In this document: positions 1 to 64,000 of the stretch, piece by piece
Numbering within the stretch: position 1 is the stretch's first letter
Layout of the letters: every line of letters begins with the position of its first letter
NCBI GenBank assembly: GCA_951230915.1
Contig: OX579635.1
Coordinates: 10,230,001-10,294,000 of the forward strand
Direction of reading: 5' to 3'
DNA: 64,000 nt
From: Antitrichia curtipendula
Taxonomy: Eukaryota > Streptophyta > Bryopsida > Hypnales > Leucodontaceae
Made by a program: the position numbers and the translations under genes
The notes under the pieces: generated by a model
Databases searched by the model: none
Told to the model about the DNA's origin: nothing
The model's input: the letters and a program-made list of their open reading frames with translations, nothing else

Positions 1-1732
1 CTTCCCGGTCATCATTGCCGGATATGAAAACAACGGCTGTCACGGCACTGTCACTGGAGTGGAACACGACTTAAAAATGACTGCATACAAGTCACGCAGG
101 AGTCACGACCGACGTGGTCCAACTCAGACGTCACTCCATAGCGACTACGCTAGAATTCGCTTGGATCTATGAAAACGTTACTAGGTGGAAACCCTAGGGA
201 CGCGCCGCCACTGCGCTTGGGGAATTGTGCACACAAAAATCTGCCTTGCAAAGACAGACACTCAGCAGCTATGGTGATTCTAGAGTGTCCGGCGTGGCCT
301 GTGAACCTTGGACAATGGTAGGACTCACTACGTATTCTTCACAGCGATTTGCACGTTGAGTGAAATGCACAGAAATCGGTTTATGAAAGCAAGTGTAGTG
401 TGCGTCTTCTCTATCCTACAAGTGCTAAAGCAACGGGGACTCACGCTTCCATTTTCGCCGCTAGGACGGGCTCGAAGGCAAGCTTCATCTTTGCCACGTT
501 CTCGTCACGCCAAAGCTCGTATTGGGTTTTAGGATGTGGCGAGCTCTCTGACAGCTCCAACGGCAAATTCATCAGAAGTCTGTGAGTGTCCTAACCTTAC
601 TCGCGTGGTCCTTCTCATTTCACCTGTAGACTTGCACTGGTGTGGTAGATTGCTCAGCGAGAAGACTACAGCAGGGAATGTGCAGTCTCCAAGCATAGAG
701 GCTGACCTTGATCAGGATGCGTCGACGTCCTCTGCCTGGCAGCGGTCTGCTTCAACGTACATAGAGGAGGAATGCAAATTGAAAGTGTCGATAGAGTGAG
801 GTTAAATGGGGCGTCCGAAGTTGTTCTCCCACATAACGAGGGAGTCGTCATTTGGCGGCTGGCGTTTAATTCATGAAGCCGCAATTACTGATCGACCCGT
901 CTATGAGTAGACACCGTGCATTAGGGGCGATCTGGCCGCAATCTTGGTCATCCAATGATGCCAAATGATTGCCACGTTCTAAGTCTGAATTAGTAGCAAA
1001 AAGTGTAATCAAGTGCATGGCGGTCGCACGTTACATTGAGTAGGGTCTTTTGCCCAATTAGTGCCGAGGGTAATGCGGTGTCTTCCACGGTTTCTGAAGT
1101 CCGTTCCCGTGACGGCTCCGATTTCTGCAAACCAAGTCGTGCTCCAGTCGGCAGTGCATTGGACTGACTATGACTCGACTTATATGAGCGTCGTCCTCGG
1201 TGCCTTAGGCAAAAAAAGCCTTGTTTTGAAAGGCTTCGAGGTGGGCATCAAAATCGTAGTGGTTTTGATGCTGAATGTCTCACTTCCTTAGGGTGGGTTC
1301 ATGTCATAGAAGGCCGATCTGTGTCTCGCGGATGTTCAATTCGCCTTCCGCTGGTAAGTGTGTAGCCTTCCAGTCATTCTCTGATTTTTTGGTCAATGCA
1401 AGCAGCGTCAGTGCATTGTCAACAGTTCCAAGTCGTTCCCCTGTCACATGTAAGTCACAATGAAGTAATTCACCTGAACGTTTTGTCATTTTTAAGTATT
1501 GTCGCCGTGCCGAAAGACATTTTGAAGTCCGTTTCTAGTGATTGGAGTCCAGAGCAACTCCGGTGGCCGCGCGACATGAAGGACATTTTGGAGTAACGTG
1601 GATCGATGTTGCCCCGGAGACAGACTTGAAATTAGCGTGCAATCATGTGGGTGAAGCTCATGTTTAAACGCACCTGACTACTGTACAATGTGCTGCAGAT
1701 TCAGCAAGTTGCACTTGAACTGCACAAACGGG
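1..1732. other. 5' non-coding part of CACTA copy 1
   Basis: No convincing gene. Short open frames on both strands have no recognisable domain. Scattered GTCAT/TGACT motifs, for example near 1-130, resemble the subterminal repeats of the other CACTA copies in this window. This is probably internal leader sequence of copy 1. Confidence 0.5.
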
Positions 1733-4700
1733 ATGATGCCAACGGGACTTCCGCTTTCTGATAGTCGCAGGCAGCGGCTCCGAGATGACCGCCTGTGGAT
1801 TAGAGAATCCCAAAGGGCATTGGAGTACAATTTAAGAAGATTGCACTGTCCCTACACCAAATGCCGGGGCCGCAAAAGATTGGCAATCCGCAACGTCCGG
1901 AAGCATCTCATTTTGAATGGCAGAGCTCCAAATTGTAGGATTTGGAGAGGTCCGGGCACACGAGACTCCTCGGATGAAGAGTGGGAGCAGGATTTCTGGG
2001 GCCCGATTGAAGAGGAACCCTTACTTGTGGATGCAACGGTAGATACTCAGGGAATGCTGGACCAAGCTGCTAGCCCGCAGGAGGTGCCGGACCCTTCTCT
2101 GAACCCGGTGTATGAGGAAGTGAGGGAGGCATTTGCAGATGCGGACTCCATCCACGAAGAGTGCCTCTAGTGGGACTTGGAAGGCATTCTAGATTTTGAA
2201 GAATGCGAAGACAGTGAGGGTACCCCAGAAGGGGCCGGTGATGGACCAATGGCTGATTTCAATTTCGATCCGAGCGTGCTACAGGAATCCATGGAGCATC
2301 TGTACGACGGGGCCCGATCAAGCAAGCTAGCTGCAACGGTGCTCCTCATGAATCTGTGCACTGTGCATGGGGTCAGTAATCACTGTGCCAACGAACTCTT
2401 CAACATCTTGAACCGGCACCTATTGCTGGAGAACAACAGGTTGCCCAGAACTTACCATGCAGCGAAGACCCTCACTGGAAAATTGGGACTCACATACAAC
2501 AACATCCATGTGTGTGAGCGTGGGTGTGTGCTATTTCGCGGCCCTCATGAGAACGATTTACGATGCCATAAATGCGGTGGCCGCCGCTACAGAGACGAAG
2601 GCCGCCGTGCATTCCCAGTGAAGGTGCTTCGACATTTTCCCATCATTCCACGCTTGCAGAGGATGTTTAGAAGCCCTGCCATCTCCAAGCTCATGGTATG
2701 GCATGCACAAAACCGGAGTGACTGGGAAGGAGGCGATGGTCTAGTGAGGCATCCTTGTGATTCAAAAGCCTGGCGGCACTTCCACGATAATGTGGATTCT
2801 ACATTTGCGACCGATGCACGGAATGTTCACTTTGCTTTGGCGGCCGATGGAGTGAACCCATTCAAGTAGAACCGATCGTCATGGTCAACGTGGCCGGTGG
2901 TGTTGTTGAATTATAATCTGCCCCCATGGCTGAGCACGAAGAAGTTCTTCATAATGTTGGCCTTGTTGATTCCCAGGAGGGAATCCGTGACCTCAGAAGT
3001 CTTTGAAGTGTATATGGAACCTCTCGTTGAAGAGCTGTTGGAGCTGTGGGCTGGTGTTCCAGCCCACGACGTAACAGAAGATGTTGGGTGCAGGACTTTC
3101 CAACTATGCGCTATGTTATTGTGGACGATCTACGACTTCCCGGGCTATGGCACAGTTGGTGGATTTGCCCATCAAGGCTATGCAGCATGTCCCTGGTGCG
3201 GTATAGAGCTCGGTGCTGAGCACTCCAGAGAGCTCAGTAAGCAAACATATGGTGGTACTCGGAGGTGGCTGCCTCTAGAGCATCCGTACCGGTCAGAAGG
3301 CATGAAGGACCATTTCAACGGGGAGTTGGAAAACCGCCCAAAACCACGAGCAATGCCTATCGAGGAGCAAATTGAGCACGCACTGCAGTTTCAGGCGTGG
3401 GTGACTGTTGGAAATAGTCCGGGTGCTTCGAGAGATCCGTCCAAATTGCATGGATTGAAGCGTCTCAGTATCCTTTTCAAGTTGCCTTATTGGAAGGTCA
3501 GCGTTCTTTGCGACTACATGTAAATATCCCAGTCACTTAAAGGCGACAGAGGCTGAAACCCCTAGTAGCATTAAAGTCATTCTTCAGTAACAGCGTAGTC
3601 ACATCTAACTGCCGTGGAAGTGTCCGTGAAGTATCGTCCTAGTGACGGTCATGTCATGTGAGTATCTGCGTGATGTAGTGTGTCTTGTGTTATTACTGAT
3701 GTCCCTCTCAAATTTTTCTCTGTAGACGATTCTCATTCTTCTTATGTTGAGTCTTACATGACTCCAGACCCACGGCATAGCATGTTTCTTGAGCGCATGA
3801 GCGTAAGCCGAAACCGCCACAGTGTGATCACAGTCATATTTTGGGGAACTGAGTCCGTAAACTAACCATGTGTTGTGTGTGTTAATATCAGTATCTTCTC
3901 ATTCGCTACACGCTGGACGTAATGCACTGCGAATTGAACTTGGCAAAAAACTTTCTGAAGACTATTACAGGAAAAAAGGATACCGTTAAAGTCAGGCGGG
4001 ACTTGCAACGACGAAATATTAGGAGGCACTTGTGGCTCACCCCACATCCACGAAAGGAAGGGAAGATGGTGATTGGTGAAGCCTCGTGCACCATATGTTC
4101 TAACAGAAGCAGAGTTTGAGAAGTTTGCATTGTGCATTGAGTCTTTGAAGACGCCAAGTGGGTATTCCTCCGACCTGGGCAAATGCATTCGTAAAAAGAA
4201 TTTTGGGGGGCTGAAGTCCCATGATTACCATGTGCTCATGCAGCAAGTGTTACCACTAGCGCTCCGTGGACTAATGCAGCCTTGTCCTCGCATGGCGGTC
4301 ATGAGAGTGTGCAGGGTTTTCCGTCGCTTGTGCACGAAGGTTTACAATCCAGCTGACTTTCCCTCACTGCAAGCGGATGTGGCTGAAAGCATAGCGTTGT
4401 TGGAGTAGGAATTCCCACCATCCTTTTTTGACATTATGACGCATCTTCCTTACCATCTGGCAGAGGAGCTAGATTTGTGCGGTCCGGTTAGTGCCCGTTG
4501 GATGTATCCGGTGGAACGGTATATGAAGGTGTTGAAGACATACGTCCGGAACATGGCGCGACCTAAGGCTTGCATGGCAGAGGGGTATCTTAAAGACGAG
4601 TGCATTGGCTTCGTCACTGAGTATTTGCATGACTTCGAGCCCACCCAAAGACGTGTATGGGACGAAGATGAAGAATATGGTGACGCTAAAGAGATTCTTC

Positions 4701-4797
4701 AAGGTGCCGGGCGACCATATGTGATGAGCTCAGAGTTCCGAGACGTCGCCCACCAGTATGTCCTGTCTAATGCCTCCGTCATGCAGGATTTACACGA
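1733..4797 (+). pseudogene. TNP2-type CACTA transposase, interrupted
   Basis: This is the transposase that would cut and move CACTA elements. The start at 1733 is chosen because the parallel gene at 59880 (minus) begins the same way (M-I/M-P-T-x-LPLSD). An N-terminal transposase-associated domain has a CPYTKCRGRK zinc-like motif. It is followed by a Transposase_21 core (NYNLPPWLSTKKF near 2900; ACPWCG near 3190) and, after an intron at 3497-3891, LDVMHCELN and the DUF4218 part (FPPSFFDIMTHLPYHL, RWMYPVERYMK). The gene is broken by in-frame TAG codons at 2168, 2867 and 4406 and by a frame change near 4073-4085. A consensus donor GTAAGT follows at 4798. The protein as encoded is almost certainly non-functional unless TAG is read through. 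Confidence 0.85.
3497..3891 (+). other. Intron in the CACTA copy 1 transposase gene
   Basis: GT donor after ...LPYWK and AG acceptor before YLLIRYTLDVMH. The phase-0 join restores the family continuity LPYW..LxxRxxLDVMH. The intron holds only small open frames with no recognisable content. Confidence 0.75.
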
Positions 4798-5028
4798 GTA
4801 AGTACGGAAATGAATTTGCGTCATATCCCGGCGCCTTCGCTCCACCCTCAACCCTAAAAGCGCAGTGTGCAATGCTCTCGCACCTCATGCCTGCCCGCTG
4901 TTCAGTAGCGTAGAAGTTGTGTCTCAGTCACCAGGGAGTCGTGGTCTGACTAGGTGAAAGAAGAATGACTCAGTCATGACTGGTGTTAGTAATGGTCCAG
5001 TCATGAGAAATGACTGGGGACTCGGAGA

Positions 5029-5853
5029 TTGCCGACCTCACTGTCTGCCAACGACTTTGACACCTGGACCCGAACCGCACGTCTCGCCTATTTCTCATCG
5101 TTTGTAGGTGTGGTTTTCCGCAGGAAATGGCAGAATGAGTCCCTTCAAGATCCAGGAATTGCAGCATTGGCGGAGTGGATGGAGCGCAAGGTGAGAGATG
5201 GTCCACTGGATTTGCGGGAACCTGACGACATGGACCGTTTGCTTCTCAGCAAGAAGCCATCACAAAGAGCCACTCGGTATGCACGAATGGTGGCATTTGG
5301 AAACCACTTTCGAGTGGAGGATGAGAGCACCGTGCAACTAGTGAGCTACAACAGCGGGGTGGCGTCCGTGTTTGAGGAGCCCTCAGAGAGTGCGGATAAA
5401 TCGACAGTGAACTATGTTGGAGTTCTGGGGGACATCCTTGAGTTGGACTATGGTGCACTACATATCCACATCATACTACTGCGATGTGACTGGGTGAAAC
5501 CTTCAGATAACCGGGGTAATCCCACATACACGCGGGATGAGGCAAGATTCCTTGTTGTGAACTTCCGTCACAAACTGCTTCGACTGGTGGAGCCCTTCAT
5601 CTTCCCTAGCCAAGCCACCCAAGTTTTCTTCTCCAATGTTGTAGGGAGGCCCGGCTGGAAAGTTGTATTACATAAAGACGCTAGAGCAAGACAAGAAGTT
5701 GTGGACACAACGGACGCCTTCATCAGCACTACCGTGGAGACAACAGGGCTAACCGCTCCTCGAAGTATGCCCGTCCCAACTCAAATGGTGAACCTAGTGG
5801 GGGCTATTGAATTGTCTCCAGAGGAGAATTTATTAGCTCAGAAAGGATACTAG
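5029..5853 (+). CDS. DUF4216-like C-terminal exon of the CACTA transposase
   Basis: This open exon encodes the C-terminal domain usually found at the end of TNP2-type CACTA transposases. Recognisable parts are QLVSYNSGVAS (DUF4216 usually has a QNSGV-like motif here), YVGVLGDILELDY, LLRCDWV and FSNVVGRPGWKVVL. It follows the TNP2/DUF4218 exon after an intron beginning at 4798. The listed start is just the beginning of the open frame; the true acceptor is probably slightly upstream. The frame ends in TAG at 5851, but reading on gives about 58 more codons with two further TAGs and no TAA or TGA before TGA. The natural C-terminus is therefore uncertain. Confidence 0.7.
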   Translation: MPTSLSANDFDTWTRTARLAYFSSFVGVVFRRKWQNESLQDPGIAALAEWMERKVRDGPLDLREPDDMDRLLLSKKPSQRATRYARMVAFGNHFRVEDESTVQLVSYNSGVASVFEEPSESADKSTVNYVGVLGDILELDYGALHIHIILLRCDWVKPSDNRGNPTYTRDEARFLVVNFRHKLLRLVEPFIFPSQATQVFFSNVVGRPGWKVVLHKDARARQEVVDTTDAFISTTVETTGLTAPRSMPVPTQMVNLVGAIELSPEENLLAQKGY

Positions 5854-5879
5854 ACCGCCATAGATCAACTATTAGAGGC

Positions 5880-6607
5880 GACGAAATAGAGTAGTGTCCA
5901 CGTAGTAGTGCAGGAGTTACCGAGAAGTCCTAGTGGAGTCGCACTCAGTCATTTCCTAGACATGACGTAGATGTGGCACAGTGGCGGTGGTGACCGTCCA
6001 CACGGCGGAGCAGCCTGAACGCTATAATTCCCCAAATTGTACAAGTCGATGACCCGCATTTTGTAGCGCGCCCAGACCCCACCCGTTTTGCAATCGTAAT
6101 GCATTTTACAATCATAATGCATTGTGTTGGGCTGCCTTCAAACAGGCTTCGTGTAAATGGAGCTTATTTTAGTTTTTTTTCCTACTTTGTAAAATTAGTA
6201 AACTACCTGCCCGTGTCAGTATGGGCAGGTGTCAAAGGTCTGTGGCTTCAAAAAAATCGAGGAAGTCATTTAGCAGTCATTTTTCAGCCGATGTCAAGTG
6301 TGGTCCACTCAAATTCATGACAGGAAAACCACTATGAAATGACTTCGGATGCCATGTTGTAATTCCCGAAAATGCCACCAATAACTGCGTGCCGCAATGA
6401 ATGAGAACGTCCTTCTGCAGTCCTCTTTTCATCAAATGTTCATCCTTCAGTCGTCATCCCGACTCGAAAATGACTGGGGACGAGTTTCGGTCCCACATGT
6501 GGTGCAATTAGAGGGACTGCAGTCATTTTCTAGTGAAACCGGACATGCAGTCATTTTCTAGTGAAACCGGACATGCAGTCATTCCTCTGTAGTCACGAAA
6601 GTACCTA
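5880..6607. repeat. Right subterminal region of CACTA copy 1 with TGACT/AGTCATT motifs
   Basis: Non-coding sequence in which AGTCATT or its complement recurs many times, densest at 6260-6600. Similar motif fields lie just inside the CACTACAA ends at 33252 and 56651. Subterminal repeats of this kind bind transposase in CACTA elements; that role here is inferred. Confidence 0.65.
6519..6585. repeat. 28-bp tandem duplication
   Basis: A 28-bp unit starting GCAGTCATTTTCTAGTG occurs twice in a row, with the start of a third copy at 6575. It lies just inside the CACTA right end. Confidence 0.9.
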
Positions 6608-6620
6608 TTTTCTTGTAGTG

Positions 6621-7032
6621 ATCAAGGAGGAAACGGCAGCTTTCTCCCGGACCAATCCTGAACGGGTGATTCAAGCACATTTTATGAATGTTGAGCTTTC
6701 TGTTAATGAAATAGAGTCTGATAAGTATACGTTTCGCAAGTATGACAAACGGAGAAATTTACCTTTCCCTTACACACAGTACTTACATCAAATTTAAGTC
6801 AAACAGACCTATTCATCAGGCGTACAACATAGCCATCTCGCAAGTACTACCCATCCTATACATCTCCAACAGGGAGCAGGATGCCATTGTCGAAATTCAA
6901 CAAGTTATCAATACTATGGTCAACAATGGCTTCAAGCATGAACGCTTAGTCAAAAGCATCCGCAACTTTCTAAACAATGGACCCTTTCCTGCGGTCCAAA
7001 TCAATCTACAGCTTATACATGACTCTTTGTAA
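6621..7032 (+). pseudogene. Unidentified retroelement-like coding remnant flanking CACTA copy 1
   Basis: Immediately right of the CACTA terminus two overlapping open frames (6561-6797 and 6742-7032) can be joined by a single frame change. They then read as a coherent globular sequence with KYDKRRNLPFPYTQYLH, SNRPIHQAYNIAISQVLPIL and NTMVNNGFKHERLVKSIRNFL. The pattern reminds me of the tail of a reverse-transcriptase-like protein, but I cannot place it in a family with confidence. The CACTA element probably inserted into this older gene, whose upstream part would lie left of the window. It ends in TAA at 7030. Confidence 0.3.
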
Positions 7033-7164
7033 GTCTTCTTTACTTCACTGAGATAAAGATGTAAGAACTACCATGAAGTTTGAGCCTGGTATGCACCTCT
7101 ATAGGAGTGTGGCATACTAGTGCCAAACTCCTAAATTGGTAGCATCACCAGGGGTGGTGGAGGG

Positions 7165-7189
7165 TCTTCTTCTTCTTCTTCTTCTTCTT
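7165..7189. repeat. CTT/TTC microsatellite
   Basis: An uninterrupted run of CTT triplets at the left edge of the tandem array. A shorter TTC run stands at the corresponding right edge near 31081-31095. Confidence 0.9.
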
Positions 7190-9276
7190 TGGCAATTAAT
7201 ATGTATTAGTTTTTCAAACATTTGGGTTCATCCAATTGTGTGATTACTAAAATTTGCCATGTGAAAACATGTTTGAGACTTATTGCCTTTGAAGAATGAT
7301 AGATTTCCTATCTTATAACTCCTATTAAATTACACCCCAATTGTCAATTCAATGCACATATAAGCCATCTATATATTTATTGCAAAAACTTTGGTCACTT
7401 TCCATTACACTATGGAGTAGTCTAAAACCACCAAGGTGACTTGATTCAATTCAGACTTCAAAACTCTATGTGGAATGATGGTTTTTTCTTTATGAAAATC
7501 CAACTTGAATTTTCCTTAAATCAATTAGATTATTTAATTATGGCTTTGTCAATACATAACATATGTAGCCATTTTTATTTTTATTTTATTTTGATTCTTT
7601 GGTTGCTTTCCATTGCAACATGGAATAGCCTAAAAACACCAGAGCAATTTAAGTGAGCCTTCACTATTTGATGTGAAGTGGAAGATTTTTTTAATCCACC
7701 TAAAGCTTCCTTAAAATCAATTAGATGAGATAATCTGTCTACAGCATGGTTTTTACAGGGAAATCATTAGGAAACTATCCAATGGGATTAGTATAGAGTG
7801 GATGGTGTAAAAATACCACCCACCCTACCCACTATGGGTATGGCCTTTATTATTTAACATTCCACCAGTAAGATGGGTAGTTACTACCAGCTACATCATT
7901 ATGGCTTTTTTGAACTTGTTTTCCCCCCAATTGTGTAGAAATGAAATAGCCGCCCTTTCTCTTTGTTTTACATCTTTCGATTGTGGCTGTGGCGGTTCAC
8001 TTTGGTGTGGAGTTTTTTTATGCTTGACTCTTGGGCTTCTTCCACTACACGGGAATGGCAAAGGTCTCCTTACATTGCAAGATTGTAGAGTGATTTAGAA
8101 GTTTGCTTTGACATTGATGCATTTTACCTTATGAATTCTTTTACTGATTCTTGCTTTTGGTATGTTGGATTTGAGACATAGATAGCAATTGGCTGTTGCT
8201 GAAGACACCTCGTGCATCCTCACTGACTTAACATTAGTTTGTTTTGTATTTTGGGACGGGCACAGGTGAGGCGCAGCCTTCAAATCCAATTTTCCCAACT
8301 TGGAATTGGTGCAAGATTTTATTGTCAAATACATGGACTTCTTTTACCTGGTTTCACCTTCTTATGTTAGATACTTGTGAATAGACATGAACGGGATAGG
8401 TTACTATTTACCAAGTACTTTGATTGGTGGTATCAAGTTTGATACTGTTGTTTCCAAATACTATTTTTATGATGAGATGATTTGATGTGAGTCACTGTCA
8501 AGCATAAAGTTAGGTTTTGACAAGAGTGAAGCCCTGTTTCAGGGGTGTTTCAGTCTTAGTCCCTTCTTCGGCAATTAATCATGCATTATTATTTTTCATG
8601 ATTTAAGTCAATCCCATATTGGGAATATTAAAAAATTGCCAAGTGAAACCAAGCTAGGTCCTTATGCCTTTAGGGAATGATTAAAAAATGGTTTTTAATC
8701 CATAATCCCAGCTACTATTTGAATGCTCTAATATCTCTATACATGTTTCCACTTTTAAATTTAAAATTAAAATAAACTTTTTTTATTTCTTCAAAATTTT
8801 AATTTAAAATTTTAAAGTTTGTGATTTTTCTATAATTAGTTTATGGAGTAGCATTTCAAATACCACAAATATTTAAAACATGCCATCTTTATCTAATTTG
8901 GAATAGGGAACTATTTTCTATAAAAATTCCCTCCATAGGATTTGTATACCTATGCATTAATATGAATTTTGCTATGGCCTAGTGTCACAACACGGAAACC
9001 TAATTTCCATACAGATAGAGTAGAATAGATGGAATAGATAGAGATTTTTTTATTTTTTTCGGTTAAGAAATGGTAGATGTCTTCCGGAAAAGCTTACGTT
9101 TGAAATAAGCCTTCATCCGGAAATTAGTTTCTGATCCGACCAGATTAGGGTTTCCGGAAATGAACCGGAATGCCGCCACCTACGGACTAGGGATCCGGCC
9201 TATGAGGCTAGGGGACGCGCCTCGGGAACGGAAACCTAATCCAGTTTCAATCCGAGAACTCGTGGTGCTGTTCTGG

Positions 9277-9285
9277 CTATTTAAG
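9277..9285 (+). promoter_or_regulatory. TATA-like box of the gag-like gene
   Basis: CTATTTAAG lies about 140 bp upstream of the ATG at 9427 in GC-richer sequence, a suitable position for the promoter of the inserted element. Evidence is motif and spacing only. Confidence 0.4.
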
Positions 9286-9426
9286 GACCACCACCCGCCT
9301 TTCTCTCTTCATCTTTTGAGTTTCCAAACTCGTTCGCGCGTAGCTAGTTGAGTGAAAGTCTGGTGAGAGTGCGTTTACGGATAGAGAGAGGTGAGGCCGG
9401 ATTAGGGTTACTTGGTCGGTGCAGCG

Positions 9427-11271
9427 ATGGCGGAAAGTAGCGCGCCGCGATCCGCCAAATCGTTGGTGGTTGCCCGGATGGTGAGTCCGTCCATACCGAC
9501 AGACCCCACCGCTCGACAGGAGTTGGAGCAGGATCTCCGGAGATTAGGGTGCGCTGGATTGATAGACCGGCCGTGGAATCTGAGAGGGGAAGAGTTGATT
9601 CAGGAGTTGATTAATGGGACTTCAAACTAGTACGAACTGACGGTGCGAGGGCAACCCAAGGGGTGGACAGAGGACGTATGGGCGGAAGTTTATTCTTTCT
9701 GGAAGTTTGGAGACGGGTTTGCCTCTAGGGCGGATAAGTACGCCACTAGGAAGTTCCGGAACCCTCCTCACGCGAAGGAAGGATACGCGATCAGCGACTG
9801 TGTGGACGAGCGCCACAAGAGGGTGTTGAACTTCCTCATCCCGATACTGTATCCGGAAAAGCCTACCCAGGTTACAGTCACGATGGCCAACACGATTTTT
9901 GGAGCAATGGAAGAGAGAGTAGTGCACTGGGGACGGATCATAGCCCAAGTGGTGCCAAAACTCGCGGACCATGTGTCCAAAAGCCGGTACAGCCCCATCA
10001 GCCCCTATCTCTTCCACATCTACCACCACGGAGATGTATTAACATCGGATGAGATGCTGGTGTACAACACCGGGTTGGAGTTGGTCAAATACGACCTTAC
10101 GGATGAGCTGGAGAAGGACGAGCCAATGGAGGCGGAGGAAGACGATCCGGAAGAGGAAGCCTTGGAGCGGAAGAAGCCCAGACGGAAATCGACGGATCCG
10201 GGTTCACGGGGGAAGCAACCTGAGACGAAACCACGGGAACCAAGCCCAGTTCCGGAAGAGGAGAAGCCACCTCTAAGGGAGTTCTTCGACATCAGATTTG
10301 ATTGGATGCATCAGGCCCAGAACTTACACCATAGGGCCATTCAGTTCATGGAGGAGGTGGCGACGGAGCTAAACGTACCACCCGCGGAGATCATCGAAGA
10401 AATTCGGTGAAGGCTGAATCCGGAAGCCATCCGTCAGAAGGACGAGCAGATCCGGGTCCTGGAGAGAAGCCGAGAGGAGGCGGAAAGCCGGAGGAACTGG
10501 GCACAAGGAGAATGCGAGGCGGCATAGAAGAATGAAAGGGACGCCATGCAGATGGTCCGGAACCTCCAAGCCCTGATCGAACAACCGACGAAGGTGGTGA
10601 ACAAGGCGAGGCTCTATGACGCCCAATTAGTGGCAGGAGGACACGTATCCGGATCCAAGGTCATCATGATCCTTATGGATTTCGAGGCCTGGATGCAGAA
10701 GGTGCTTCAAGAGATGCAGACTTTGGTGGCTCGAGTCGATCCGGATAGGACGATGGACTTCTCGACTTTTCCGGAAGCGGATCTCACCACCAACCTGTAT
10801 CTGCAGACTCCGCCGAAACCAGTCGTGGGGATTCCGGTACTGTCACAGCCAGGAGGGTTGCAGTCTCTCCTGAAGCCGCATGTGCAACGCGAATGGTTGG
10901 CTCAGAGAACATATTCTCCGGGCCAGAGTCAGAGGGAGGGGCAGAGCGTTCCAGAGCAGGGCGGAACCTCCACACCAGCTCAGACTCAGACACCGGAAGA
11001 AGGGATGCAGATCCGAGGTAATTTACTCAACCGGATTGGAGCAGTGGAGAATCCGGCCAAATCACATCCGGACGATTTTGTCCACATGCAGGAGGAGACT
11101 CCAATGAAGCCATCGTCCCCGAAGCTTGTCAACGAACCGATCAACTTGGATTCACCGATCCGTGAGATGGAGATTCTCAAATCCGAAAAGGAGGACTTCG
11201 AGACGGAATCTGCGACGGAAACGGATGATGAAGAGGATTCACCACCGAAGAAGCGGAAGATCCAGATATGA
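9427..11271 (+). pseudogene. Gag-like protein of the 3.47 kb insertion, with three in-frame stops
   Basis: A single reading frame of about 615 codons runs from ATG 9427 to TGA 11271. It is interrupted by TAG 9628, TGA 10408 and TAG 10525. The N-terminal half holds a globular region (WTEDVWAEVYSFWKFGDGF, HKRVLNFLIPILYPEKPTQV, RYSPISPYLFHIYHHGDV). An acidic/basic linker follows, then a coiled-coil-like stretch (RQKDEQIRVLERSREEAESR..) and a Pro/Ser-rich charged tail ending in a KKRKIQI basic patch. It is the only long ORF of the element and sits behind a TATA-like box, so a structural gag-like role is plausible. I do not recognise the family, and no CCHC knuckle is visible. Confidence 0.5.
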
Positions 11272-12452
11272 GCGGCCAGAAAGCTCACACCGCTGCCGAA
11301 GACTAGGGCGAGGACATCTCAGGTGCAGACGGGGAGCAGCTTGAAGAAGACGAAGAAAGTAGGATTTAGAAGTTAGATTTTAATTTTAGAGTTTTCCGGA
11401 ACGGATTTTCCGTATGTGGGCCTGTTTCCGGAATTTTAGGGATAACTTTCATTAGCATTCCGGTTATCTCGGATGCTTCTGTGGTTGGTTAGCTTGATTT
11501 TCGGTTGTCTTTTTCCTTTTTGTTTTTGTTTTAAATGGTGAGCAGGTCTGTTGCTCATTCATTCCATCCTTGTGCAATTTCAGTTTTTCATTTCATTTAC
11601 CTTACTTTGATCCAAGCCACTTAGTGAACTGTCCATGTTCTAAAGTATTTTTAAGAACTTGAGTGATGTGTTTGTGTGCTTTGAGAGTTGTGAGGAACCG
11701 GGAAGGAGGAATCCGGATTCATGGCTGTTTTGATTTAGATCTTAGGAGAGGATCCTTGAAGGAGTTAGATCGGATTTGTGGGACTTGTGCATTTAGGGTC
11801 TTTAAATTACTAGAACAGTAATCCGATTGGAGTGAAGAGGGTGAGGTTCCGGAACTATTCCTAGTTCCGTGCGGAGTTAAGCGGCCGCCAAGGGGAATAC
11901 CCCCACTTACCGGAAGACCTGCCAACTGCAGCACCAACTACTTTTTCGTAAATTTTCTCTTGTGTCTATATCGAATAATCGTATATCTGTCGTTGTAGGG
12001 GATAAGGGGAAACGGATCCTGTGTGACCTGCTTCCCGGATAGGCCATCCGGAAAGCCGTGAGGAGACAGGAACCTACTTCGTAGCAACATTTAGATCTAT
12101 TGAGTGTCTTGGGTTGTTTTGTAGGTGTTAGAATATGTGATTGACAAGTGGTGGAGTCCCTGCCTCTTTAAAATGTAAAAGCGGACCCCCCTGAAGGTAA
12201 AACAGGGGTATTACAAACCGAAGAATTACTGTATCCTGATTCCGGAAAAGGACGGATCCGGATTAGAAACCGGAAAGAAGTAAAGTTCTGGAAGAGGGAA
12301 AGAGAGGTTTTGGGTTCCCTTGAGGTGTTTTAGAGATAATCCGATTAAATCCAAATTCATAGCAACATAGTAGAGTCCCTAGGACGATTTTCCGTGTCAT
12401 CTAACCACAATGGTGTGTTAAAGGTGCTTACACCTAGATTACGCGTACGACA
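11272..12452. other. 3' non-coding part of the gag-like insertion
   Basis: No gene. It carries repeated TCCGGA/CCGGAA motifs and pyrimidine runs near 11500. Near its end, ACACCTAG occurs twice about 20 bp apart (12430-12437 and 12450-12457), leaving slight ambiguity about the exact right border. Confidence 0.5.
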
Positions 12453-14164
12453 CCTAGTTTCACACTAAACCTATGATGGGGTGGCCAAATAGGGTTAATC
12501 AGGCCTCATGGTGGGAAATACCACCCACCCACCCACTATGGGTGTGGCTTTAAATTTAAAATCATGCCACCACTCTGGCAGGTAGTGAGCCAACTACCCC
12601 ATTATGATGATTTTTTTGAAATCTTTCCCTCCAGTTTTGAGCATGTAATAGGCACCCGCTCGCATTGTCTCACTTCTTGAGCTTTGGCGGGGGGGGGTTC
12701 GCTTTGGTGTGGAGTTTCTTGTGTGACGACTCTTGAGCTTCCTGAGAATGGCAAAGGTCCTTTTCGCTTGTTTGTTGTGATTTGAGTTAGTAACTTGCTG
12801 TGATCTTGATGCTTTCTACCTCATGAACTGTTTTACTAGTTCTAGTTTTTTTGGTGTAATGGATTTGTGACATAGATAGTAATTGGCTGTAGCTGAAGAC
12901 ACCTCGTGCATCCTCACTGACTTAACATTGTTTTGTTTTGTTTTTGGGACGGGTACAGGTGAGGCTCAGCCTTCAAATCCTATTTCTCCAATTTGGAATT
13001 GGTGCAAGATTCTACGTTCAAACACATGAACTCATTTTACTTGGGTTCCTATTTCTTGTAATTGAAACTTATGAATAGACATGGATGGCACGTTTTGATA
13101 GTCTCCAGACTTGTAGTTACCCAACATTTTGTTTGGTAGTATCTAGTTTGATACTATAGTTTACCCAAAACTATATCTTATGTTGATGTAAAGTGATGTT
13201 ACTTACAAGTTAACATAAAGTTAGGTTTTGAAAAAGGTGAAGCCCTGTCTCAGGGGTGTTTCAGGGGTGTTTCAGTCTTAGTCCCTTCAACAATTGCTCA
13301 TGAATTAGTTTCCATGATTTACTTTTTTTGCCAAGTGAAGACAAGTTAGGACCTTTTGCCTTTGGGGAATGATTAAAAAACTTTTTAATCCATAGTTCCC
13401 TTCAATTAATTAAATATCCCAATTGTCAACTCCTAGCACATGTATCCACACTTATAGATTTTTATTTTTGGTTGCTCTCTAAATATCCTATGGGGTAGCA
13501 CTTTAATACCAAAATAGATTAAACATGTCGACACTATGTAATTTGGAGTGATTATGATTATTTTTCTCTCTATGGATTTTTAGCCTATTCAATTATTTTT
13601 TTAAAGTTTTGGGTACTCTTCATATATTCTATGGAGTAGCTTTTAAATACCAAAATTTATTTAATCAGGCAGGCACTATCTAATTTGGAGTGGTGATTTT
13701 TCTATAAGAATCCCCTCTATGGGTTTTTAAGCCTATTTAGTGATTTGATTTTACTATGACCTAGTTTCACATTGAATCAACTATAGGTGGTCAAATAGGA
13801 GTAAATCAGGCCTCATGGTATGGGATACCACCCACCCCACCCACTATGGGTATTGCCTTAATTTAAATTTAGTGGGCAGTTATGTCCAACTACTCCATTA
13901 TGACCTTTTTGAAATCCTTCCCTCCAAGTGCTTAGGTTTGAAATAGCCTCCCACCTGCACTGTCTCACATCTTTGTGTTTTGGCTGCGGCGGTTTGCTTC
14001 ATTGTGGTGGTGTTTTTTGTGTGACGAATCTTGGGCTTCCTGAGAATGGCAAAGGTCTCCTTACTTTGTTGATTTGTAGTTTGATTTAGAAGCTTGCCTT
14101 GACATTGATGCTCTGGACCTTTTTTACCAATTCTTGTTTTTGATATGATGGATTTGTGACATAG

Positions 14165-14184
14165 GGGTGTGAGTTTACTAGACC
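14165..14184 (+). repeat. Left terminal inverted repeat of the 16.5 kb element
   Basis: GGGTGTGAGTTTACTAGACC, immediately after the target copy ATAG. It pairs with 30656-30675. Confidence 0.75.
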
Positions 14185-15591
14185 TTTGTACTTTTTAGGT
14201 CACAAACCAAAAATGACTATATACATTTTTTTTTCTTTAACTTTATCCAAACTTTAAACATGTTTTTGAGGATTCTCTATGGTCTCATGGCAGGGTAAAT
14301 GTCTTAAGTTTATAGGGTTTGGACTAAAATCGTAATAAAACCATTGATTGAATATTCAATTTGTACTTTTTCAAACAACTACTAAGATGTCACAGTACTT
14401 CAAATAACCAAATAGTACATTATTTTTCATCTTAGAGGTTCCGTATTCTGCTGTGCATCATCTTGAAAAGACCGCTCAGGGTATTCTATCCAAATTTGCC
14501 TTCCAATTTTAAATTGAATACCTGGTGTGGCCAGGAATTCTGAATTATGGCTAGATATTTTGACATGAGATAACTTTGTAGAAAATTTTGCTCTGTTTAG
14601 AATTTTTAGATATCCTGAACGTTCACCTCTTTTTCTAGAATGGCTTCCTTTTAGAATTTTCTATCTCACTTTTGTAATGATTAAAAAATTGTTGCAAATC
14701 CGTGCTCATTTGTATCGGAGCAGAGTGTTTAGTGTACATAAAGTATTTTGTATATAGATTCCCTCGTTAATGAAGCCGCCATATATTTCGGTTTTTCTAT
14801 TTGTAGTGACCGCCAAGCCCTGATCCATTGCGCCAAGTTGATTCTTCTCAATCAGCCACGTCGAGTCGTCTCTCTCAGTTAACTCAATCTTCCTCGCGGA
14901 AAAAGATTCTTTGCATGGTTGCTGAATTTTGATCGGTCCACCTTCCACCTATCGATTTTCTTGCTCTCACTCTCCTGCTACATGTCCGTTGAATCATAGC
15001 ATTATCTGTTTTGTTGATTTCGTGTCCGTTACCCTACTGTCTTTGCCATGTTTCATGTCTGTTGAGTACCAACGTTCATTTTTTGCCTGTTCTATGTCGT
15101 TTTAGTTCACGGCGTTTCATATTTTAACGTGGATCTTGCCTTCAAGAGAAAAATTGCTTTCCTGTTGCTGTCATTTCTATTGCTAAACCGTGAAGTTTGC
15201 GTTGACGTGAATTGTTTTCTTTTTGCCAATGTGTTCTCTGTCAAAATTTTGCCATATTCGGAGTCTATGTCAAGGTAAATTGCTTCTCTGTTCCCGTCGT
15301 GTATTTCTCCATGTTTTTATTGAATGAACAACGTTGTTTATGTAGCAGAATTTATATTGAAGTACAACGCTCTTTTCAGTTGCATGACTTGGTTTTCTTG
15401 TTGGTTGTGTATTCATGTTCTATTTGTCACTTAATTAGTTTCATCTACACTTTGTATTCACAACCTTCTTATGCTGCTTGAATTTGTGTTGCAGAGCCCG
15501 TCCATTGGAGATTCATGAGCCCATACCTTCCTGTGATATTGTTTCAAGTTGTCTGTTGTTGCCTGTACGGTGGTCATATAGATTCCAAAGA
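14185..15591 (+). other. Leader region upstream of the transposase gene
   Basis: AT-rich with several GTAC-core motifs. A TATATAG motif near 14753 and pyrimidine-rich sequence downstream could be the promoter and leader of the transposase transcript. I see no convincing coding region. Confidence 0.35.
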
Positions 15592-18500
15592 ATGTCTACA
15601 TCAAGGTCTCCTTTTGTTCAGAAATTAATTACATCCTTCTTTCCTGCAATTGAGACGGAGTTTGAGATATCGTCTGTTCCAGTCCAACAACTAATTACTA
15701 CATATTTTCCTGCAAACGAAATATATCGTGAGATTCATTTGGTCCCAACCACTCAGCTGGGCTCCATTTGCTTATCAACTGAGGCAGGGCCCGCTCGTTC
15801 GCAGTGGACTAGTGATTCTGGATATGTGTCAGAAACTCCATTGTCCAAGCAAGGGAAGAATGAATTCTATTGGGGCCAGTGCAATAGCATAGATGAATCT
15901 CCTCCCCATGTAGTTATCACTAGTACAATGTCTTCTTCTTGCGACAGTGCGGTCAGTTCAAGCTCTCATTTATTGTCTAACTTGAGGACTTACCCTGCTC
16001 GCAATTGTAGATCGATCATGTTTTGAAAGGACCAAGAGTTGTCCTTACAAGTTCTAGATACTTTCAAAAGAGTTTTGCAATGGGTAATGCTGCCCAAAGA
16101 AAACGTGCAAGGAATGGTTGCATTAGACCTGGTCCAGCAGATAGAGTTGCCCAGGCTCGTATGCATGAAGAGGTTCTAACCGCAGCTATAGAAAATGCAA
16201 GAGAGAGGAAGGCGCGTCAAAGAACACGTAACAAGGAGAGTTTACAAGGGACCCTACTTTTAGCGGTAGCGCCTCCTGATCGTGACGTGAATGATCACTT
16301 ACCAATGAGAGAAGTGCATCGGAGATCACTACGTTTATCTCAATTTGTACTTGATGAATTGTGAAGCTGTCCAGGTCCTAGTAGTAGGAGAGATGTCATG
16401 GAGAAATTCTTGCGCCATGATACTATAGGCCCTTTGCTTCCTATGTACTATCCTAGGCACAGGAAGCAAAGGTAATTCATTCATTCTTTTGTAACTTCAA
16501 GCATGAATTGCAATTGGTAAAAGTTGCAAATTCCAATGAATTTTTAGCAAGGAAAAGTGCTCTTTTAGATGCTGCCGTAAGTTTGGGGACTGATGGGGTC
16601 AGAGCTTTGTCACGAGTTCTAGATACAACAACCAAGAGTATTAACTTGGCTTTGACAAGAAGGGTTGTTGCAAACGATGTTCAAGATATTGTGCCAAGAT
16701 TACGATTGCATAGACTTCAAAGAGCAGGATTGTCTGATTACGTCAAGAATTGTATCAATGTCTGGTGGAATGGTCAAACTAAGGTGTCACCAAACAAAAA
16801 GGATGTTATCAGGCACAAGGTGGGCCGTGCACAATGGGTGGAGCCTCATCCTACACACTACCTTTATGAAACTCAGGTATGGTTCTTTTTTGAAGTTTTG
16901 TTCTAGTTTTGAGATTATTTAATTCTTGAATCCATAGCTTTGAGTACAAATATCATGAAGTTCATAAGATAGGAATGCCTTTGAAATGTAAAATATATGC
17001 ATGTCCTAATAAAATAATTCTAGGTGACTTGATGCTTATCTAGTGCCTTTCATTCATTGTTATGATTACATAAAGCACTTACAGTAGTCTTTCATGGACT
17101 TGTTGATGACAAACTCCGGTGTAGCACATACTGTGAAGTTGGAAACAATTATAATACTAATTTGTTCATTTAGTACTTAATGCTTTCCAATAGTTGTACT
17201 ATTGTACCCAAGAGAATTTACATATGTCCTTATCTGAATAATCAAGTCACTAACAATATTTTGTAGTAGAAGTAAAATACAATTACCAGATTTCAATAAT
17301 TATGTTTAGTAGAAGTAATACTACTAGGTCCCTTTAAATATTGATATTCATTGTTACCACTACTCTTTGTATTTTAAAAGAGGCAATGATCTATTCTCAT
17401 TGTACATTTTTGTACAAAATATAACATTTTGATTGTTTCAACATAATCCAAAGTACAAACCTCGGATCTAAGTATATCTCTGTTATACATAAAGTACAAT
17501 TTTACATAACCTTGTATTCTAACAATTTTTTAGATACTTTTTGTACATGGAACTTCTTAGTATGTACATTGTTCAGTCCTGGGTCTAGTATATTTAGATA
17601 CAAATAGTGTTTTTAGCTATTCTAGGTGTGACTACAGTACAATTATCATGTCACACTAACTATTTTGTGATACAAATATTAGAAATTTATACTTTTTGTA
17701 CAATGATAATTATGAAGTTACTTTAATTGTAAGTTCACTCTATATTCTTTCTATAGAACAAATTTTTCAGAACGTCATAAACACATATTGCATTCCTAAG
17801 GGTGCTATGACTTCATTCAGTTATTTTCACCATGCTAGCTTTCTAACTTTTCTCTGTCAACTTTTTCACTTCAATTTACTAGTTTTCTAACTGCCTTTTG
17901 TTTGTGGTGGTTTTCTCTGTTTTGCAGACCTATTTTTTCGTGCGTTTCAAAGAAGCTCATCCTGAGTGTAATGTGCGGTAGAGGGCATTCGAAAGGTTAA
18001 AACCTTGGTGGGTCAGGAAATTGAAAGAGAGGAACACTTGTTGCTGTATTTACCATGTGGAAATGGATTTTATGAAAACTGCTTTAAATAACCTAAGGGA
18101 TAGAGTGAGGGTTTTGCATGCATCTACAAATTGTAGTTGTGGCTGTTTAGTTTGCTCAGGCAATGGGAAGGGAGGTACAAAGGGTGGTTGCCATGCTCAC
18201 GATAATGTTTACAAGCGCATGACTTTAATGTGGGAAGCTTGTGTTTGTCCTAAGGGTGAGTATGACTTATGGCATAGACTAGATTGCTTGATAAGAGACT
18301 GTACTAATTGTGGATTTCATCTACTAACCTTTTGTGACCAGGAGTTATGTCATTCTTCTTCATTTACTTTGAAATGGAAGTGCTTTGAGTACTACCAAAT
18401 AGGAGTGGATGCAAATACAGGGAAGGTTAAGAAACGATTGAAGGAGGCTTTCAAAGACACTCCAGTATATGTGTTCTTACCATATATGGAGAAGACGGTG

Positions 18501-19799
18501 ACAACATTCATTACACACAATTTCAGAGCTAGATGGCAAGATGAGCAATGCCAACTAATGATGACCAACATACCTGAGGGAGTAATTGTTTCTCACATTG
18601 ATTTTGCTGAAAATTATTCGTTTGCTATTCAGAATGAAGTGCAAAGTTTGTACTACTTTAGCACTTCTGTCACAATACTGGTTCACATTACCATGTGGAA
18701 GGAGGGAAATGACATTTTCAAGCAAACACACTTTTACATTTTAGATGATAAAATCCATGATTCATCTTTTGTGCAGCATTGTTTATTATTACATTGGGAT
18801 TGGTTGTTAGATTCTGGTTTTACACCTTCAGAGCATTGGGTATTTAGCGATGGTTGCAGTGCACAATTTAAGTGTACCACTGCTATGTTCTTTGTTGCTA
18901 AATACCCAATGCTAACTGGAGGTTGTCTTATGAGATGGAATTACTTTGAATCTGCACATGGAAAAGGGGAGTGGAATGGTGCAGGAGCTATAGTGAAGAG
19001 AGCGTTAGCAGCGGAGCAAATTGAAAATCTGCTTCGACCCTTACAAAATGCTACACAAGTGGTTCAATTTTTGGAGGAAAAATACACAAACCGGGTTCCT
19101 AGTTCCTATCATCAATCAACTACCTCTACTCTGTCTAGAGTATTTTGGGACATTGCCGAAGGAGAAGTTAATCATGATGACACTAGTTTAAGATGTAACA
19201 CTATTCCTGGTTCCAAAAGTCTACACTCTATCATAGGATTCTCTACCACAGATCCTTGTCTTCTCAAAACTCGTGCATTATCTTGCTTTTGTATTGCTTG
19301 TGTTGATGGTGACTGGGGTAACTGTGAAAAAGTATCACATGTGCAGGATTGGCGAGTGCAGAAGCTAGTACCCGTCAACGCCTACTCAGTTGCGGAACAA
19401 GTCGAGGAGATGGACAATGTCGAGAATTGGTTGCATGATGGAGTGTCGGTGACGATTGGCGACATGGTAGAAGTTGGAGACAACTTCATGGTCCCTGCAG
19501 AGGACGATAACGAAGACGGTGTTGAGTTCTACATTCTTCAATGCGAAAAGACCAAATTTTTACTGGAAGAGCCTCTGTCTTGTCCATGGGGAGGGATTTT
19601 CATGGCAGGGGATGCTGTTATCTAGGGTAAATACTATAAAAAATTTGGACGCTTAGAGAACACATATGTATTTTGTAGTAGGGCAGTGGATGCACATGTT
19701 GATGCTCATTTAGTTTGTGCTTGTAAATTTCCTATGACTCTTGCATCACACAGGATGAAAGGTATCCAGGTTTATAAGTTATCAGCTGAATCGCAATGA
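15592..19799 (+). CDS. DDE-type transposase of the 16.5 kb element (multi-exon, in-frame stops)
   Basis: The proposed start is ATG 15592 (MSTSRSPFVQKLITSFFPA). Coding blocks follow at 15592-16020, 16023-16471, 16502-16876 and 17928-19799; the last join, across a 1051-bp intron, is phase 0. The main exon has a cysteine-rich region (CCCIYH, CSCGCLVC, CVCPKGEYDLWH, CTNCGFHLL). A likely catalytic core follows: HIDFAENYS (Asp 18600), FSDGCSAQFK (Asp 18849) and FESAHGKGEWNG (Glu 18948), a D-x82-D-x32-E spacing typical of DDE transposases. In-frame stops: TGA 16362, TAG 17979 and TAG 19623. After the last TAG, 57 sensible codons (GKYYKKFGRLENTYVF..) run to TGA 19797, so the natural end is probably there. 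The frame between the first two blocks is not resolved. Confidence 0.65.
16877..17927 (+). other. Large GTAC-rich intron of the transposase gene
   Basis: GT donor at 16877 and TTTTGCAG acceptor ending at 17927. It is AT-rich, without coding potential, and holds about 12 GTAC-core motifs, several-fold above expectation for its composition. Confidence 0.65.
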
Positions 19800-21033
19800 A
19801 TGTGTGAAGATGCATTATGGGAATGGTGGGCCTTTAATAATGTTTAGAGTTTTACTAGTCTAGGATGTCTGATTCATAGGTTTGTAAAATATTTGTATGC
19901 TACCAAGTATCATTGGATACTAATTATGTTATTTGTACTTTGACCAGAGTATTTTTGGATACTTCAAATACAGCTTCAGACAGTTTTAAGTGGGATAATC
20001 ATGTGACGTTTGTGGGCTAGTATTATCAAATTATATATGCATTATAGCATTCACTTGAGCAGACAATTTAGCTCTTAATATTCTACTTTAATTTTATTTT
20101 TAGTACTATTGCCTCTAATACCTTTTGTTGCCATTTAGCTGTGGATAATTTTCATTAGTAGTGCTCTTATCTTTGATACACTTAGTTGCGGCAACTCTCA
20201 GTCTGTTATAGTAGCTTTGGTTGGGATTCTAATGTATGTATTGAATCAACTAGCTCAATAGTTTAAAATTGTGATGCTGTTGTTTTCCAATTAATCTACA
20301 TTGCATTGGTTTAGGGTTCTAGGATATGTGAGATATGGAATTATAAAAAGACATAAGGAATGGTTCCGTTTGATTTCTGTTTCACAAAGTTGAAAACTCC
20401 TGGCCAAATGTGAATATTGACACTACCGTTGATTTTTTATCTTATTCTTACAATTGCTTTCAATACTTGTTGCTAGTTCTCTTATACATTGATTCAAGTA
20501 CTAGCAACATAAAAAATGGTTGCATGAAAGCCGTATTTCATACGTTTTATTATAGTGTACAAAGTGTACACTATGTACATTGAATGTAATGGCCCAAAAT
20601 TTTATAGTCATATTACTGTTGCTTTTCAGTTCATCCTAATTGCTTCGGTAGCTAGTTCTTGGACCTTAGAGGCCTTAATTCTTGTACAAAAAACGTGAGA
20701 ACTGGTTGCACGCAACTTGAAAATCAAATTCTGGTAATTGTTTAATTCACATAGTTCAATATCATTGACTTTGCCTAGACTTTGTATTGACAATGTTATG
20801 GCTTCTCATATTAGTTACTCTCTCAAAGACTTTGATTAACTGTTATTGGACCCTTACTTGCACTCATTTTCAAGTTACCTTAGATGGTACAGAGTAGAAG
20901 ACTAATAATCACTGAAGTAAAGGAAAATTCAAAACACATGCATTACAATACATGTCTTTTAAAATACAACTTATCAAACACAATTTAGTCAATTGAAAAT
21001 TATGCTACACATATTATGACCTTCATGTTGTTA
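19800..21033. other. Intergenic region between convergent genes
   Basis: AT-rich sequence between the 3' ends of the transposase gene (plus) and the SET gene (minus). No ORF of note. A cluster of three GTAC motifs lies at 20555-20580. Confidence 0.6.
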
Positions 21034-21992
21034 TCAAATGGAATTTGACAACTGATCTCTACAAAACATGCTCCCACACTTACAAGAGAAACACGGCATT
21101 GTTGAGTCACAATCTTCAAAGTCAATTCCATAATCCCAAGTTAACGCCTCCTTCGCCTCAATCATTCGATTTGTGAAAAATGCAACATGGTAAAAGCTTT
21201 TACCGGCATTCTCTATCTTCACAGGCACATCAATCAAGTTAGCATCCCCACACCTGCAAAAGATACATAAATTACTGATTAGAAAACTGAAATGCATTCA
21301 TGCACTTGCTTACCACTAGATAGAACATGGTAAATGACAAACCTGTGGTTCACAAATCTTGCAACGTTGCCATAGTGAGTGGCATCCAAGCAGAAGGCTG
21401 TCTCGTCATTTGCTTTCCGCTCAGTGGCCCAGTCAGCATCAAGTTGCAAACTGTATGAGGGACCATCACAGACTACAAGGTTCCTAATTGCCATCTCTGA
21501 ATTTGTCAAAACCTCTCCAGTCAACTCAAAAACAAATGCACCTTTGGGGATTGACTGAATAGCTCGAATCCCCCATCCAGTATGCATTGTATGGTACACT
21601 TCTACCAAATATTTCATCCCCTGTTGAACCACACGGTTACCACATTTACTGTGACAGGGGCATTTTAAATTCCACTCCCTAATGAAACCCCTACTAGCAT
21701 TACCAATCTTTGACAAAAACTTATTTTTCAACAACCCACCTAGATTGTATGCGAATTCACCACCGGTGGCCTTTGCACACTGACAAGGAACTGCTGCTGT
21801 TAGACAATCTCCTGAGACACAAGAACAACACTCACTTTTCCTTAACCCAACAATAGAGGTATGTATATAAGCATTATTATGAACTACACTAGCAGCTATA
21901 TACTTGAAAGGTGTCAATTCTGATTCATTAGGTACTACACGGATTGGAATTGCCTCCAAGCCTCTAGACAAGTCTTCAGCATTGTATGGAGC
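21034..21992 (-). CDS. SUVR1/2/4-class SET domain (histone H3K9 methyltransferase-like)
   Basis: Two exons, 21992-21343 and 21253-21034, are separated by an 89-bp GT..AG intron that splits the Arg codon of FVNHR|CGDANLID exactly. Pre-SET: CCSCVSGDCL..PCQCAKATGGEFAYNLGGLL and KCPCHSKCGNRVVQQG. SET: GWGIRAIQSIPKGAFVFEL, LQLDADW, CLDATHYGNVARFVNHR, YHVAFFTNRMIEAKE and LTWDYGIDFED. Post-SET: CFSCKCGSMFCRD. Known plant SUVR proteins have the same series and transfer methyl groups to histone H3 lysine 9. The NHR-containing pocket, the WDYG tyrosine and the Zn ligands are retained, so this part looks catalytically competent. The 5' edge at 21992 follows an AG acceptor (CTCTATAG), so more exons lie upstream, probably the minus-strand blocks at 22.3-26.8 kb. 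Confidence in the domain is high; in the full gene model, moderate. Confidence 0.9.
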
Positions 21993-22259
21993 CTATAGAG
22001 AAAAAACCATCAAACCACATTAGAATGTAGAAACTACAAACTACATAAGTTAGCTCTTGTAAAACAAAGTGTCTATTTCAGTAGCCTCCACTACGAAGGT
22101 AAGATACATTTTTTCCTAGGCTACATGATACTTGGCTACATGATACTTGGCTAATTGAGACCAAGATTGCAAACGGAAATAACTTACTATAACCAAAACT
22201 ATGAATGCAAATAAATACTAGAACCTATACTCAGAACAACAAAACAATTGCCCAAGTAT

Positions 22260-23969
22260 CTACGACCGTCTACGCTTCTTCAACAAGGTTTTGTCTACTT
22301 GCATAGACAATGTTAACTGTCCTTGCTGCGATCTTGTATTTCTCCTGCCCGGAGGTGAAAAAACTTTGGTGGAATCATCCGGATGGCATGCTGCCTCCAC
22401 ACCCTCATCTTCTATCCCAGATGCTATGATCCTCAAATCTGTGAAGGGACTAGGTTCTGAACCTACAAGGTTCTCCACAACAGTTTGGGTTCTCTCACCC
22501 TCAACTAAAACTTTGTGCCTCTTCTTCCCCTCCTTCTTCTCCTTTTTTCATTTCTTTTGAGAGTACCGTCCTTCACCGTGTCTTCCTCCTGTTCCTCCTT
22601 CTGTTCTTCTGATGCTGCAAATTGCCCCTTCCGAAAAACAACCTTGAACCCCGTGCTCAAATCACTAATTCCGCCACCCCCAACATGTTTGTTACCTCCA
22701 CCTTTAACATGTGCAGAAGATTCCTTAACCAACACCTCCCCTTCCTCACAAACCACTTCATCTAAACCCCTCATCATCTTGGAATCTTTGTCAGTAATTC
22801 CCTTCCCCTTCCCAAAAATTATCTCACAGCTTGCCTTGCCTCCTTGCGCATGTAAAGAGACTTGCTCATCAAGCTGAGCACTGTAGTGTAGGGGTGGTAG
22901 GGGCAGTGGTTGCATGGGTTCTTCAGAAGACCCTTTGCAAATGCCAACCACTTCTTCTACTTCGACAAAGTGAGCCTCCTCTCCCTCTGTGCAGTTGAAG
23001 GTGTCAGCCACCTCTTCCACTACGTGGAGGCATGGGTTAGTTGCCTTCTCCATGTTGCCGATGCAGGTGTTAGCATGTGCTCCCGCTTTGATGGTGTGAG
23101 CCCCTTCTCCCATTTGCTGTACACGGGTGTCAGACCCCACTTGAACCTTGTGAATAGCAGCCCCATCTCCCAATTCGTGGATGCTAATCTTCTCTCCCAC
23201 GTTGTGAATGTCAATCTTGTCTCCCACTTCCTGGATGTCATCCTCCTCTCCTACACGCAATGTCTGACCAACACCCCCACTGCCTTTAGACATTACAGGA
23301 ATAGTGTCTCCATCAACCCCTGCCAACCATTTGCTTGCATCATTCCGTAAAGACTCTTCTTCCTTCTCGCTGAACCCCTAAATTTCTCCAAGCGGATTTG
23401 CCAGGTGAGCGCCTTCTCTGGAAATCTGCTAAGAAGACAAAAAACATATTAGCCTTGAAATTAAAGACTACACATGCTGATATGGATGGAATGACACTAT
23501 TTTTGGGGAAAAAATTTACATACCTGGCAATCCACTTCCTCATCACCTAATGGCAATCCATTAACATTGCTATCACTGCTCTTATTCTGAGATTTTGAAT
23601 TTGAGACAGTGGTACCGGAGCTAGATGGCAAATTCATCACCTTCACTGCAAGCCCATTTTCGCTTGATTCTGACTCTGAGTTGAATTCTGTCTCTGTCTC
23701 CTTGTCGCTTGTAGTCACTAGTTTTTTAGCCTTCTTCTTCCTCTTTCTCGCATTCAATTTCAAAGCCGGACTATCAACTTCACCCCAAACTCTCTTGTTT
23801 GAATTTTCTACATCATTGGCCTCTTTTGGTGCAATGTCCTCCTCAGCAACTTTAGACAATCTAGAACCTCCCCAATGAATAGTCTTGGGTGAATTAATAG
23901 CATGGCTAGTTGCTCCTTCTGTGAAATTAGCTGGAGAGTTTGCAGGATGAGCAAACTTCTGGCAAGAAA
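22260..23969 (-). CDS. Acidic low-complexity linker exons upstream of the SET exons
   Basis: Exon 23969-23524 ends ..GDEEVDCQ at a GTATGT donor. A 98-bp intron joins it in phase 0 to an exon starting at 23425 (ISREGAHLANPLGEI). That frame meets a TAG at 23378 and continues GFSEKEEESLRNDASKWLAGVDGD. The exon then shows short repeats of the type (D/E)-x-I-x-(E/N)-(V/L)-G-(D/E). A poly-A tract near 22545 shifts the frame, after which VLVEGERTQTVVENLVGSEPSPF continues to TAG 22260. The content is hydrophilic with no catalytic domain. Orientation and in-frame joins suggest it bridges the RING-like exon and the SET exons. The splice to 21992 is not certain; CAA|GTAGAC near 22300 would be in phase. 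Confidence 0.5.
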
Positions 23970-24970
23970 CTGCACAACAAGCACCGCAATGCAATCAATA
24001 TGCTGAAATCAACAACCACCATGTCTCTCCAAAAGGGAACACTTATCCATAATTACATACATCAAAAAGTATGACAACTAAATTATGCAGACTGAATTTT
24101 ATTTGTAAAGGAAGCCAAACAAAAATATAGATTTCGAAACAATAATTAATATTGTACTTTATCAGTACTAATTTACAAATACACTATGTAATCTTGAATA
24201 CAAAGTGAAAATTAAGTATCAACTTTACAAAGAAATGAGTATAACAAAAAACGCAAGTACTTAAAAGAAAAAATGTAGTTCTGGCCAATATAGACTTGAT
24301 ACAAATTCAAAGAACAAGTACTTTAGAACAAAATATGAGTACTATTTAATATTTTGCTTTTGTATACTATATAAATATACATATGAATAGTTAAAAATGG
24401 GTACAATAAGTATAGTTGATGTGAATTAGTACTCTATAAATGGGGTACAAATAACAGCACTCTACTTCAAAACAATAAGCTTGTGAATTAGCAATTCAAT
24501 TTTCCCAGTGTTAGAGATAATAAGTACAAATCATTGTACTTATATTTGTTTATTGTATTTTTGTATAAACACACTATGTAAATTCTAATTGGCGTTCCCT
24601 TTTGTACGTTTTCATACATCCTTTAAGGTACAAACTGATATTAAAAAAACAGCACTACGTTGTCAGTTACTCTTTTGTAATAACTATTGTATCTGTTAGT
24701 GCATTTTTAAATAACAACTTTGCTAGTTCAATACTATAGAGAGCGTTTGAATAATACAGCAACAAAAGTGTCATGGTCAACCATATATCCTACACATAAA
24801 ATAATGGACTTGTAATTGTACTATACAAACCTTCAAGAACCCTTAACAAAAAATATAGACGTGTGGGTTATACTAAGATTTACAAACCTTCAAGAACCCT
24901 TAACAACAACAACTATAGAGGTGTGCGTTATAATAAGATTTGAAAGTTAAAAAATAGAGAAGCGTCTTAC
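23970..24970 (-). other. GTAC-rich intron of the minus-strand cargo gene
   Basis: Donor GTAAG at 24970, acceptor TGTGCAG ending at 23970. The join completes an ATT codon and keeps one frame (KCPPA|ISCQKFAHP). AT-rich and non-coding, with about 13 GTAC-core motifs in 24120-24830. Confidence 0.6.
24825..24938. repeat. 57-bp tandem duplication
   Basis: ACAAACCTTCAAGAACCCTT starts at 24825 and again at 24882, and the following 35 bp are similar. It lies inside the intron. Confidence 0.85.
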
Positions 24971-26848
24971 TAGCAGGTGGGCATTTTGATTTTGCCAAAT
25001 CTAATCTGTCTTGGAGGATCTTCTTCCTCTCATCACATAAACCTAGCATTGAAGACTTCTCCACAAGCTCTGCACTCGGCTCGCCCCAACCGTAACTCCG
25101 GTGCCATTCTAGATGTGGCAGAGAATGACACCCCAAGCTAGTGCATCAATTGCTCTTACTGAACACAACTGATGCACAAAAAGGATGATAGAAATGGCGG
25201 CAAGATGAAACTATAATGTCACTATGGAGGAAGGGAAATGAACAAAGAGAGCAAACCATGAGTTTAAGAAAATCAGTCTCCTTGCTGAAGCATGACAATT
25301 GTAGAGCATCCTCCTCAGTAGGGGCATACACCATCGGTCTAGGAAAAAATACTCCCCCAAGCCTTCCTGTCTTGAAAGACCACGATTCAGCTACCAACGC
25401 ATCAAACTCCAACCGATGGCATTGAACCTGCTGGGCCAACTTCACCATGAGGGTGTCCGCCCCTTCCAAGTCAATGTTAACTTCTGTCAAGTGCTGCTCC
25501 TCCGTTTCCAGTTGCTCTTGGAGCATCTCAACCTTGATGAGCTCACGTCCCACGTCCATACCAGAATCCCTCATCTCCTCGATCAATTTTTTTTTCACCT
25601 CCATTTGCTTGTTAAAAATGCCTATTACAGACTCAATATCTCTCTTCTTCCATTGGCACTTCTCTGCACTTGATTTGGCTTCCCTTTGCTGAATTTTCAG
25701 CACCTCCCCTTCCATGTGTACAACGCTCATGAGCACTTCCACCTCAACCTGCCGCTCGGCTGAAGATACCTTGGAGAACATTCCTGGTCCTACCTACAAA
25801 TCAACACAATCTGCAGACACCCCCGACTCCCCACTAATTTCTCCATGCTTTGACCGGGTAAGAGTAGGCAATCTTTCCATCGTGAATCCAACTGCGCTAC
25901 CCCCACCTTCCTCTTGCTTTAACCCTCGCTCCAAGTGAACTTGATGGACCTCCAGTCCATGCCTTGAAGGTTTACCGGTTTTAAGGTACTTAACAAAGAA
26001 CTTTTTAGACTTTGTAGTTTTTTAAGGTCTTGATCATACCGATTGCGCTGCCGCTTGTTTGTTTCCTCTCCAAACAAGCACCAATTAACCTCTTGGCTTC
26101 CCTTCTCAAACTCCATCACAACTCCTTCCGCAAAATGCATCTTGAGCAATGTAGGTACCTCGTTGGGGCCGTGTTGGTACATAATTGGATGGAGCTGTCT
26201 GATCCTCTCTCTCAATTCGGGAAATTTGCATTGTTGCCAGAAAAAACCGTTGCGCCCACCTTCACCAAAGGGCTCTCCAAAATATTTCCTCACCACCTTC
26301 GCTGCCATAGAAACCTTTCGGTACCGATGAGAATTTGTATCTGAGGAATTTAGAAGCGCGTACTCCCTCGCAAAGTCTTCTTTGGTCAGCTTCCGTGGAG
26401 GTTGCTTCAGATTACTGATTTTGATGTCGACGTCTTCGGGCGTTTTGAAAATTTTCGTCTTTCTCCCCTTGGTCGGCGCTTTCTTGCAGTTGCTCTTGTA
26501 TTCCTCCACGACACTGTCGCCTTCGTCAATACTATAGTCTTCGTCATCAGGCCCCCCCCCCTCCTTTTGCGGTAAGGTGTCATCATTTTGAGGAGGGCCG
26601 GGCATTTGGTTGCCATCGTCATTTCCTCGAGCTGTCTTCCCCTTCTTCCGTTTCTATCCGTCCTCAATGTTGCGTCGAGAGGGCCCCTCTGTTTGATGCG
26701 AGGTAGTCACCTTGTCATTCCTTGCAACGTCTGTTTGTTTTGTTGTCTCCTCCCTCCCTTTTCGACCATTGTCTCTGCTTTTCACCGCACTGAACCTCCC
26801 TTTACCGAAGCTGCCCTTCCCCGACTGTGTTCCAGTAGAACGCTCCAT
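24971..26848 (-). CDS. Coiled-coil plus RING-like zinc-finger exon of the cargo gene
   Basis: Starts at ATG 26848 (MERSTGTQSGKG). A basic/acidic N-terminus contains an in-frame TAG at 26654, followed by a conserved-looking block (HRYRKVSMAAKVVRKYFGEP, FFWQQCKFPELRERI, QEVNWCLFGEE). A frame change near 25935 leads into a long charged coiled coil (IESVIGIFNKQMEVKKKLIEE..LEQLETEEQHL-like). Next is a zinc finger, CSLCSFPF..SSCRHFYHPFC, and after an in-frame TGA (25146) CTSLGCHSLPHLEWHRSYGW, giving a C2-C-x-H-x2-H-x2-C-C2 RING-like pattern. The core xCxHxYHPxC also occurs in the RING protein at 42.6 kb. It splices in frame to 23969. RING proteins are typically ubiquitin ligases; activity here is unproven, and the stops suggest decay unless they are read through. 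Confidence 0.5.
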
Positions 26849-28293
26849 TGTAGCAAACTCTGAAGCCCAAAACAACAAGGAAGAATGTAAATAACCCAAA
26901 ACTCTTAATCCACGCATGCTTGGAATGAATGGATTTCCCTTTCAAAACTTGAAATAATATTGCATCTTCTTTGAAATTCTAAAGCAAACAGCAAACAAAC
27001 TAACTAAGCAAGGAAAAAAAAAAATGCTGAGAACTTCAACAACCATAGACAACATCATTACCAAAACTGAATGTTTTGTGAAATCAACATCTCTACCATG
27101 CACTAAAAAGATCTAATTCATTTCATTCTCACCAAATCCATGAAAAGCATAGTCTATGAATCCAACATTTCGAACGCAGATGCGCAGTTGCTGAGCCAAA
27201 AAAAATCATATCCATTTGAAATCAACCAACAAGCAAACTAATAACTTAAAAGGATTTGTGAACTCACCAAAAATGTATCCGCAAAAACTAGAATTATAAG
27301 AATTGGCTGCATGAATATTCTAGATCTTTGCAAAACTTTGGAGGAACTTCCTTCCGGAAAACAAGTTCCACTACAACAGAAAGACAGAAATTACATAACA
27401 AAAACTACCGTACTCACAGCTCATCCTCTCCAATTTTCACCAGCTAACTCTATGAACTTCTCTAACGATTCAAAAAATTGTGCTTGCTACAACCAAATCT
27501 ACGACCACATTCCTACTTGCTGAACGACCCACACACTACATGATTTCATTTCTAACGGCAAAGCAACTTCAAAGAGGAATAGAGATGAAACAAAATGCAA
27601 AGCTCGCAACAACGGAGCTTCTGCAGCACTACAAAGAACAACGGAAAACTCTGAAAAAACAAAAACAACTCGTTGGCGCCAGAAAGGTGCGAGACGAAGA
27701 ATTGGGTCTCGGCCACGTGGGAACAAAGTGACTGGCGATCACCAGTTATTCTTGCACCATGTAGTCTGAAATACCTACAGTCACCGGTTGTAATAATTGA
27801 CATCATCAGTGGTAACCCCCGATCACCAGTTGCAAGGATAGAGTACTATACGTAATTGTTTGTGACCCCTAGTGACCGGTGAAGTACAAGCAAGTTAATA
27901 GTTGTACATGAGAACATATAGCTCAATGATTTGGTTCATTTAAGAGTGCTAATTATTTGTTGCACAATGATATTTCACAAATCATGTTAACGTGATGTGG
28001 TAGTCCTTGCTTCAAAGTAATGCTCCATACTATAATAGTATTTGAGGTATAGTAATCTTTCATTTTAATTTGTTAAGATCAAAATATTACCTTCCATCTA
28101 AAGGCATGTTTATTTATTACTTATAATGAATTATTGTCCTCTAACTACAATATATTTTTATACATACTCCAAATGTCTTTGTAAACAATGGAAGAATCTA
28201 AAATTCCAAGCTAAACCATCGTTTTCATATAGTTTTCATTTTAGCCCAAGACAATTTGCACCCCTAAAATACTCAAACATAGTTAAATTTATA
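26849..28293. other. AT-rich non-coding part of the 16.5 kb element
   Basis: Upstream of the cargo gene. Probable promoter and leader sequence, but no clear motif. Near 27727-27885 the motif TCACC(A/G)GTT recurs three or four times in both orientations. I see no gene. Confidence 0.5.
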
Positions 28294-28706
28294 GGGAATT
28301 GCTAAAGCCACATCCAAAATTGCTAATGCCACACCCTTGTGAGCATGTAATTTGAGAATTCAATGCAATTTTTTAAATTCAAGTGATCTATCATTCATTC
28401 AATCATTGCATTATCATCTCCTTGAAAGAAAGAAGAACAAATACAAAAAAAAAACTAAACTTTTATTGCACCATTGCTATTTTCTTAATGTATTTCTGCT
28501 TTAAGTAGTTCAAAAATCTTATATTTTTAGTTTCAATTTTAAAGCACCTCTAATATTTTGAATATAGCCTTAGAATGATGAAGATGAAACAAATCTGGTG
28601 ATCCAAGTAAAAAAAATCAACATTAAAATCCCACATTTCATGCTCAAAGCACACCTTCGGGGGGGGGGGGGCATTAGCAATTTTGGGTGTGGCTTTAGCA
28701 ATTCCC
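28294..28706. mobile_element. 413-bp MITE with 8-bp target duplication
   Basis: The left end GGGAATTGCTAAAGCCACAT is repeated inverted at the right end, and the match extends over about 40 bp. It is flanked on both sides by AATTTATA (28286-28293, 28707-28714). There is no coding capacity. The GGG ends with an 8-bp duplication fit a Mutator- or hAT-mobilised MITE. It contains a run of 13-14 G near 28656-28670. Confidence 0.9.
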
Positions 28707-28714
28707 AATTTATA

Positions 28715-30655
28715 AGCCATTAGGAAACCCCTAAACTTGCAAATGAAGTTGTTGCTTTAATTTCATCATTTGTTATGCACTAAGATGAATTTACACATTA
28801 TTATTACGTATGAAATAGATCTTGAATGTGATTAACACCTAAAACGTGCCTAAGACAATTATTTCAAATGATTTCAAGAAGTATAAATATCATTTATTAT
28901 GCATGTATGTAGTTTAATTCCAAGTCTTTATAAATGTGTTGTCACAATCATTATATTGTACTGCTTCATTACCAACAATTTCAAAAAATGAAATACATAT
29001 ATGGTCACAATGAATTCATCAATTAAAACAATGAAAGAAATAGTAATTTTCAAAAAAGAACTTGGTGAATGTAAATTTTATTGCAAAAATTCAAAACACT
29101 GAAACACCATTCAATTAGCACTCTTGTTATATAGTGTATCAAAAATGTGACATTTGCATAAGGGTCCATCTGCTAATCATATGATTTTCAATAATACCTT
29201 GAGAATATATTGATTATTATTAAAAATTATTGGCGCATGTTCAAGCAACATGCAGTAATTAAGGAACTATTTATTAAAGAATTCTATATTTAATTAATGT
29301 ATCAAAAGAGTTTTATTCAAACTATTAGGATTGTCACACGATTATTTGATGAGTGTAAATCCTATACTGAAGTACAGCAATGATAATTTTATCATGTTAA
29401 AAATATGATATGAACAACATTTCAATAAATATGTATCTATAGCAATGCAATCTTAAATTTCTTATCAATTGTTATGTGGTTTAGAATGCATTCTATAATA
29501 TCATAAATTTTGACCATATATATTAGATGTGGTAGAGTAATTCAAAAGCCAAAGTGGTACATATTTGAAGTCTAATAATTACCTTATATATTAAAATACA
29601 CACATCATAATTTAATTTTAATGCAATTATTTAAAAAAATGAATATTTGAACATTTACTGTATATTGATTGAAGATTCTAGACACAAATCAATATAGGAT
29701 ACTAGTATATATGAAGTGTGGCACCAAAAACATCCCTAAAACCTATTATATAAGAGCAAGGCAATAAGGTCAAAATTAGAAGGAGGAAAAAAGCTTTCTA
29801 CCATAATCACAATGATTTCTAATATATTGTAGATACTCAATTTCTAATAATTCTTGTCACCTACTTTCACATGATTGTTCATATATGAACTGAAATTGCA
29901 AATACAATTTTTATGGGTTAGTCAATAGTCAATATTCTTCATTTCAATTTACTTGAAGGTCAAAAAAATAAAAATAATACTTTAAATGTAAACCTTCACG
30001 TCCAATATTTTGATGTTTATTCCTTTTGTTATCTTCAAATTTCATTTTGTACTTCAAATTCAAAATGAAGAAACAATAAACTCTTCTAAAGTGTCCTCTA
30101 TCGCATATGCAATTTAAATTTCTTTGTAATAAAATCTTGCAAATAGGGAAACAACACATTATTTTTTAATTCTAATTTTGTCTTGAAATCATATTAAAAA
30201 TATAATACAAGCGATTCTGCATCCAATTTACATCTAGACGAATGTTGATAACCCTAAGAATCCCTTACATTTTGCCATAAATCGTAATTTCTGTCGTTAA
30301 ACACTGGATGACATCATCTACAATATCAACACAAAAAGGGCGGGGTCAAGCTCATAGGATTCGATCCTTTAATTCAAACAAAAACTTTCTAAACACAGGA
30401 AAGGAGCCCCGAAACACGGCTTTACAGTTGTTGTGAACTAAATCTTGCAGTATGAGCCAGATAAGCACAAGCCACGTGTCAGATTCTCTGACAGTTGACT
30501 TCCAAATCATTGGCCAAAATACATCCAACATTGCAGACCACACGATGGGAATCCAAAGAATTCCAGAGAATCCTCGATGTTGAATAGTACAAAATAATAC
30601 AAAATAGTATATATTTTATGCATTTGTACACACCAATTTTGCCAAAATTGACATG
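28715..30655. other. AT-rich non-coding right part of the 16.5 kb element
   Basis: Very AT-rich with no credible ORF. The last ~100 bp regain GTAC-type motifs (TAGTACAAAATAATACAAAA) next to the right inverted repeat. Confidence 0.6.
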
Positions 30656-30675
30656 GGTCTAACGTACTTGCACCC
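30656..30675 (-). repeat. Right terminal inverted repeat of the 16.5 kb element
   Basis: The reverse complement reads GGGTGCAAGTACGTTAGACC, paired with 14165-14184. The target copy ATAG follows at 30676. Confidence 0.75.
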
Positions 30676-31100
30676 ATAGATAGCAATTGGCTGTAGCTGA
30701 AGACACCTTGTGCATCCTCACTGACTTAACATTGGGTTGTTTTGTATTTTGGGACGGGCACAGGTGAGGCTCAGCCTTCAAATCCGATTTCTCCAGCATG
30801 GAATTGGTGCAAGATTTTATTGTCAAGCACATGGACTCATTCTTCTTGGGTTCTTTGTTTTATGTTTGAAACTTGTGAATAAGACACGGATGGGCCATGG
30901 CACTTTTGATAGTCTCATGACTTATAGTTACTCAATCTATTGTTTGGTAGTATCTAGTTTTGATACTTTTGTGACCCAAAATTATTTTATGGTGATGTAA
31001 AGTGATGTGAGTCACTGTGAAGCTTAAAGTTAAGTTTTGACAAGGTGAAGCCCTGTTTCAGGGGTGTTTCAGTCTTAGTCTCTTCTTCTTCTTCTGTTCA
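30676..31100. repeat. Right half of the split tandem-array unit
   Basis: Continues the unit that stops at 14164: ATAGATAGCAATTGGCTG, GGGACGGGCACAGGTGAGG, CAGGGGTGTTTCAGTC, then a TTC microsatellite. It marks the right border of the array. Confidence 0.85.
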
Positions 31101-31310
31101 TTGCCTTGTTTCCACTCCATTTTGGTTTGTCCTTCTTCTCTGCCCGTGCCCTAGTCTCTACCCTTGCCTCCCCTGCCCTTCCTCAATCCACAATTCCAAT
31201 CGTCTCTTGTGCGTGCTGGCATTCGCTTGCATCTTGCGCTAGTTCCGCAATTTTCCATTTCATCGCCTCAACGATGTCCTTGTGACTTTTAAGTGTGAAA
31301 ATCTTCTGCT

Positions 31311-31489
31311 ATGGCGAAGAACCTCGCCTGGAGTAACTGGATCGCCAGCTTGCTTTATGTCGTATGGGACACCCTGACGCAATGCTTTGCTGCGCGTCAT
31401 ATCCCCGAGCGTCTACTTCTTCCGTCGCTCTCCGACCTCACAGTCATGATCACTGGCGCCACTTCTGGCATCGGCCTTCACACGGCTAG
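31311..31489 (+). pseudogene. First exon of a short-chain dehydrogenase/reductase; rest missing
   Basis: ATG 31311 starts a hydrophobic N-terminus (LAWSNWIASLLYVVWDTL), which may anchor the protein in a membrane. Next comes the SDR dinucleotide-binding motif TVMITGATSGIGLHTAR (TGxxxGIG, NAD(P) binding). The exon ends AG|GTGCCT at 31489, a normal donor in phase 2. No downstream SDR exon (no YxxxK or NNAG) is visible before the sequence changes at about 31.62 kb to a palindrome and pieces of an unrelated gene. It is probably a host gene truncated by rearrangement or a gene fragment captured by a transposon. SDR membership is clear; the subfamily is not. Confidence 0.7.
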
Positions 31490-31636
31490 GTGCCTCTCTT
31501 CGTTGCGGTGTTTTGTGGTATTTTATTTTCTTGTTTTTTTCTGTGGCGAGACTGTTGCTATTGATAGATAATGTGGCAACAATTGATTGCTAGGATCGTA
31601 ATTTGGCTTTAGCTTGCGTGCAAACTTCTACACGGA

Positions 31637-31654
31637 CAGGGTTACGTAACCCTG
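31637..31654. repeat. Perfect 18-bp palindrome at a gene-fragment junction
   Basis: CAGGGTTACGTAACCCTG. Each half looks like a hAT terminus (compare CAGGGTTGTC at 39143). It lies between the truncated dehydrogenase and the truncated helicase. Confidence 0.85.
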
Positions 31655-31663
31655 CCCGCGCCA

Positions 31664-31760
31664 CACTAGTAGAAAACCGGGCCCGATCCGATCATGAACA
31701 AAAATCTGTTGATGATCAACGCGACCAAAACAACAGATCAAGCCGAGTTTTCTACTAGTG
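31664..31760. mobile_element. 97-bp inverted-repeat MITE
   Basis: CACTAGTAGAAAAC at the left and GTTTTCTACTAGTG at the right form a perfect 14-bp inverted repeat around 69 bp without coding capacity. It abuts the last readable helicase codons (..QTEAVVELA). No clean target duplication is visible. Confidence 0.75.
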
Positions 31761-33155
31761 GCTAATTCCACAACAGCTTCAGTTTGTGTGGCTGAAAACA
31801 AACCTGTTCGACGTTGCTTGGGCAAGTGACCTAAAATTGTAGTCAACTGCCTCTGAAACTGTCTGCTTCATCCCTAATCAAAACCTGACCAATTTTCATG
31901 TCAGATTAAATTCTGAATTAACAGTTCCCGAGACACAGCAGAAAAGTTATGACAGGTTTGAGCTGTCACATGATAGACGTGGATAATAATGTCCCTCAAC
32001 ATTTTGAAAACCAAGTAATGTCACGACAGCTTCAGAGCCTGGTTACCTCAGACTCTTGTCTAGCAATGATGGAAATTGACTATTAAGGCCTTATTCGTTA
32101 TATTTGGACAAATGGTAGTCTCAATTTTATCCTCGAGTCGAAGATAAACAGTCATAACTATTCAATTTTGAGACTATTTGGAAATTTGAGACTTTAAAAT
32201 ATTACAATGTATAAAAACCTTTCATTGCCAAAAGGTTGCAGTCTCAACTTATCCTCGACTCGAGGATAAATCCATACAATTGTTTTAGGGCAAAAGTCTC
32301 AAAATTTGTCGATTGTCCAATTATAATGAATAAGGCCTTTATTTAACTAAACGTTCTGCATAATTTAACTCTTCGATCTAGACGACAAAATCTTTAAAAA
32401 GTACCTCTAGATTCCTGAAGTCCAAGGCAGAAACACATTCCATGATGTCATACAGGCGACTGGGAGTACCGATGAGCACATTCGCACCAGACTGCTTCAG
32501 CTTCGCAACCTCAGCCGTGACATTAGTTCCCCCAATAAAAAGCATCGCTCTAATGCCAGGCAAAGTCGTCAAAAAAGGCTCCAATACGTGGAAAATCTGT
32601 GACGCTAGTTCCCGTGTAGGCGAAACAATCACAGCTCCAACCTGCATCACAATTTTTGATCGTTTGCCCCGTTAGGGTTTAGGGTTTAAGTCCGTTAATC
32701 TTCCCTCCTTGCTCAAATTCTCACACAATCCGGTTTGTACATTACACTTAGGGTTCAGGGTCTAGGGTTTAAGGCTGAGATTCTCAACTCTCGGTTGAAT
32801 TGTCCCTGTACTCCGCGAAATCACAATTCGCATCATGCTCATATCGAGAGTGAGGAAGAGTAAAGGAAGAATATGGTAAATTCACACCATAGGAGTGGAC
32901 TCTAATCTGAAAAGCATTGAGAGGATCAGCCAAACGTCGCAAAATCTCGACCATGGGCACCAAAAATGCAAGCGTCTTTCCGGATCTCGTGGCCACATCC
33001 ACGGCGACATCTTTGTAGGAACACAACAACGGAATAGTGGCCGTCTGCACGGGAGTGGCGGTGTCAAAACCGAAGGAATCCAAGACCTGCAACGTTGCGT
33101 CCGAGAGCGGGGGGGCCAAAGTCCGAAACGCAACTGTGCCTTTCACAGCGGCCAT
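31761..33155 (-). pseudogene. DEAD-box RNA helicase (DDX55/Spb4-like), truncated and mutated
   Basis: Three exon pieces on the minus strand. The first (33155 to about 32900) has a Q-motif region ([15 protein letters not shown]) and motif I. The second (32640 to about 32399) has SPTRELASQIF, GGTNVTAEV, GTPSRLYDIM and LDFRNLE. The third (about 31845-31761) has [18 protein letters not shown], motif III plus the [13 protein letters not shown] block typical of the DDX55/SPB4 group, which acts in large ribosomal subunit assembly. Defects: motif I reads ATRSGKT instead of ATGSGKT, TPGR is TPSR, and the donor after exon 1 is CAG|AT. The DEAD segment is damaged or missing, and everything after motif III is gone at the 97-bp MITE. 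A host-gene relic. Confidence 0.8.
32086..32338. mobile_element. 253-bp PIF/Harbinger-like MITE in the helicase intron
   Basis: AGGCCTTATTCGTTATA at the left matches inverted AGGCCTTATTCATTATA at the right. TTA stands on both sides (32083-32085, 32339-32341), the classical 3-bp target of PIF/Harbinger/Tourist elements. It contains a near-palindrome TTATCCTCGACTCGAGG.. near 32245. Confidence 0.85.
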
Positions 33156-33257
33156 GTTGCAGGTGGAGCTAATTCCCACCCTAGCAGAACTGCGAACTGC
33201 CCAAAAGATTAGAAGCCACAAGGCAAGACATGGATGTCACAGGGGATGGTTCACTAC

Positions 33258-33960
33258 AAGAAACTGATGTCCGATGTGACTGCGACGAATGACTTCAAAT
33301 CAGTCATCCTGCAGTCGCGTGACTGATAAATGACTTCAGGACCCCACTGTCATTTTGGACAAGTCATTTACGTAAATGACTCCAGGATTATTATCACCAT
33401 CCAAGGCTGAATGGGATGGAGAAGTAGATGATAAGTAGGAGGGAGAAAGATGGGTAAAGAAAAGAGCGGAAAGACAAAGTGACTAGGACTGCCATGTGGA
33501 AGTTGGGACTTTCCCCCCAATGACATGGATATCCACGTCATCAGTCATTCTGCAGTTACAATCCAGTTGCATATTACCCCTTATGAATCTGACGTGGACT
33601 TACACGTAGGCAGTCATTTACCAGTCACTTTGCAGAAATGACTGACCCCTCCACAATCTGAGCTGGACATCCAAATAGACTGTCATGTACTAGTCATTTA
33701 CAAGTCATTCTTACCCCCCTTTAATCCTACGTGGACATTTAGGTGAGAAGTTGCCGTGGAGTCATTCGGAAGTTGTGCATGAGTGACGGAGAAGACGTAG
33801 AAGATTGCCACGTGTTAGTCATTTTCAAGTTGCGTAGAAGTGGTGAAATGTAAGGGTTCTGGTGACGTTGTTACTGACGTCCCCTGTCATTTTTTAGTCA
33901 TGTGTCCAGTTACTATGCAGGTTGGAGTTTAGGACGTGACTCAGGATTTCTCTTTCAGTG
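33258..33960. repeat. Subterminal TGACT/AGTCATT repeat field of CACTA copy 2
   Basis: More than twenty AGTCA/TGACT motifs in 700 bp. No gene. They are likely transposase-binding sites by analogy with other CACTA elements. Confidence 0.7.
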
Positions 33961-34375
33961 GTCACTTTCTAGTCACACAAAAGTTATAGAAGACTCAGAT
34001 CGCTGTCACGACAACAACACGCAATTATTCATGAAAACCATGCAGCTTCAAACTAATAGCGAAGTTGAGCTAGAGAAAGCGGAAATCACAGGGTAATTTC
34101 TAGTGCGAATGCCTCACTATAGACACATGAATGCGGAATCACCACAAGGACATTCCATTCAGTGCAGTACTATTTTGTAACACAAGCACGGAGCAACCAC
34201 AAAGACAAACACAGAATACGGAGACAAAGGGAGTTAGAAAGGGAATTCTCCGTTTCCAGATGGAAGACCGGACTAAAATTAGTCCACCGGTTATGTACAC
34301 AGCATCGTAAATTGGTCTACAAGATGCAGCAACGACATTACTTCCTACCGCACTCTCATTACATGAAACGCAAAA

Positions 34376-34669
34376 TCAACGTGGACGTGGCAGTGTTATA
34401 TACTTTGTGTCCCATATTGCAGCTGATCCCTTTGCGTCCTCTATTACGGCCATGTCTGCAACGGAATTAGGGAACATGAGCGCCACCCCGGCCTGAAGAA
34501 TGTCACGCACGTCCAGCTTCACCCACAATTTCGGAATTTCTCTACTGTGGAACTTGTGCTGCCCTGCCAATCCGCTGACCAAACCAGTTGCCACCTTTTG
34601 CCGCACCGCCCGAGGGTTCATCAAGATCACTTTGTCCCCAACTTCAAAAACCTGCGTTGGTATTTTCAT
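34376..34669 (-). CDS. Conserved CACTA-associated small domain (GVALMFP family), copy 2
   Basis: This exon-like ORF encodes DKVILMNPRAVRQKVATG, GLAGQHKFHSREIPKLW, VKLDVRDILQAGVALMFP and IWDTKYITL. The same domain is encoded at 57757-58065 in copy 3 (EVLLFNPRSRRQEVAVG.., KFHFQEIPETWFKIDIKEVLQPGVALMFP). Conservation of the protein rather than the DNA indicates it was under selection. It lies just downstream of the FCP1-like gene on the same strand and could be its last exon or a separate protein. I do not recognise the fold; the start resembles a small beta-barrel (tudor/SH3-like), which is speculation. Confidence 0.55.
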   Translation of the reverse strand: MKIPTQVFEVGDKVILMNPRAVRQKVATGLVSGLAGQHKFHSREIPKLWVKLDVRDILQAGVALMFPNSVADMAVIEDAKGSAAIWDTKYITLPRPR

Positions 34670-35160
34670 TAGCTACTTCGCTTTCAAGAAAAACTCACCA
34701 CTACCGCCTACACAATCAAGGGTTGCATTGGAAGATTAATGCACCATCACACCGAACTGACATCAAATTAGGTAGGGAGATATTTCTCACTCATAAACTG
34801 GAAACGCAATGCTACATTCTACGGAAGTGAAAACAGTATGAATTCACCCTCAAAAACTCTGCACGATGAAGTATTACAAGATCCACTACAGAAGTACCGA
34901 TCCTCAGGCAGATCCGCCATTACCTTCGAAGTGCAACAACAGCAGCCACATTAATACTGCACCTCAAGTCCCTAAGTGCCCTTCACGTACAAAGGGAACT
35001 ACCCACTATCACAAACGCGACTTCTTTGTCACTTAAATACGACTTCCACTAGGACCAGCATGTGAACATCACTTTGGAATCACTTCGGCTAGACTCAGGA
35101 ATGACGTCTGCGCGACTCCATGCGCAGTCCATGCAAGGAAGAAGGGCTTGGTTTAGCGCA

Positions 35161-37236
35161 TCATACCTTCTTCGTCGTGCCATCACGTTTCTTCTCCGTG
35201 GCGAATGTTACCTTTGATCTTATCTCCCGCTTCTCCGCGGTTGCCTGCACACACATGGGGAAGCTCTTAAACATCATCATGAAGTGAAGGTGAGGGAATG
35301 CAACGCTTTTGCAAGGCCGTGGTCTGCGAGTCCCCTCACCTTCCACAACCTCAAGAAATTCATATGGTAAGCCACTCCTGCGTTTGGCAAGCATTTCTGA
35401 TATGGAGTCGTTTGAAATTGATGGGTACTTCTTTTGAAATGTAGTGACATCAGGGCATTTCCAAAATGCGGCCAAAATCGGCCACAAGTAACGCTTGAGG
35501 TATTCCCTGTCGTCACTGAGGGTACGTAGCCACTTCCCGTAGAACGGTGTTGTTATGAAGACGTTGTCCTGTGGATTGCAGTCGATCCTACAACTCTTAC
35601 AATCTATTATCAACGTGTTTTCTACAGTGAAGGCAGGGTAGCACGCATACACGACATCTAGATTCTTCTCGGACGTTTTCCCCTCAACCGGTTTCACCCC
35701 AAATTCCTCACAAGAGACACACGACCAACAAAACAGTGGATCCTGCTCGGAGGCTGCCCTCAAACCAGTGAGCATTGTTGGAACAACGTCATCCATGTAC
35801 GGAGCGCTCCTGCTGCCCCAAAAAGCGACTCGAAAGTGTGAGAAACAGCGACTGAGGAATGGTTTCAACCAAGGTCTGAACACTACTCTCCTGCAGTTTG
35901 TTCGTGTGCTAGGACGGATCCTACTATTTGGGTTTGGGACGGACAGCAAACTGCAATCTAGGAGAGTTCCCTGGATGTTGAAAATAACCAACTTTGGGCC
36001 ATGCTCACTACTACCTCCTAGCCTCTCAGTCAAAATGTGTTGCACGGATGGAAACGTGACGTTCTGGGATAATGCAAATGGAATGGCGTGCGCGGAGATA
36101 CACACCTTGGAGGGAGACTTGGGAGGTTTCCTAGCCTTCTTCGACGGCACGGCTGCGGCGTGAATTGCAGCAGCGTGGTCGACATTGGCATCTTTGAAAC
36201 CCCCCTCACCTCCTTCATCTGGGATGACCTCCACGTTGACGCCGTCCCCTTCTTGCAATTGGCCGAACTGCGGGACATCCCCTTCACGTGCAACGGCAAC
36301 TTGCCCTTCCATGCCTGTCGTCACTTCCGGGGGAGTGTCCACTGTGCCCACAACCACGGGTTCTACCTCCGACTCCTTAGACAAATTCGGGCATTCTTCA
36401 CCGCCTTGTTGTGGCAAAGGCTCAGCCCCCCCGATAGAGGCACTGCTTGAATCCCAAGAACCTGCAGTAGCCCCCCCCCCCTCAACAAGTAATTCACGGC
36501 CCCCATTTCCCAGTTTTTCACACCCGCCTTGAACAACTAATTCACACACCCCTAGTCCCGGTAATTCACATCCCCCTTGACCGTCTAGTTCAGGACCACC
36601 TTCTACTTGTAATCGAACCCCTTTCTGTACCTCGGGGCCACTCACGATTGGCTTCAAAGGCTCGGGAGTAGACAGGATCCGTGGTGTCGGTGAGGAGTAC
36701 GGGTCTTCCTCTGGCAGAGCAGCTACCGCCGCTTCCAACGACGGAGAAGGAGCGATAGTATCCTTTAGTGGAGTGGGTTCTCGCTCTGCCACCTTCCACC
36801 GCGGTGATAAGGGAGTGGAGTGGGGTACCTTGTGGAGCTCTAAGTCAGAAGACAGGGTAAGCGCGTCTTTCGTTGCCAACTGCTTTCCACCGTCCACAGT
36901 CGCCCTCTTGTCTTCAGATTTGTCCTTCCGTCTGTCCCCCGCTCTCTTGCCGTGGATTACCTGGTTGACCTTCTTCCGAGTCTGAACGTCGTCATGCTAG
37001 CCAACTCCAGAGTCTCGATTATCCAGAGCAGACTCATTGATGGACATGCTGCCCTCTCTACTAACCTTGCTCCTACCTATATACCTCTCGAACATGCACC
37101 TCAAGTCCGAGATTGCTGCCGCCTGCTCAGTATTTTTTTCCAATACAAGGGAGAATTTTGCATCCACTTCGTGCTTCAAAGACTGCACCACCTCCTTCAA
37201 AACTGGTTCATTTGCGCCCGCACTGTATGCAGCCAC
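35161..37236 (-). pseudogene. FCP1/HAD-like pseudophosphatase gene of CACTA copy 2
   Basis: One frame runs from 37236 to TGA at 35161 with a single TAG at 36997. From MDGGKQLATK (36897) it gives 578 residues. The N-terminal ~280 residues are low-complexity Pro/Gly/Glu-rich. From about residue 300 an FCP1-homology (NLI-interacting-factor) domain is readable: LVIFNIQGTLLD, VVFRPWLKPFLSRCFSHFRVAFWGS, YMDDVVPTML, FCWSCVSCEE, NTLIIDCKSCRIDCNP and EYLKRYLWPIL. In active members motif I is DxDGT; here Asn307 and Gln309 replace both aspartates, and the later DD is D-C, so phosphatase activity is not expected. An intron probably follows EFLEVVE (GTGAGG). It occupies the position a transposase would hold and is paralogous to the copy 3 gene at 58843-59880. 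Confidence 0.75.
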
Positions 37237-37602
37237 AAAAACGCCACGTGAGAGTTCTGGTCATGGGAATCTCAGAAAGAGCTGACGTTACAGCCATGCC
37301 AACCTGAAAGGACTATAAAATAGTAGAGAATGACTTCTGAATCCACCTTCCCAAACATTTGAAAAGGTACCTCTCAAACGGCAGGACGACTACCACTGCA
37401 CTCTGTGAAAGACTTCAGTCATTTGTCAGTCACGTACTTACAGAAAATGACTTGAGTGTGACTTCCCTCATCATATGTGACTCAAACGTGACTCGAGAAA
37501 AACTGCAGATATATGTTACTGTAGACAACTGACTACAAAATGACTCATGTGGATGCGACCACGTATAAGTATATTCGATAGGGCTTCCTTGGAAAAACAA
37601 AC

Positions 37603-37711
37603 CTATTGCAGTCGCCATGTTCCTAGCATTCAGTATTGTAGACGCGGTGCTAGTAACTTGGTAAGAAGTCATAATTGTATAGTCACCTATAGGGACGAAG
37701 GAGTCCCTCAC
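37603..37711 (-). CDS. Possible exon of CACTA copy 2, unknown product
   Basis: A minus-strand open stretch reading VRDSFVPIGDYTIMTSYQ..NARNMATAI ends at a GTTTGT donor-like site (37602). It has plausible amino-acid content but no recognised domain. It lies between the FCP1-like gene and the Transposase_24-like exon. Confidence 0.25.
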
Positions 37712-37724
37712 TGAGAACTCGTCG

Positions 37725-37994
37725 ATGGCGAAAGCTTACCGTGACACCCACTGCATCGGGGTGGCGGGCGTTCAAGTTATCGCACGCGCGTTTAGGCAGC
37801 ACATAACAAATTCATTGCGGCTGGGACCCACGCGAGTGTACTTTGGGCGCACGCTAAGAGCAATATATCCTACATATGCTACTCTGCGCTATGAAGGAGA
37901 GCAGGCTCAGCTCATTCACATAGTCATGGAACATAACTTGAAGGTGACTGTGTCACTCACATACGACTTTAGCAGCACTGCAGACCATCATTAG
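37725..37994 (+). CDS. Unidentified plus-strand ORF in CACTA copy 2
   Basis: An 89-codon ORF from ATG 37725 (MAKAYRDTHCIGVAGVQVIARAF) runs against the other genes of the element. No domain or repeat is recognised, and I found no counterpart in copy 3. Coding status is uncertain. Confidence 0.2.
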   Translation: MAKAYRDTHCIGVAGVQVIARAFRQHITNSLRLGPTRVYFGRTLRAIYPTYATLRYEGEQAQLIHIVMEHNLKVTVSLTYDFSSTADHH

Positions 37995-38337
37995 ATATAT
38001 CCAAGAATCACAACGTCACTGAAGAATGTCTCCAGGCTTTCGTCATGGCTACATACGTGAGCATATAGCATTGACATGATTCAAATGACTAATGAATGGC
38101 ACATGACCGTGCCATTTTAATGGTGCGTCCATTGAAATTTTTGAGATATAAAGGATACACATAAAAGTTGATTGTAAGAGCCACAAAGGACAGATTGACA
38201 ATGTACAGGTAATGGGGATTTACCGTTGTTCCAAGAACACGTAACGGGGTGACTGCAAGGCCCTCTGCGATGTCTGTGATGCCCGGGCTTGTCTCCTGAC
38301 CTTCCCTCTGTACAGGTTCAGTACTGCTTACATGAAA

Positions 38338-38935
38338 TCATAAAATTATGAAATACCGCAACAAGGAATCCCTCATGAAGCTGAAGTCACAAACACCAAA
38401 GCATGGCAAATAAACGGAAAGACAGTGCCAAAACCAGAGAAGACCAGGGCACTTACATAGGCGGCCTCCTTCCCAGCCTTGCCTTTCCGACCAACAAGCG
38501 GTTGGTTCTTCACGCCGGAACGTGCAACAGCCATTTTGCGCGACTTCTCCCGCTGGAAAGGAGTTTTCTAGTAATCCACTAGCCTGCCCCACTGCGTTCC
38601 GTTGATGTGCGTTGGACAGTCTTCCATTCCTGCAAGCCACCTACACTTCAAGCGAGAACGTTCCGACTTCATATATCTCACTATGGCCGTGCGGAAGCCG
38701 ACCATGCTGAGGGGCTGCCCTTTATACTCGAACTCATTGTCCAAAGCATCCCTTAGTTTCCTCAAAGCATATTGGTCCTGCTTGGACCAATCCACGCAAC
38801 TCATGTCTAGAATTTTGGAAGTGTAGTCGCGGATGGCCTCATCCCATGCATTCTTTCCCTTATAGCCGGCATCCACTTCCCCACCCTCACCTACAAACAC
38901 GGAATTGGACTTCGCTCCTGCTTTGCGACGTTCAC
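38338..38935 (-). pseudogene. Transposase_24/Ptta-like exon with Trp-to-stop change
   Basis: Reads GRSRERRKAGAKSNSVFVGE.., DQYALRKLRDALDNEF, YMKSERSRLKCRWL and THINGTQWGRLVDY. A TAG follows at 38568, after which the same frame continues KTPFQREKSRKMAVARSGVKNQPL.. to a GTAAGT donor near 38458. The pattern resembles the Ptta/En-Spm Transposase_24 family, where W-x-x-LV-x-YW precedes a basic block. The stop falls exactly where Trp is expected (TAC TGG to TAC TAG). It is the most 5' minus-strand exon before the hAT-type insertion at 39143. Confidence 0.5.
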
Positions 38936-39149
38936 GACTCCTTCCCTCCTACTCCTAGCGCCTCTTCTGTCTTCCAGCCTTGTCTTCAGTCTCTTGCGCA
39001 ACTGCAGCAAGTTTATCGGTCCACGAATTGGGGCATGGAAGTGGTGGCGGAGGCGCATTCCAAGTGGGTGGTGTCTGCGACGGCTGTTGCGATAGCCACT
39101 ACCCTGAAAACCAGGACCAACCAGATGCAGAGAAGCTCGAGGCAGGGTT

Positions 39150-39715
39150 GTCCCCGTCACGTCCTGTCCGTCCGTCAGCATGTCCGGACGGACGTCAGGA
39201 TTCAACCCCGGCGTCCGTCAGGATGAAATCTGGACGAGAACCGTTGATAGAGGATGAAAACTACGGAAATGGATGGACGTTCTTCGCCAACGGGCGGCGA
39301 GCTTCCGTCGACGAGCACGGAACAGGCGGGATGGACGGGTATCTGGACGGAAAACTGGATGACCATGTGGACGGGCGGGTGGACGGGCATCTGGACAGGC
39401 ATGTGGACGGGAGGGGGGGCGGTTGTGTGGACGGGTATCTGGACGGGCGGGATGGACGGGTATGTGGATGGAAAACTGGACGGGCGGGTGGACGAGCGGA
39501 TGGACGGGCATCTGGACGGGTAAGTGGACGGATAACTGGACGGGCGGGCGGACGGGCATCTGGATGGGTAAGTGGACGGGTAATTGGACGGGCGGGTGGA
39601 CGGGCATCTACACAGGTAAGTGGAAAGGGGGGTGGACGGGCATCTGGACGGCTAAGTGGACGGGCGGGTGGACGGGCATTTGGACGGTTCTGTGGACGGA
39701 AAAATAGACTGGACG
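39150..39715. repeat. GACGG array 1, 12-bp period
   Basis: After GTCC/GGAC clusters at 39150-39200, a ~12-bp unit GGACGGGCATCT / GGACGGGCGGGT repeats directly from about 39290 to 39715. Long open frames in several frames here are a by-product of the period. Confidence 0.9.
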
Positions 39716-41907
39716 GGTGGGATTGGATTTTTGGCTTAAATGCCCGAAGCACCCAAATCTGGTGTTGGCAAAACTTTGAAGTTAAATAAAACCTAACCAA
39801 GTTGCTATTTTTAGTAGTATCCAAGTTGCTATTTTTAGTAAGTTCTTCTTGAAGTCTAGTTATAGCATCAATAGTCTATTCTTAAAAGTAAATGATAGTG
39901 ATTTTTTGTTTCAAGACTTTGTGCAAGGGTACCCATTGCAATCTTGACTTCTTGTAGCATTGAGAGCTTTTGAAAATGTGCCTCGAAAACACAAGATCTT
40001 GGAGAAAAAATCACATTCAAATTTTTTTTTTAATTTAAAAAAAAATATGGCGTATATTTTTAAAAGCCATAAATTGTTTGGGGTTATACATGTTCGGCAA
40101 TTTAACCTCATATTTTTGTGGTCTAAATTTTTTTTAATTTTACTTGTGAAAACTGAAAAGAGGATTGGAAGACTTCACATCATTTTTGTAGTTTTAACAC
40201 CCTCATGTTCAAACATTATAATCTTTTACTCTATAAGTGATATTGTTGTGTTTTAGCAACCTATGAGCCCCTAATATGTCTTGTTTGAATTTATATGGTT
40301 ACAATTTTTTTGGAATTGATACGCCTAGTCACCTAATCAGAATGTTAACATTTTGTTCAATTTAGAGCAAATTTGTAGAAGCTCAAAACATGCCTTGGGC
40401 ATCTAGGATTCTAGGGATTAAAGTTTGTTATTGAATTTCGAATTAGAGAAGTTGCTAAATTGATTTTACACTGACTATATGGCAAGAAATTCAAAAATAT
40501 TAATCCATGTAGCCATGTAGGCCCTATGCTAATTATTGCCAAAAAAAAATCCAAGTTGGCATTTCTCCATGTTCACCTTGAAATGAAATGAAAAAAAAAA
40601 ATTAGAATCTATTCAATTTAAGACTTTCAAGTATAGGATCGCCATTCATAAAGTCATTTATTTCAATTGATTTTCAAATAAATTTCATGTAGTGTGACCT
40701 TATCAAGTTAGCAATTGCAAGATATTAAACTTTGATCATTTGATTTCCATAATGCCATTTGAGAAAAAATGGAAAATGTTCAATACTTTAATTTGTAAAC
40801 TTTGGATTTAAAAATAAACATGAGGGAGTAGTCAATCAATAGTCCAACTAAAAAAACATTAAAACTAATAGAACAAAAGTTACAAAACGTGAATAATTTT
40901 TTGGTTTAATTCTAAAGACTTAAAGGAGATTTCATCAAATATGAAGCAATCAAATAATTTGTTACTTATTTCTTGCTTTGGTAAAGAATTTCCATTGTTT
41001 TTATTTCTTAGCCCCTAAAGTAACATACTCTCATTGTCCTTTCTACCAGGGACAAAATGGATTTTTGATAGGCTCCTATGATCTCATTTTTTACTGAAAC
41101 TTTTGAAAACTTTTTCATAAGAATGATAACATGGAATGATAGATAAACTTATGAGTTTATTCATAATACAATTTCTATTCCAATCGGTGCCTGGAGCAAA
41201 GGGTATGCCACAATAACCTCAAACAGGGGAGATCGGGACACCGGGCGGTCCAAGACTCCGGGTAGACAAAAAAATCCACAAAAAAATGAAATACAAATTT
41301 GTATATTTTTTTTCCAGTTGGATTGTATTTTCTTTTAAATGGGAGGCTTTCATTCATCCCATTTGGATTAGGAATGGAAAAGTTATGGGTTTTTTGTGGA
41401 GCGGGCAATCCTAGCAACTTCTTAAAATAAATTTGTTTCTTTCACTTCGAATGCTAATAACTTTCAATCCATACGGTCAAACATCACAAATTTTTTATCA
41501 CGTCATCTAAGACAAGTGTAGAACAAGATCCTTTGGTTCGATTCAAAAAATAAATTGGAAAATTTAATTCATAGGTGAACATAGCAAAAGTGGTGGTTTA
41601 GGGTGGTTTGGGCCAAAAAATGGACTTCAGACTTTAGGGCTTCACCAAAAATAAAATAGAACACTCTTTTACCTACCATCTAAGCATACAAGCTTCTTCT
41701 ATACTATTACAAAAAGGTCCAATAGATTATAAAAATTGACAAAGGCGAAGCAACAATACACAAGGTGGAAAGAAAACAATAAATGTACATATTTTATAAA
41801 TCCGTTGAAGTACATGGTAAACTAATAAAGGCTTTACATAATTACATACGTTCGCTTTGTACAACTTCCAGTATTTAATTCTATACATCTATCTAGTTAT
41901 ACACAAT
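39716..41907. other. AT-rich non-coding region
   Basis: About 2.2 kb of AT-rich DNA with poly-A/T runs. No ORF, inverted repeat or known motif is convincing. Confidence 0.6.
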
Positions 41908-44202
41908 CTAGTCTACATCTTCGATTACAACACCGCGTGCTATGCTATTTCTCAAAAATCGTTGCAGTTCTTCTTGCGATTCGAAAGTCCTCAGAAGCTG
42001 AAGTGCTTCTATATCGTATCTATTATGTAAGTGCCCAAAAATGTCATTCACGAGGGTTGGCTCATGGAAGGTATTGTCTTCAGTGTACGCCATTTCTTCC
42101 TCATAGTTCAATTCCCCCTCAAATCCGACTGGCTGGCCTTGAGAGTTAAACATGATGCGTTGTGGATGTGGTGCGCGTATAAAAATTAAGCGTTCTGGGT
42201 CCCAATGTCCACCGGCAATCTGACCAAAATATAGTCGACACCTTGGATCACTGTCTCTAAACACCCTCCTGATCACCTCTGTCACTTGGTTGTCACTCGT
42301 CCATGGTATGTCAGCCACCGTTCCTGCCGGGAGGTGTCGGTTGTGGTGGCCCCACTTCCAAAGCCATGTCATGTTGGACCCCCAATGTACTCTATTACCG
42401 GGGCCTGGTAAATTTTCTTCATTGTACTCGTAATGTTGAGGCATGTGGTCTTCAAGGCCAAACGTTTTGTACAGTCGTGCATGAAATGGAGCCCTGCATT
42501 GCGCACATCTCTTTCTGGTGACCATGTGTGGAATAAGACACACGGGGTGGTATAGATGGCCACATGTACCAAGATTCCATCCACCCTCGGGGCCAAACGG
42601 TTGTTGGCACATTATACATGTTGTTCCATCTTTTACAAAATCTGGAACGGAAGGCCACACTAGTGGCGTAATGCCATCGTTGTTGGGTGGCCCGTACCGT
42701 TGGCGATCGATATTATATTGGAATTCCAAGTCTGGACGGGCATTCCAATCGATGCTTGAATTCTCCCTATACGCTGGCAAATCATCGGTGAACATTTCTG
42801 CCACCTGAGGCCACGAGGTCAAGCCAAAATAACGTTGACCGCCATCATTGAATTCTGCAGCCACTCTCCTCACTTCACGTTGCATTTGCTCAGCCTCTTT
42901 TAGCGCTAAGATGCATGTCAACTTCATGTTGCACATTTGAAGCAGCCTCTGCTCCGTCTGAGGATTTTGAACCAACCGCATATTTTCAGCACTCAATGCG
43001 GTCATGGTCTGCTCCAAGGTTGTTCGAGCTGCAGTAACCACCGCCACCTCGGCCTCGGCGTTGTTGGCACGAAGTTTCAAAGCACGCATGGCGTTTGTTA
43101 ATTCTTCCATGTTTGTGCGAGTACTTCCAAGCTCTGCTTCAACTCGCTCAGCACGTGCACGCATAATATCCAATGTGGCACTTTCTGCACTTGGAAAAGT
43201 GGATCGTGATCGCAGCACAAACTCAGATGTATTGCTCGGGCCTGGTGTGTCTTCATCTGCACCTTTTGTAGCACGTTCCACTACAAGATCGAGTGGTGGA
43301 ACTGAGTCTGTGCTGACCCGCCTTTCACGCTCTACGAGCTCGGCTTCACGTGCGATGAGGTGCACATTTTCATCTTGAACGGCCCGCATCCTTGCATGAT
43401 GAACTTCCAACACTGCAGCATGTTGTCGTCGTGTTTCTTCTTTTTCTGCTTGCAATGTTTGTACTAATTGGCGCAAGCGAATTACTTCTTCACCGTCAAC
43501 TTGCACTCCACCAATCACAGCTTGTTGGTTTACATCTGGACCGCTGCCCTGACCAACTTCTATCTCCATCAACTCCGTCCCTGGACGCTCTGCCAGTGGA
43601 ACCACGTCCATTTGCACATTTTGGACATCATCCAATGGCACGGCAAGATTTGGTACATTGTCCAACGGCACAGTAGGATTTGGTGCAATGTGGCGAGTTC
43701 GATTTGGAAATGTATTATTCCGCGATTTGCCCAAAAAGCTGCTCCAGTCCACATCCTTGCCAAGAAAAACCTCCGCATATGCCATTTGGCACAATGAAAG
43801 TGTCCCGTCTTTCTTGGATCTTGCCCCCCAAAGTGCCAATGATACTTCAATCATCCTCTTCTTGAAGTGCGGATGTTGGCACTGGTCAATATTTACCACG
43901 CCAGATTTCACGTGCACCTCGTACCGGTCATGTGGCCAATGGCGGTTGATGTGGGCCCAATCTATATATTGACGACATATCACTCTTGTCCATGGGCCAT
44001 TTGCCTCCAACCACCCAGGCTTTGCCATAACCTCTTCGGCATTAAGCGTGCCCCAATCCAAGGTTGCTCTGTTTCCTCTCTTCCTTCTACCTGGGGGGTC
44101 ACCTACAGGTACCAAACCTCCTGGGGGGTCACCTCCAAGTCCCAAACCTCCTGGGGGGTCACCTCCAGGTCCCGAACCTCCTGCTACATCCTCTACGTCC
44201 AT
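41908..44202 (-). CDS. RING-finger protein with long coiled coil (764 aa)
   Basis: The start at 44202 (MDVEDVAGG) follows an acceptor-like TTTTACAG, suggesting a spliced 5' leader. The N-terminus has three GGDPPGG repeats. A conserved block (WLEANGPWTRVICRQYIDWAHINRHW..) follows, then a long coiled coil (about residues 230-440). A RING-type zinc finger at about residues 529-573 reads CIMC-x14-C-G-H-LYHPVC-x10-CAQC. The ~190-residue C-terminal tail contains WDPERLIF. The frame is open throughout and ends in TAG 41908. RING proteins usually act as ubiquitin ligases with an E2 partner; here that is family-based inference. The gene lies between arrays 1 and 2 and is one of the few undamaged ORFs in the window. 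Its CxHxYHPxC core matches the finger in the 16.5 kb element. Confidence 0.75.
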   Translation of the reverse strand: MDVEDVAGGSGPGGDPPGGLGLGGDPPGGLVPVGDPPGRRKRGNRATLDWGTLNAEEVMAKPGWLEANGPWTRVICRQYIDWAHINRHWPHDRYEVHVKSGVVNIDQCQHPHFKKRMIEVSLALWGARSKKDGTLSLCQMAYAEVFLGKDVDWSSFLGKSRNNTFPNRTRHIAPNPTVPLDNVPNLAVPLDDVQNVQMDVVPLAERPGTELMEIEVGQGSGPDVNQQAVIGGVQVDGEEVIRLRQLVQTLQAEKEETRRQHAAVLEVHHARMRAVQDENVHLIAREAELVERERRVSTDSVPPLDLVVERATKGADEDTPGPSNTSEFVLRSRSTFPSAESATLDIMRARAERVEAELGSTRTNMEELTNAMRALKLRANNAEAEVAVVTAARTTLEQTMTALSAENMRLVQNPQTEQRLLQMCNMKLTCILALKEAEQMQREVRRVAAEFNDGGQRYFGLTSWPQVAEMFTDDLPAYRENSSIDWNARPDLEFQYNIDRQRYGPPNNDGITPLVWPSVPDFVKDGTTCIMCQQPFGPEGGWNLGTCGHLYHPVCLIPHMVTRKRCAQCRAPFHARLYKTFGLEDHMPQHYEYNEENLPGPGNRVHWGSNMTWLWKWGHHNRHLPAGTVADIPWTSDNQVTEVIRRVFRDSDPRCRLYFGQIAGGHWDPERLIFIRAPHPQRIMFNSQGQPVGFEGELNYEEEMAYTEDNTFHEPTLVNDIFGHLHNRYDIEALQLLRTFESQEELQRFLRNSIARGVVIEDVD

Positions 44203-44459
44203 TCTTGATACCTGTAAAATGACACACACGATACTGTATGCGAATACAATGACAATTTGCTTTGCCTTCTGTTGCGTGAAGGCAACTGAAATGTGGCAAA
44301 ACAATGTCAAATGTATAACACTTCCCCTCAAATTGCAGAGCGAAGCTTTCTCAAGCTCGGACAGTGCAACTCAAAAGAGGAAGCACGTAAACTGTCCAAA
44401 AAAGTTTACTTATACCCCCCAATTACCGACCCGATTAGGCAAGGTAATTAACATAACAT

Positions 44460-45095
44460 CAGCCGTCCCCCCCCGAATCCAGACCGTCCAGGGCGTAGGA
44501 CAGCCCTGGAATGGACGGCCGATACGTCCACAGAGGTCCGACACAGGGTTGGGACGCCGTCAACGGGTTTGGGGCACCGTCGACAGGTTCGGAAAATAAA
44601 TACACCGCCGCCCAAGACTTGGACGGACGGATTTTCCATCCCCTCGACGGCCTGCCCGTCCCCGCGACGGATTGCCCGTCCCCTCGACGGAATACCCGTC
44701 TCCTCGACGGCATACCCGTCTCCTCGACAGCATACCCCTCTCCTGGACGGCATATCCGTCTCGTGGATGGCATACCCCTCTCATGGACGGCATACCCGTC
44801 TCGTGGACGGCATACCCGTCTCCTCGATGGCATACCCGTCTCGTAGTTGGCAAACCCGTCTCCTCGACGGGATACCCGTCCTCTGGACGGCCTACCCGTC
44901 TCTTGGACGAAAAGGCCGTCCAAAAGGACGGGGTGCCCGTCTCTTCGACGGCTTGTCACTGGTCGGGAACGCCTGCCCATCCTCTCGACGGCCTGTTCGT
45001 GGTCTGGGACGGCCTGCCCGTCCTCTCGACGGCCTGTCCCTGGTCGGGAACGGCCCGCCCATCCTCTTGACGGCCTGCCGAACGTCCTGGACGGC
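44460..45095. repeat. GACGG array 2, ~20-bp period of mini-hairpins
   Basis: Units such as CCCGTCTCCTCGACGGCATA repeat about 25-30 times. Within each, CCGTC and GACGG are complementary around a 5-6-bp loop, so the array is a chain of small hairpins. ORFs on both strands are artefacts of the repeat. Confidence 0.9.
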
Positions 45096-47616
45096 CCTTT
45101 AAAAATTTTATTTTTATTCTTTTGAAAATTGATTTTTTATTTTTAGTAAAAAGCAGTTTTTTTATTTCTTCATGTCATGTCCATGTTAGAAAGTCTTGTA
45201 GCCATCTTAGAAAATGTTATGACAGTTTTAAGTGGGAAGATGACCATCATGGAAACAATTTTCTGCTGATTTGGGGTAGTCTACAAACTCTTTTGGGCTT
45301 ACTGGACAGTACACCTCAAAAATTTTTAAAAAATCATATTTAATTCAAAAAATAAAATTCCAGTTGCGTTCTTCATTTCTCACATGTGTCTTTGTATGGA
45401 AAAAATTTGATTATTTTTGCTAAAGGCAATACAACAAATCAGTCATTCTGCCGGTCATAGGCAGGTTTACCTTATATCACAAGGATAATGACATTAGAAT
45501 CCATCATAGCATAAACTTAATTTCCATTTCATGATTTATTTAGAATGTACTAAATGTAGTAGACATTAAAAACACATTCAAAGTGCAAATCGCAATAATG
45601 AAATTTCATTTTTAGGGTCGTGTTGGGGGATTTTACATAAAATAGGAACTAGAGAAAATGAACTTTTGCTTGATAGTTAGACTCAAACTCAGAAAATATC
45701 AATTTGGGGGATAAATTTCAGATTTAGACTAAGGAGCAACAACTTCCCAAGATACACTAAAGTAGCATTTTTCTTTTTTTCTTTTTTTCCTAAACTCTAA
45801 ATTACGCGGAGGCAAATATCGGAAAGACTACAAAATCATTTGGATACACTTTGTAACTCAACATGGAAGGTCCCCGAAAAATGAATTGAACGCTTCCACA
45901 ATCTTTCCATCTCATTGAAGTGATTGAATTGCCATCAAATTGGCACTAAATGATGTCGTTGGGCGTTCAGAGGTTGAAGTTTATTGTAAATATCTTGCAA
46001 TCTACAATTCTATATAGGCAAAGTTTGTGAAATTTCTTCCGGTCAATTGAACACTACCCTAGTACTCTAGTATGAGATCTTACATACTACAAGTAGATGT
46101 GCACCTTAAAGGCCTAAAGTCCTAAACACATTCATTTTTTTTTTTTACATTCTTTACTATAGAAATGGCAATTTATTTCAGATATAGGATGCAAAAGAGG
46201 CCTTGGGACTTTAGTCAGTTTAGTGGTTAACATACGGTACTACATAAGCAATTAATAAACAATCCATATGAAAAACTATAATAATTCACCGTTAGTTGCT
46301 TTATAATTTAGAAGCCATAAAAAAAATATAGAGACCACAAAAATGTGAAGTTCATGTACTCAATGTTGCATTTCAATTTTATTACACCAATCCACTCTTA
46401 TTTGCTATAGTTACATAAACTTGAACATCAAATACTCTTAAAATTGCAATAGTGAACAAGGTTTAGGGTTTAGGGTTTAAGGTTTGGGATTTAGGGTATT
46501 GTCCTATAGGATTTACTTCAAAACCTAGCATGGACCGGAAACCACGAAAAATGTTCTTCTTTTTTTTAGTTGGCATTATAAGTGCAAAACTTGATCGAGA
46601 TGTAGTCTTTGAAGTTTGAATTGGAAAAAAATAGATTAATGATTTAAAATCAAAGTTTTATAAAACATATTGAAGACACCAAGAAACGGCATAACAATAT
46701 CTTTAGAAGGTAAAACATTCTTAACTTTAGATGTATAGGGCTACATTCTTTTTCTGTAATGTATGAATGGAAAGCCAAAACAATGTTTTACATTAATCAA
46801 TGATATGCATATGACATATGTTGTTTAGGAGGTCTTTCACTTATTTCATAATTAACCATTTTAGAGTTTTAATCTTACTACCTTTAACTAGAGCATTTAG
46901 AGGGTGGTTTATTGTCTTGGTCTTTGTATATTTGATCCGGGCTTAGTAAGTTATTGAATGTTTGTACGTTTGAGACTTTGAGTTGAGTATATTAGTGTAG
47001 ACAGGGTTTAAAATTCAACAAAATACTAAATTGTCAAGTGCACTTACATGCACGAAAGGATGGAATCAAAATACAATAATTCCAAAGGTGAAATTGTTCG
47101 AGTTATAATTGATAAGATTCATTTGAATTCGAATTTGAGCCCTACAGAATATAAATTATTTTAAGGGATTGCGAGATTCTGGGATTTTTGTAAAAAAAGC
47201 ATTGCCCAATGCCAACAACTTTCGTGAAAATGGGTGCAATTAGAATGAATCAAATATTAACATGAACATCCAAATAGAACATTCTAGGACTGACATTAAG
47301 AAGTTTTCAATTTGACCTTCTATGGTTTTTGCTATGTTTTTTCCATTATTTACGTGTAACAAAATATAATTCCATTCTAAATGAGCAATAAACCTTGTTT
47401 TTTGAGCATTTGAATGTCATCTCTGGTATCTATTTGTCCTCTAATTGAAACAAGTGTGAACATTAAGTTAGCACTCTTAAACTACCCGCCACCGTAGTCT
47501 AATGCCCGATTGAGAGGGAGGACACTTGTCCTGACAAGTCCGAGAGTGCCAAACCACATAAATGAAAAATTCTCCGAACAAGGATTAGAAATGAGTTACA
47601 CTCGGCCAGCACTATT
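45096..47616. other. AT-rich non-coding region between arrays 2 and 3
   Basis: 2.5 kb without a credible gene. It contains a short telomere-like stretch at 46459-46495 and a hairpin ACTTGTCCTGACAAGT near 47524. Confidence 0.6.
46459..46495. repeat. Interstitial telomere-like repeats
   Basis: Several tandem TTTAGGG-like units (GGTTTAGGGTTTAGGGTTTA..) with drift; plant-type telomere motif. Confidence 0.8.
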
Positions 47617-48285
47617 TTGAATGGCCCGCTCGACGACCTTCCCGCCCTCTTGACGGCCTTCCCGTCCTCTCGACGGCCTTCCCGTTCTCTCGACGGCCAG
47701 TTCGCGGGCTGGACGTCTTGGCCCCTTGGACGGCCAGTCCGCGGGCTGGACGGCCTTCCCGTCCTCAGGCCAAGCAGTCCGCAGGCTGGACGGTCTCCCC
47801 CCGTGGACGGCCTTCCCGTCCTCTCGACGGCCAGTCCGCGGGCTGGACGGCCTTCCCGTCCTTAGGCCAAGCAGTTCGCAGGCTGGACGGTCTCCCCCTG
47901 TGGACGGCCTTCCCGTCCTCTCGACGGCCAGTCCGCGGGCTGGACGGCCTTCCCGTCCTCAGGCCTAAAACCGCAGGCTGGACGGTCTCCACCCCTGGAC
48001 GGCCTTTTTGTCCTCTCGACGGTCAGTCCGCGGGCTGGACGGCTTGGCCCCTGGACGGTCTCCCCCCCTGGACGCCCTTCCCGTCCTTTCGACGGCCAGT
48101 CCGCGGGCTGCACGGTCTCCCCTCCTAGACGGCCTTCCCGTCCTCTCGACGGCCAGTCCACGGGCTGGACGGCTTGGCCCCTAGACGGCTTGTCCCTCTG
48201 GACGGCCTTCCCGTCCTCTGGATGCCTTGGACGGCCCTGGACGCTCTGTCCGTCCTCTCGACGGCCTGTCCGTCGACGTGAATGA
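47617..48285. repeat. GACGG array 3, ~20-bp period
   Basis: CCCGTCCTCTCGACGGCC alternates with AGTCCGCGGGCTGGACGG. A higher-order unit of roughly 120 bp (CAGTCCGCGGGCTGGACGG..CAAGCAGT) recurs three times between 47740 and 47980. It ends at about 48285, directly upstream of the kinase-like gene. Confidence 0.9.
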
Positions 48286-48296
48286 TTGGGGTGGAT

Positions 48297-48475
48297 TGAC
48301 CCCCTCGCTCGGCCTTACCAGGGGTGCATGTAAAAAGAAGCCCTCAATTTTCGGCCGATCCAAGGTTATTATTTGATGTGATTGAACTAATTAGGGGTCT
48401 TTATGAATTTAGAATTTGCAAAAAAGGAATGGTGCGGAAAACAGGGTCGGCCCGGAGGGCCGAGCGAGGGGGTCA
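48297..48475. repeat. 18-bp perfect inverted repeat upstream of the kinase-like gene
   Basis: TGACCCCCTCGCTCGGCC at 48297-48314 is the exact inverse of GGCCGAGCGAGGGGGTCA at 48458-48475, around a 143-bp loop. It could be a MITE or a regulatory stem. Confidence 0.85.
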
Positions 48476-48487
48476 GTTCACCCTGGC

Positions 48488-48508
48488 CACGTGAAATGGG
48501 TATATAAG
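48488..48508 (+). promoter_or_regulatory. G-box and TATA box of the kinase-like gene
   Basis: CACGTG (48488-48493) is followed by TATATAAG (48501-48508), about 200 bp before ATG 48709. Composition and spacing are good for a plant core promoter. Confidence 0.65.
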
Positions 48509-48708
48509 ACTGTTTTTAGGGTACTTTCGCCACAGTCTCTCCTGCTCTGACGGTGCTCTCTTGTCTTGGATTGGTTGCAGTCCTTGCTTGCGAGCGCGGG
48601 TGCTGGGTAGAGGCTGTTTTGAGGAATAAGGGGGGCGGTTTTTCACTTTGTGGAAGACGAATTCCTAATTCCTTTGATTTTGATTATTTGTTACTTGTTA
48701 TTGTCACG

Positions 48709-50370
48709 ATGGCTGGTCGCGATTTCTCGAAGAGAAAGGTTGATGATTGGTGGACAGGTGTTGGAGATGCACCGGTTATGGACTCGGATGCGGAATCACC
48801 AGAGCCCGTTTCAGAGGCCGTAGCTGCAGAAGGGTCTGTAGCTGCTGTGGGGGGCGGAGAGTCTTCGAAGGGGAAGAAAAAACAACGAAGGAGGCACAAG
48901 GCTACAAATCCAGAGAAGTGGCCAAGCAAGGGTGCAACGCGAAAACTGCATGAAGTGGCGTTGGAATTTTTTGATCAGTATTCGATTTTGCAGTTGAACT
49001 CAACATACGTCTCATGCGGATTACAGGAAGTGGATAAAATTAAACAAAAGTTCCACCACATGTTCTGGACAACAATGAGCGCGGATGAGTGGCATGAAGA
49101 CCGCACGAAAGAATGCTTCAATCATTGGTTGGAGTCACAAGTGCAAACGTGTATCTTCAACCTTGTCCAAGTTGCGAAAAAAATAAAAGGCTTTGAGAAG
49201 AGTGTAGTGCCCAGACAACAAGCATTGAGTTTGTTGCACAAGAAGGTGTATTGGTGGCATGATGCAGTGCGTGGATTGTCTTCAAGCAACATCCGTTCTG
49301 CTCCGTGGTTTCAACGAAGTCAGAACTTGGCCTTTGGTCAACAAGCTGCAGGAGGAGTGGTTTTCCTTGAAAGAGGAATGGTGGTGGTTCCTTTGTCTGG
49401 CCATAGCAAACAAGGGGGGCATGGGAGGGTGCGCAAAGTATGTGTTCAAAATTCAAAACATATTCCCGAGAATATGGAATTAGCTGGGAAGTCAGCCTTG
49501 CGCGTGGATGAATTGAAGAAGTCTAGGGAGAAGTTGTCCATCGAGGCATTGGTATGTCCGTGCGAGCATCCAGGGGTCATCAAATTCTTTGCTATAAATG
49601 ACATGACCATGGAGTGTTATTCGCAATGGTGGAATGGCGGTACTCTCGGCGCCATGTTTATCCTTCATGAGAAGAACCGAGATCCAGATGAAATTGGGGA
49701 GTTGGCTTACCATGCAACTCCCCAATCAATGCAAGAAGCCAAACGACTCATGGCATATAGACGCAAGTGCACTGAACTTGCGTGGGCGATGATTTGCATT
49801 GTGGATGCAGTGCAACAGTGCTCTGTATTGCACAACGACATCACACCGGAGAACATTATGCTTCATTTTCCGAATGATGATGGAAGAACCGTGTGGATTG
49901 GTCTATGTGATTGGGGAATGGGTAGCCGCATCAACAAAGAAACCCCTTCTCTTTACCAATTCAATTGTCCAAGGAAGTTTCAGGCAACCCGAGCGCAACG
50001 TTGGTGGGTGGCTCCTAAGTTGATGTACTTGATTGGAGAGACAGGAACTTCATCATCTCCTACTCGCAGGGTTAAGCCACCGTGTGTTAGTATATACACG
50101 GACGGATACTCCATAGGGAAATTGGCTATGAAGGTATGGAAAAAAGATCGCCGAAATGTAGATATGATTCCGGACCTTACGGCATTTGGTACGTTTCAAA
50201 CCATGTTGGGTGAATTGTGCAAGGCGGAGCCACTACAACGACGCTCGGTGACTGGAGTCGTGCAACGTCTAAGTGGTGCTCCAACGTTTTGGACACCACC
50301 CATGGATTGCTACCGCGAGGCCCGCAAAGAACAAGACCTTCAAGAAGAGCAAGCGCGCAATGAAGATTAG
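48709..50370 (+). CDS. Protein-kinase-like protein with variant catalytic motifs (553 aa)
   Basis: ATG 48709 (MAGRDFSKRKVDDWW) follows a TATA box at 48501. The N-terminal ~160 residues contain a KKKQRRRHK basic patch. A weak glycine-rich segment (SKQGGHGRVRKVCV) and HPGVIKFFAI resemble a kinase N-lobe. The C-lobe has VLHNDITPENIML (residues 373-385) in the HRDLKPEN position and CDWGMGS (400-406) in the DFG position. The catalytic Asp377 and Asn are kept, but Arg becomes Asn, Lys becomes Thr and Phe becomes Trp. This could be a divergent kinase or a pseudokinase. The frame is undamaged and the gene lies between array 3 and the hAT transposase, so it is likely cargo of the composite. A TAG ends the frame. 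Confidence 0.7.
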   Translation: MAGRDFSKRKVDDWWTGVGDAPVMDSDAESPEPVSEAVAAEGSVAAVGGGESSKGKKKQRRRHKATNPEKWPSKGATRKLHEVALEFFDQYSILQLNSTYVSCGLQEVDKIKQKFHHMFWTTMSADEWHEDRTKECFNHWLESQVQTCIFNLVQVAKKIKGFEKSVVPRQQALSLLHKKVYWWHDAVRGLSSSNIRSAPWFQRSQNLAFGQQAAGGVVFLERGMVVVPLSGHSKQGGHGRVRKVCVQNSKHIPENMELAGKSALRVDELKKSREKLSIEALVCPCEHPGVIKFFAINDMTMECYSQWWNGGTLGAMFILHEKNRDPDEIGELAYHATPQSMQEAKRLMAYRRKCTELAWAMICIVDAVQQCSVLHNDITPENIMLHFPNDDGRTVWIGLCDWGMGSRINKETPSLYQFNCPRKFQATRAQRWWVAPKLMYLIGETGTSSSPTRRVKPPCVSIYTDGYSIGKLAMKVWKKDRRNVDMIPDLTAFGTFQTMLGELCKAEPLQRRSVTGVVQRLSGAPTFWTPPMDCYREARKEQDLQEEQARNED

Positions 50371-51696
50371 ATAATAGTGTATTACCATGTAGTTGCAAAA
50401 TTAGTGTTTACTTAGTACATGCGGTTATTATAGTATGGGCTTGAGGACATCCATAGCAATGTAGCACACTTTGTGGCTTCAATGCATTTTGTACTCATTT
50501 TGGTTTATATAAAGTTATAAACGTATTTTACCTAAACATTGAGTTGTAAAAAATTTCTTGTCTTCCCTAACTTTATCATTTAAATTGCGTGTAAACACAC
50601 ATCTTATATCTTTAGTACTAAAAACTTTGAATTGTATATCACTACAAGAAATTTCAATTAGTTTTGTGCAAAATTGTAATTGTCAACATTTTTGTTGCAC
50701 TTCATGCCATAAATAAGTAAAAATAGAAAAAACAATTCAAGAGATTCTAAATTTTTAGTTTTTTACAAGAGGTACAAATATCAATAGAGATTTCTAGTCA
50801 GAAAAATTTTCAATTGTTTATTTAATTTTTCATGCCCAAAACTAGTAAACAACCACAAAGAAAAGCTTGAAGTCAAATTTGACTATGAAACCAAATTTAT
50901 ATTTTTATTGAAAATCAGCATAATATTTTAATATTTTTCAACATACGTAAGAATTCATTTTCTATTTATGCTTTTTTTTTCCAGAAAATTCAATGGAAAA
51001 TTGATTTTATTGTGATTTTATAAAGCTAAACGTGGAAATCAGATTTTATCAATTATAATATGTATGAGAATAATCTGAAACTGGGGCCATAAATGAATGA
51101 ATGAACACAAATTATAGTTTTATAATTTTAATTTTAATGAAATTTGAAAAAAAGAAAACATACATGAAAAAAACACCACACTGTGTTATTTGGATTGCAA
51201 ATATAGTTTCCAATTGCAATAATTCTTTCAAATTTTGACCTCGATTCTTGAATATTCAAAAAAATAATTCAAAAACAATAGTGCCCCGAAGGCCCAATTT
51301 TCCATAAATCACACTCAGTGAAAGTTAATCTGAAATTGCAAAGCTAGCATTCAGAAAACTAGTTTTTCCAAGTTTGAATGCTAATATCTTTCAATCTATT
51401 CGGTCAAATTTCATGAAATTTTTACCACGTGATAAAAAACATGTGAAGTATAAGATCTTACGGTTAGATGTTGTAAAAAACATTTTTTCCGTATGTTGAG
51501 GCAAATGCAAGAGAAAAGACAGTTTTGCGTTTTTTTTGTGTAATGACTTCGGGACTTTAGGGGTAAACAGTTCTATGAGAATGAAAGGAACAAAAGTCAT
51601 ATTTCATATTAATGCTGATTTCAATATGCAAGGTATTGAGCCGCTAAAACCATTGCATTTGAAAACATGAAGACCCTATTGTCTTTTCAAAAACAT
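50371..51696. other. AT-rich spacer with a solitary CACTA-type end
   Basis: No gene. CACTACAAGAAATTTC at 50640 looks like a CACTA terminus, preceded by TAT, but no matching inverted end is found within the next few kb. It is probably a truncated copy or a chance match. Confidence 0.5.
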
Positions 51697-54600
51697 TCAA
51701 CGTCTTCTATGCCTAAGAATGCGCACAGAAGTATTTGCATTTGCTTCTTGTACTATTGGTTCACTACCACCCATTTCTTCGAGTGGACCTTGTCGAGGCA
51801 CCGGCCCCCTGTAATCACTATCTCCTAGAACCTCACCATCTTCACCTATAGTACCACCAATGGATTCACCATCATCATTGGATGTTGCACTACCACTTTT
51901 GCTAGAGGCCTCGGAATTGCGGTTTCGTTGTGGCCGAGCTATAGAAGACAACGTCCGAAGAGGTCGTTGGCCCATTGCGTCCATAATGCCATCTGTATTG
52001 GGTCCTCCTGTTTGAACTTCTTTTGAAAATGGTTGGGAAGCCGCTTCTTCCCTCCTCAGCCTTCTATGCGTTCTACTACTTACACGTTCACTAGTAGTAC
52101 CTTGTGGTCGTGGACGCTTCCCTCGATTATTGGCATGTACAGGTGGCCGCAATGAAGTCGTATTTCTAGTCACACGCTGTGACACCATACCAGCCAATCG
52201 TGTACCTATCGACGAAGTTGGTTCGTGTGGACGGACGTCGGAACTAGACGGCCTTGATGAACTTTGGATTTGTAGATTTTCCAATATTGGCATTTGCCTT
52301 TGTGCAACCCAGACTCGATTTGGAGGGGCCATATGTGCTTCTCCACCTTGAGGGGGCCCTTCACTACGGGTGGTCCTCATGGGCAATGACGGTGGTACTA
52401 CTACGTCTTCTTCACGTCCTCTTTGAACGTCAACACCATCTCTTTCTATTGTGGCATCAACTTGTACATCCATAGGGTCTGGACTTAGTGGTCTCGGTGC
52501 CACAACGTCCTTGTTTGTATTGCCCCCGCTTGGCCCAGCATTCCACGTTTGTGGCATTCGTGGTGGACTTCCTTGATGTCCCTCATATACATTGTCGTTG
52601 TTATCCCCTTCTTCAAAGTCAAATACGGATGCATCAATTAGAGGACGCACTCCTCCCGCCCCACAAAATCTATCAAACGGTGGCTCATCGTCGTCATTGG
52701 AACTATCATCTGAATCGTCATCATTGGGATCAGAGAGAACCGAACCACGGTCTAGACCATCAGATTCATCTGTCATGGAATCCTCTGACATCATGTTTTC
52801 AGTATACCACCTTGTCGGATTTGCTGCAGCCCTTTCTCTAAGAGTCTTGGAATTGGTATAAATATAAACCAATTCCTCAGCATGCTCTGATGTCAATCTA
52901 TTGCGTGATTTGTTGTGGACAAACAAATACATGCTCCAATTGCGTTCACAGGATGATGCAGGACACACTTGCGCGAGGATCTTTCTAGCAATCGGTGCAA
53001 GTGTACGAGCACCGGCTCCGAGAAGGTCCCACCATTCGTGAGGTTGCAAATTCAAGGCGTTTACATCAGGAAGTCCACCGAAAATGCCTCGCCGATCTCT
53101 AAATGCTTGGTACTCAGACAAAGCTGAAGCAAATGCTTGATCTCCAACAGCCAATTTGCACAAAACTCTTAGTATGGCTTCTCTTGCCTCATTATCATCC
53201 ATTAGCATGACTTCGTCAAGTAAAAAGGGATTCAATAGAGCCCCAGCGTAATGCAAATCTGTCCTAAGCATGTCCCAGCGCTTGTAGAAATCATCGGTGG
53301 CGGAAATTGCATATCTCCGCTCTAATGAAAATGGTGGATCCTCCAAAGATAAAACATGCTTTTCCACCTTTTTCATTACAAGCCATGCCTTGTCTAAGCA
53401 TGGGTGCTTGCCATCAAACTCTCGAAGAGCAATCAACACGGGCTCCACTATGTACACAAAGTTCAAACATTTCCTCCAAAATTCATCCGTTCGTACATAT
53501 CGTCGCACATCGTTAGCTTTTCTTTGCTTTTGATTGGATGCCAATCTCCGCGTGTACTCATTCCACTGCGGATCGTGGACTGTCGATTCTATCACTTCCT
53601 TCACCTCTACCAAACGTTCGATCATGAGGAACATGGTAGCAAAGCGTATTTGAACGGGATTTTTCAAAACGTGATTAGGAGAATGTCGTCGAAAGATTGC
53701 AAGTGGCATGTGATGCGTTCGAATGTATTTCACAATTGACTTGGCTTTCTTGACCATACTTGTAATCCAATCTTGTTTTCCCCAATCTTCAAGTAGAAGG
53801 TCAAGTGCATGTGCTGAACACTCTTGAAAATATATGTGTGGAAATCTACAAAGTAACAGAGCGCCAGCGGCCAACATGTGCCCCTACCTCGTCAATGTAA
53901 TCACCCATGCAATTAGCCACGTAAGTAGCATCTTTGCATTCGCCTGTTGTGTCTATCGATCCAAGAAAAACCTCTCCACTTGTACATGCCAACATGACAT
54001 TCATCAATGGTTGATGTGTAACGTTGTCCCATCCATCAGAGCATATTGTAACGCCATATTTGTAGATTGGTGCCCTTGTCTTCTCTGCTACAATTGCTGC
54101 CACTTCGTCTTTTGTAGATTTTATGAGCTTTGTACGAAGTGCATGGTACGTTGGAGGTTTGTAGCCAACTCTTGATTCCGATGTTGATTTCACTGCATCC
54201 AGAAAAGCAGGATGCTTCACTACATTGAATGGTATATTGGCTTCGTAGAAAAACTTAGCCCACTTCTTGTCAAGTACTTGCTTGTTTGATGCGCTCAGTC
54301 CTTCTTGTAGAGACAGTTACCTCATCGATCGACTGTGGGTCAAACTAGGGTTGGGCGCCTCCGATGATCGTACTTGAGAGCTTTGCCCCCCAGTGTTTTC
54401 TCCTCCATCGTTTGCCGAGATTGAAGCATCATGTTGTTGCTCACCACGTACTACACTTGGTAGTATCGTTGATGGTGATGTCACTTCCACGTCGCGTCCA
54501 GTTCCATGCGAAGTGTCCGTAGGTATATGTCCTCCACAATTAAAAAACATTACCTTCACGGCTGCATTGACTTTAGTGCACGCTCTCACTTCAAGGAGGG

Positions 54601-54739
54601 TGTCATTTTGTCTATATCCCAAATGGAAAAGCAACCGATCCTTTCGATAGCTTAGCAAAGCTTCGCAAAACTTGCAAACAACTTTTCCATCTGGCCGTAG
54701 TGTGTACCAAGATTCCCACTGTGATCTTGCTCCACCCAT
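51697..54739 (-). pseudogene. hAT-superfamily transposase with a stop and a deletion
   Basis: The likely start is 54739 (MGGARSQWESWYTL). A BED-like zinc finger (WYTLRPDGKVVCKFCEALL..) is followed by a spacer. An in-frame TAA (54317) separates ..SMR from LSLQEGL..KKWAKFFYEANIPFNVVKHPAF. DUF659 follows with ICSDGWDN (first catalytic Asp), then FLGSIDTTGECKDATYVANCMGDYIDEVG. At about 53850-53880 the frame shifts, and the segment expected to hold TDN, with the second catalytic Asp, is missing. ECSAHALDLLLED, RFATMFLMIERL and the C-terminal dimerisation region (CPASSCERNWSMYLFVHNKSRNRL) follow in the other frame. The last ~350 residues are low-complexity. With the stop and the lost aspartate it cannot be autonomous; on family knowledge it would have cut at CAGGG-type ends. 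Confidence 0.85.
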
Positions 54740-54982
54740 TGCTCTTATCTGTCTTCCTTTACCTGCCCCTGCACCAAAAAAAAGATTAGTATTCTGTTTG
54801 AAATGTGATGTGGAAACAACACTTGTTGCTCTCACAACAAGTGCCACCACAACACACTCTTCTTGGACTTTGCTCTACCGCAATGGTTGTACTCCAACCA
54901 AGTCATGAAAGGCAAAATCAGCAAGGGAAAGTAATCTTGAATAGGCAAAAGTCCTTAATATACACCTTGAAGCCCTCTCTAA

Positions 54983-55002
54983 AACCCTAAACCCTAAACC
55001 CA
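54983..55002. repeat. Short CCCTAAA telomere-like motif
   Basis: ACCCTAAACCCTAAACCC lies just inside array 4 on the side of the transposase gene. It could be a telo-box of its promoter. Confidence 0.7.
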
Positions 55003-55009
55003 GCTAGAC

Positions 55010-55445
55010 GGAGTGACGGTTGATGGGGTGGATCCTAAACCCGTAGCCTTGCCAACGAAACCGTCCAAGGGGCGACTGTCCCGTCCTGTAATATTCCGGT
55101 CCAGGGGACGGGATGGTTTCCCGTCCAAAGGACGGAGAGGCCGTCCAAGGGACGGATTACCGTCCTGGAGACAAGAATTCCGTCCAGAGACGGGCTCTCC
55201 GTCTAGGGGACGGCTTACCGTCCACCGACGGACTCTCCGTCCAGTGGACGGGTTACCGTCCAGGGGACGGCCTCTTCGTCCACAGATGGGCTCTCCGTCC
55301 AAGAGACGGATGTCCATTTGGCGACGGAGTCACCGTCCAAGAGACGGCCTGACGCCGTCGCAGAATGGACAGACTTCATCCGCGCTTCGGATGGTCCCAT
55401 CAGTATCAACGACGGGCTGTGACGCATCAGGACGGACGCGTCATG
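55010..55445. repeat. GACGG array 4, ~20-bp period of mini-hairpins
   Basis: Units such as CCGTCCAAGGGACGGATTAC repeat about 15 times, followed by TCCGGAC clusters and the CAGGG-type end at 55492. Complementary CCGTCC/GGACGG pairs with 3-4-bp loops occur in most units. Confidence 0.9.
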
Positions 55446-55492
55446 ACATCCGGACGTGAAAAGCCCACGTCATGTCCGGATAGACAACCCTG

Positions 55493-55737
55493 TTCATGCG
55501 CTCCAGAACTTCAATTTTGTATGCTTTGCGGAGAGTTCCACGAATGCGATCAGTAGTTGCCGTGCTAGGGTTCCTGCGTACTCCTTCATTAATTTTGCCG
55601 CCGCCTTTTCTCTGGGGTCTCACAAAGTCGTTCACAAGTACTGTTAATGTCTTGCGAAATAGATTACGACTTCTACAGAACTCAACGGAAGTGGCGCTAA
55701 AGTCATAATGCAGTACCGTTTCCGTCATGGCGACCAC
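55493..55737 (-). CDS. Possible minus-strand exon next to the hAT-like end
   Basis: Open frame reading TVLHYDFSATSVEFCRSRNLFRK.. then DRIRGTLRKAYKIEVLERM, running into the CAGGG-type end. No recognised family. If copy 2 is split here, its continuation would lie left of 39143. Confidence 0.25.
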
Positions 55738-56320
55738 GTTATTTTAATGGGGGAGCTTTCTGCCGTTGCCGGGTCACGTGTAACAATCCGTCGGGGTCAT
55801 CATGCTCAGGGATACTGTCGCGGCAATGGCAGCTTCAACCCTAGTTCGCCCCAATGCTCAGCTGGAGTCATTGCGCATCCTGAGCTGGGGAAATTGAGAG
55901 TTGTAACTGGTAGGATTGCTCCATTAGCGCCTTCGTTGTGGTCGGATTTGAGGCTTACATTCCTAAGACTGACAGTGCTGCATTGCGGGAGTGTAGGGAT
56001 GAGGAGCAGGAAGCAAAGAAGCAGCTGCACGATCAGAAAGTCGAGAAGGACAGGACAGCGTGTAGGAAAGTTAGTACACGTCGAGGACTTCGAGGACGCG
56101 GACTCAGGAAGCTTAGGAGCATCGGAGGCAAAGCAAGAGCATTGAAGTTGGGAGAGATGTCAAGTGGGCAGTAGTCTTCCTCAGAGGCGACGGAGTCCAA
56201 TGAAGAGGCCATTGCACTAGATATGATGCATCTTGCAATAGCATGTGACCATGTTGAGCAGCAATCTACGAAAGACGCGGCTGCCGCAAGTAATTGGGTT
56301 TCACGCTCCTTTGATGTAGG
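55708..56320 (+). pseudogene. CACTA-family accessory protein (SEAT..AIAC motif), copy 2
   Basis: Plus-strand coding segments include GDHVILMGELSAVAGSR.. (from 55708) and, in another frame from about 55938, GFEAYIPKTDSAALREC. An acidic/basic helix and VSTRRGLRGRGLRK follow, then an in-frame TAG at 56172, then SSSEATESNEEAIALDMMHLAIACDHVEQQST. The last part aligns with SEATKSDDEAIATGMMNIAIACSHVARQST at 63.7 kb. The frames of the two halves differ, so an intron or indel is needed. No known domain. Its recurrence in two CACTA copies indicates an element-encoded protein, possibly the second CACTA factor (TnpA-like), which is only a guess. Confidence 0.45.
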
Positions 56321-56659
56321 CCTAGGGTTTGGTCCCATCCATTGGGTAAGGCGCCCGTCACGTAGGATGGTCAGGGAGAATATATCCCTCACCTTTGCGC
56401 CAAGTGCGTGCATTATTGGTTTCCCTATCTTGTGGGTCTCGTGTGTCTGAAGTCACGCTTGTGCCATGGCATTGGAATACAAATGCAAAGAACGCAGGAG
56501 GTGACTCCAGTGATGCCGGCATGGAGGAGCCGGAGAAACTAGTGGATCGCAAGTCCAAGCGCCGAAAGGAATCAGTGTTGTACTCGCCTGGCCGGGTTCC
56601 TCCCACACAGGTAGACGCCCCTGATCGCCCACCTCCCTCGAGCCAGGGTTCACTACAAA

Positions 56660-57756
56660 AAATGGGGGGTATAAATGACTGCAAAAAATGACAGGAAAAT
56701 AGTCATTCCGGACATAAATGACTGGAAAACGACTTTGGGTTCTGCAGTCATTGTGGACAAGTCATTCTTTAAATGACTGCTGGTGTATTATCACCATCCA
56801 CTTCGTACTTGGATGAATATTGGATGAGGGGGTCTTCACAGAACATGGAAAGAAGAGAAAATTTCATGGAAAGGTCGGGCAGCTTCAAAAATCCTTTTAA
56901 TTTTTGTTGAAATGGCCGTCCACGTCACAAATTTCGGAGTCATTTGGCAGTTGAGATTCAGTCCAAGAATAGCTGACGTGGACGGCCATGTCAGCAAAAT
57001 TCAAAGTCATTTTGCAGTCATCATTCAGTTCGGGTGGAGTTCCCGAGGAAAAACACGTGGCAGGTCCGTCCAATACATGCAACGCAGTCATTGTTGGGTC
57101 GGACATGGTGACTGAATTCAGTCATTTCTTAGTTATTTATAAGTTACAGTGCAGTTGGCAAGTGCTGATGTCAGACCCAATTTTGAAGCCACATGCCATT
57201 TTGAAGTTCTATCCAATTTATTGTCCAGTTACACCAAAGTTGACAAGTATAACTTCTACAGTGAGCAGTGGCCGTGGACTCTCCAGACAGAGGGGTCTGT
57301 GTTGCGTAATAGTTTTGAGTTACACGAATATAGGCCGACAATCCAGATCTATCACTACGGCGTATCTAAGACATGACTACAAATTCAGTCACCACGTAAG
57401 GACATGCCGCGAGCGCCAGTTGTACATCCACTGAGGAAGGAGCACTTATGATTTCACATGAGATTACCAGCCTACATGAAGTACACTCTCTTGCAGCACA
57501 ACTACACACTCTTCAATTGCACTAACATGCTCCTCAATGTCATCCAACCTAATTCCTTCTAGGCCATGGCAAAATGGATTCCCAACTTCACACAATTAGA
57601 GAACAGACAACGGAAAATGAAAGTGGCTCCTGAGATAGGATAAGCCATCACTGCAGCTCAGCATGAATATTTACAATACTATTGTTTCCATGGAGTTGTC
57701 CCTCAATGCCATAAGTCCGTTGGGCAAAGTACTTGCTAACTCTCCCGGTGGCCACC
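56660..57756. repeat. Subterminal TGACT/AGTCATT field of CACTA copy 3
   Basis: Non-coding. AGTCATT/TGACT motifs are frequent to about 57130, then sparse. No gene seen to 57756. Confidence 0.65.
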
Positions 57757-58065
57757 TCAAACCTTAACTTTCAGGTACTTCTGATCCCATATTGTGCTAG
57801 TCCCCTCCACATCTTTCAGCTGCGTTTGCTCATCCGCTTCATGAGGGAACATTAGCGCCACCCCTGGCTGCAAAACTTCCTTGATGTCTATCTTAAACCA
57901 AGTCTCCGGAATCTCTTGGAAATGGAACTTATGTTTGCCTGGGATACCGCTAATCCTCCCCACCGCCACTTCCTGCCTTCTTGACCGCGGGTTGAAGAGA
58001 AGAACTTCGTCTTCGAGCCGATACTGCAGGTAAGGGCTAACATTAGCTTCAATTCTTAAAACCAA
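57757..58065 (-). CDS. Conserved CACTA-associated small domain (GVALMFP family), copy 3
   Basis: Encodes DEVLLFNPRSRRQEVAVGRI, SGIPGKHKFHFQEIPETWF, KIDIKEVLQPGVALMFP and STIWDQKYLKVKV. It is the clear paralogue of 34376-34669, with about half of the positions identical by eye. It is placed identically downstream of an FCP1-like gene and upstream of the CACTACAA end. The conserved motif set (NPRxxRQxVAxGxxSGxxGxHKFH) is not one I can name. The ORF may be the terminal exon of the preceding gene. Confidence 0.6.
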   Translation of the reverse strand: MVLRIEANVSPYLQYRLEDEVLLFNPRSRRQEVAVGRISGIPGKHKFHFQEIPETWFKIDIKEVLQPGVALMFPHEADEQTQLKDVEGTSTIWDQKYLKVKV

Positions 58066-58842
58066 AATGTCCTAAACATATTCAACAGAAAATAGGCATC
58101 CTACCCACTTTTCCATCACCTGCATATGACTAACTTGTGACAGGCCTTTCACTAGTTAATGACTTCAATGCACTTCGCCACTAATTCTTCACTTCCCCGC
58201 GACTATGTCTACAGCTGTGCCCCAATTCATGTACAAAACTATGGCTGCACTAAATTGTTAGCACACAAGCACTACAAGAACCTCGTACATTACATCGTAC
58301 AAGACAAACTTTTACGTGCAGATCCAACAACGCTATGGAAGGCTAACGTCAATAGAGAAGCCCCTTCCCATAATAAACTTCAGAATGCTCTCAATGGTTT
58401 AGGGGTTGAGAATGACTAGTAACTTCTAGCAAAAGCTGGCTGTCGATTGAACAAGTCCTCGTTGTGGAATATATTCATTTCAGTCCCTACATTACTAGAA
58501 TGGAAACGTCCAATGCATAAGCCCACCCTTGCAAGCTATGACGACAACTTCAGACGCACCGATTTCAAATGCAGACTCCAAGATGAACCTGACTTCTTAA
58601 CGACTACACCACAACATGTAAATCATTGAATGCAACTGTGCTACACCAGTCTTTCTCTGTGTGATCACTTAACCATCACTAGACAATGACTTCCTATTGC
58701 ACGTAAGGCGAAACTGTTACAACATTCTCAACTGAACGCACCTTCTTCGTGGAGGGTGCGACACCTTTCTTTTCCAACGTTGACACTGCGGTTGCCCTCG
58801 TCTCCCGCGTCTGGAGCTTGACCTACACACACGGGTCAATTC

Positions 58843-59880
58843 TTAGATATAAAGATGAAGGGAAGGTGAGGGGACGCTAGGGCGTGTGCAATCCCATGCT
58901 ATGCGTGTCCCCTCACCTTCAACAATGTCCAGAAACTCATATGCATGTCCGCTTCGGCGTCTTTGCAGCATTTGTGACATGGATTCGTTGACAATATTGG
59001 GGAATTTGGATCGAAAGGTAGGAACATCGGAGCATTCGAGTAAAGCCTCCAACAGCGGCCACAGGTACCGTTTCAGGTACTCCTTGTCATCTGCCAAGGC
59101 GCACATCCACTTCACATAGAAAGGCGTGCTGAGGATGACGTTAGCGTCCGGGTTGCACTCAACCCTACTCTGCTTACTATCTACAATCATTGTATTAGTT
59201 GCACAGAAATGAGGCCAAGTTGCAAAAACTAACTCTAACTGTTTACTCCAATCGGTTGTGCTGCCATCTGCAACATGGTCTCGCACACCATGTTTGCCTG
59301 ACCACGCAAACAGTCGGGCGTGCGTGACACCCTTTACCCCCCCAAGCATTGCAGGCAACACGTCCTTCATTTGTTCCCCGTTGTCGCTGCCCCAGAATGC
59401 AACTTCAAAGCTACTGAAGCATCGATTAAGGAATGTTTTCAACCAAGGACGGAAGACTACTCTCCTGAACTCAGTTTTAGTGGTACTACGAATTCGAGGA
59501 TTGGGGTTTGGCTTCCACAACACAATGGAGTCTAACAATGTGCCATGTACATTGAAAATTCCACGAGTATCCACTACGGCATCCACTTCCTGTGGTTCCT
59601 CTGCATTCGGCCCCCAAAATTGCTGCTCCCACTCTTCGTCGGAGGAGTCTTTTTCACCCGGACCTCTCCACATCCTGCAGTCTTGGTGCCTCCCGTGGTG
59701 GATGAGGTGCTCCTTCACATTCCGTAAGAACAACTTCTTTCGCCCCCGACAGTGGTTGCAAGGGCAATGCAATTTCTGAACATTTAATTGTGTGGCCCTT
59801 TGCAACTCTCTAATCCACAGGCGATCATCTCGAAGACGCTGCCTTTGATTGTCAGAGAGAGGGAGTCTAGTTGGTATCAT
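58843..59880 (-). CDS. Fusion: CACTA transposase-associated domain + FCP1-like pseudophosphatase
   Basis: ATG 59880 opens a 345-codon frame. Residues 1-107 match the N-terminus of the CACTA copy 1 transposase (LPLSDxxRQRLRDDRLWIRE.., HCPCNHCRGRK, WRGPGEKDSSDEEWEQ.FWGP, VDTRG). Immediately after, the FCP1-homology domain begins, as in the copy 2 gene: IFNVHGTLLDS, VVFRPWLKTFLNRCFSSFEVAFWGS, NTMIVDSKQSRVECNP, EYLKRYLWPLLEALLEC and GHAYEFLDIVE. Motif I of active enzymes, DxDGT, is NxHGT (Asn110, His112) and the later DD is D-S, so catalysis is not expected. An intron starting GTGAGG after DIVE probably joins an exon near 58830-58700 ending ..EKKGVAPSTKKV. The frame is intact. Likely role: DNA-end or partner binding using a dead phosphatase fold (inference). 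Confidence 0.8.
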   Translation of the reverse strand: MIPTRLPLSDNQRQRLRDDRLWIRELQRATQLNVQKLHCPCNHCRGRKKLFLRNVKEHLIHHGRHQDCRMWRGPGEKDSSDEEWEQQFWGPNAEEPQEVDAVVDTRGIFNVHGTLLDSIVLWKPNPNPRIRSTTKTEFRRVVFRPWLKTFLNRCFSSFEVAFWGSDNGEQMKDVLPAMLGGVKGVTHARLFAWSGKHGVRDHVADGSTTDWSKQLELVFATWPHFCATNTMIVDSKQSRVECNPDANVILSTPFYVKWMCALADDKEYLKRYLWPLLEALLECSDVPTFRSKFPNIVNESMSQMLQRRRSGHAYEFLDIVEGEGTRIAWDCTRPSVPSPSLHLYI

Positions 59881-61081
59881 GTCTTTGTAAGAACAGACTT
59901 CTTTGGGCGCAGGAATCCGCTATCTTAGAAATTTTGTGGTCCCGTGACGTAATCCCTGCTATAATGTCACTGATTGAAAGCAGTCCGCGACTGATAAACG
60001 TCTCCTGTCACTGTCTCTTGACTTTAAAATGACTTCTGTGAAAGCGAGTCACTGCAATGTCCAATGGCTCAACACATCAATGACTGGAATGTAGGCATGT
60101 GGCTGGCAAACTCATCCTACACCTCATTGTACACACAATGGACGCAAGGCACGCGCATGATTGCCAAATTTAATGTCAATCTCCACAGATTCAGAAGAGA
60201 AGTACTTCAGTATTTGTCCTTCACATATAAAAAATCAACGGCACTTTGTAGGACTCCTCCTCTAACTACTTGTACCTGATTTGCGAATGCATTGGATTTG
60301 CTTCCGCAAGACCTACACATGCCACGGCCATGGAGGTCAATGTCAGGAAACTCCAACTTCAGATGGCAAACAGTGGGGAAATGTATAAAGTGGCCTCACT
60401 TTCCAAAACACTAAACATTTATGAATTCAACCTTGTTTACGTAGATGGACACATGAGATCAGACCTGCTCTGCAATGACATCTGTTCACTTCTCTCCTCA
60501 CCAAAGTCTGTTTTAGTAGAAAGTAGTTCTCATGTGCACCCAAGAAAAACCAAACGCCGCATGAACATGTTCTTGGAAGAAAACCTGGATGGCACAACAA
60601 AAATGTAATGAAATTTAAGAATCCTATACACTTACGCTTACTTTACAAGCCAAAATCCTGCAACTGAATTCTCAAATCTCAGTGACGTTTGGCACTTCGT
60701 AAGGGTAAAAGAGTTCGTTGGAATGACGGACGTAGTCATTTTTTGCAACTTCTCATTACTTAGAAATAGTCATTTCTCAGTCATTTTGAACTTCCAGTCA
60801 TTCTTCACAACTTCTCTGTCGCAAACTACTTGGGGTGGTTTTACGTAGAAGACGACGATGACATATTGCTTAAGTGTGCATTCTGGATGTTCCCTAAATA
60901 TGAATCTAACAACTACATTGCATTCCTGCACTTTCACAGCAAATCAGGAAGGAGAAGAGGGACACATTGAACAGCAGTCCAAGAGAAAAACAGTACAAGA
61001 AGTGTCCCAAAGCAAGGAGGCCGCAGTACTTGTACATAGTGTACAACTGCAATTCCAATACCCTGACAAAGTGTTAAACCA
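59881..61081. other. Mostly non-coding interior of CACTA copy 3
   Basis: TGACT-rich patches at 59940-60070 and 60720-60830. A plus-strand ORF at 60270-60608 (MEVNVRKLQLQMANSGEMYKV.. and RKTKRRMNMFLEEN) has no recognised domain and is doubtful. Confidence 0.4.
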
Positions 61082-61500
61082 AGAAGGGAATGCCATGAAC
61101 TACCTTGCAGATGGTGTGCACATGCGCTTTGAGGTCAAAGCGCAAAAAAAAAAAGGAAATGCAATGAATTACCTTGTACATGGAAGGCACACGCGCTTTG
61201 AGGTCAAAGCGCAAAAAAAAAAAGGAAATGCAATGAATTACCTTGTACATGGAAGGCACACGCGCTTTGAGGTCAAAGCGCAAAAAAAAAAAGGAAATGC
61301 AATGAATTACCTTGTACATGGAAGGCACACGCGCTTTGAGGTCAAAACGCAAAAAACAAAGGAAATGCAATGACTTACCTTGTACATGGAAGGCACACGC
61401 GCTTTGACATCAAAGCGCGAAAAAAAAAAGGGAATGCCATGAACTCCCTTATGCATGGGCTGCACTATTGCACATGCGCTTTGTTCTCAAAGCGCCCCCC
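61082..61500. repeat. 69-bp minisatellite with an internal 20-bp palindrome
   Basis: About six to seven units start at 61086, 61155, 61224, 61293, 61361 and 61430. Each has GCGCTTTGAGGTCAAAGCGC or a variant, a perfect 9-bp-arm hairpin, followed by a poly-A run of about 11. The 69-bp period equals 23 codons, so a frame stays open across the array; I treat that ORF (60858-61373) as probably non-genic. Confidence 0.95.
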
Positions 61501-62466
61501 CAAAAGGAATGTCATTACGTACATTGCAAATTGTTTCCATATGCATTTTCTGCTCAAAGCGTTTCAGTATATAACTATATAACTGTATATATAATTCATC
61601 TTCCACATCGCCCTGCTCCTCAAAGCCCACAACAATGGAGCTTCTGGGTTTGTGGTGAACATGCACTTTCACATGGATGTTCTTCTACAAAATTCAGTGA
61701 CAAACCTAAATGCTGACAAACCTGTAACCATGAATTTGAATCCACGCACAGGAAAGCGTGACTGTGTATAATGGACGAGCCTTTCCAAAACAAATAGGAC
61801 TTAACATTGGTGTTCTATAAGCGTTTTAGGCCCAGGTATGACTGCTGCACATTTCCTCGGAGATGTGAGCCCACCAAAAAAATGGAATGGAGGGCCTCAG
61901 AGCTGTGACGTCTTCAATTCCCTTTAAAGTTCAATGCAGTACGCAGAAATACACAGGTCCTATGCAAACCATACTTTTCCGCAAGGAATTATTCATTAGT
62001 TTCACCTTTTCAGTTCTCACATAGCAAAGACTGAAGGCGCGCTTTTTGGAACCGCATTCACTAGTCCGATATAGATGACGGACTTCTAGGTCACTCACAA
62101 GAGTTACAAAGAAGTCATTTCATAGTTGTATTGACTAGTAAATGACTCTTTTTGAGGGAAAACTATCATTTCCGAAGAATTCCGACTGGAGAATGACTAC
62201 AACTACAGAGATCTGTATGGCAGAGGGCAAGGACAGCTGCAAAATTTCACAACAGTCGCGAAAACTGCAATGCACGAGGACTTTAGCGCTGTGATTGATG
62301 TGCTTGGGTTCAGTGAGGTACGTGAACACTCATTAATTCTAGAGATGGCAATCATTTGGGGCAAGATACTTGAACTCGACTAGAAATTCAAGAGAAGATC
62401 GGGCCTAGCACACGTTGTCTACTCCGGCGGATTTGCAGCAATAATTGCAATCTACAGCACTTCATT
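61501..62466. other. Non-coding interior of CACTA copy 3
   Basis: No convincing gene. TGACT/AGTCAT motifs occur at 62050-62210. Confidence 0.5.
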
Positions 62467-62862
62467 ATGAGCCGCCAACATCCGCTTCTGCCGCCATCAT
62501 GCCAACAAGGAAGTTTCCCTGGCCAAGTTCTTCATGTCACAGACCTGCTCCACTGGTTTGCAGAGGGCGGCGGACTAGAACACTTCATCGGCGCTGCAAG
62601 GACTCGAGTTTCTGAAGTTCACGCCATTGCACGCAGCCTAGTTTCCTTGAACGACGGACACTATCCTCGGTAAGCAGTAGCGCTCTGCTGTGGACCTCCA
62701 CAGACAGAAGATTGTAAGGACAGGAGGGGCTTATGAGAGCAGAATGGAGGAAGCGATGGAGAATCCACCCCCTCAGAAATCTGCGTATGAGCTTGCCAGG
62801 GACCGGAACGTGGCGGAGGTGCAGAAGCGACTAGAGCCAGCTTTGGCGGCGCGGTCACTCCT
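62467..62862 (+). CDS. Two-exon start of an unidentified gene in CACTA copy 3
   Basis: Exon 1 runs from ATG 62467 (MSRQHPLLPPSCQQGSF) to 62669 and ends CG|GTAAGC. Exon 2 (62704-62862) follows a CCACAG acceptor and ends CT|GTGAGT. Joining them completes an Arg codon and keeps one frame: ..LVSLNDGHYPR|QKIVRTGGAYESRMEEAMENPP..YELARDRNVAEVQKRL... Both splice sites are good consensus matches and the 34-bp intron is very short. The protein has a hydrophobic first part and a helical YExxRxxN-type tail; I do not recognise it. Further exons probably follow (acceptor near 62906), perhaps reaching the segment at 63380. It could be an element gene or captured host sequence. Confidence 0.4.
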
Positions 62863-63379
62863 GTGAGTTCCGGATTCCTATACTTCTTGACGTGTTCGGC
62901 TGCAGTTCTCATGCCTTGCCACTGCTTTCAAAAACTCATGCATGCAGCTAAAACTTGAGAAATTCTGTGTGGAGGAGGTGCAACAGTTCTGTCCGTGTAC
63001 TATGGTCCTCAAACCATGGCACACAGTTTTCCCGTTGTCTCCCTGCAAGGCTTGACCGTTATGAAAATGAATTAAGAAAGGCGCTTATCCCAAGGCGCAG
63101 AGGCGGCGCTTGCCTAGGGTTTTAGTGCACAAACATCCATATCCCATGTCGCCTCTGCTTTCTAGAGACATTCTTTAGTTACAAAGAAGTCATAGTGAAT
63201 GACTGAAATCTGTAGAGCGACTTCTTTCAAGTCAATAGTTAGTCACATAGAAGTCAAATATTAGTGGCGTTCAAGTGGCGGATCATGAACTTCTTGTAAT
63301 CACCACACGCCACGTCAGATGCTTGTGCAAGACCACCACTCTCTATGTGGCAAACCCTAGTTTTCGGCTTTAGCTGTGC

Positions 63380-63817
63380 TTGGGGTCCGCCATCGCCATT
63401 TTCACTTTCTGTCAAGGCTTTTGTACCAAAGTTGCACGCGGTCCGCCTTCTTCATCTTTTCTCAGGGCTTTGATTGAGGTCTTGCGTGTGCTGTGGCGGC
63501 GCAGAGACAAGAAAATAGCAGAGGAGAAGCAGTCAAAGTCCTCCGATCCCGCGAAGAAGGTCTCCGGTCCGCTGCGTCGGAGTTCCCGACGGCGGGGCCT
63601 TCGAGGACACATTGCAAGGCAGAGGCGAGGCGAAAAAGACTGCCAAGACAAACAAGGAGAGAAGCGTGACATGTCAAGCGCACGCGATTCGTTGTCGGAG
63701 GCGACCAAGTCCGATGACGAGGCCATCGCCACAGGTATGATGAATATCGCAATTGCTTGTTCTCATGTTGCGCGGCAATCCACGTCGGGGGCACCTCCCG
63801 TAGGTAAATTAGCATGA
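63380..63817 (+). CDS. CACTA-family accessory protein (SEAT..AIAC motif), copy 3
   Basis: The open segment encodes a short hydrophobic stretch, then a strongly basic region (RRDKKIAEEKQSK..RRSSRRRGLRGHIARQRRG), then SEATKSDDEAIATGMMNIAIACSHVARQST. The last two parts recur at 55.9-56.3 kb in copy 2 (STRRGLRGRGLRK.., SEATESNEEAIALDMMHLAIACDHVEQQST). That supports a real element-encoded protein despite the lack of a known domain. No ATG precedes the frame closely, so 63380 is only the edge of the open frame and this is probably an internal exon. The basic patch suggests nucleic-acid contact (inference). Confidence 0.45.
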   Translation: MGSAIAIFTFCQGFCTKVARGPPSSSFLRALIEVLRVLWRRRDKKIAEEKQSKSSDPAKKVSGPLRRSSRRRGLRGHIARQRRGEKDCQDKQGEKRDMSSARDSLSEATKSDDEAIATGMMNIAIACSHVARQSTSGAPPVGKLA

Positions 63818-64000
63818 CGCTCCCTTCACCTTCAGATTAGGGTATAGGGTTCCACGCTGTGGACATGAATTCCCTTTCATAGTTACATTTCAGTGTGTGA
63901 TCTCAAGCATAACGTGCCTCAATTACAGAAAACAGACATCTACCAGCTCAATCCCTCTGTGGTTGCAATGTTGGGTGTGCAGATTTGGAGATTCGTCTGT

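Follow-up and report, generated by a model that had tools for sequence, protein, structure and literature searches.

Why should a DNA transposon carry a gene of the histone methyltransferase kind, and does such a gene work for the element or merely travel with it? The question is raised by a 16.5 kb element in the window, the whole 64,000-nucleotide stretch of DNA analysed here. The first-pass annotation had described a transposon with a SUVR-class SET gene and left two readings standing: that the element encodes its own chromatin modifier, or that it captured the gene by chance. Close and distant copies of the element in the same assembly bear on the choice between them.

Insertion site and copies of the element

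The whole element spans 14165..30675 (16511 bp), limits that are set by its ends, its flanks and the match limits of other copies, and has a GC content of 0.374 compared with 0.454 in the remaining window. At the left junction GACATAG is followed by GGGTG from 14165, and at the right end CACCC, closing at 30675, is followed by ATAG. The inverted ends and the 4-bp target duplication that had been claimed are both exact: the terminal inverted repeats (left, 14165..14184, plus strand, GGGTG..AGT....TAGACC; right, 30656..30675, minus strand) share 14 of 20 bases by eye count, and the duplicated ATAG stands at 14161..14164 and 30676..30679. The element splits one unit of a short array, of which two neighbouring units in the window, 7813-8569 and 12452..13264 (plus strand), are uninterrupted. 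When the element flanks are joined with a single ATAG they align across the junction with these units at 76.0% and 78.5%, respectively, which bears out the proposed empty sites. Both units read GACATAGATAG at the junction without interruption, so ATAG was duplicated upon insertion. Inside the element, an inverted pair at 20523-20559/28792-28828 encloses the minus-strand gene; its 73% complementarity is judged, by rough estimate, to lie within chance for AT-rich DNA. An inverted repeat at 28291-28709 is MITE-like, with 46-nt arms that are 91% complementary and lie 327 nt apart.

Copies were sought with the 547-aa transposase exon in the window's own 400-Mb assembly of 303 contigs. At least 99 matching pieces were found, the window's own included, a lower bound in that the search scores best candidates only and a count in which some elements appear as two pieces. 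Fourteen other copies have 93-97% transposase identity (one over residues 1-374 only); the remaining matches comprise one at 79% and groups at about 65-73%, 40-48% (in halves) and 39-43%. The close family, designated F97, was sampled as 20 kb around the first ten of the 14 copies in table order, and the distant families as one copy each from five groups, F79, F71, F47, F42 and F39 (by per cent transposase identity).

All ten close copies align to the window element in pieces at 95-98% nucleotide identity. The match starts exactly at 14165 in nine of them, a common left end, and stops exactly at 30675 in seven; among the other right ends c8a extends beyond its 20-kb stretch, while c3a and c1b are cut or interrupted. 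A perfect 4-bp duplication flanks each of the seven other copies with both ends visible, making eight of eight with the window added, and the duplicated sequences are all different. The SET region (21034-21992) is present in ten of ten close copies at 97.5-98.7% nucleotide identity, and in three of the five distant-family copies; a close copy without the SET gene, which would have spoken against the first-pass interpretation, was not found. An identical exon layout recurs in insertions on seven contigs (C1, C3, C5, C6, C7, C8 and C10), with family ends and with separate target duplications where these are readable, which disfavours the notion that the SET exons are a host gene lying in place. 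A nested insertion as the carrier of the SET gene was rejected, since full-length copies have a common layout.

In seven close copies the interval from exon 3 to the SET exon (at 22073-22081 of the window) is longer by about 0.2 kb, and about 60 bp are missing at 17831-17894, with the reverse arrangement in the window copy, c1c, c6a and c7a; by this pattern the copies form two subfamilies. The extra stretch was considered as a missing 5' exon and rejected; in c10a it resembles an insertion with inverted ends.

Elsewhere the window holds CACTA-type pieces (Transposase_21, DUF4218) at 1655-5853, to the left of the array, and hAT-type pieces at 51697-54874. CACTA-type domains, the CHG mutation pattern of the element copies and the kind of SET point to a plant genome. 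Two ORFs, 58846-59919 and 35164-36996, both on the minus strand, contain an NLI-interacting-factor-like phosphatase domain; in the former the transposase-associated PF13963 is in frame with it, which suggests that the phosphatase is carried by CACTA-like elements. A single-exon ORF of 616 aa at 48520-50367 (plus strand) has a weak protein-kinase match just below the curated cut-off. Four repeat runs (39200-39880, 44450-45140, 47500-48310 and 54990-55460) are open in several frames on both strands, three of them with a PSRPLDG-like repeat reading, and are probably minisatellites.

Transposase and accessory gene

The transposase gene reported by the first-pass annotation is present, although its assignment to the DDE type was wrong. 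Its last exon lies at 17928..19625 (plus strand; start taken from the splice signal) and contains the ORF 17982-19625, which encodes 547 aa. The 5' exon region, 16011..16876 (plus strand), is broken in the window copy by a stop at 16362-16364 and a frame change, and is a single open frame of 296-297 codons in eight of nine other matching copies. An acidic triad, D207/D290/D332, is invariant in six families and makes the enzyme DDD, not DDE; these are presumably its catalytic residues. In the window transposase residue 332 is Asn, and a stop lies in frame at 17979-17981.

The transposase had no credible match in Pfam. Neither the single sequence nor a five-family profile found a relative in viral contigs, nor did the profile find one in prokaryote contigs or the PDB, and structure predictions for the transposase and the SET exon (mean pLDDT 30 and 32) gave unusable models. 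We regard the enzyme as Sola-like, with kinship at the level of sequence presumed; what fits Sola is the 4-bp duplication in all eight copies with both ends, the DDD transposase and the size. Sola elements are described as having a 4-bp target duplication and a DDD transposase (PMC10741241), the former also for Sola2 (PMC3627910), and some exceed 15 kb and are known from Physcomitrella (PMC10741241, PMC9033089). Compared by description, the two thus have duplication length, catalytic type and large size in common; no SET gene is mentioned in the parts of the Sola accounts available (PMC10741241, PMC9033089), whereas the F97 element carries one.

The accessory gene lies on the minus strand, convergent to the transposase. 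Exon 1 (24971..26848), which runs from a candidate ATG to a candidate donor, encodes an N-terminal domain, a coiled coil and a RING-H2-like cysteine/histidine cluster. Homologues of the RING part occur in F71, F47, F42 and F39, and the finger pattern, C-x2-C ... C-x-H-x2-H-x2-C, is found in these and in the window, below Pfam cut-offs in the families scanned. Two linker exons follow, exon 2 at 23524..23969 (50% identical between c10a and F79) and exon 3 at 22299..23425, with a proposed donor at 22298. Exon 4 (21343..21992) holds the pre-SET and the first part of the SET domain, and exon 5 (21034..21253) the end of SET (NHRC, LTWDYG), the post-SET CxCx4C and the stop codon. The convergent SET exons thus stand as annotated, 21992-21343 and 21253-21034 (minus strand), joined by a GT-AG intron (21342-21254) within the NHRC motif, where tblastn alignments to F79, F71 and F47 break alike. 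Splice phases are compatible with one protein of RING, linker and SET, in which the junction of exon 3 with the SET exon is predicted from splice signals. A stop codon lies just beyond the last linker donor, in F79 and in the close copies, so that a RING product without SET is possible.

The pre-SET, SET and post-SET module is present, by Pfam in the sister copy c10a (Pre-SET 5.4e-15, SET 8.9e-18, nearly full domain length) and by alignment for the post-SET CxCx4C. Exon 4 of the window scores 4.8e-10 for SET and has no Pfam Pre-SET match; the closest solved structures to it are EHMT2 (94 bits) and EHMT1 (93), followed by SETMAR (78) and SUVH6 (68). SET is found in F79, F71 and F47 at 1.2e-17 to 4.6e-20, and above gathering thresholds c10a, F79 and F47 have both Pre-SET and SET, and F71, with no Pfam Pre-SET match, SET alone. 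GWG, NHRC and the post-SET cysteines are retained in most family copies; the F71 and F47 copies are each without at least one pre-SET cysteine, and in the sampled F71 copy SET and the post-SET part lie in different frames. The absence of an SRA domain separates SUVR from SUVH proteins, and none was found by Pfam in the scanned pieces; the putative SUVR label of the element gene rests on this and on SUVR-like motifs. No WIYLD domain was found by Pfam in the upstream exons of the window (scanned piecewise) or in the 527-aa ORF of F47; SUVR2 and SUVR4 have one (PMC4260354).

Outside the element, a minus-strand frame of 820 aa at 41911-44370 contains a RING-H2-like finger below the Pfam cut-off that by eye is much like that of the SET-less F39, and is possibly the RING gene of another element; BLASTP gave no relationship between this ORF and the N-terminal domain of the element.

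Decay within the family and selection between families

The window copy is dead, having lost a pre-SET cysteine and the invariant aspartate of its transposase and acquired stops. Three stops and a frame change interrupt exon 1, and a stop and a frame change exon 3; together with the lesions in the transposase they agree with the decay that had been noted in other parts of the element. The accompanying claim that the SET region keeps its key residues fails: at the position aligned to a cysteine of EHMT2 the window has Trp, and the eight other close copies translated have Cys, as do F79, F71 and F47 in the alignment.

SET exons free of stops and frameshifts occur in seven of 11 copies, the window included, the broken ones being c3a, c8a and c7a (one stop each) and c6a (an indel). 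Of the 11 copies, one (c1a) has a RING exon region that is open over 663 codons, and three (c10a, c8a and c1c) have 389 open codons in exon 3; none of the 11 has every part open. Mutations were counted in ten SET copies, with c6a dropped for its indel and the most frequent base at a site setting the direction of change. C>T or G>A account for 62 of the 71 changes, at per-site frequencies of 0.47 in CG, 0.31 in CHG and 0.10 in CHH contexts. Such a weighting towards CG and CHG is the mark of methylated, silenced DNA, hence possession of the SET gene did not protect the family against silencing, and the mutations suggest that the host still methylates the copies.

SET changes private to one copy are neutral, with 42 nonsynonymous (stops included) to 19 synonymous where 43.8:17.2 are expected, and so are those of the transposase (89:29, expected 88.9:29.1). 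The stop-free SET exons of the window copy, correctly observed by the first-pass annotation, are therefore no sign of selection, and the idea that SET has decayed less than other parts of this copy was rejected. Changes common to at least two copies lean synonymous in SET (4:6, expected 7.3:2.7, P = 0.016) and show no such lean in the transposase (14:4, expected 12.3:5.7), both in small samples. The dN/dS comparison that had been proposed for the close copies, summed over pairs of nine copies, which are not independent, gives 0.33 for SET and 0.89 for the transposase.

In the F79, F71 and F47 copies a homologue of SET lies in convergent orientation at a distance of 0.7 to 5.9 kb from the 3' end of the transposase, with 70-71%, 45-59% and 48-51% identity in the larger pieces (30% in a 95-residue piece of F47). 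Their alignments break at one NHR/C site. In F71 and F47 a RING/coiled-coil homologue lies upstream of SET, while in F79 the 5 kb examined, which reach only the linker, hold SET and linker. A RING-like homologue is present in the single copies of F42 (E 1e-4) and F39 (1.5e-10), but in the 10 kb that follow the transposase SET was found neither by tblastn nor by a six-frame profile search, which scores the three positive families at 1e-101 to 1e-122.

Comparison of c10a with F79 gives a SET dN/dS of 0.224 over 287 codons (95% bootstrap 0.148-0.327) at a dS of 0.89. The pre-SET has 0.302, the SET core (SET plus post-SET) 0.176 (0.095-0.291) and the two linker stretches, exon 2 first, 0.39 and 0.34; the transposase has 0.076. 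Among the measured parts of the accessory gene, the SET core is under the strongest constraint. F79 and F71 give a SET dN/dS of 0.222 at a dS of 1.65, and further family pairs are saturated and yield no ratio. A SET dN/dS of 0.22 between families means that the product was needed while the families diverged, and purifying selection at this level makes SET a selected part of the element and not a chance capture. From these alignments the SET gene looks like a working part rather than a passenger, and of the two original readings the element's own chromatin modifier is the one favoured.

Possible roles and origin of the SET module

The reading that we lean towards is a multi-copy, Sola-like DDD family encoding a RING-SET chromatin protein with which the family would regulate the chromatin of its own copies. 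The window element would be one decayed copy of the DNA transposon family F97, whose opposite strand is predicted to encode the N-terminal domain, coiled coil and RING-H2-like finger joined to a pre-SET/SET/post-SET module of the H3K9-methyltransferase kind. The product would be made, would probably be an active lysine methyltransferase, judging from the conserved NHRC, GWG and post-SET cysteines, and would be recruited to the DNA of the element through the N-terminal or RING part of the protein, where it would most likely damp or time the element's expression or guide its insertion. Catalysis may be dispensable to such a module, given that Arabidopsis SUVR1, SUVR2 and SUVR5 are reported to have no activity in vitro (PMC4260354).

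This last point also speaks for a rather unlikely alternative, in which the SET protein acts as a decoy that competes with or diverts host silencing proteins without methylating, and so keeps the copies expressible in the manner of VANC. SUVR2 is described as working in silencing without detectable catalysis (PMC4260354), and plant elements with anti-silencing proteins are known (PMC10398659). Retention of GWG, NHRC and the post-SET cysteines in most copies and the constraint on the SET core (0.18) argue against a non-catalytic decoy. A possible target is the six-mer TTGTAC/GTACAA, which occurs 38 times in the element where 10.7 (first-order) or 18.2 (second-order) are expected; VANC targets are motif-rich noncoding DNA. 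It is enriched in the window element (z 4.3), c10a (3.8) and F47 (5.8) but not in F42 and F39 (0.8 each); against this, F79 has no enrichment (-0.3, in 5 kb), F71 is weak (2.1), and in the rest of the window z is 0.0 left of the element and 2.2 right of it. Since the six-mer was picked from the data, we offer as a hypothesis that the protein encoded by the element binds to it, in the way of VANC (PMC10398659).

A more specific form of the preferred chromatin-setting model can be built on the same motif, and we hold it to be doubtful: the RING-SET protein would recognise TTGTAC/GTACAA in its own noncoding DNA and place H3K9 methylation there, so that the element and not the host times its quieting, as a mirror of VANC, with SET gained once by fusion to an older RING-like gene.

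As to origin, a single fusion of the SET module to an older, RING-like gene of the element may have occurred in the ancestor that F47, F71, F79 and F97 have in common. The transposase tree (eight rows) requires a single change to account for SET presence; the branch concerned has support 97/95, and the SET tree does not conflict with it. The two SET-less rows are long branches flagged by the program, the root is not known and 36 of 500 label shuffles are as clean as the observed pattern, so a single gain is inferred only. Independent capture of a host SUVR gene by each family, with the purifying selection being that of the host gene, would accommodate a SET that is more divergent than the transposase between the window element and F71 (about 45% against 71% identity), but is improbable in view of the linker stretches outside the SET module that F97 and F79 have in common (50-61% identical), the compatible trees and the agreement in strand and alignment break. 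Chance capture of a host SUVR-type gene fragment, carried without function, is extremely improbable: it would suit the broken window copy and the neutral private changes (42:19, expected 43.8:17.2), but neutral decay after insertion is normal for a transposon gene and is seen in the transposase likewise, and it is strongly disfavoured by the between-family dN/dS of 0.22 (upper limit 0.33, at dS 0.89) and by SET in four families on the same strand with the same alignment break.

Several known systems come close to a transposon family with a SET gene. SETMAR/Metnase is a single host gene made from Hsmar1, and joins SET and transposon as F97 does, but it is not a mobile family. F97 has no Harbinger Pfam match, and its 4-bp duplication is not of the length usual for Harbinger elements. 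SET methyltransferase genes are reported from HarbingerS and MuDR elements of Phytophthora (PMC12730594, citing Kojima and Jurka, Repbase Reports 2014); like F97 these are DNA transposons with an acquired SET histone methyltransferase gene, but they belong to the Harbinger and MuDR superfamilies and to oomycetes, whereas F97 has a DDD transposase with a 4-bp duplication in a plant-like genome. In fungi, transposons bearing TET/JBP likewise comprise several lineages with a chromatin-modifying enzyme, in that case a DNA dioxygenase instead of a histone methyltransferase-like gene (PMC12730594). VANDAL elements with VANC are plant DNA transposons with their own chromatin-acting protein (PMC10398659, PMC5735166), but VANC removes silent marks while the F97 protein has a module of the mark-writing kind. 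Among the matches listed in a search of open papers, a scope without Repbase reports, no plant transposon with a SET gene appeared by title or start of abstract, and no open paper was found that combined Sola, SET domain, DNA transposon and methyltransferase. SET-bearing transposons as such are already known, from oomycetes.

A transposon with a chromatin enzyme is seen as answering back to host silencing, and such an enzyme counts as a tool instead of a passenger once there is evidence that selection keeps it. In the present genome several transposon families have diverged and all the while retained an enzyme of the silencing type, the host's weapon. With a maintained SET and related, seemingly SET-less families as natural controls, the question of why a parasite carries the silencing machinery of its host becomes directly testable.
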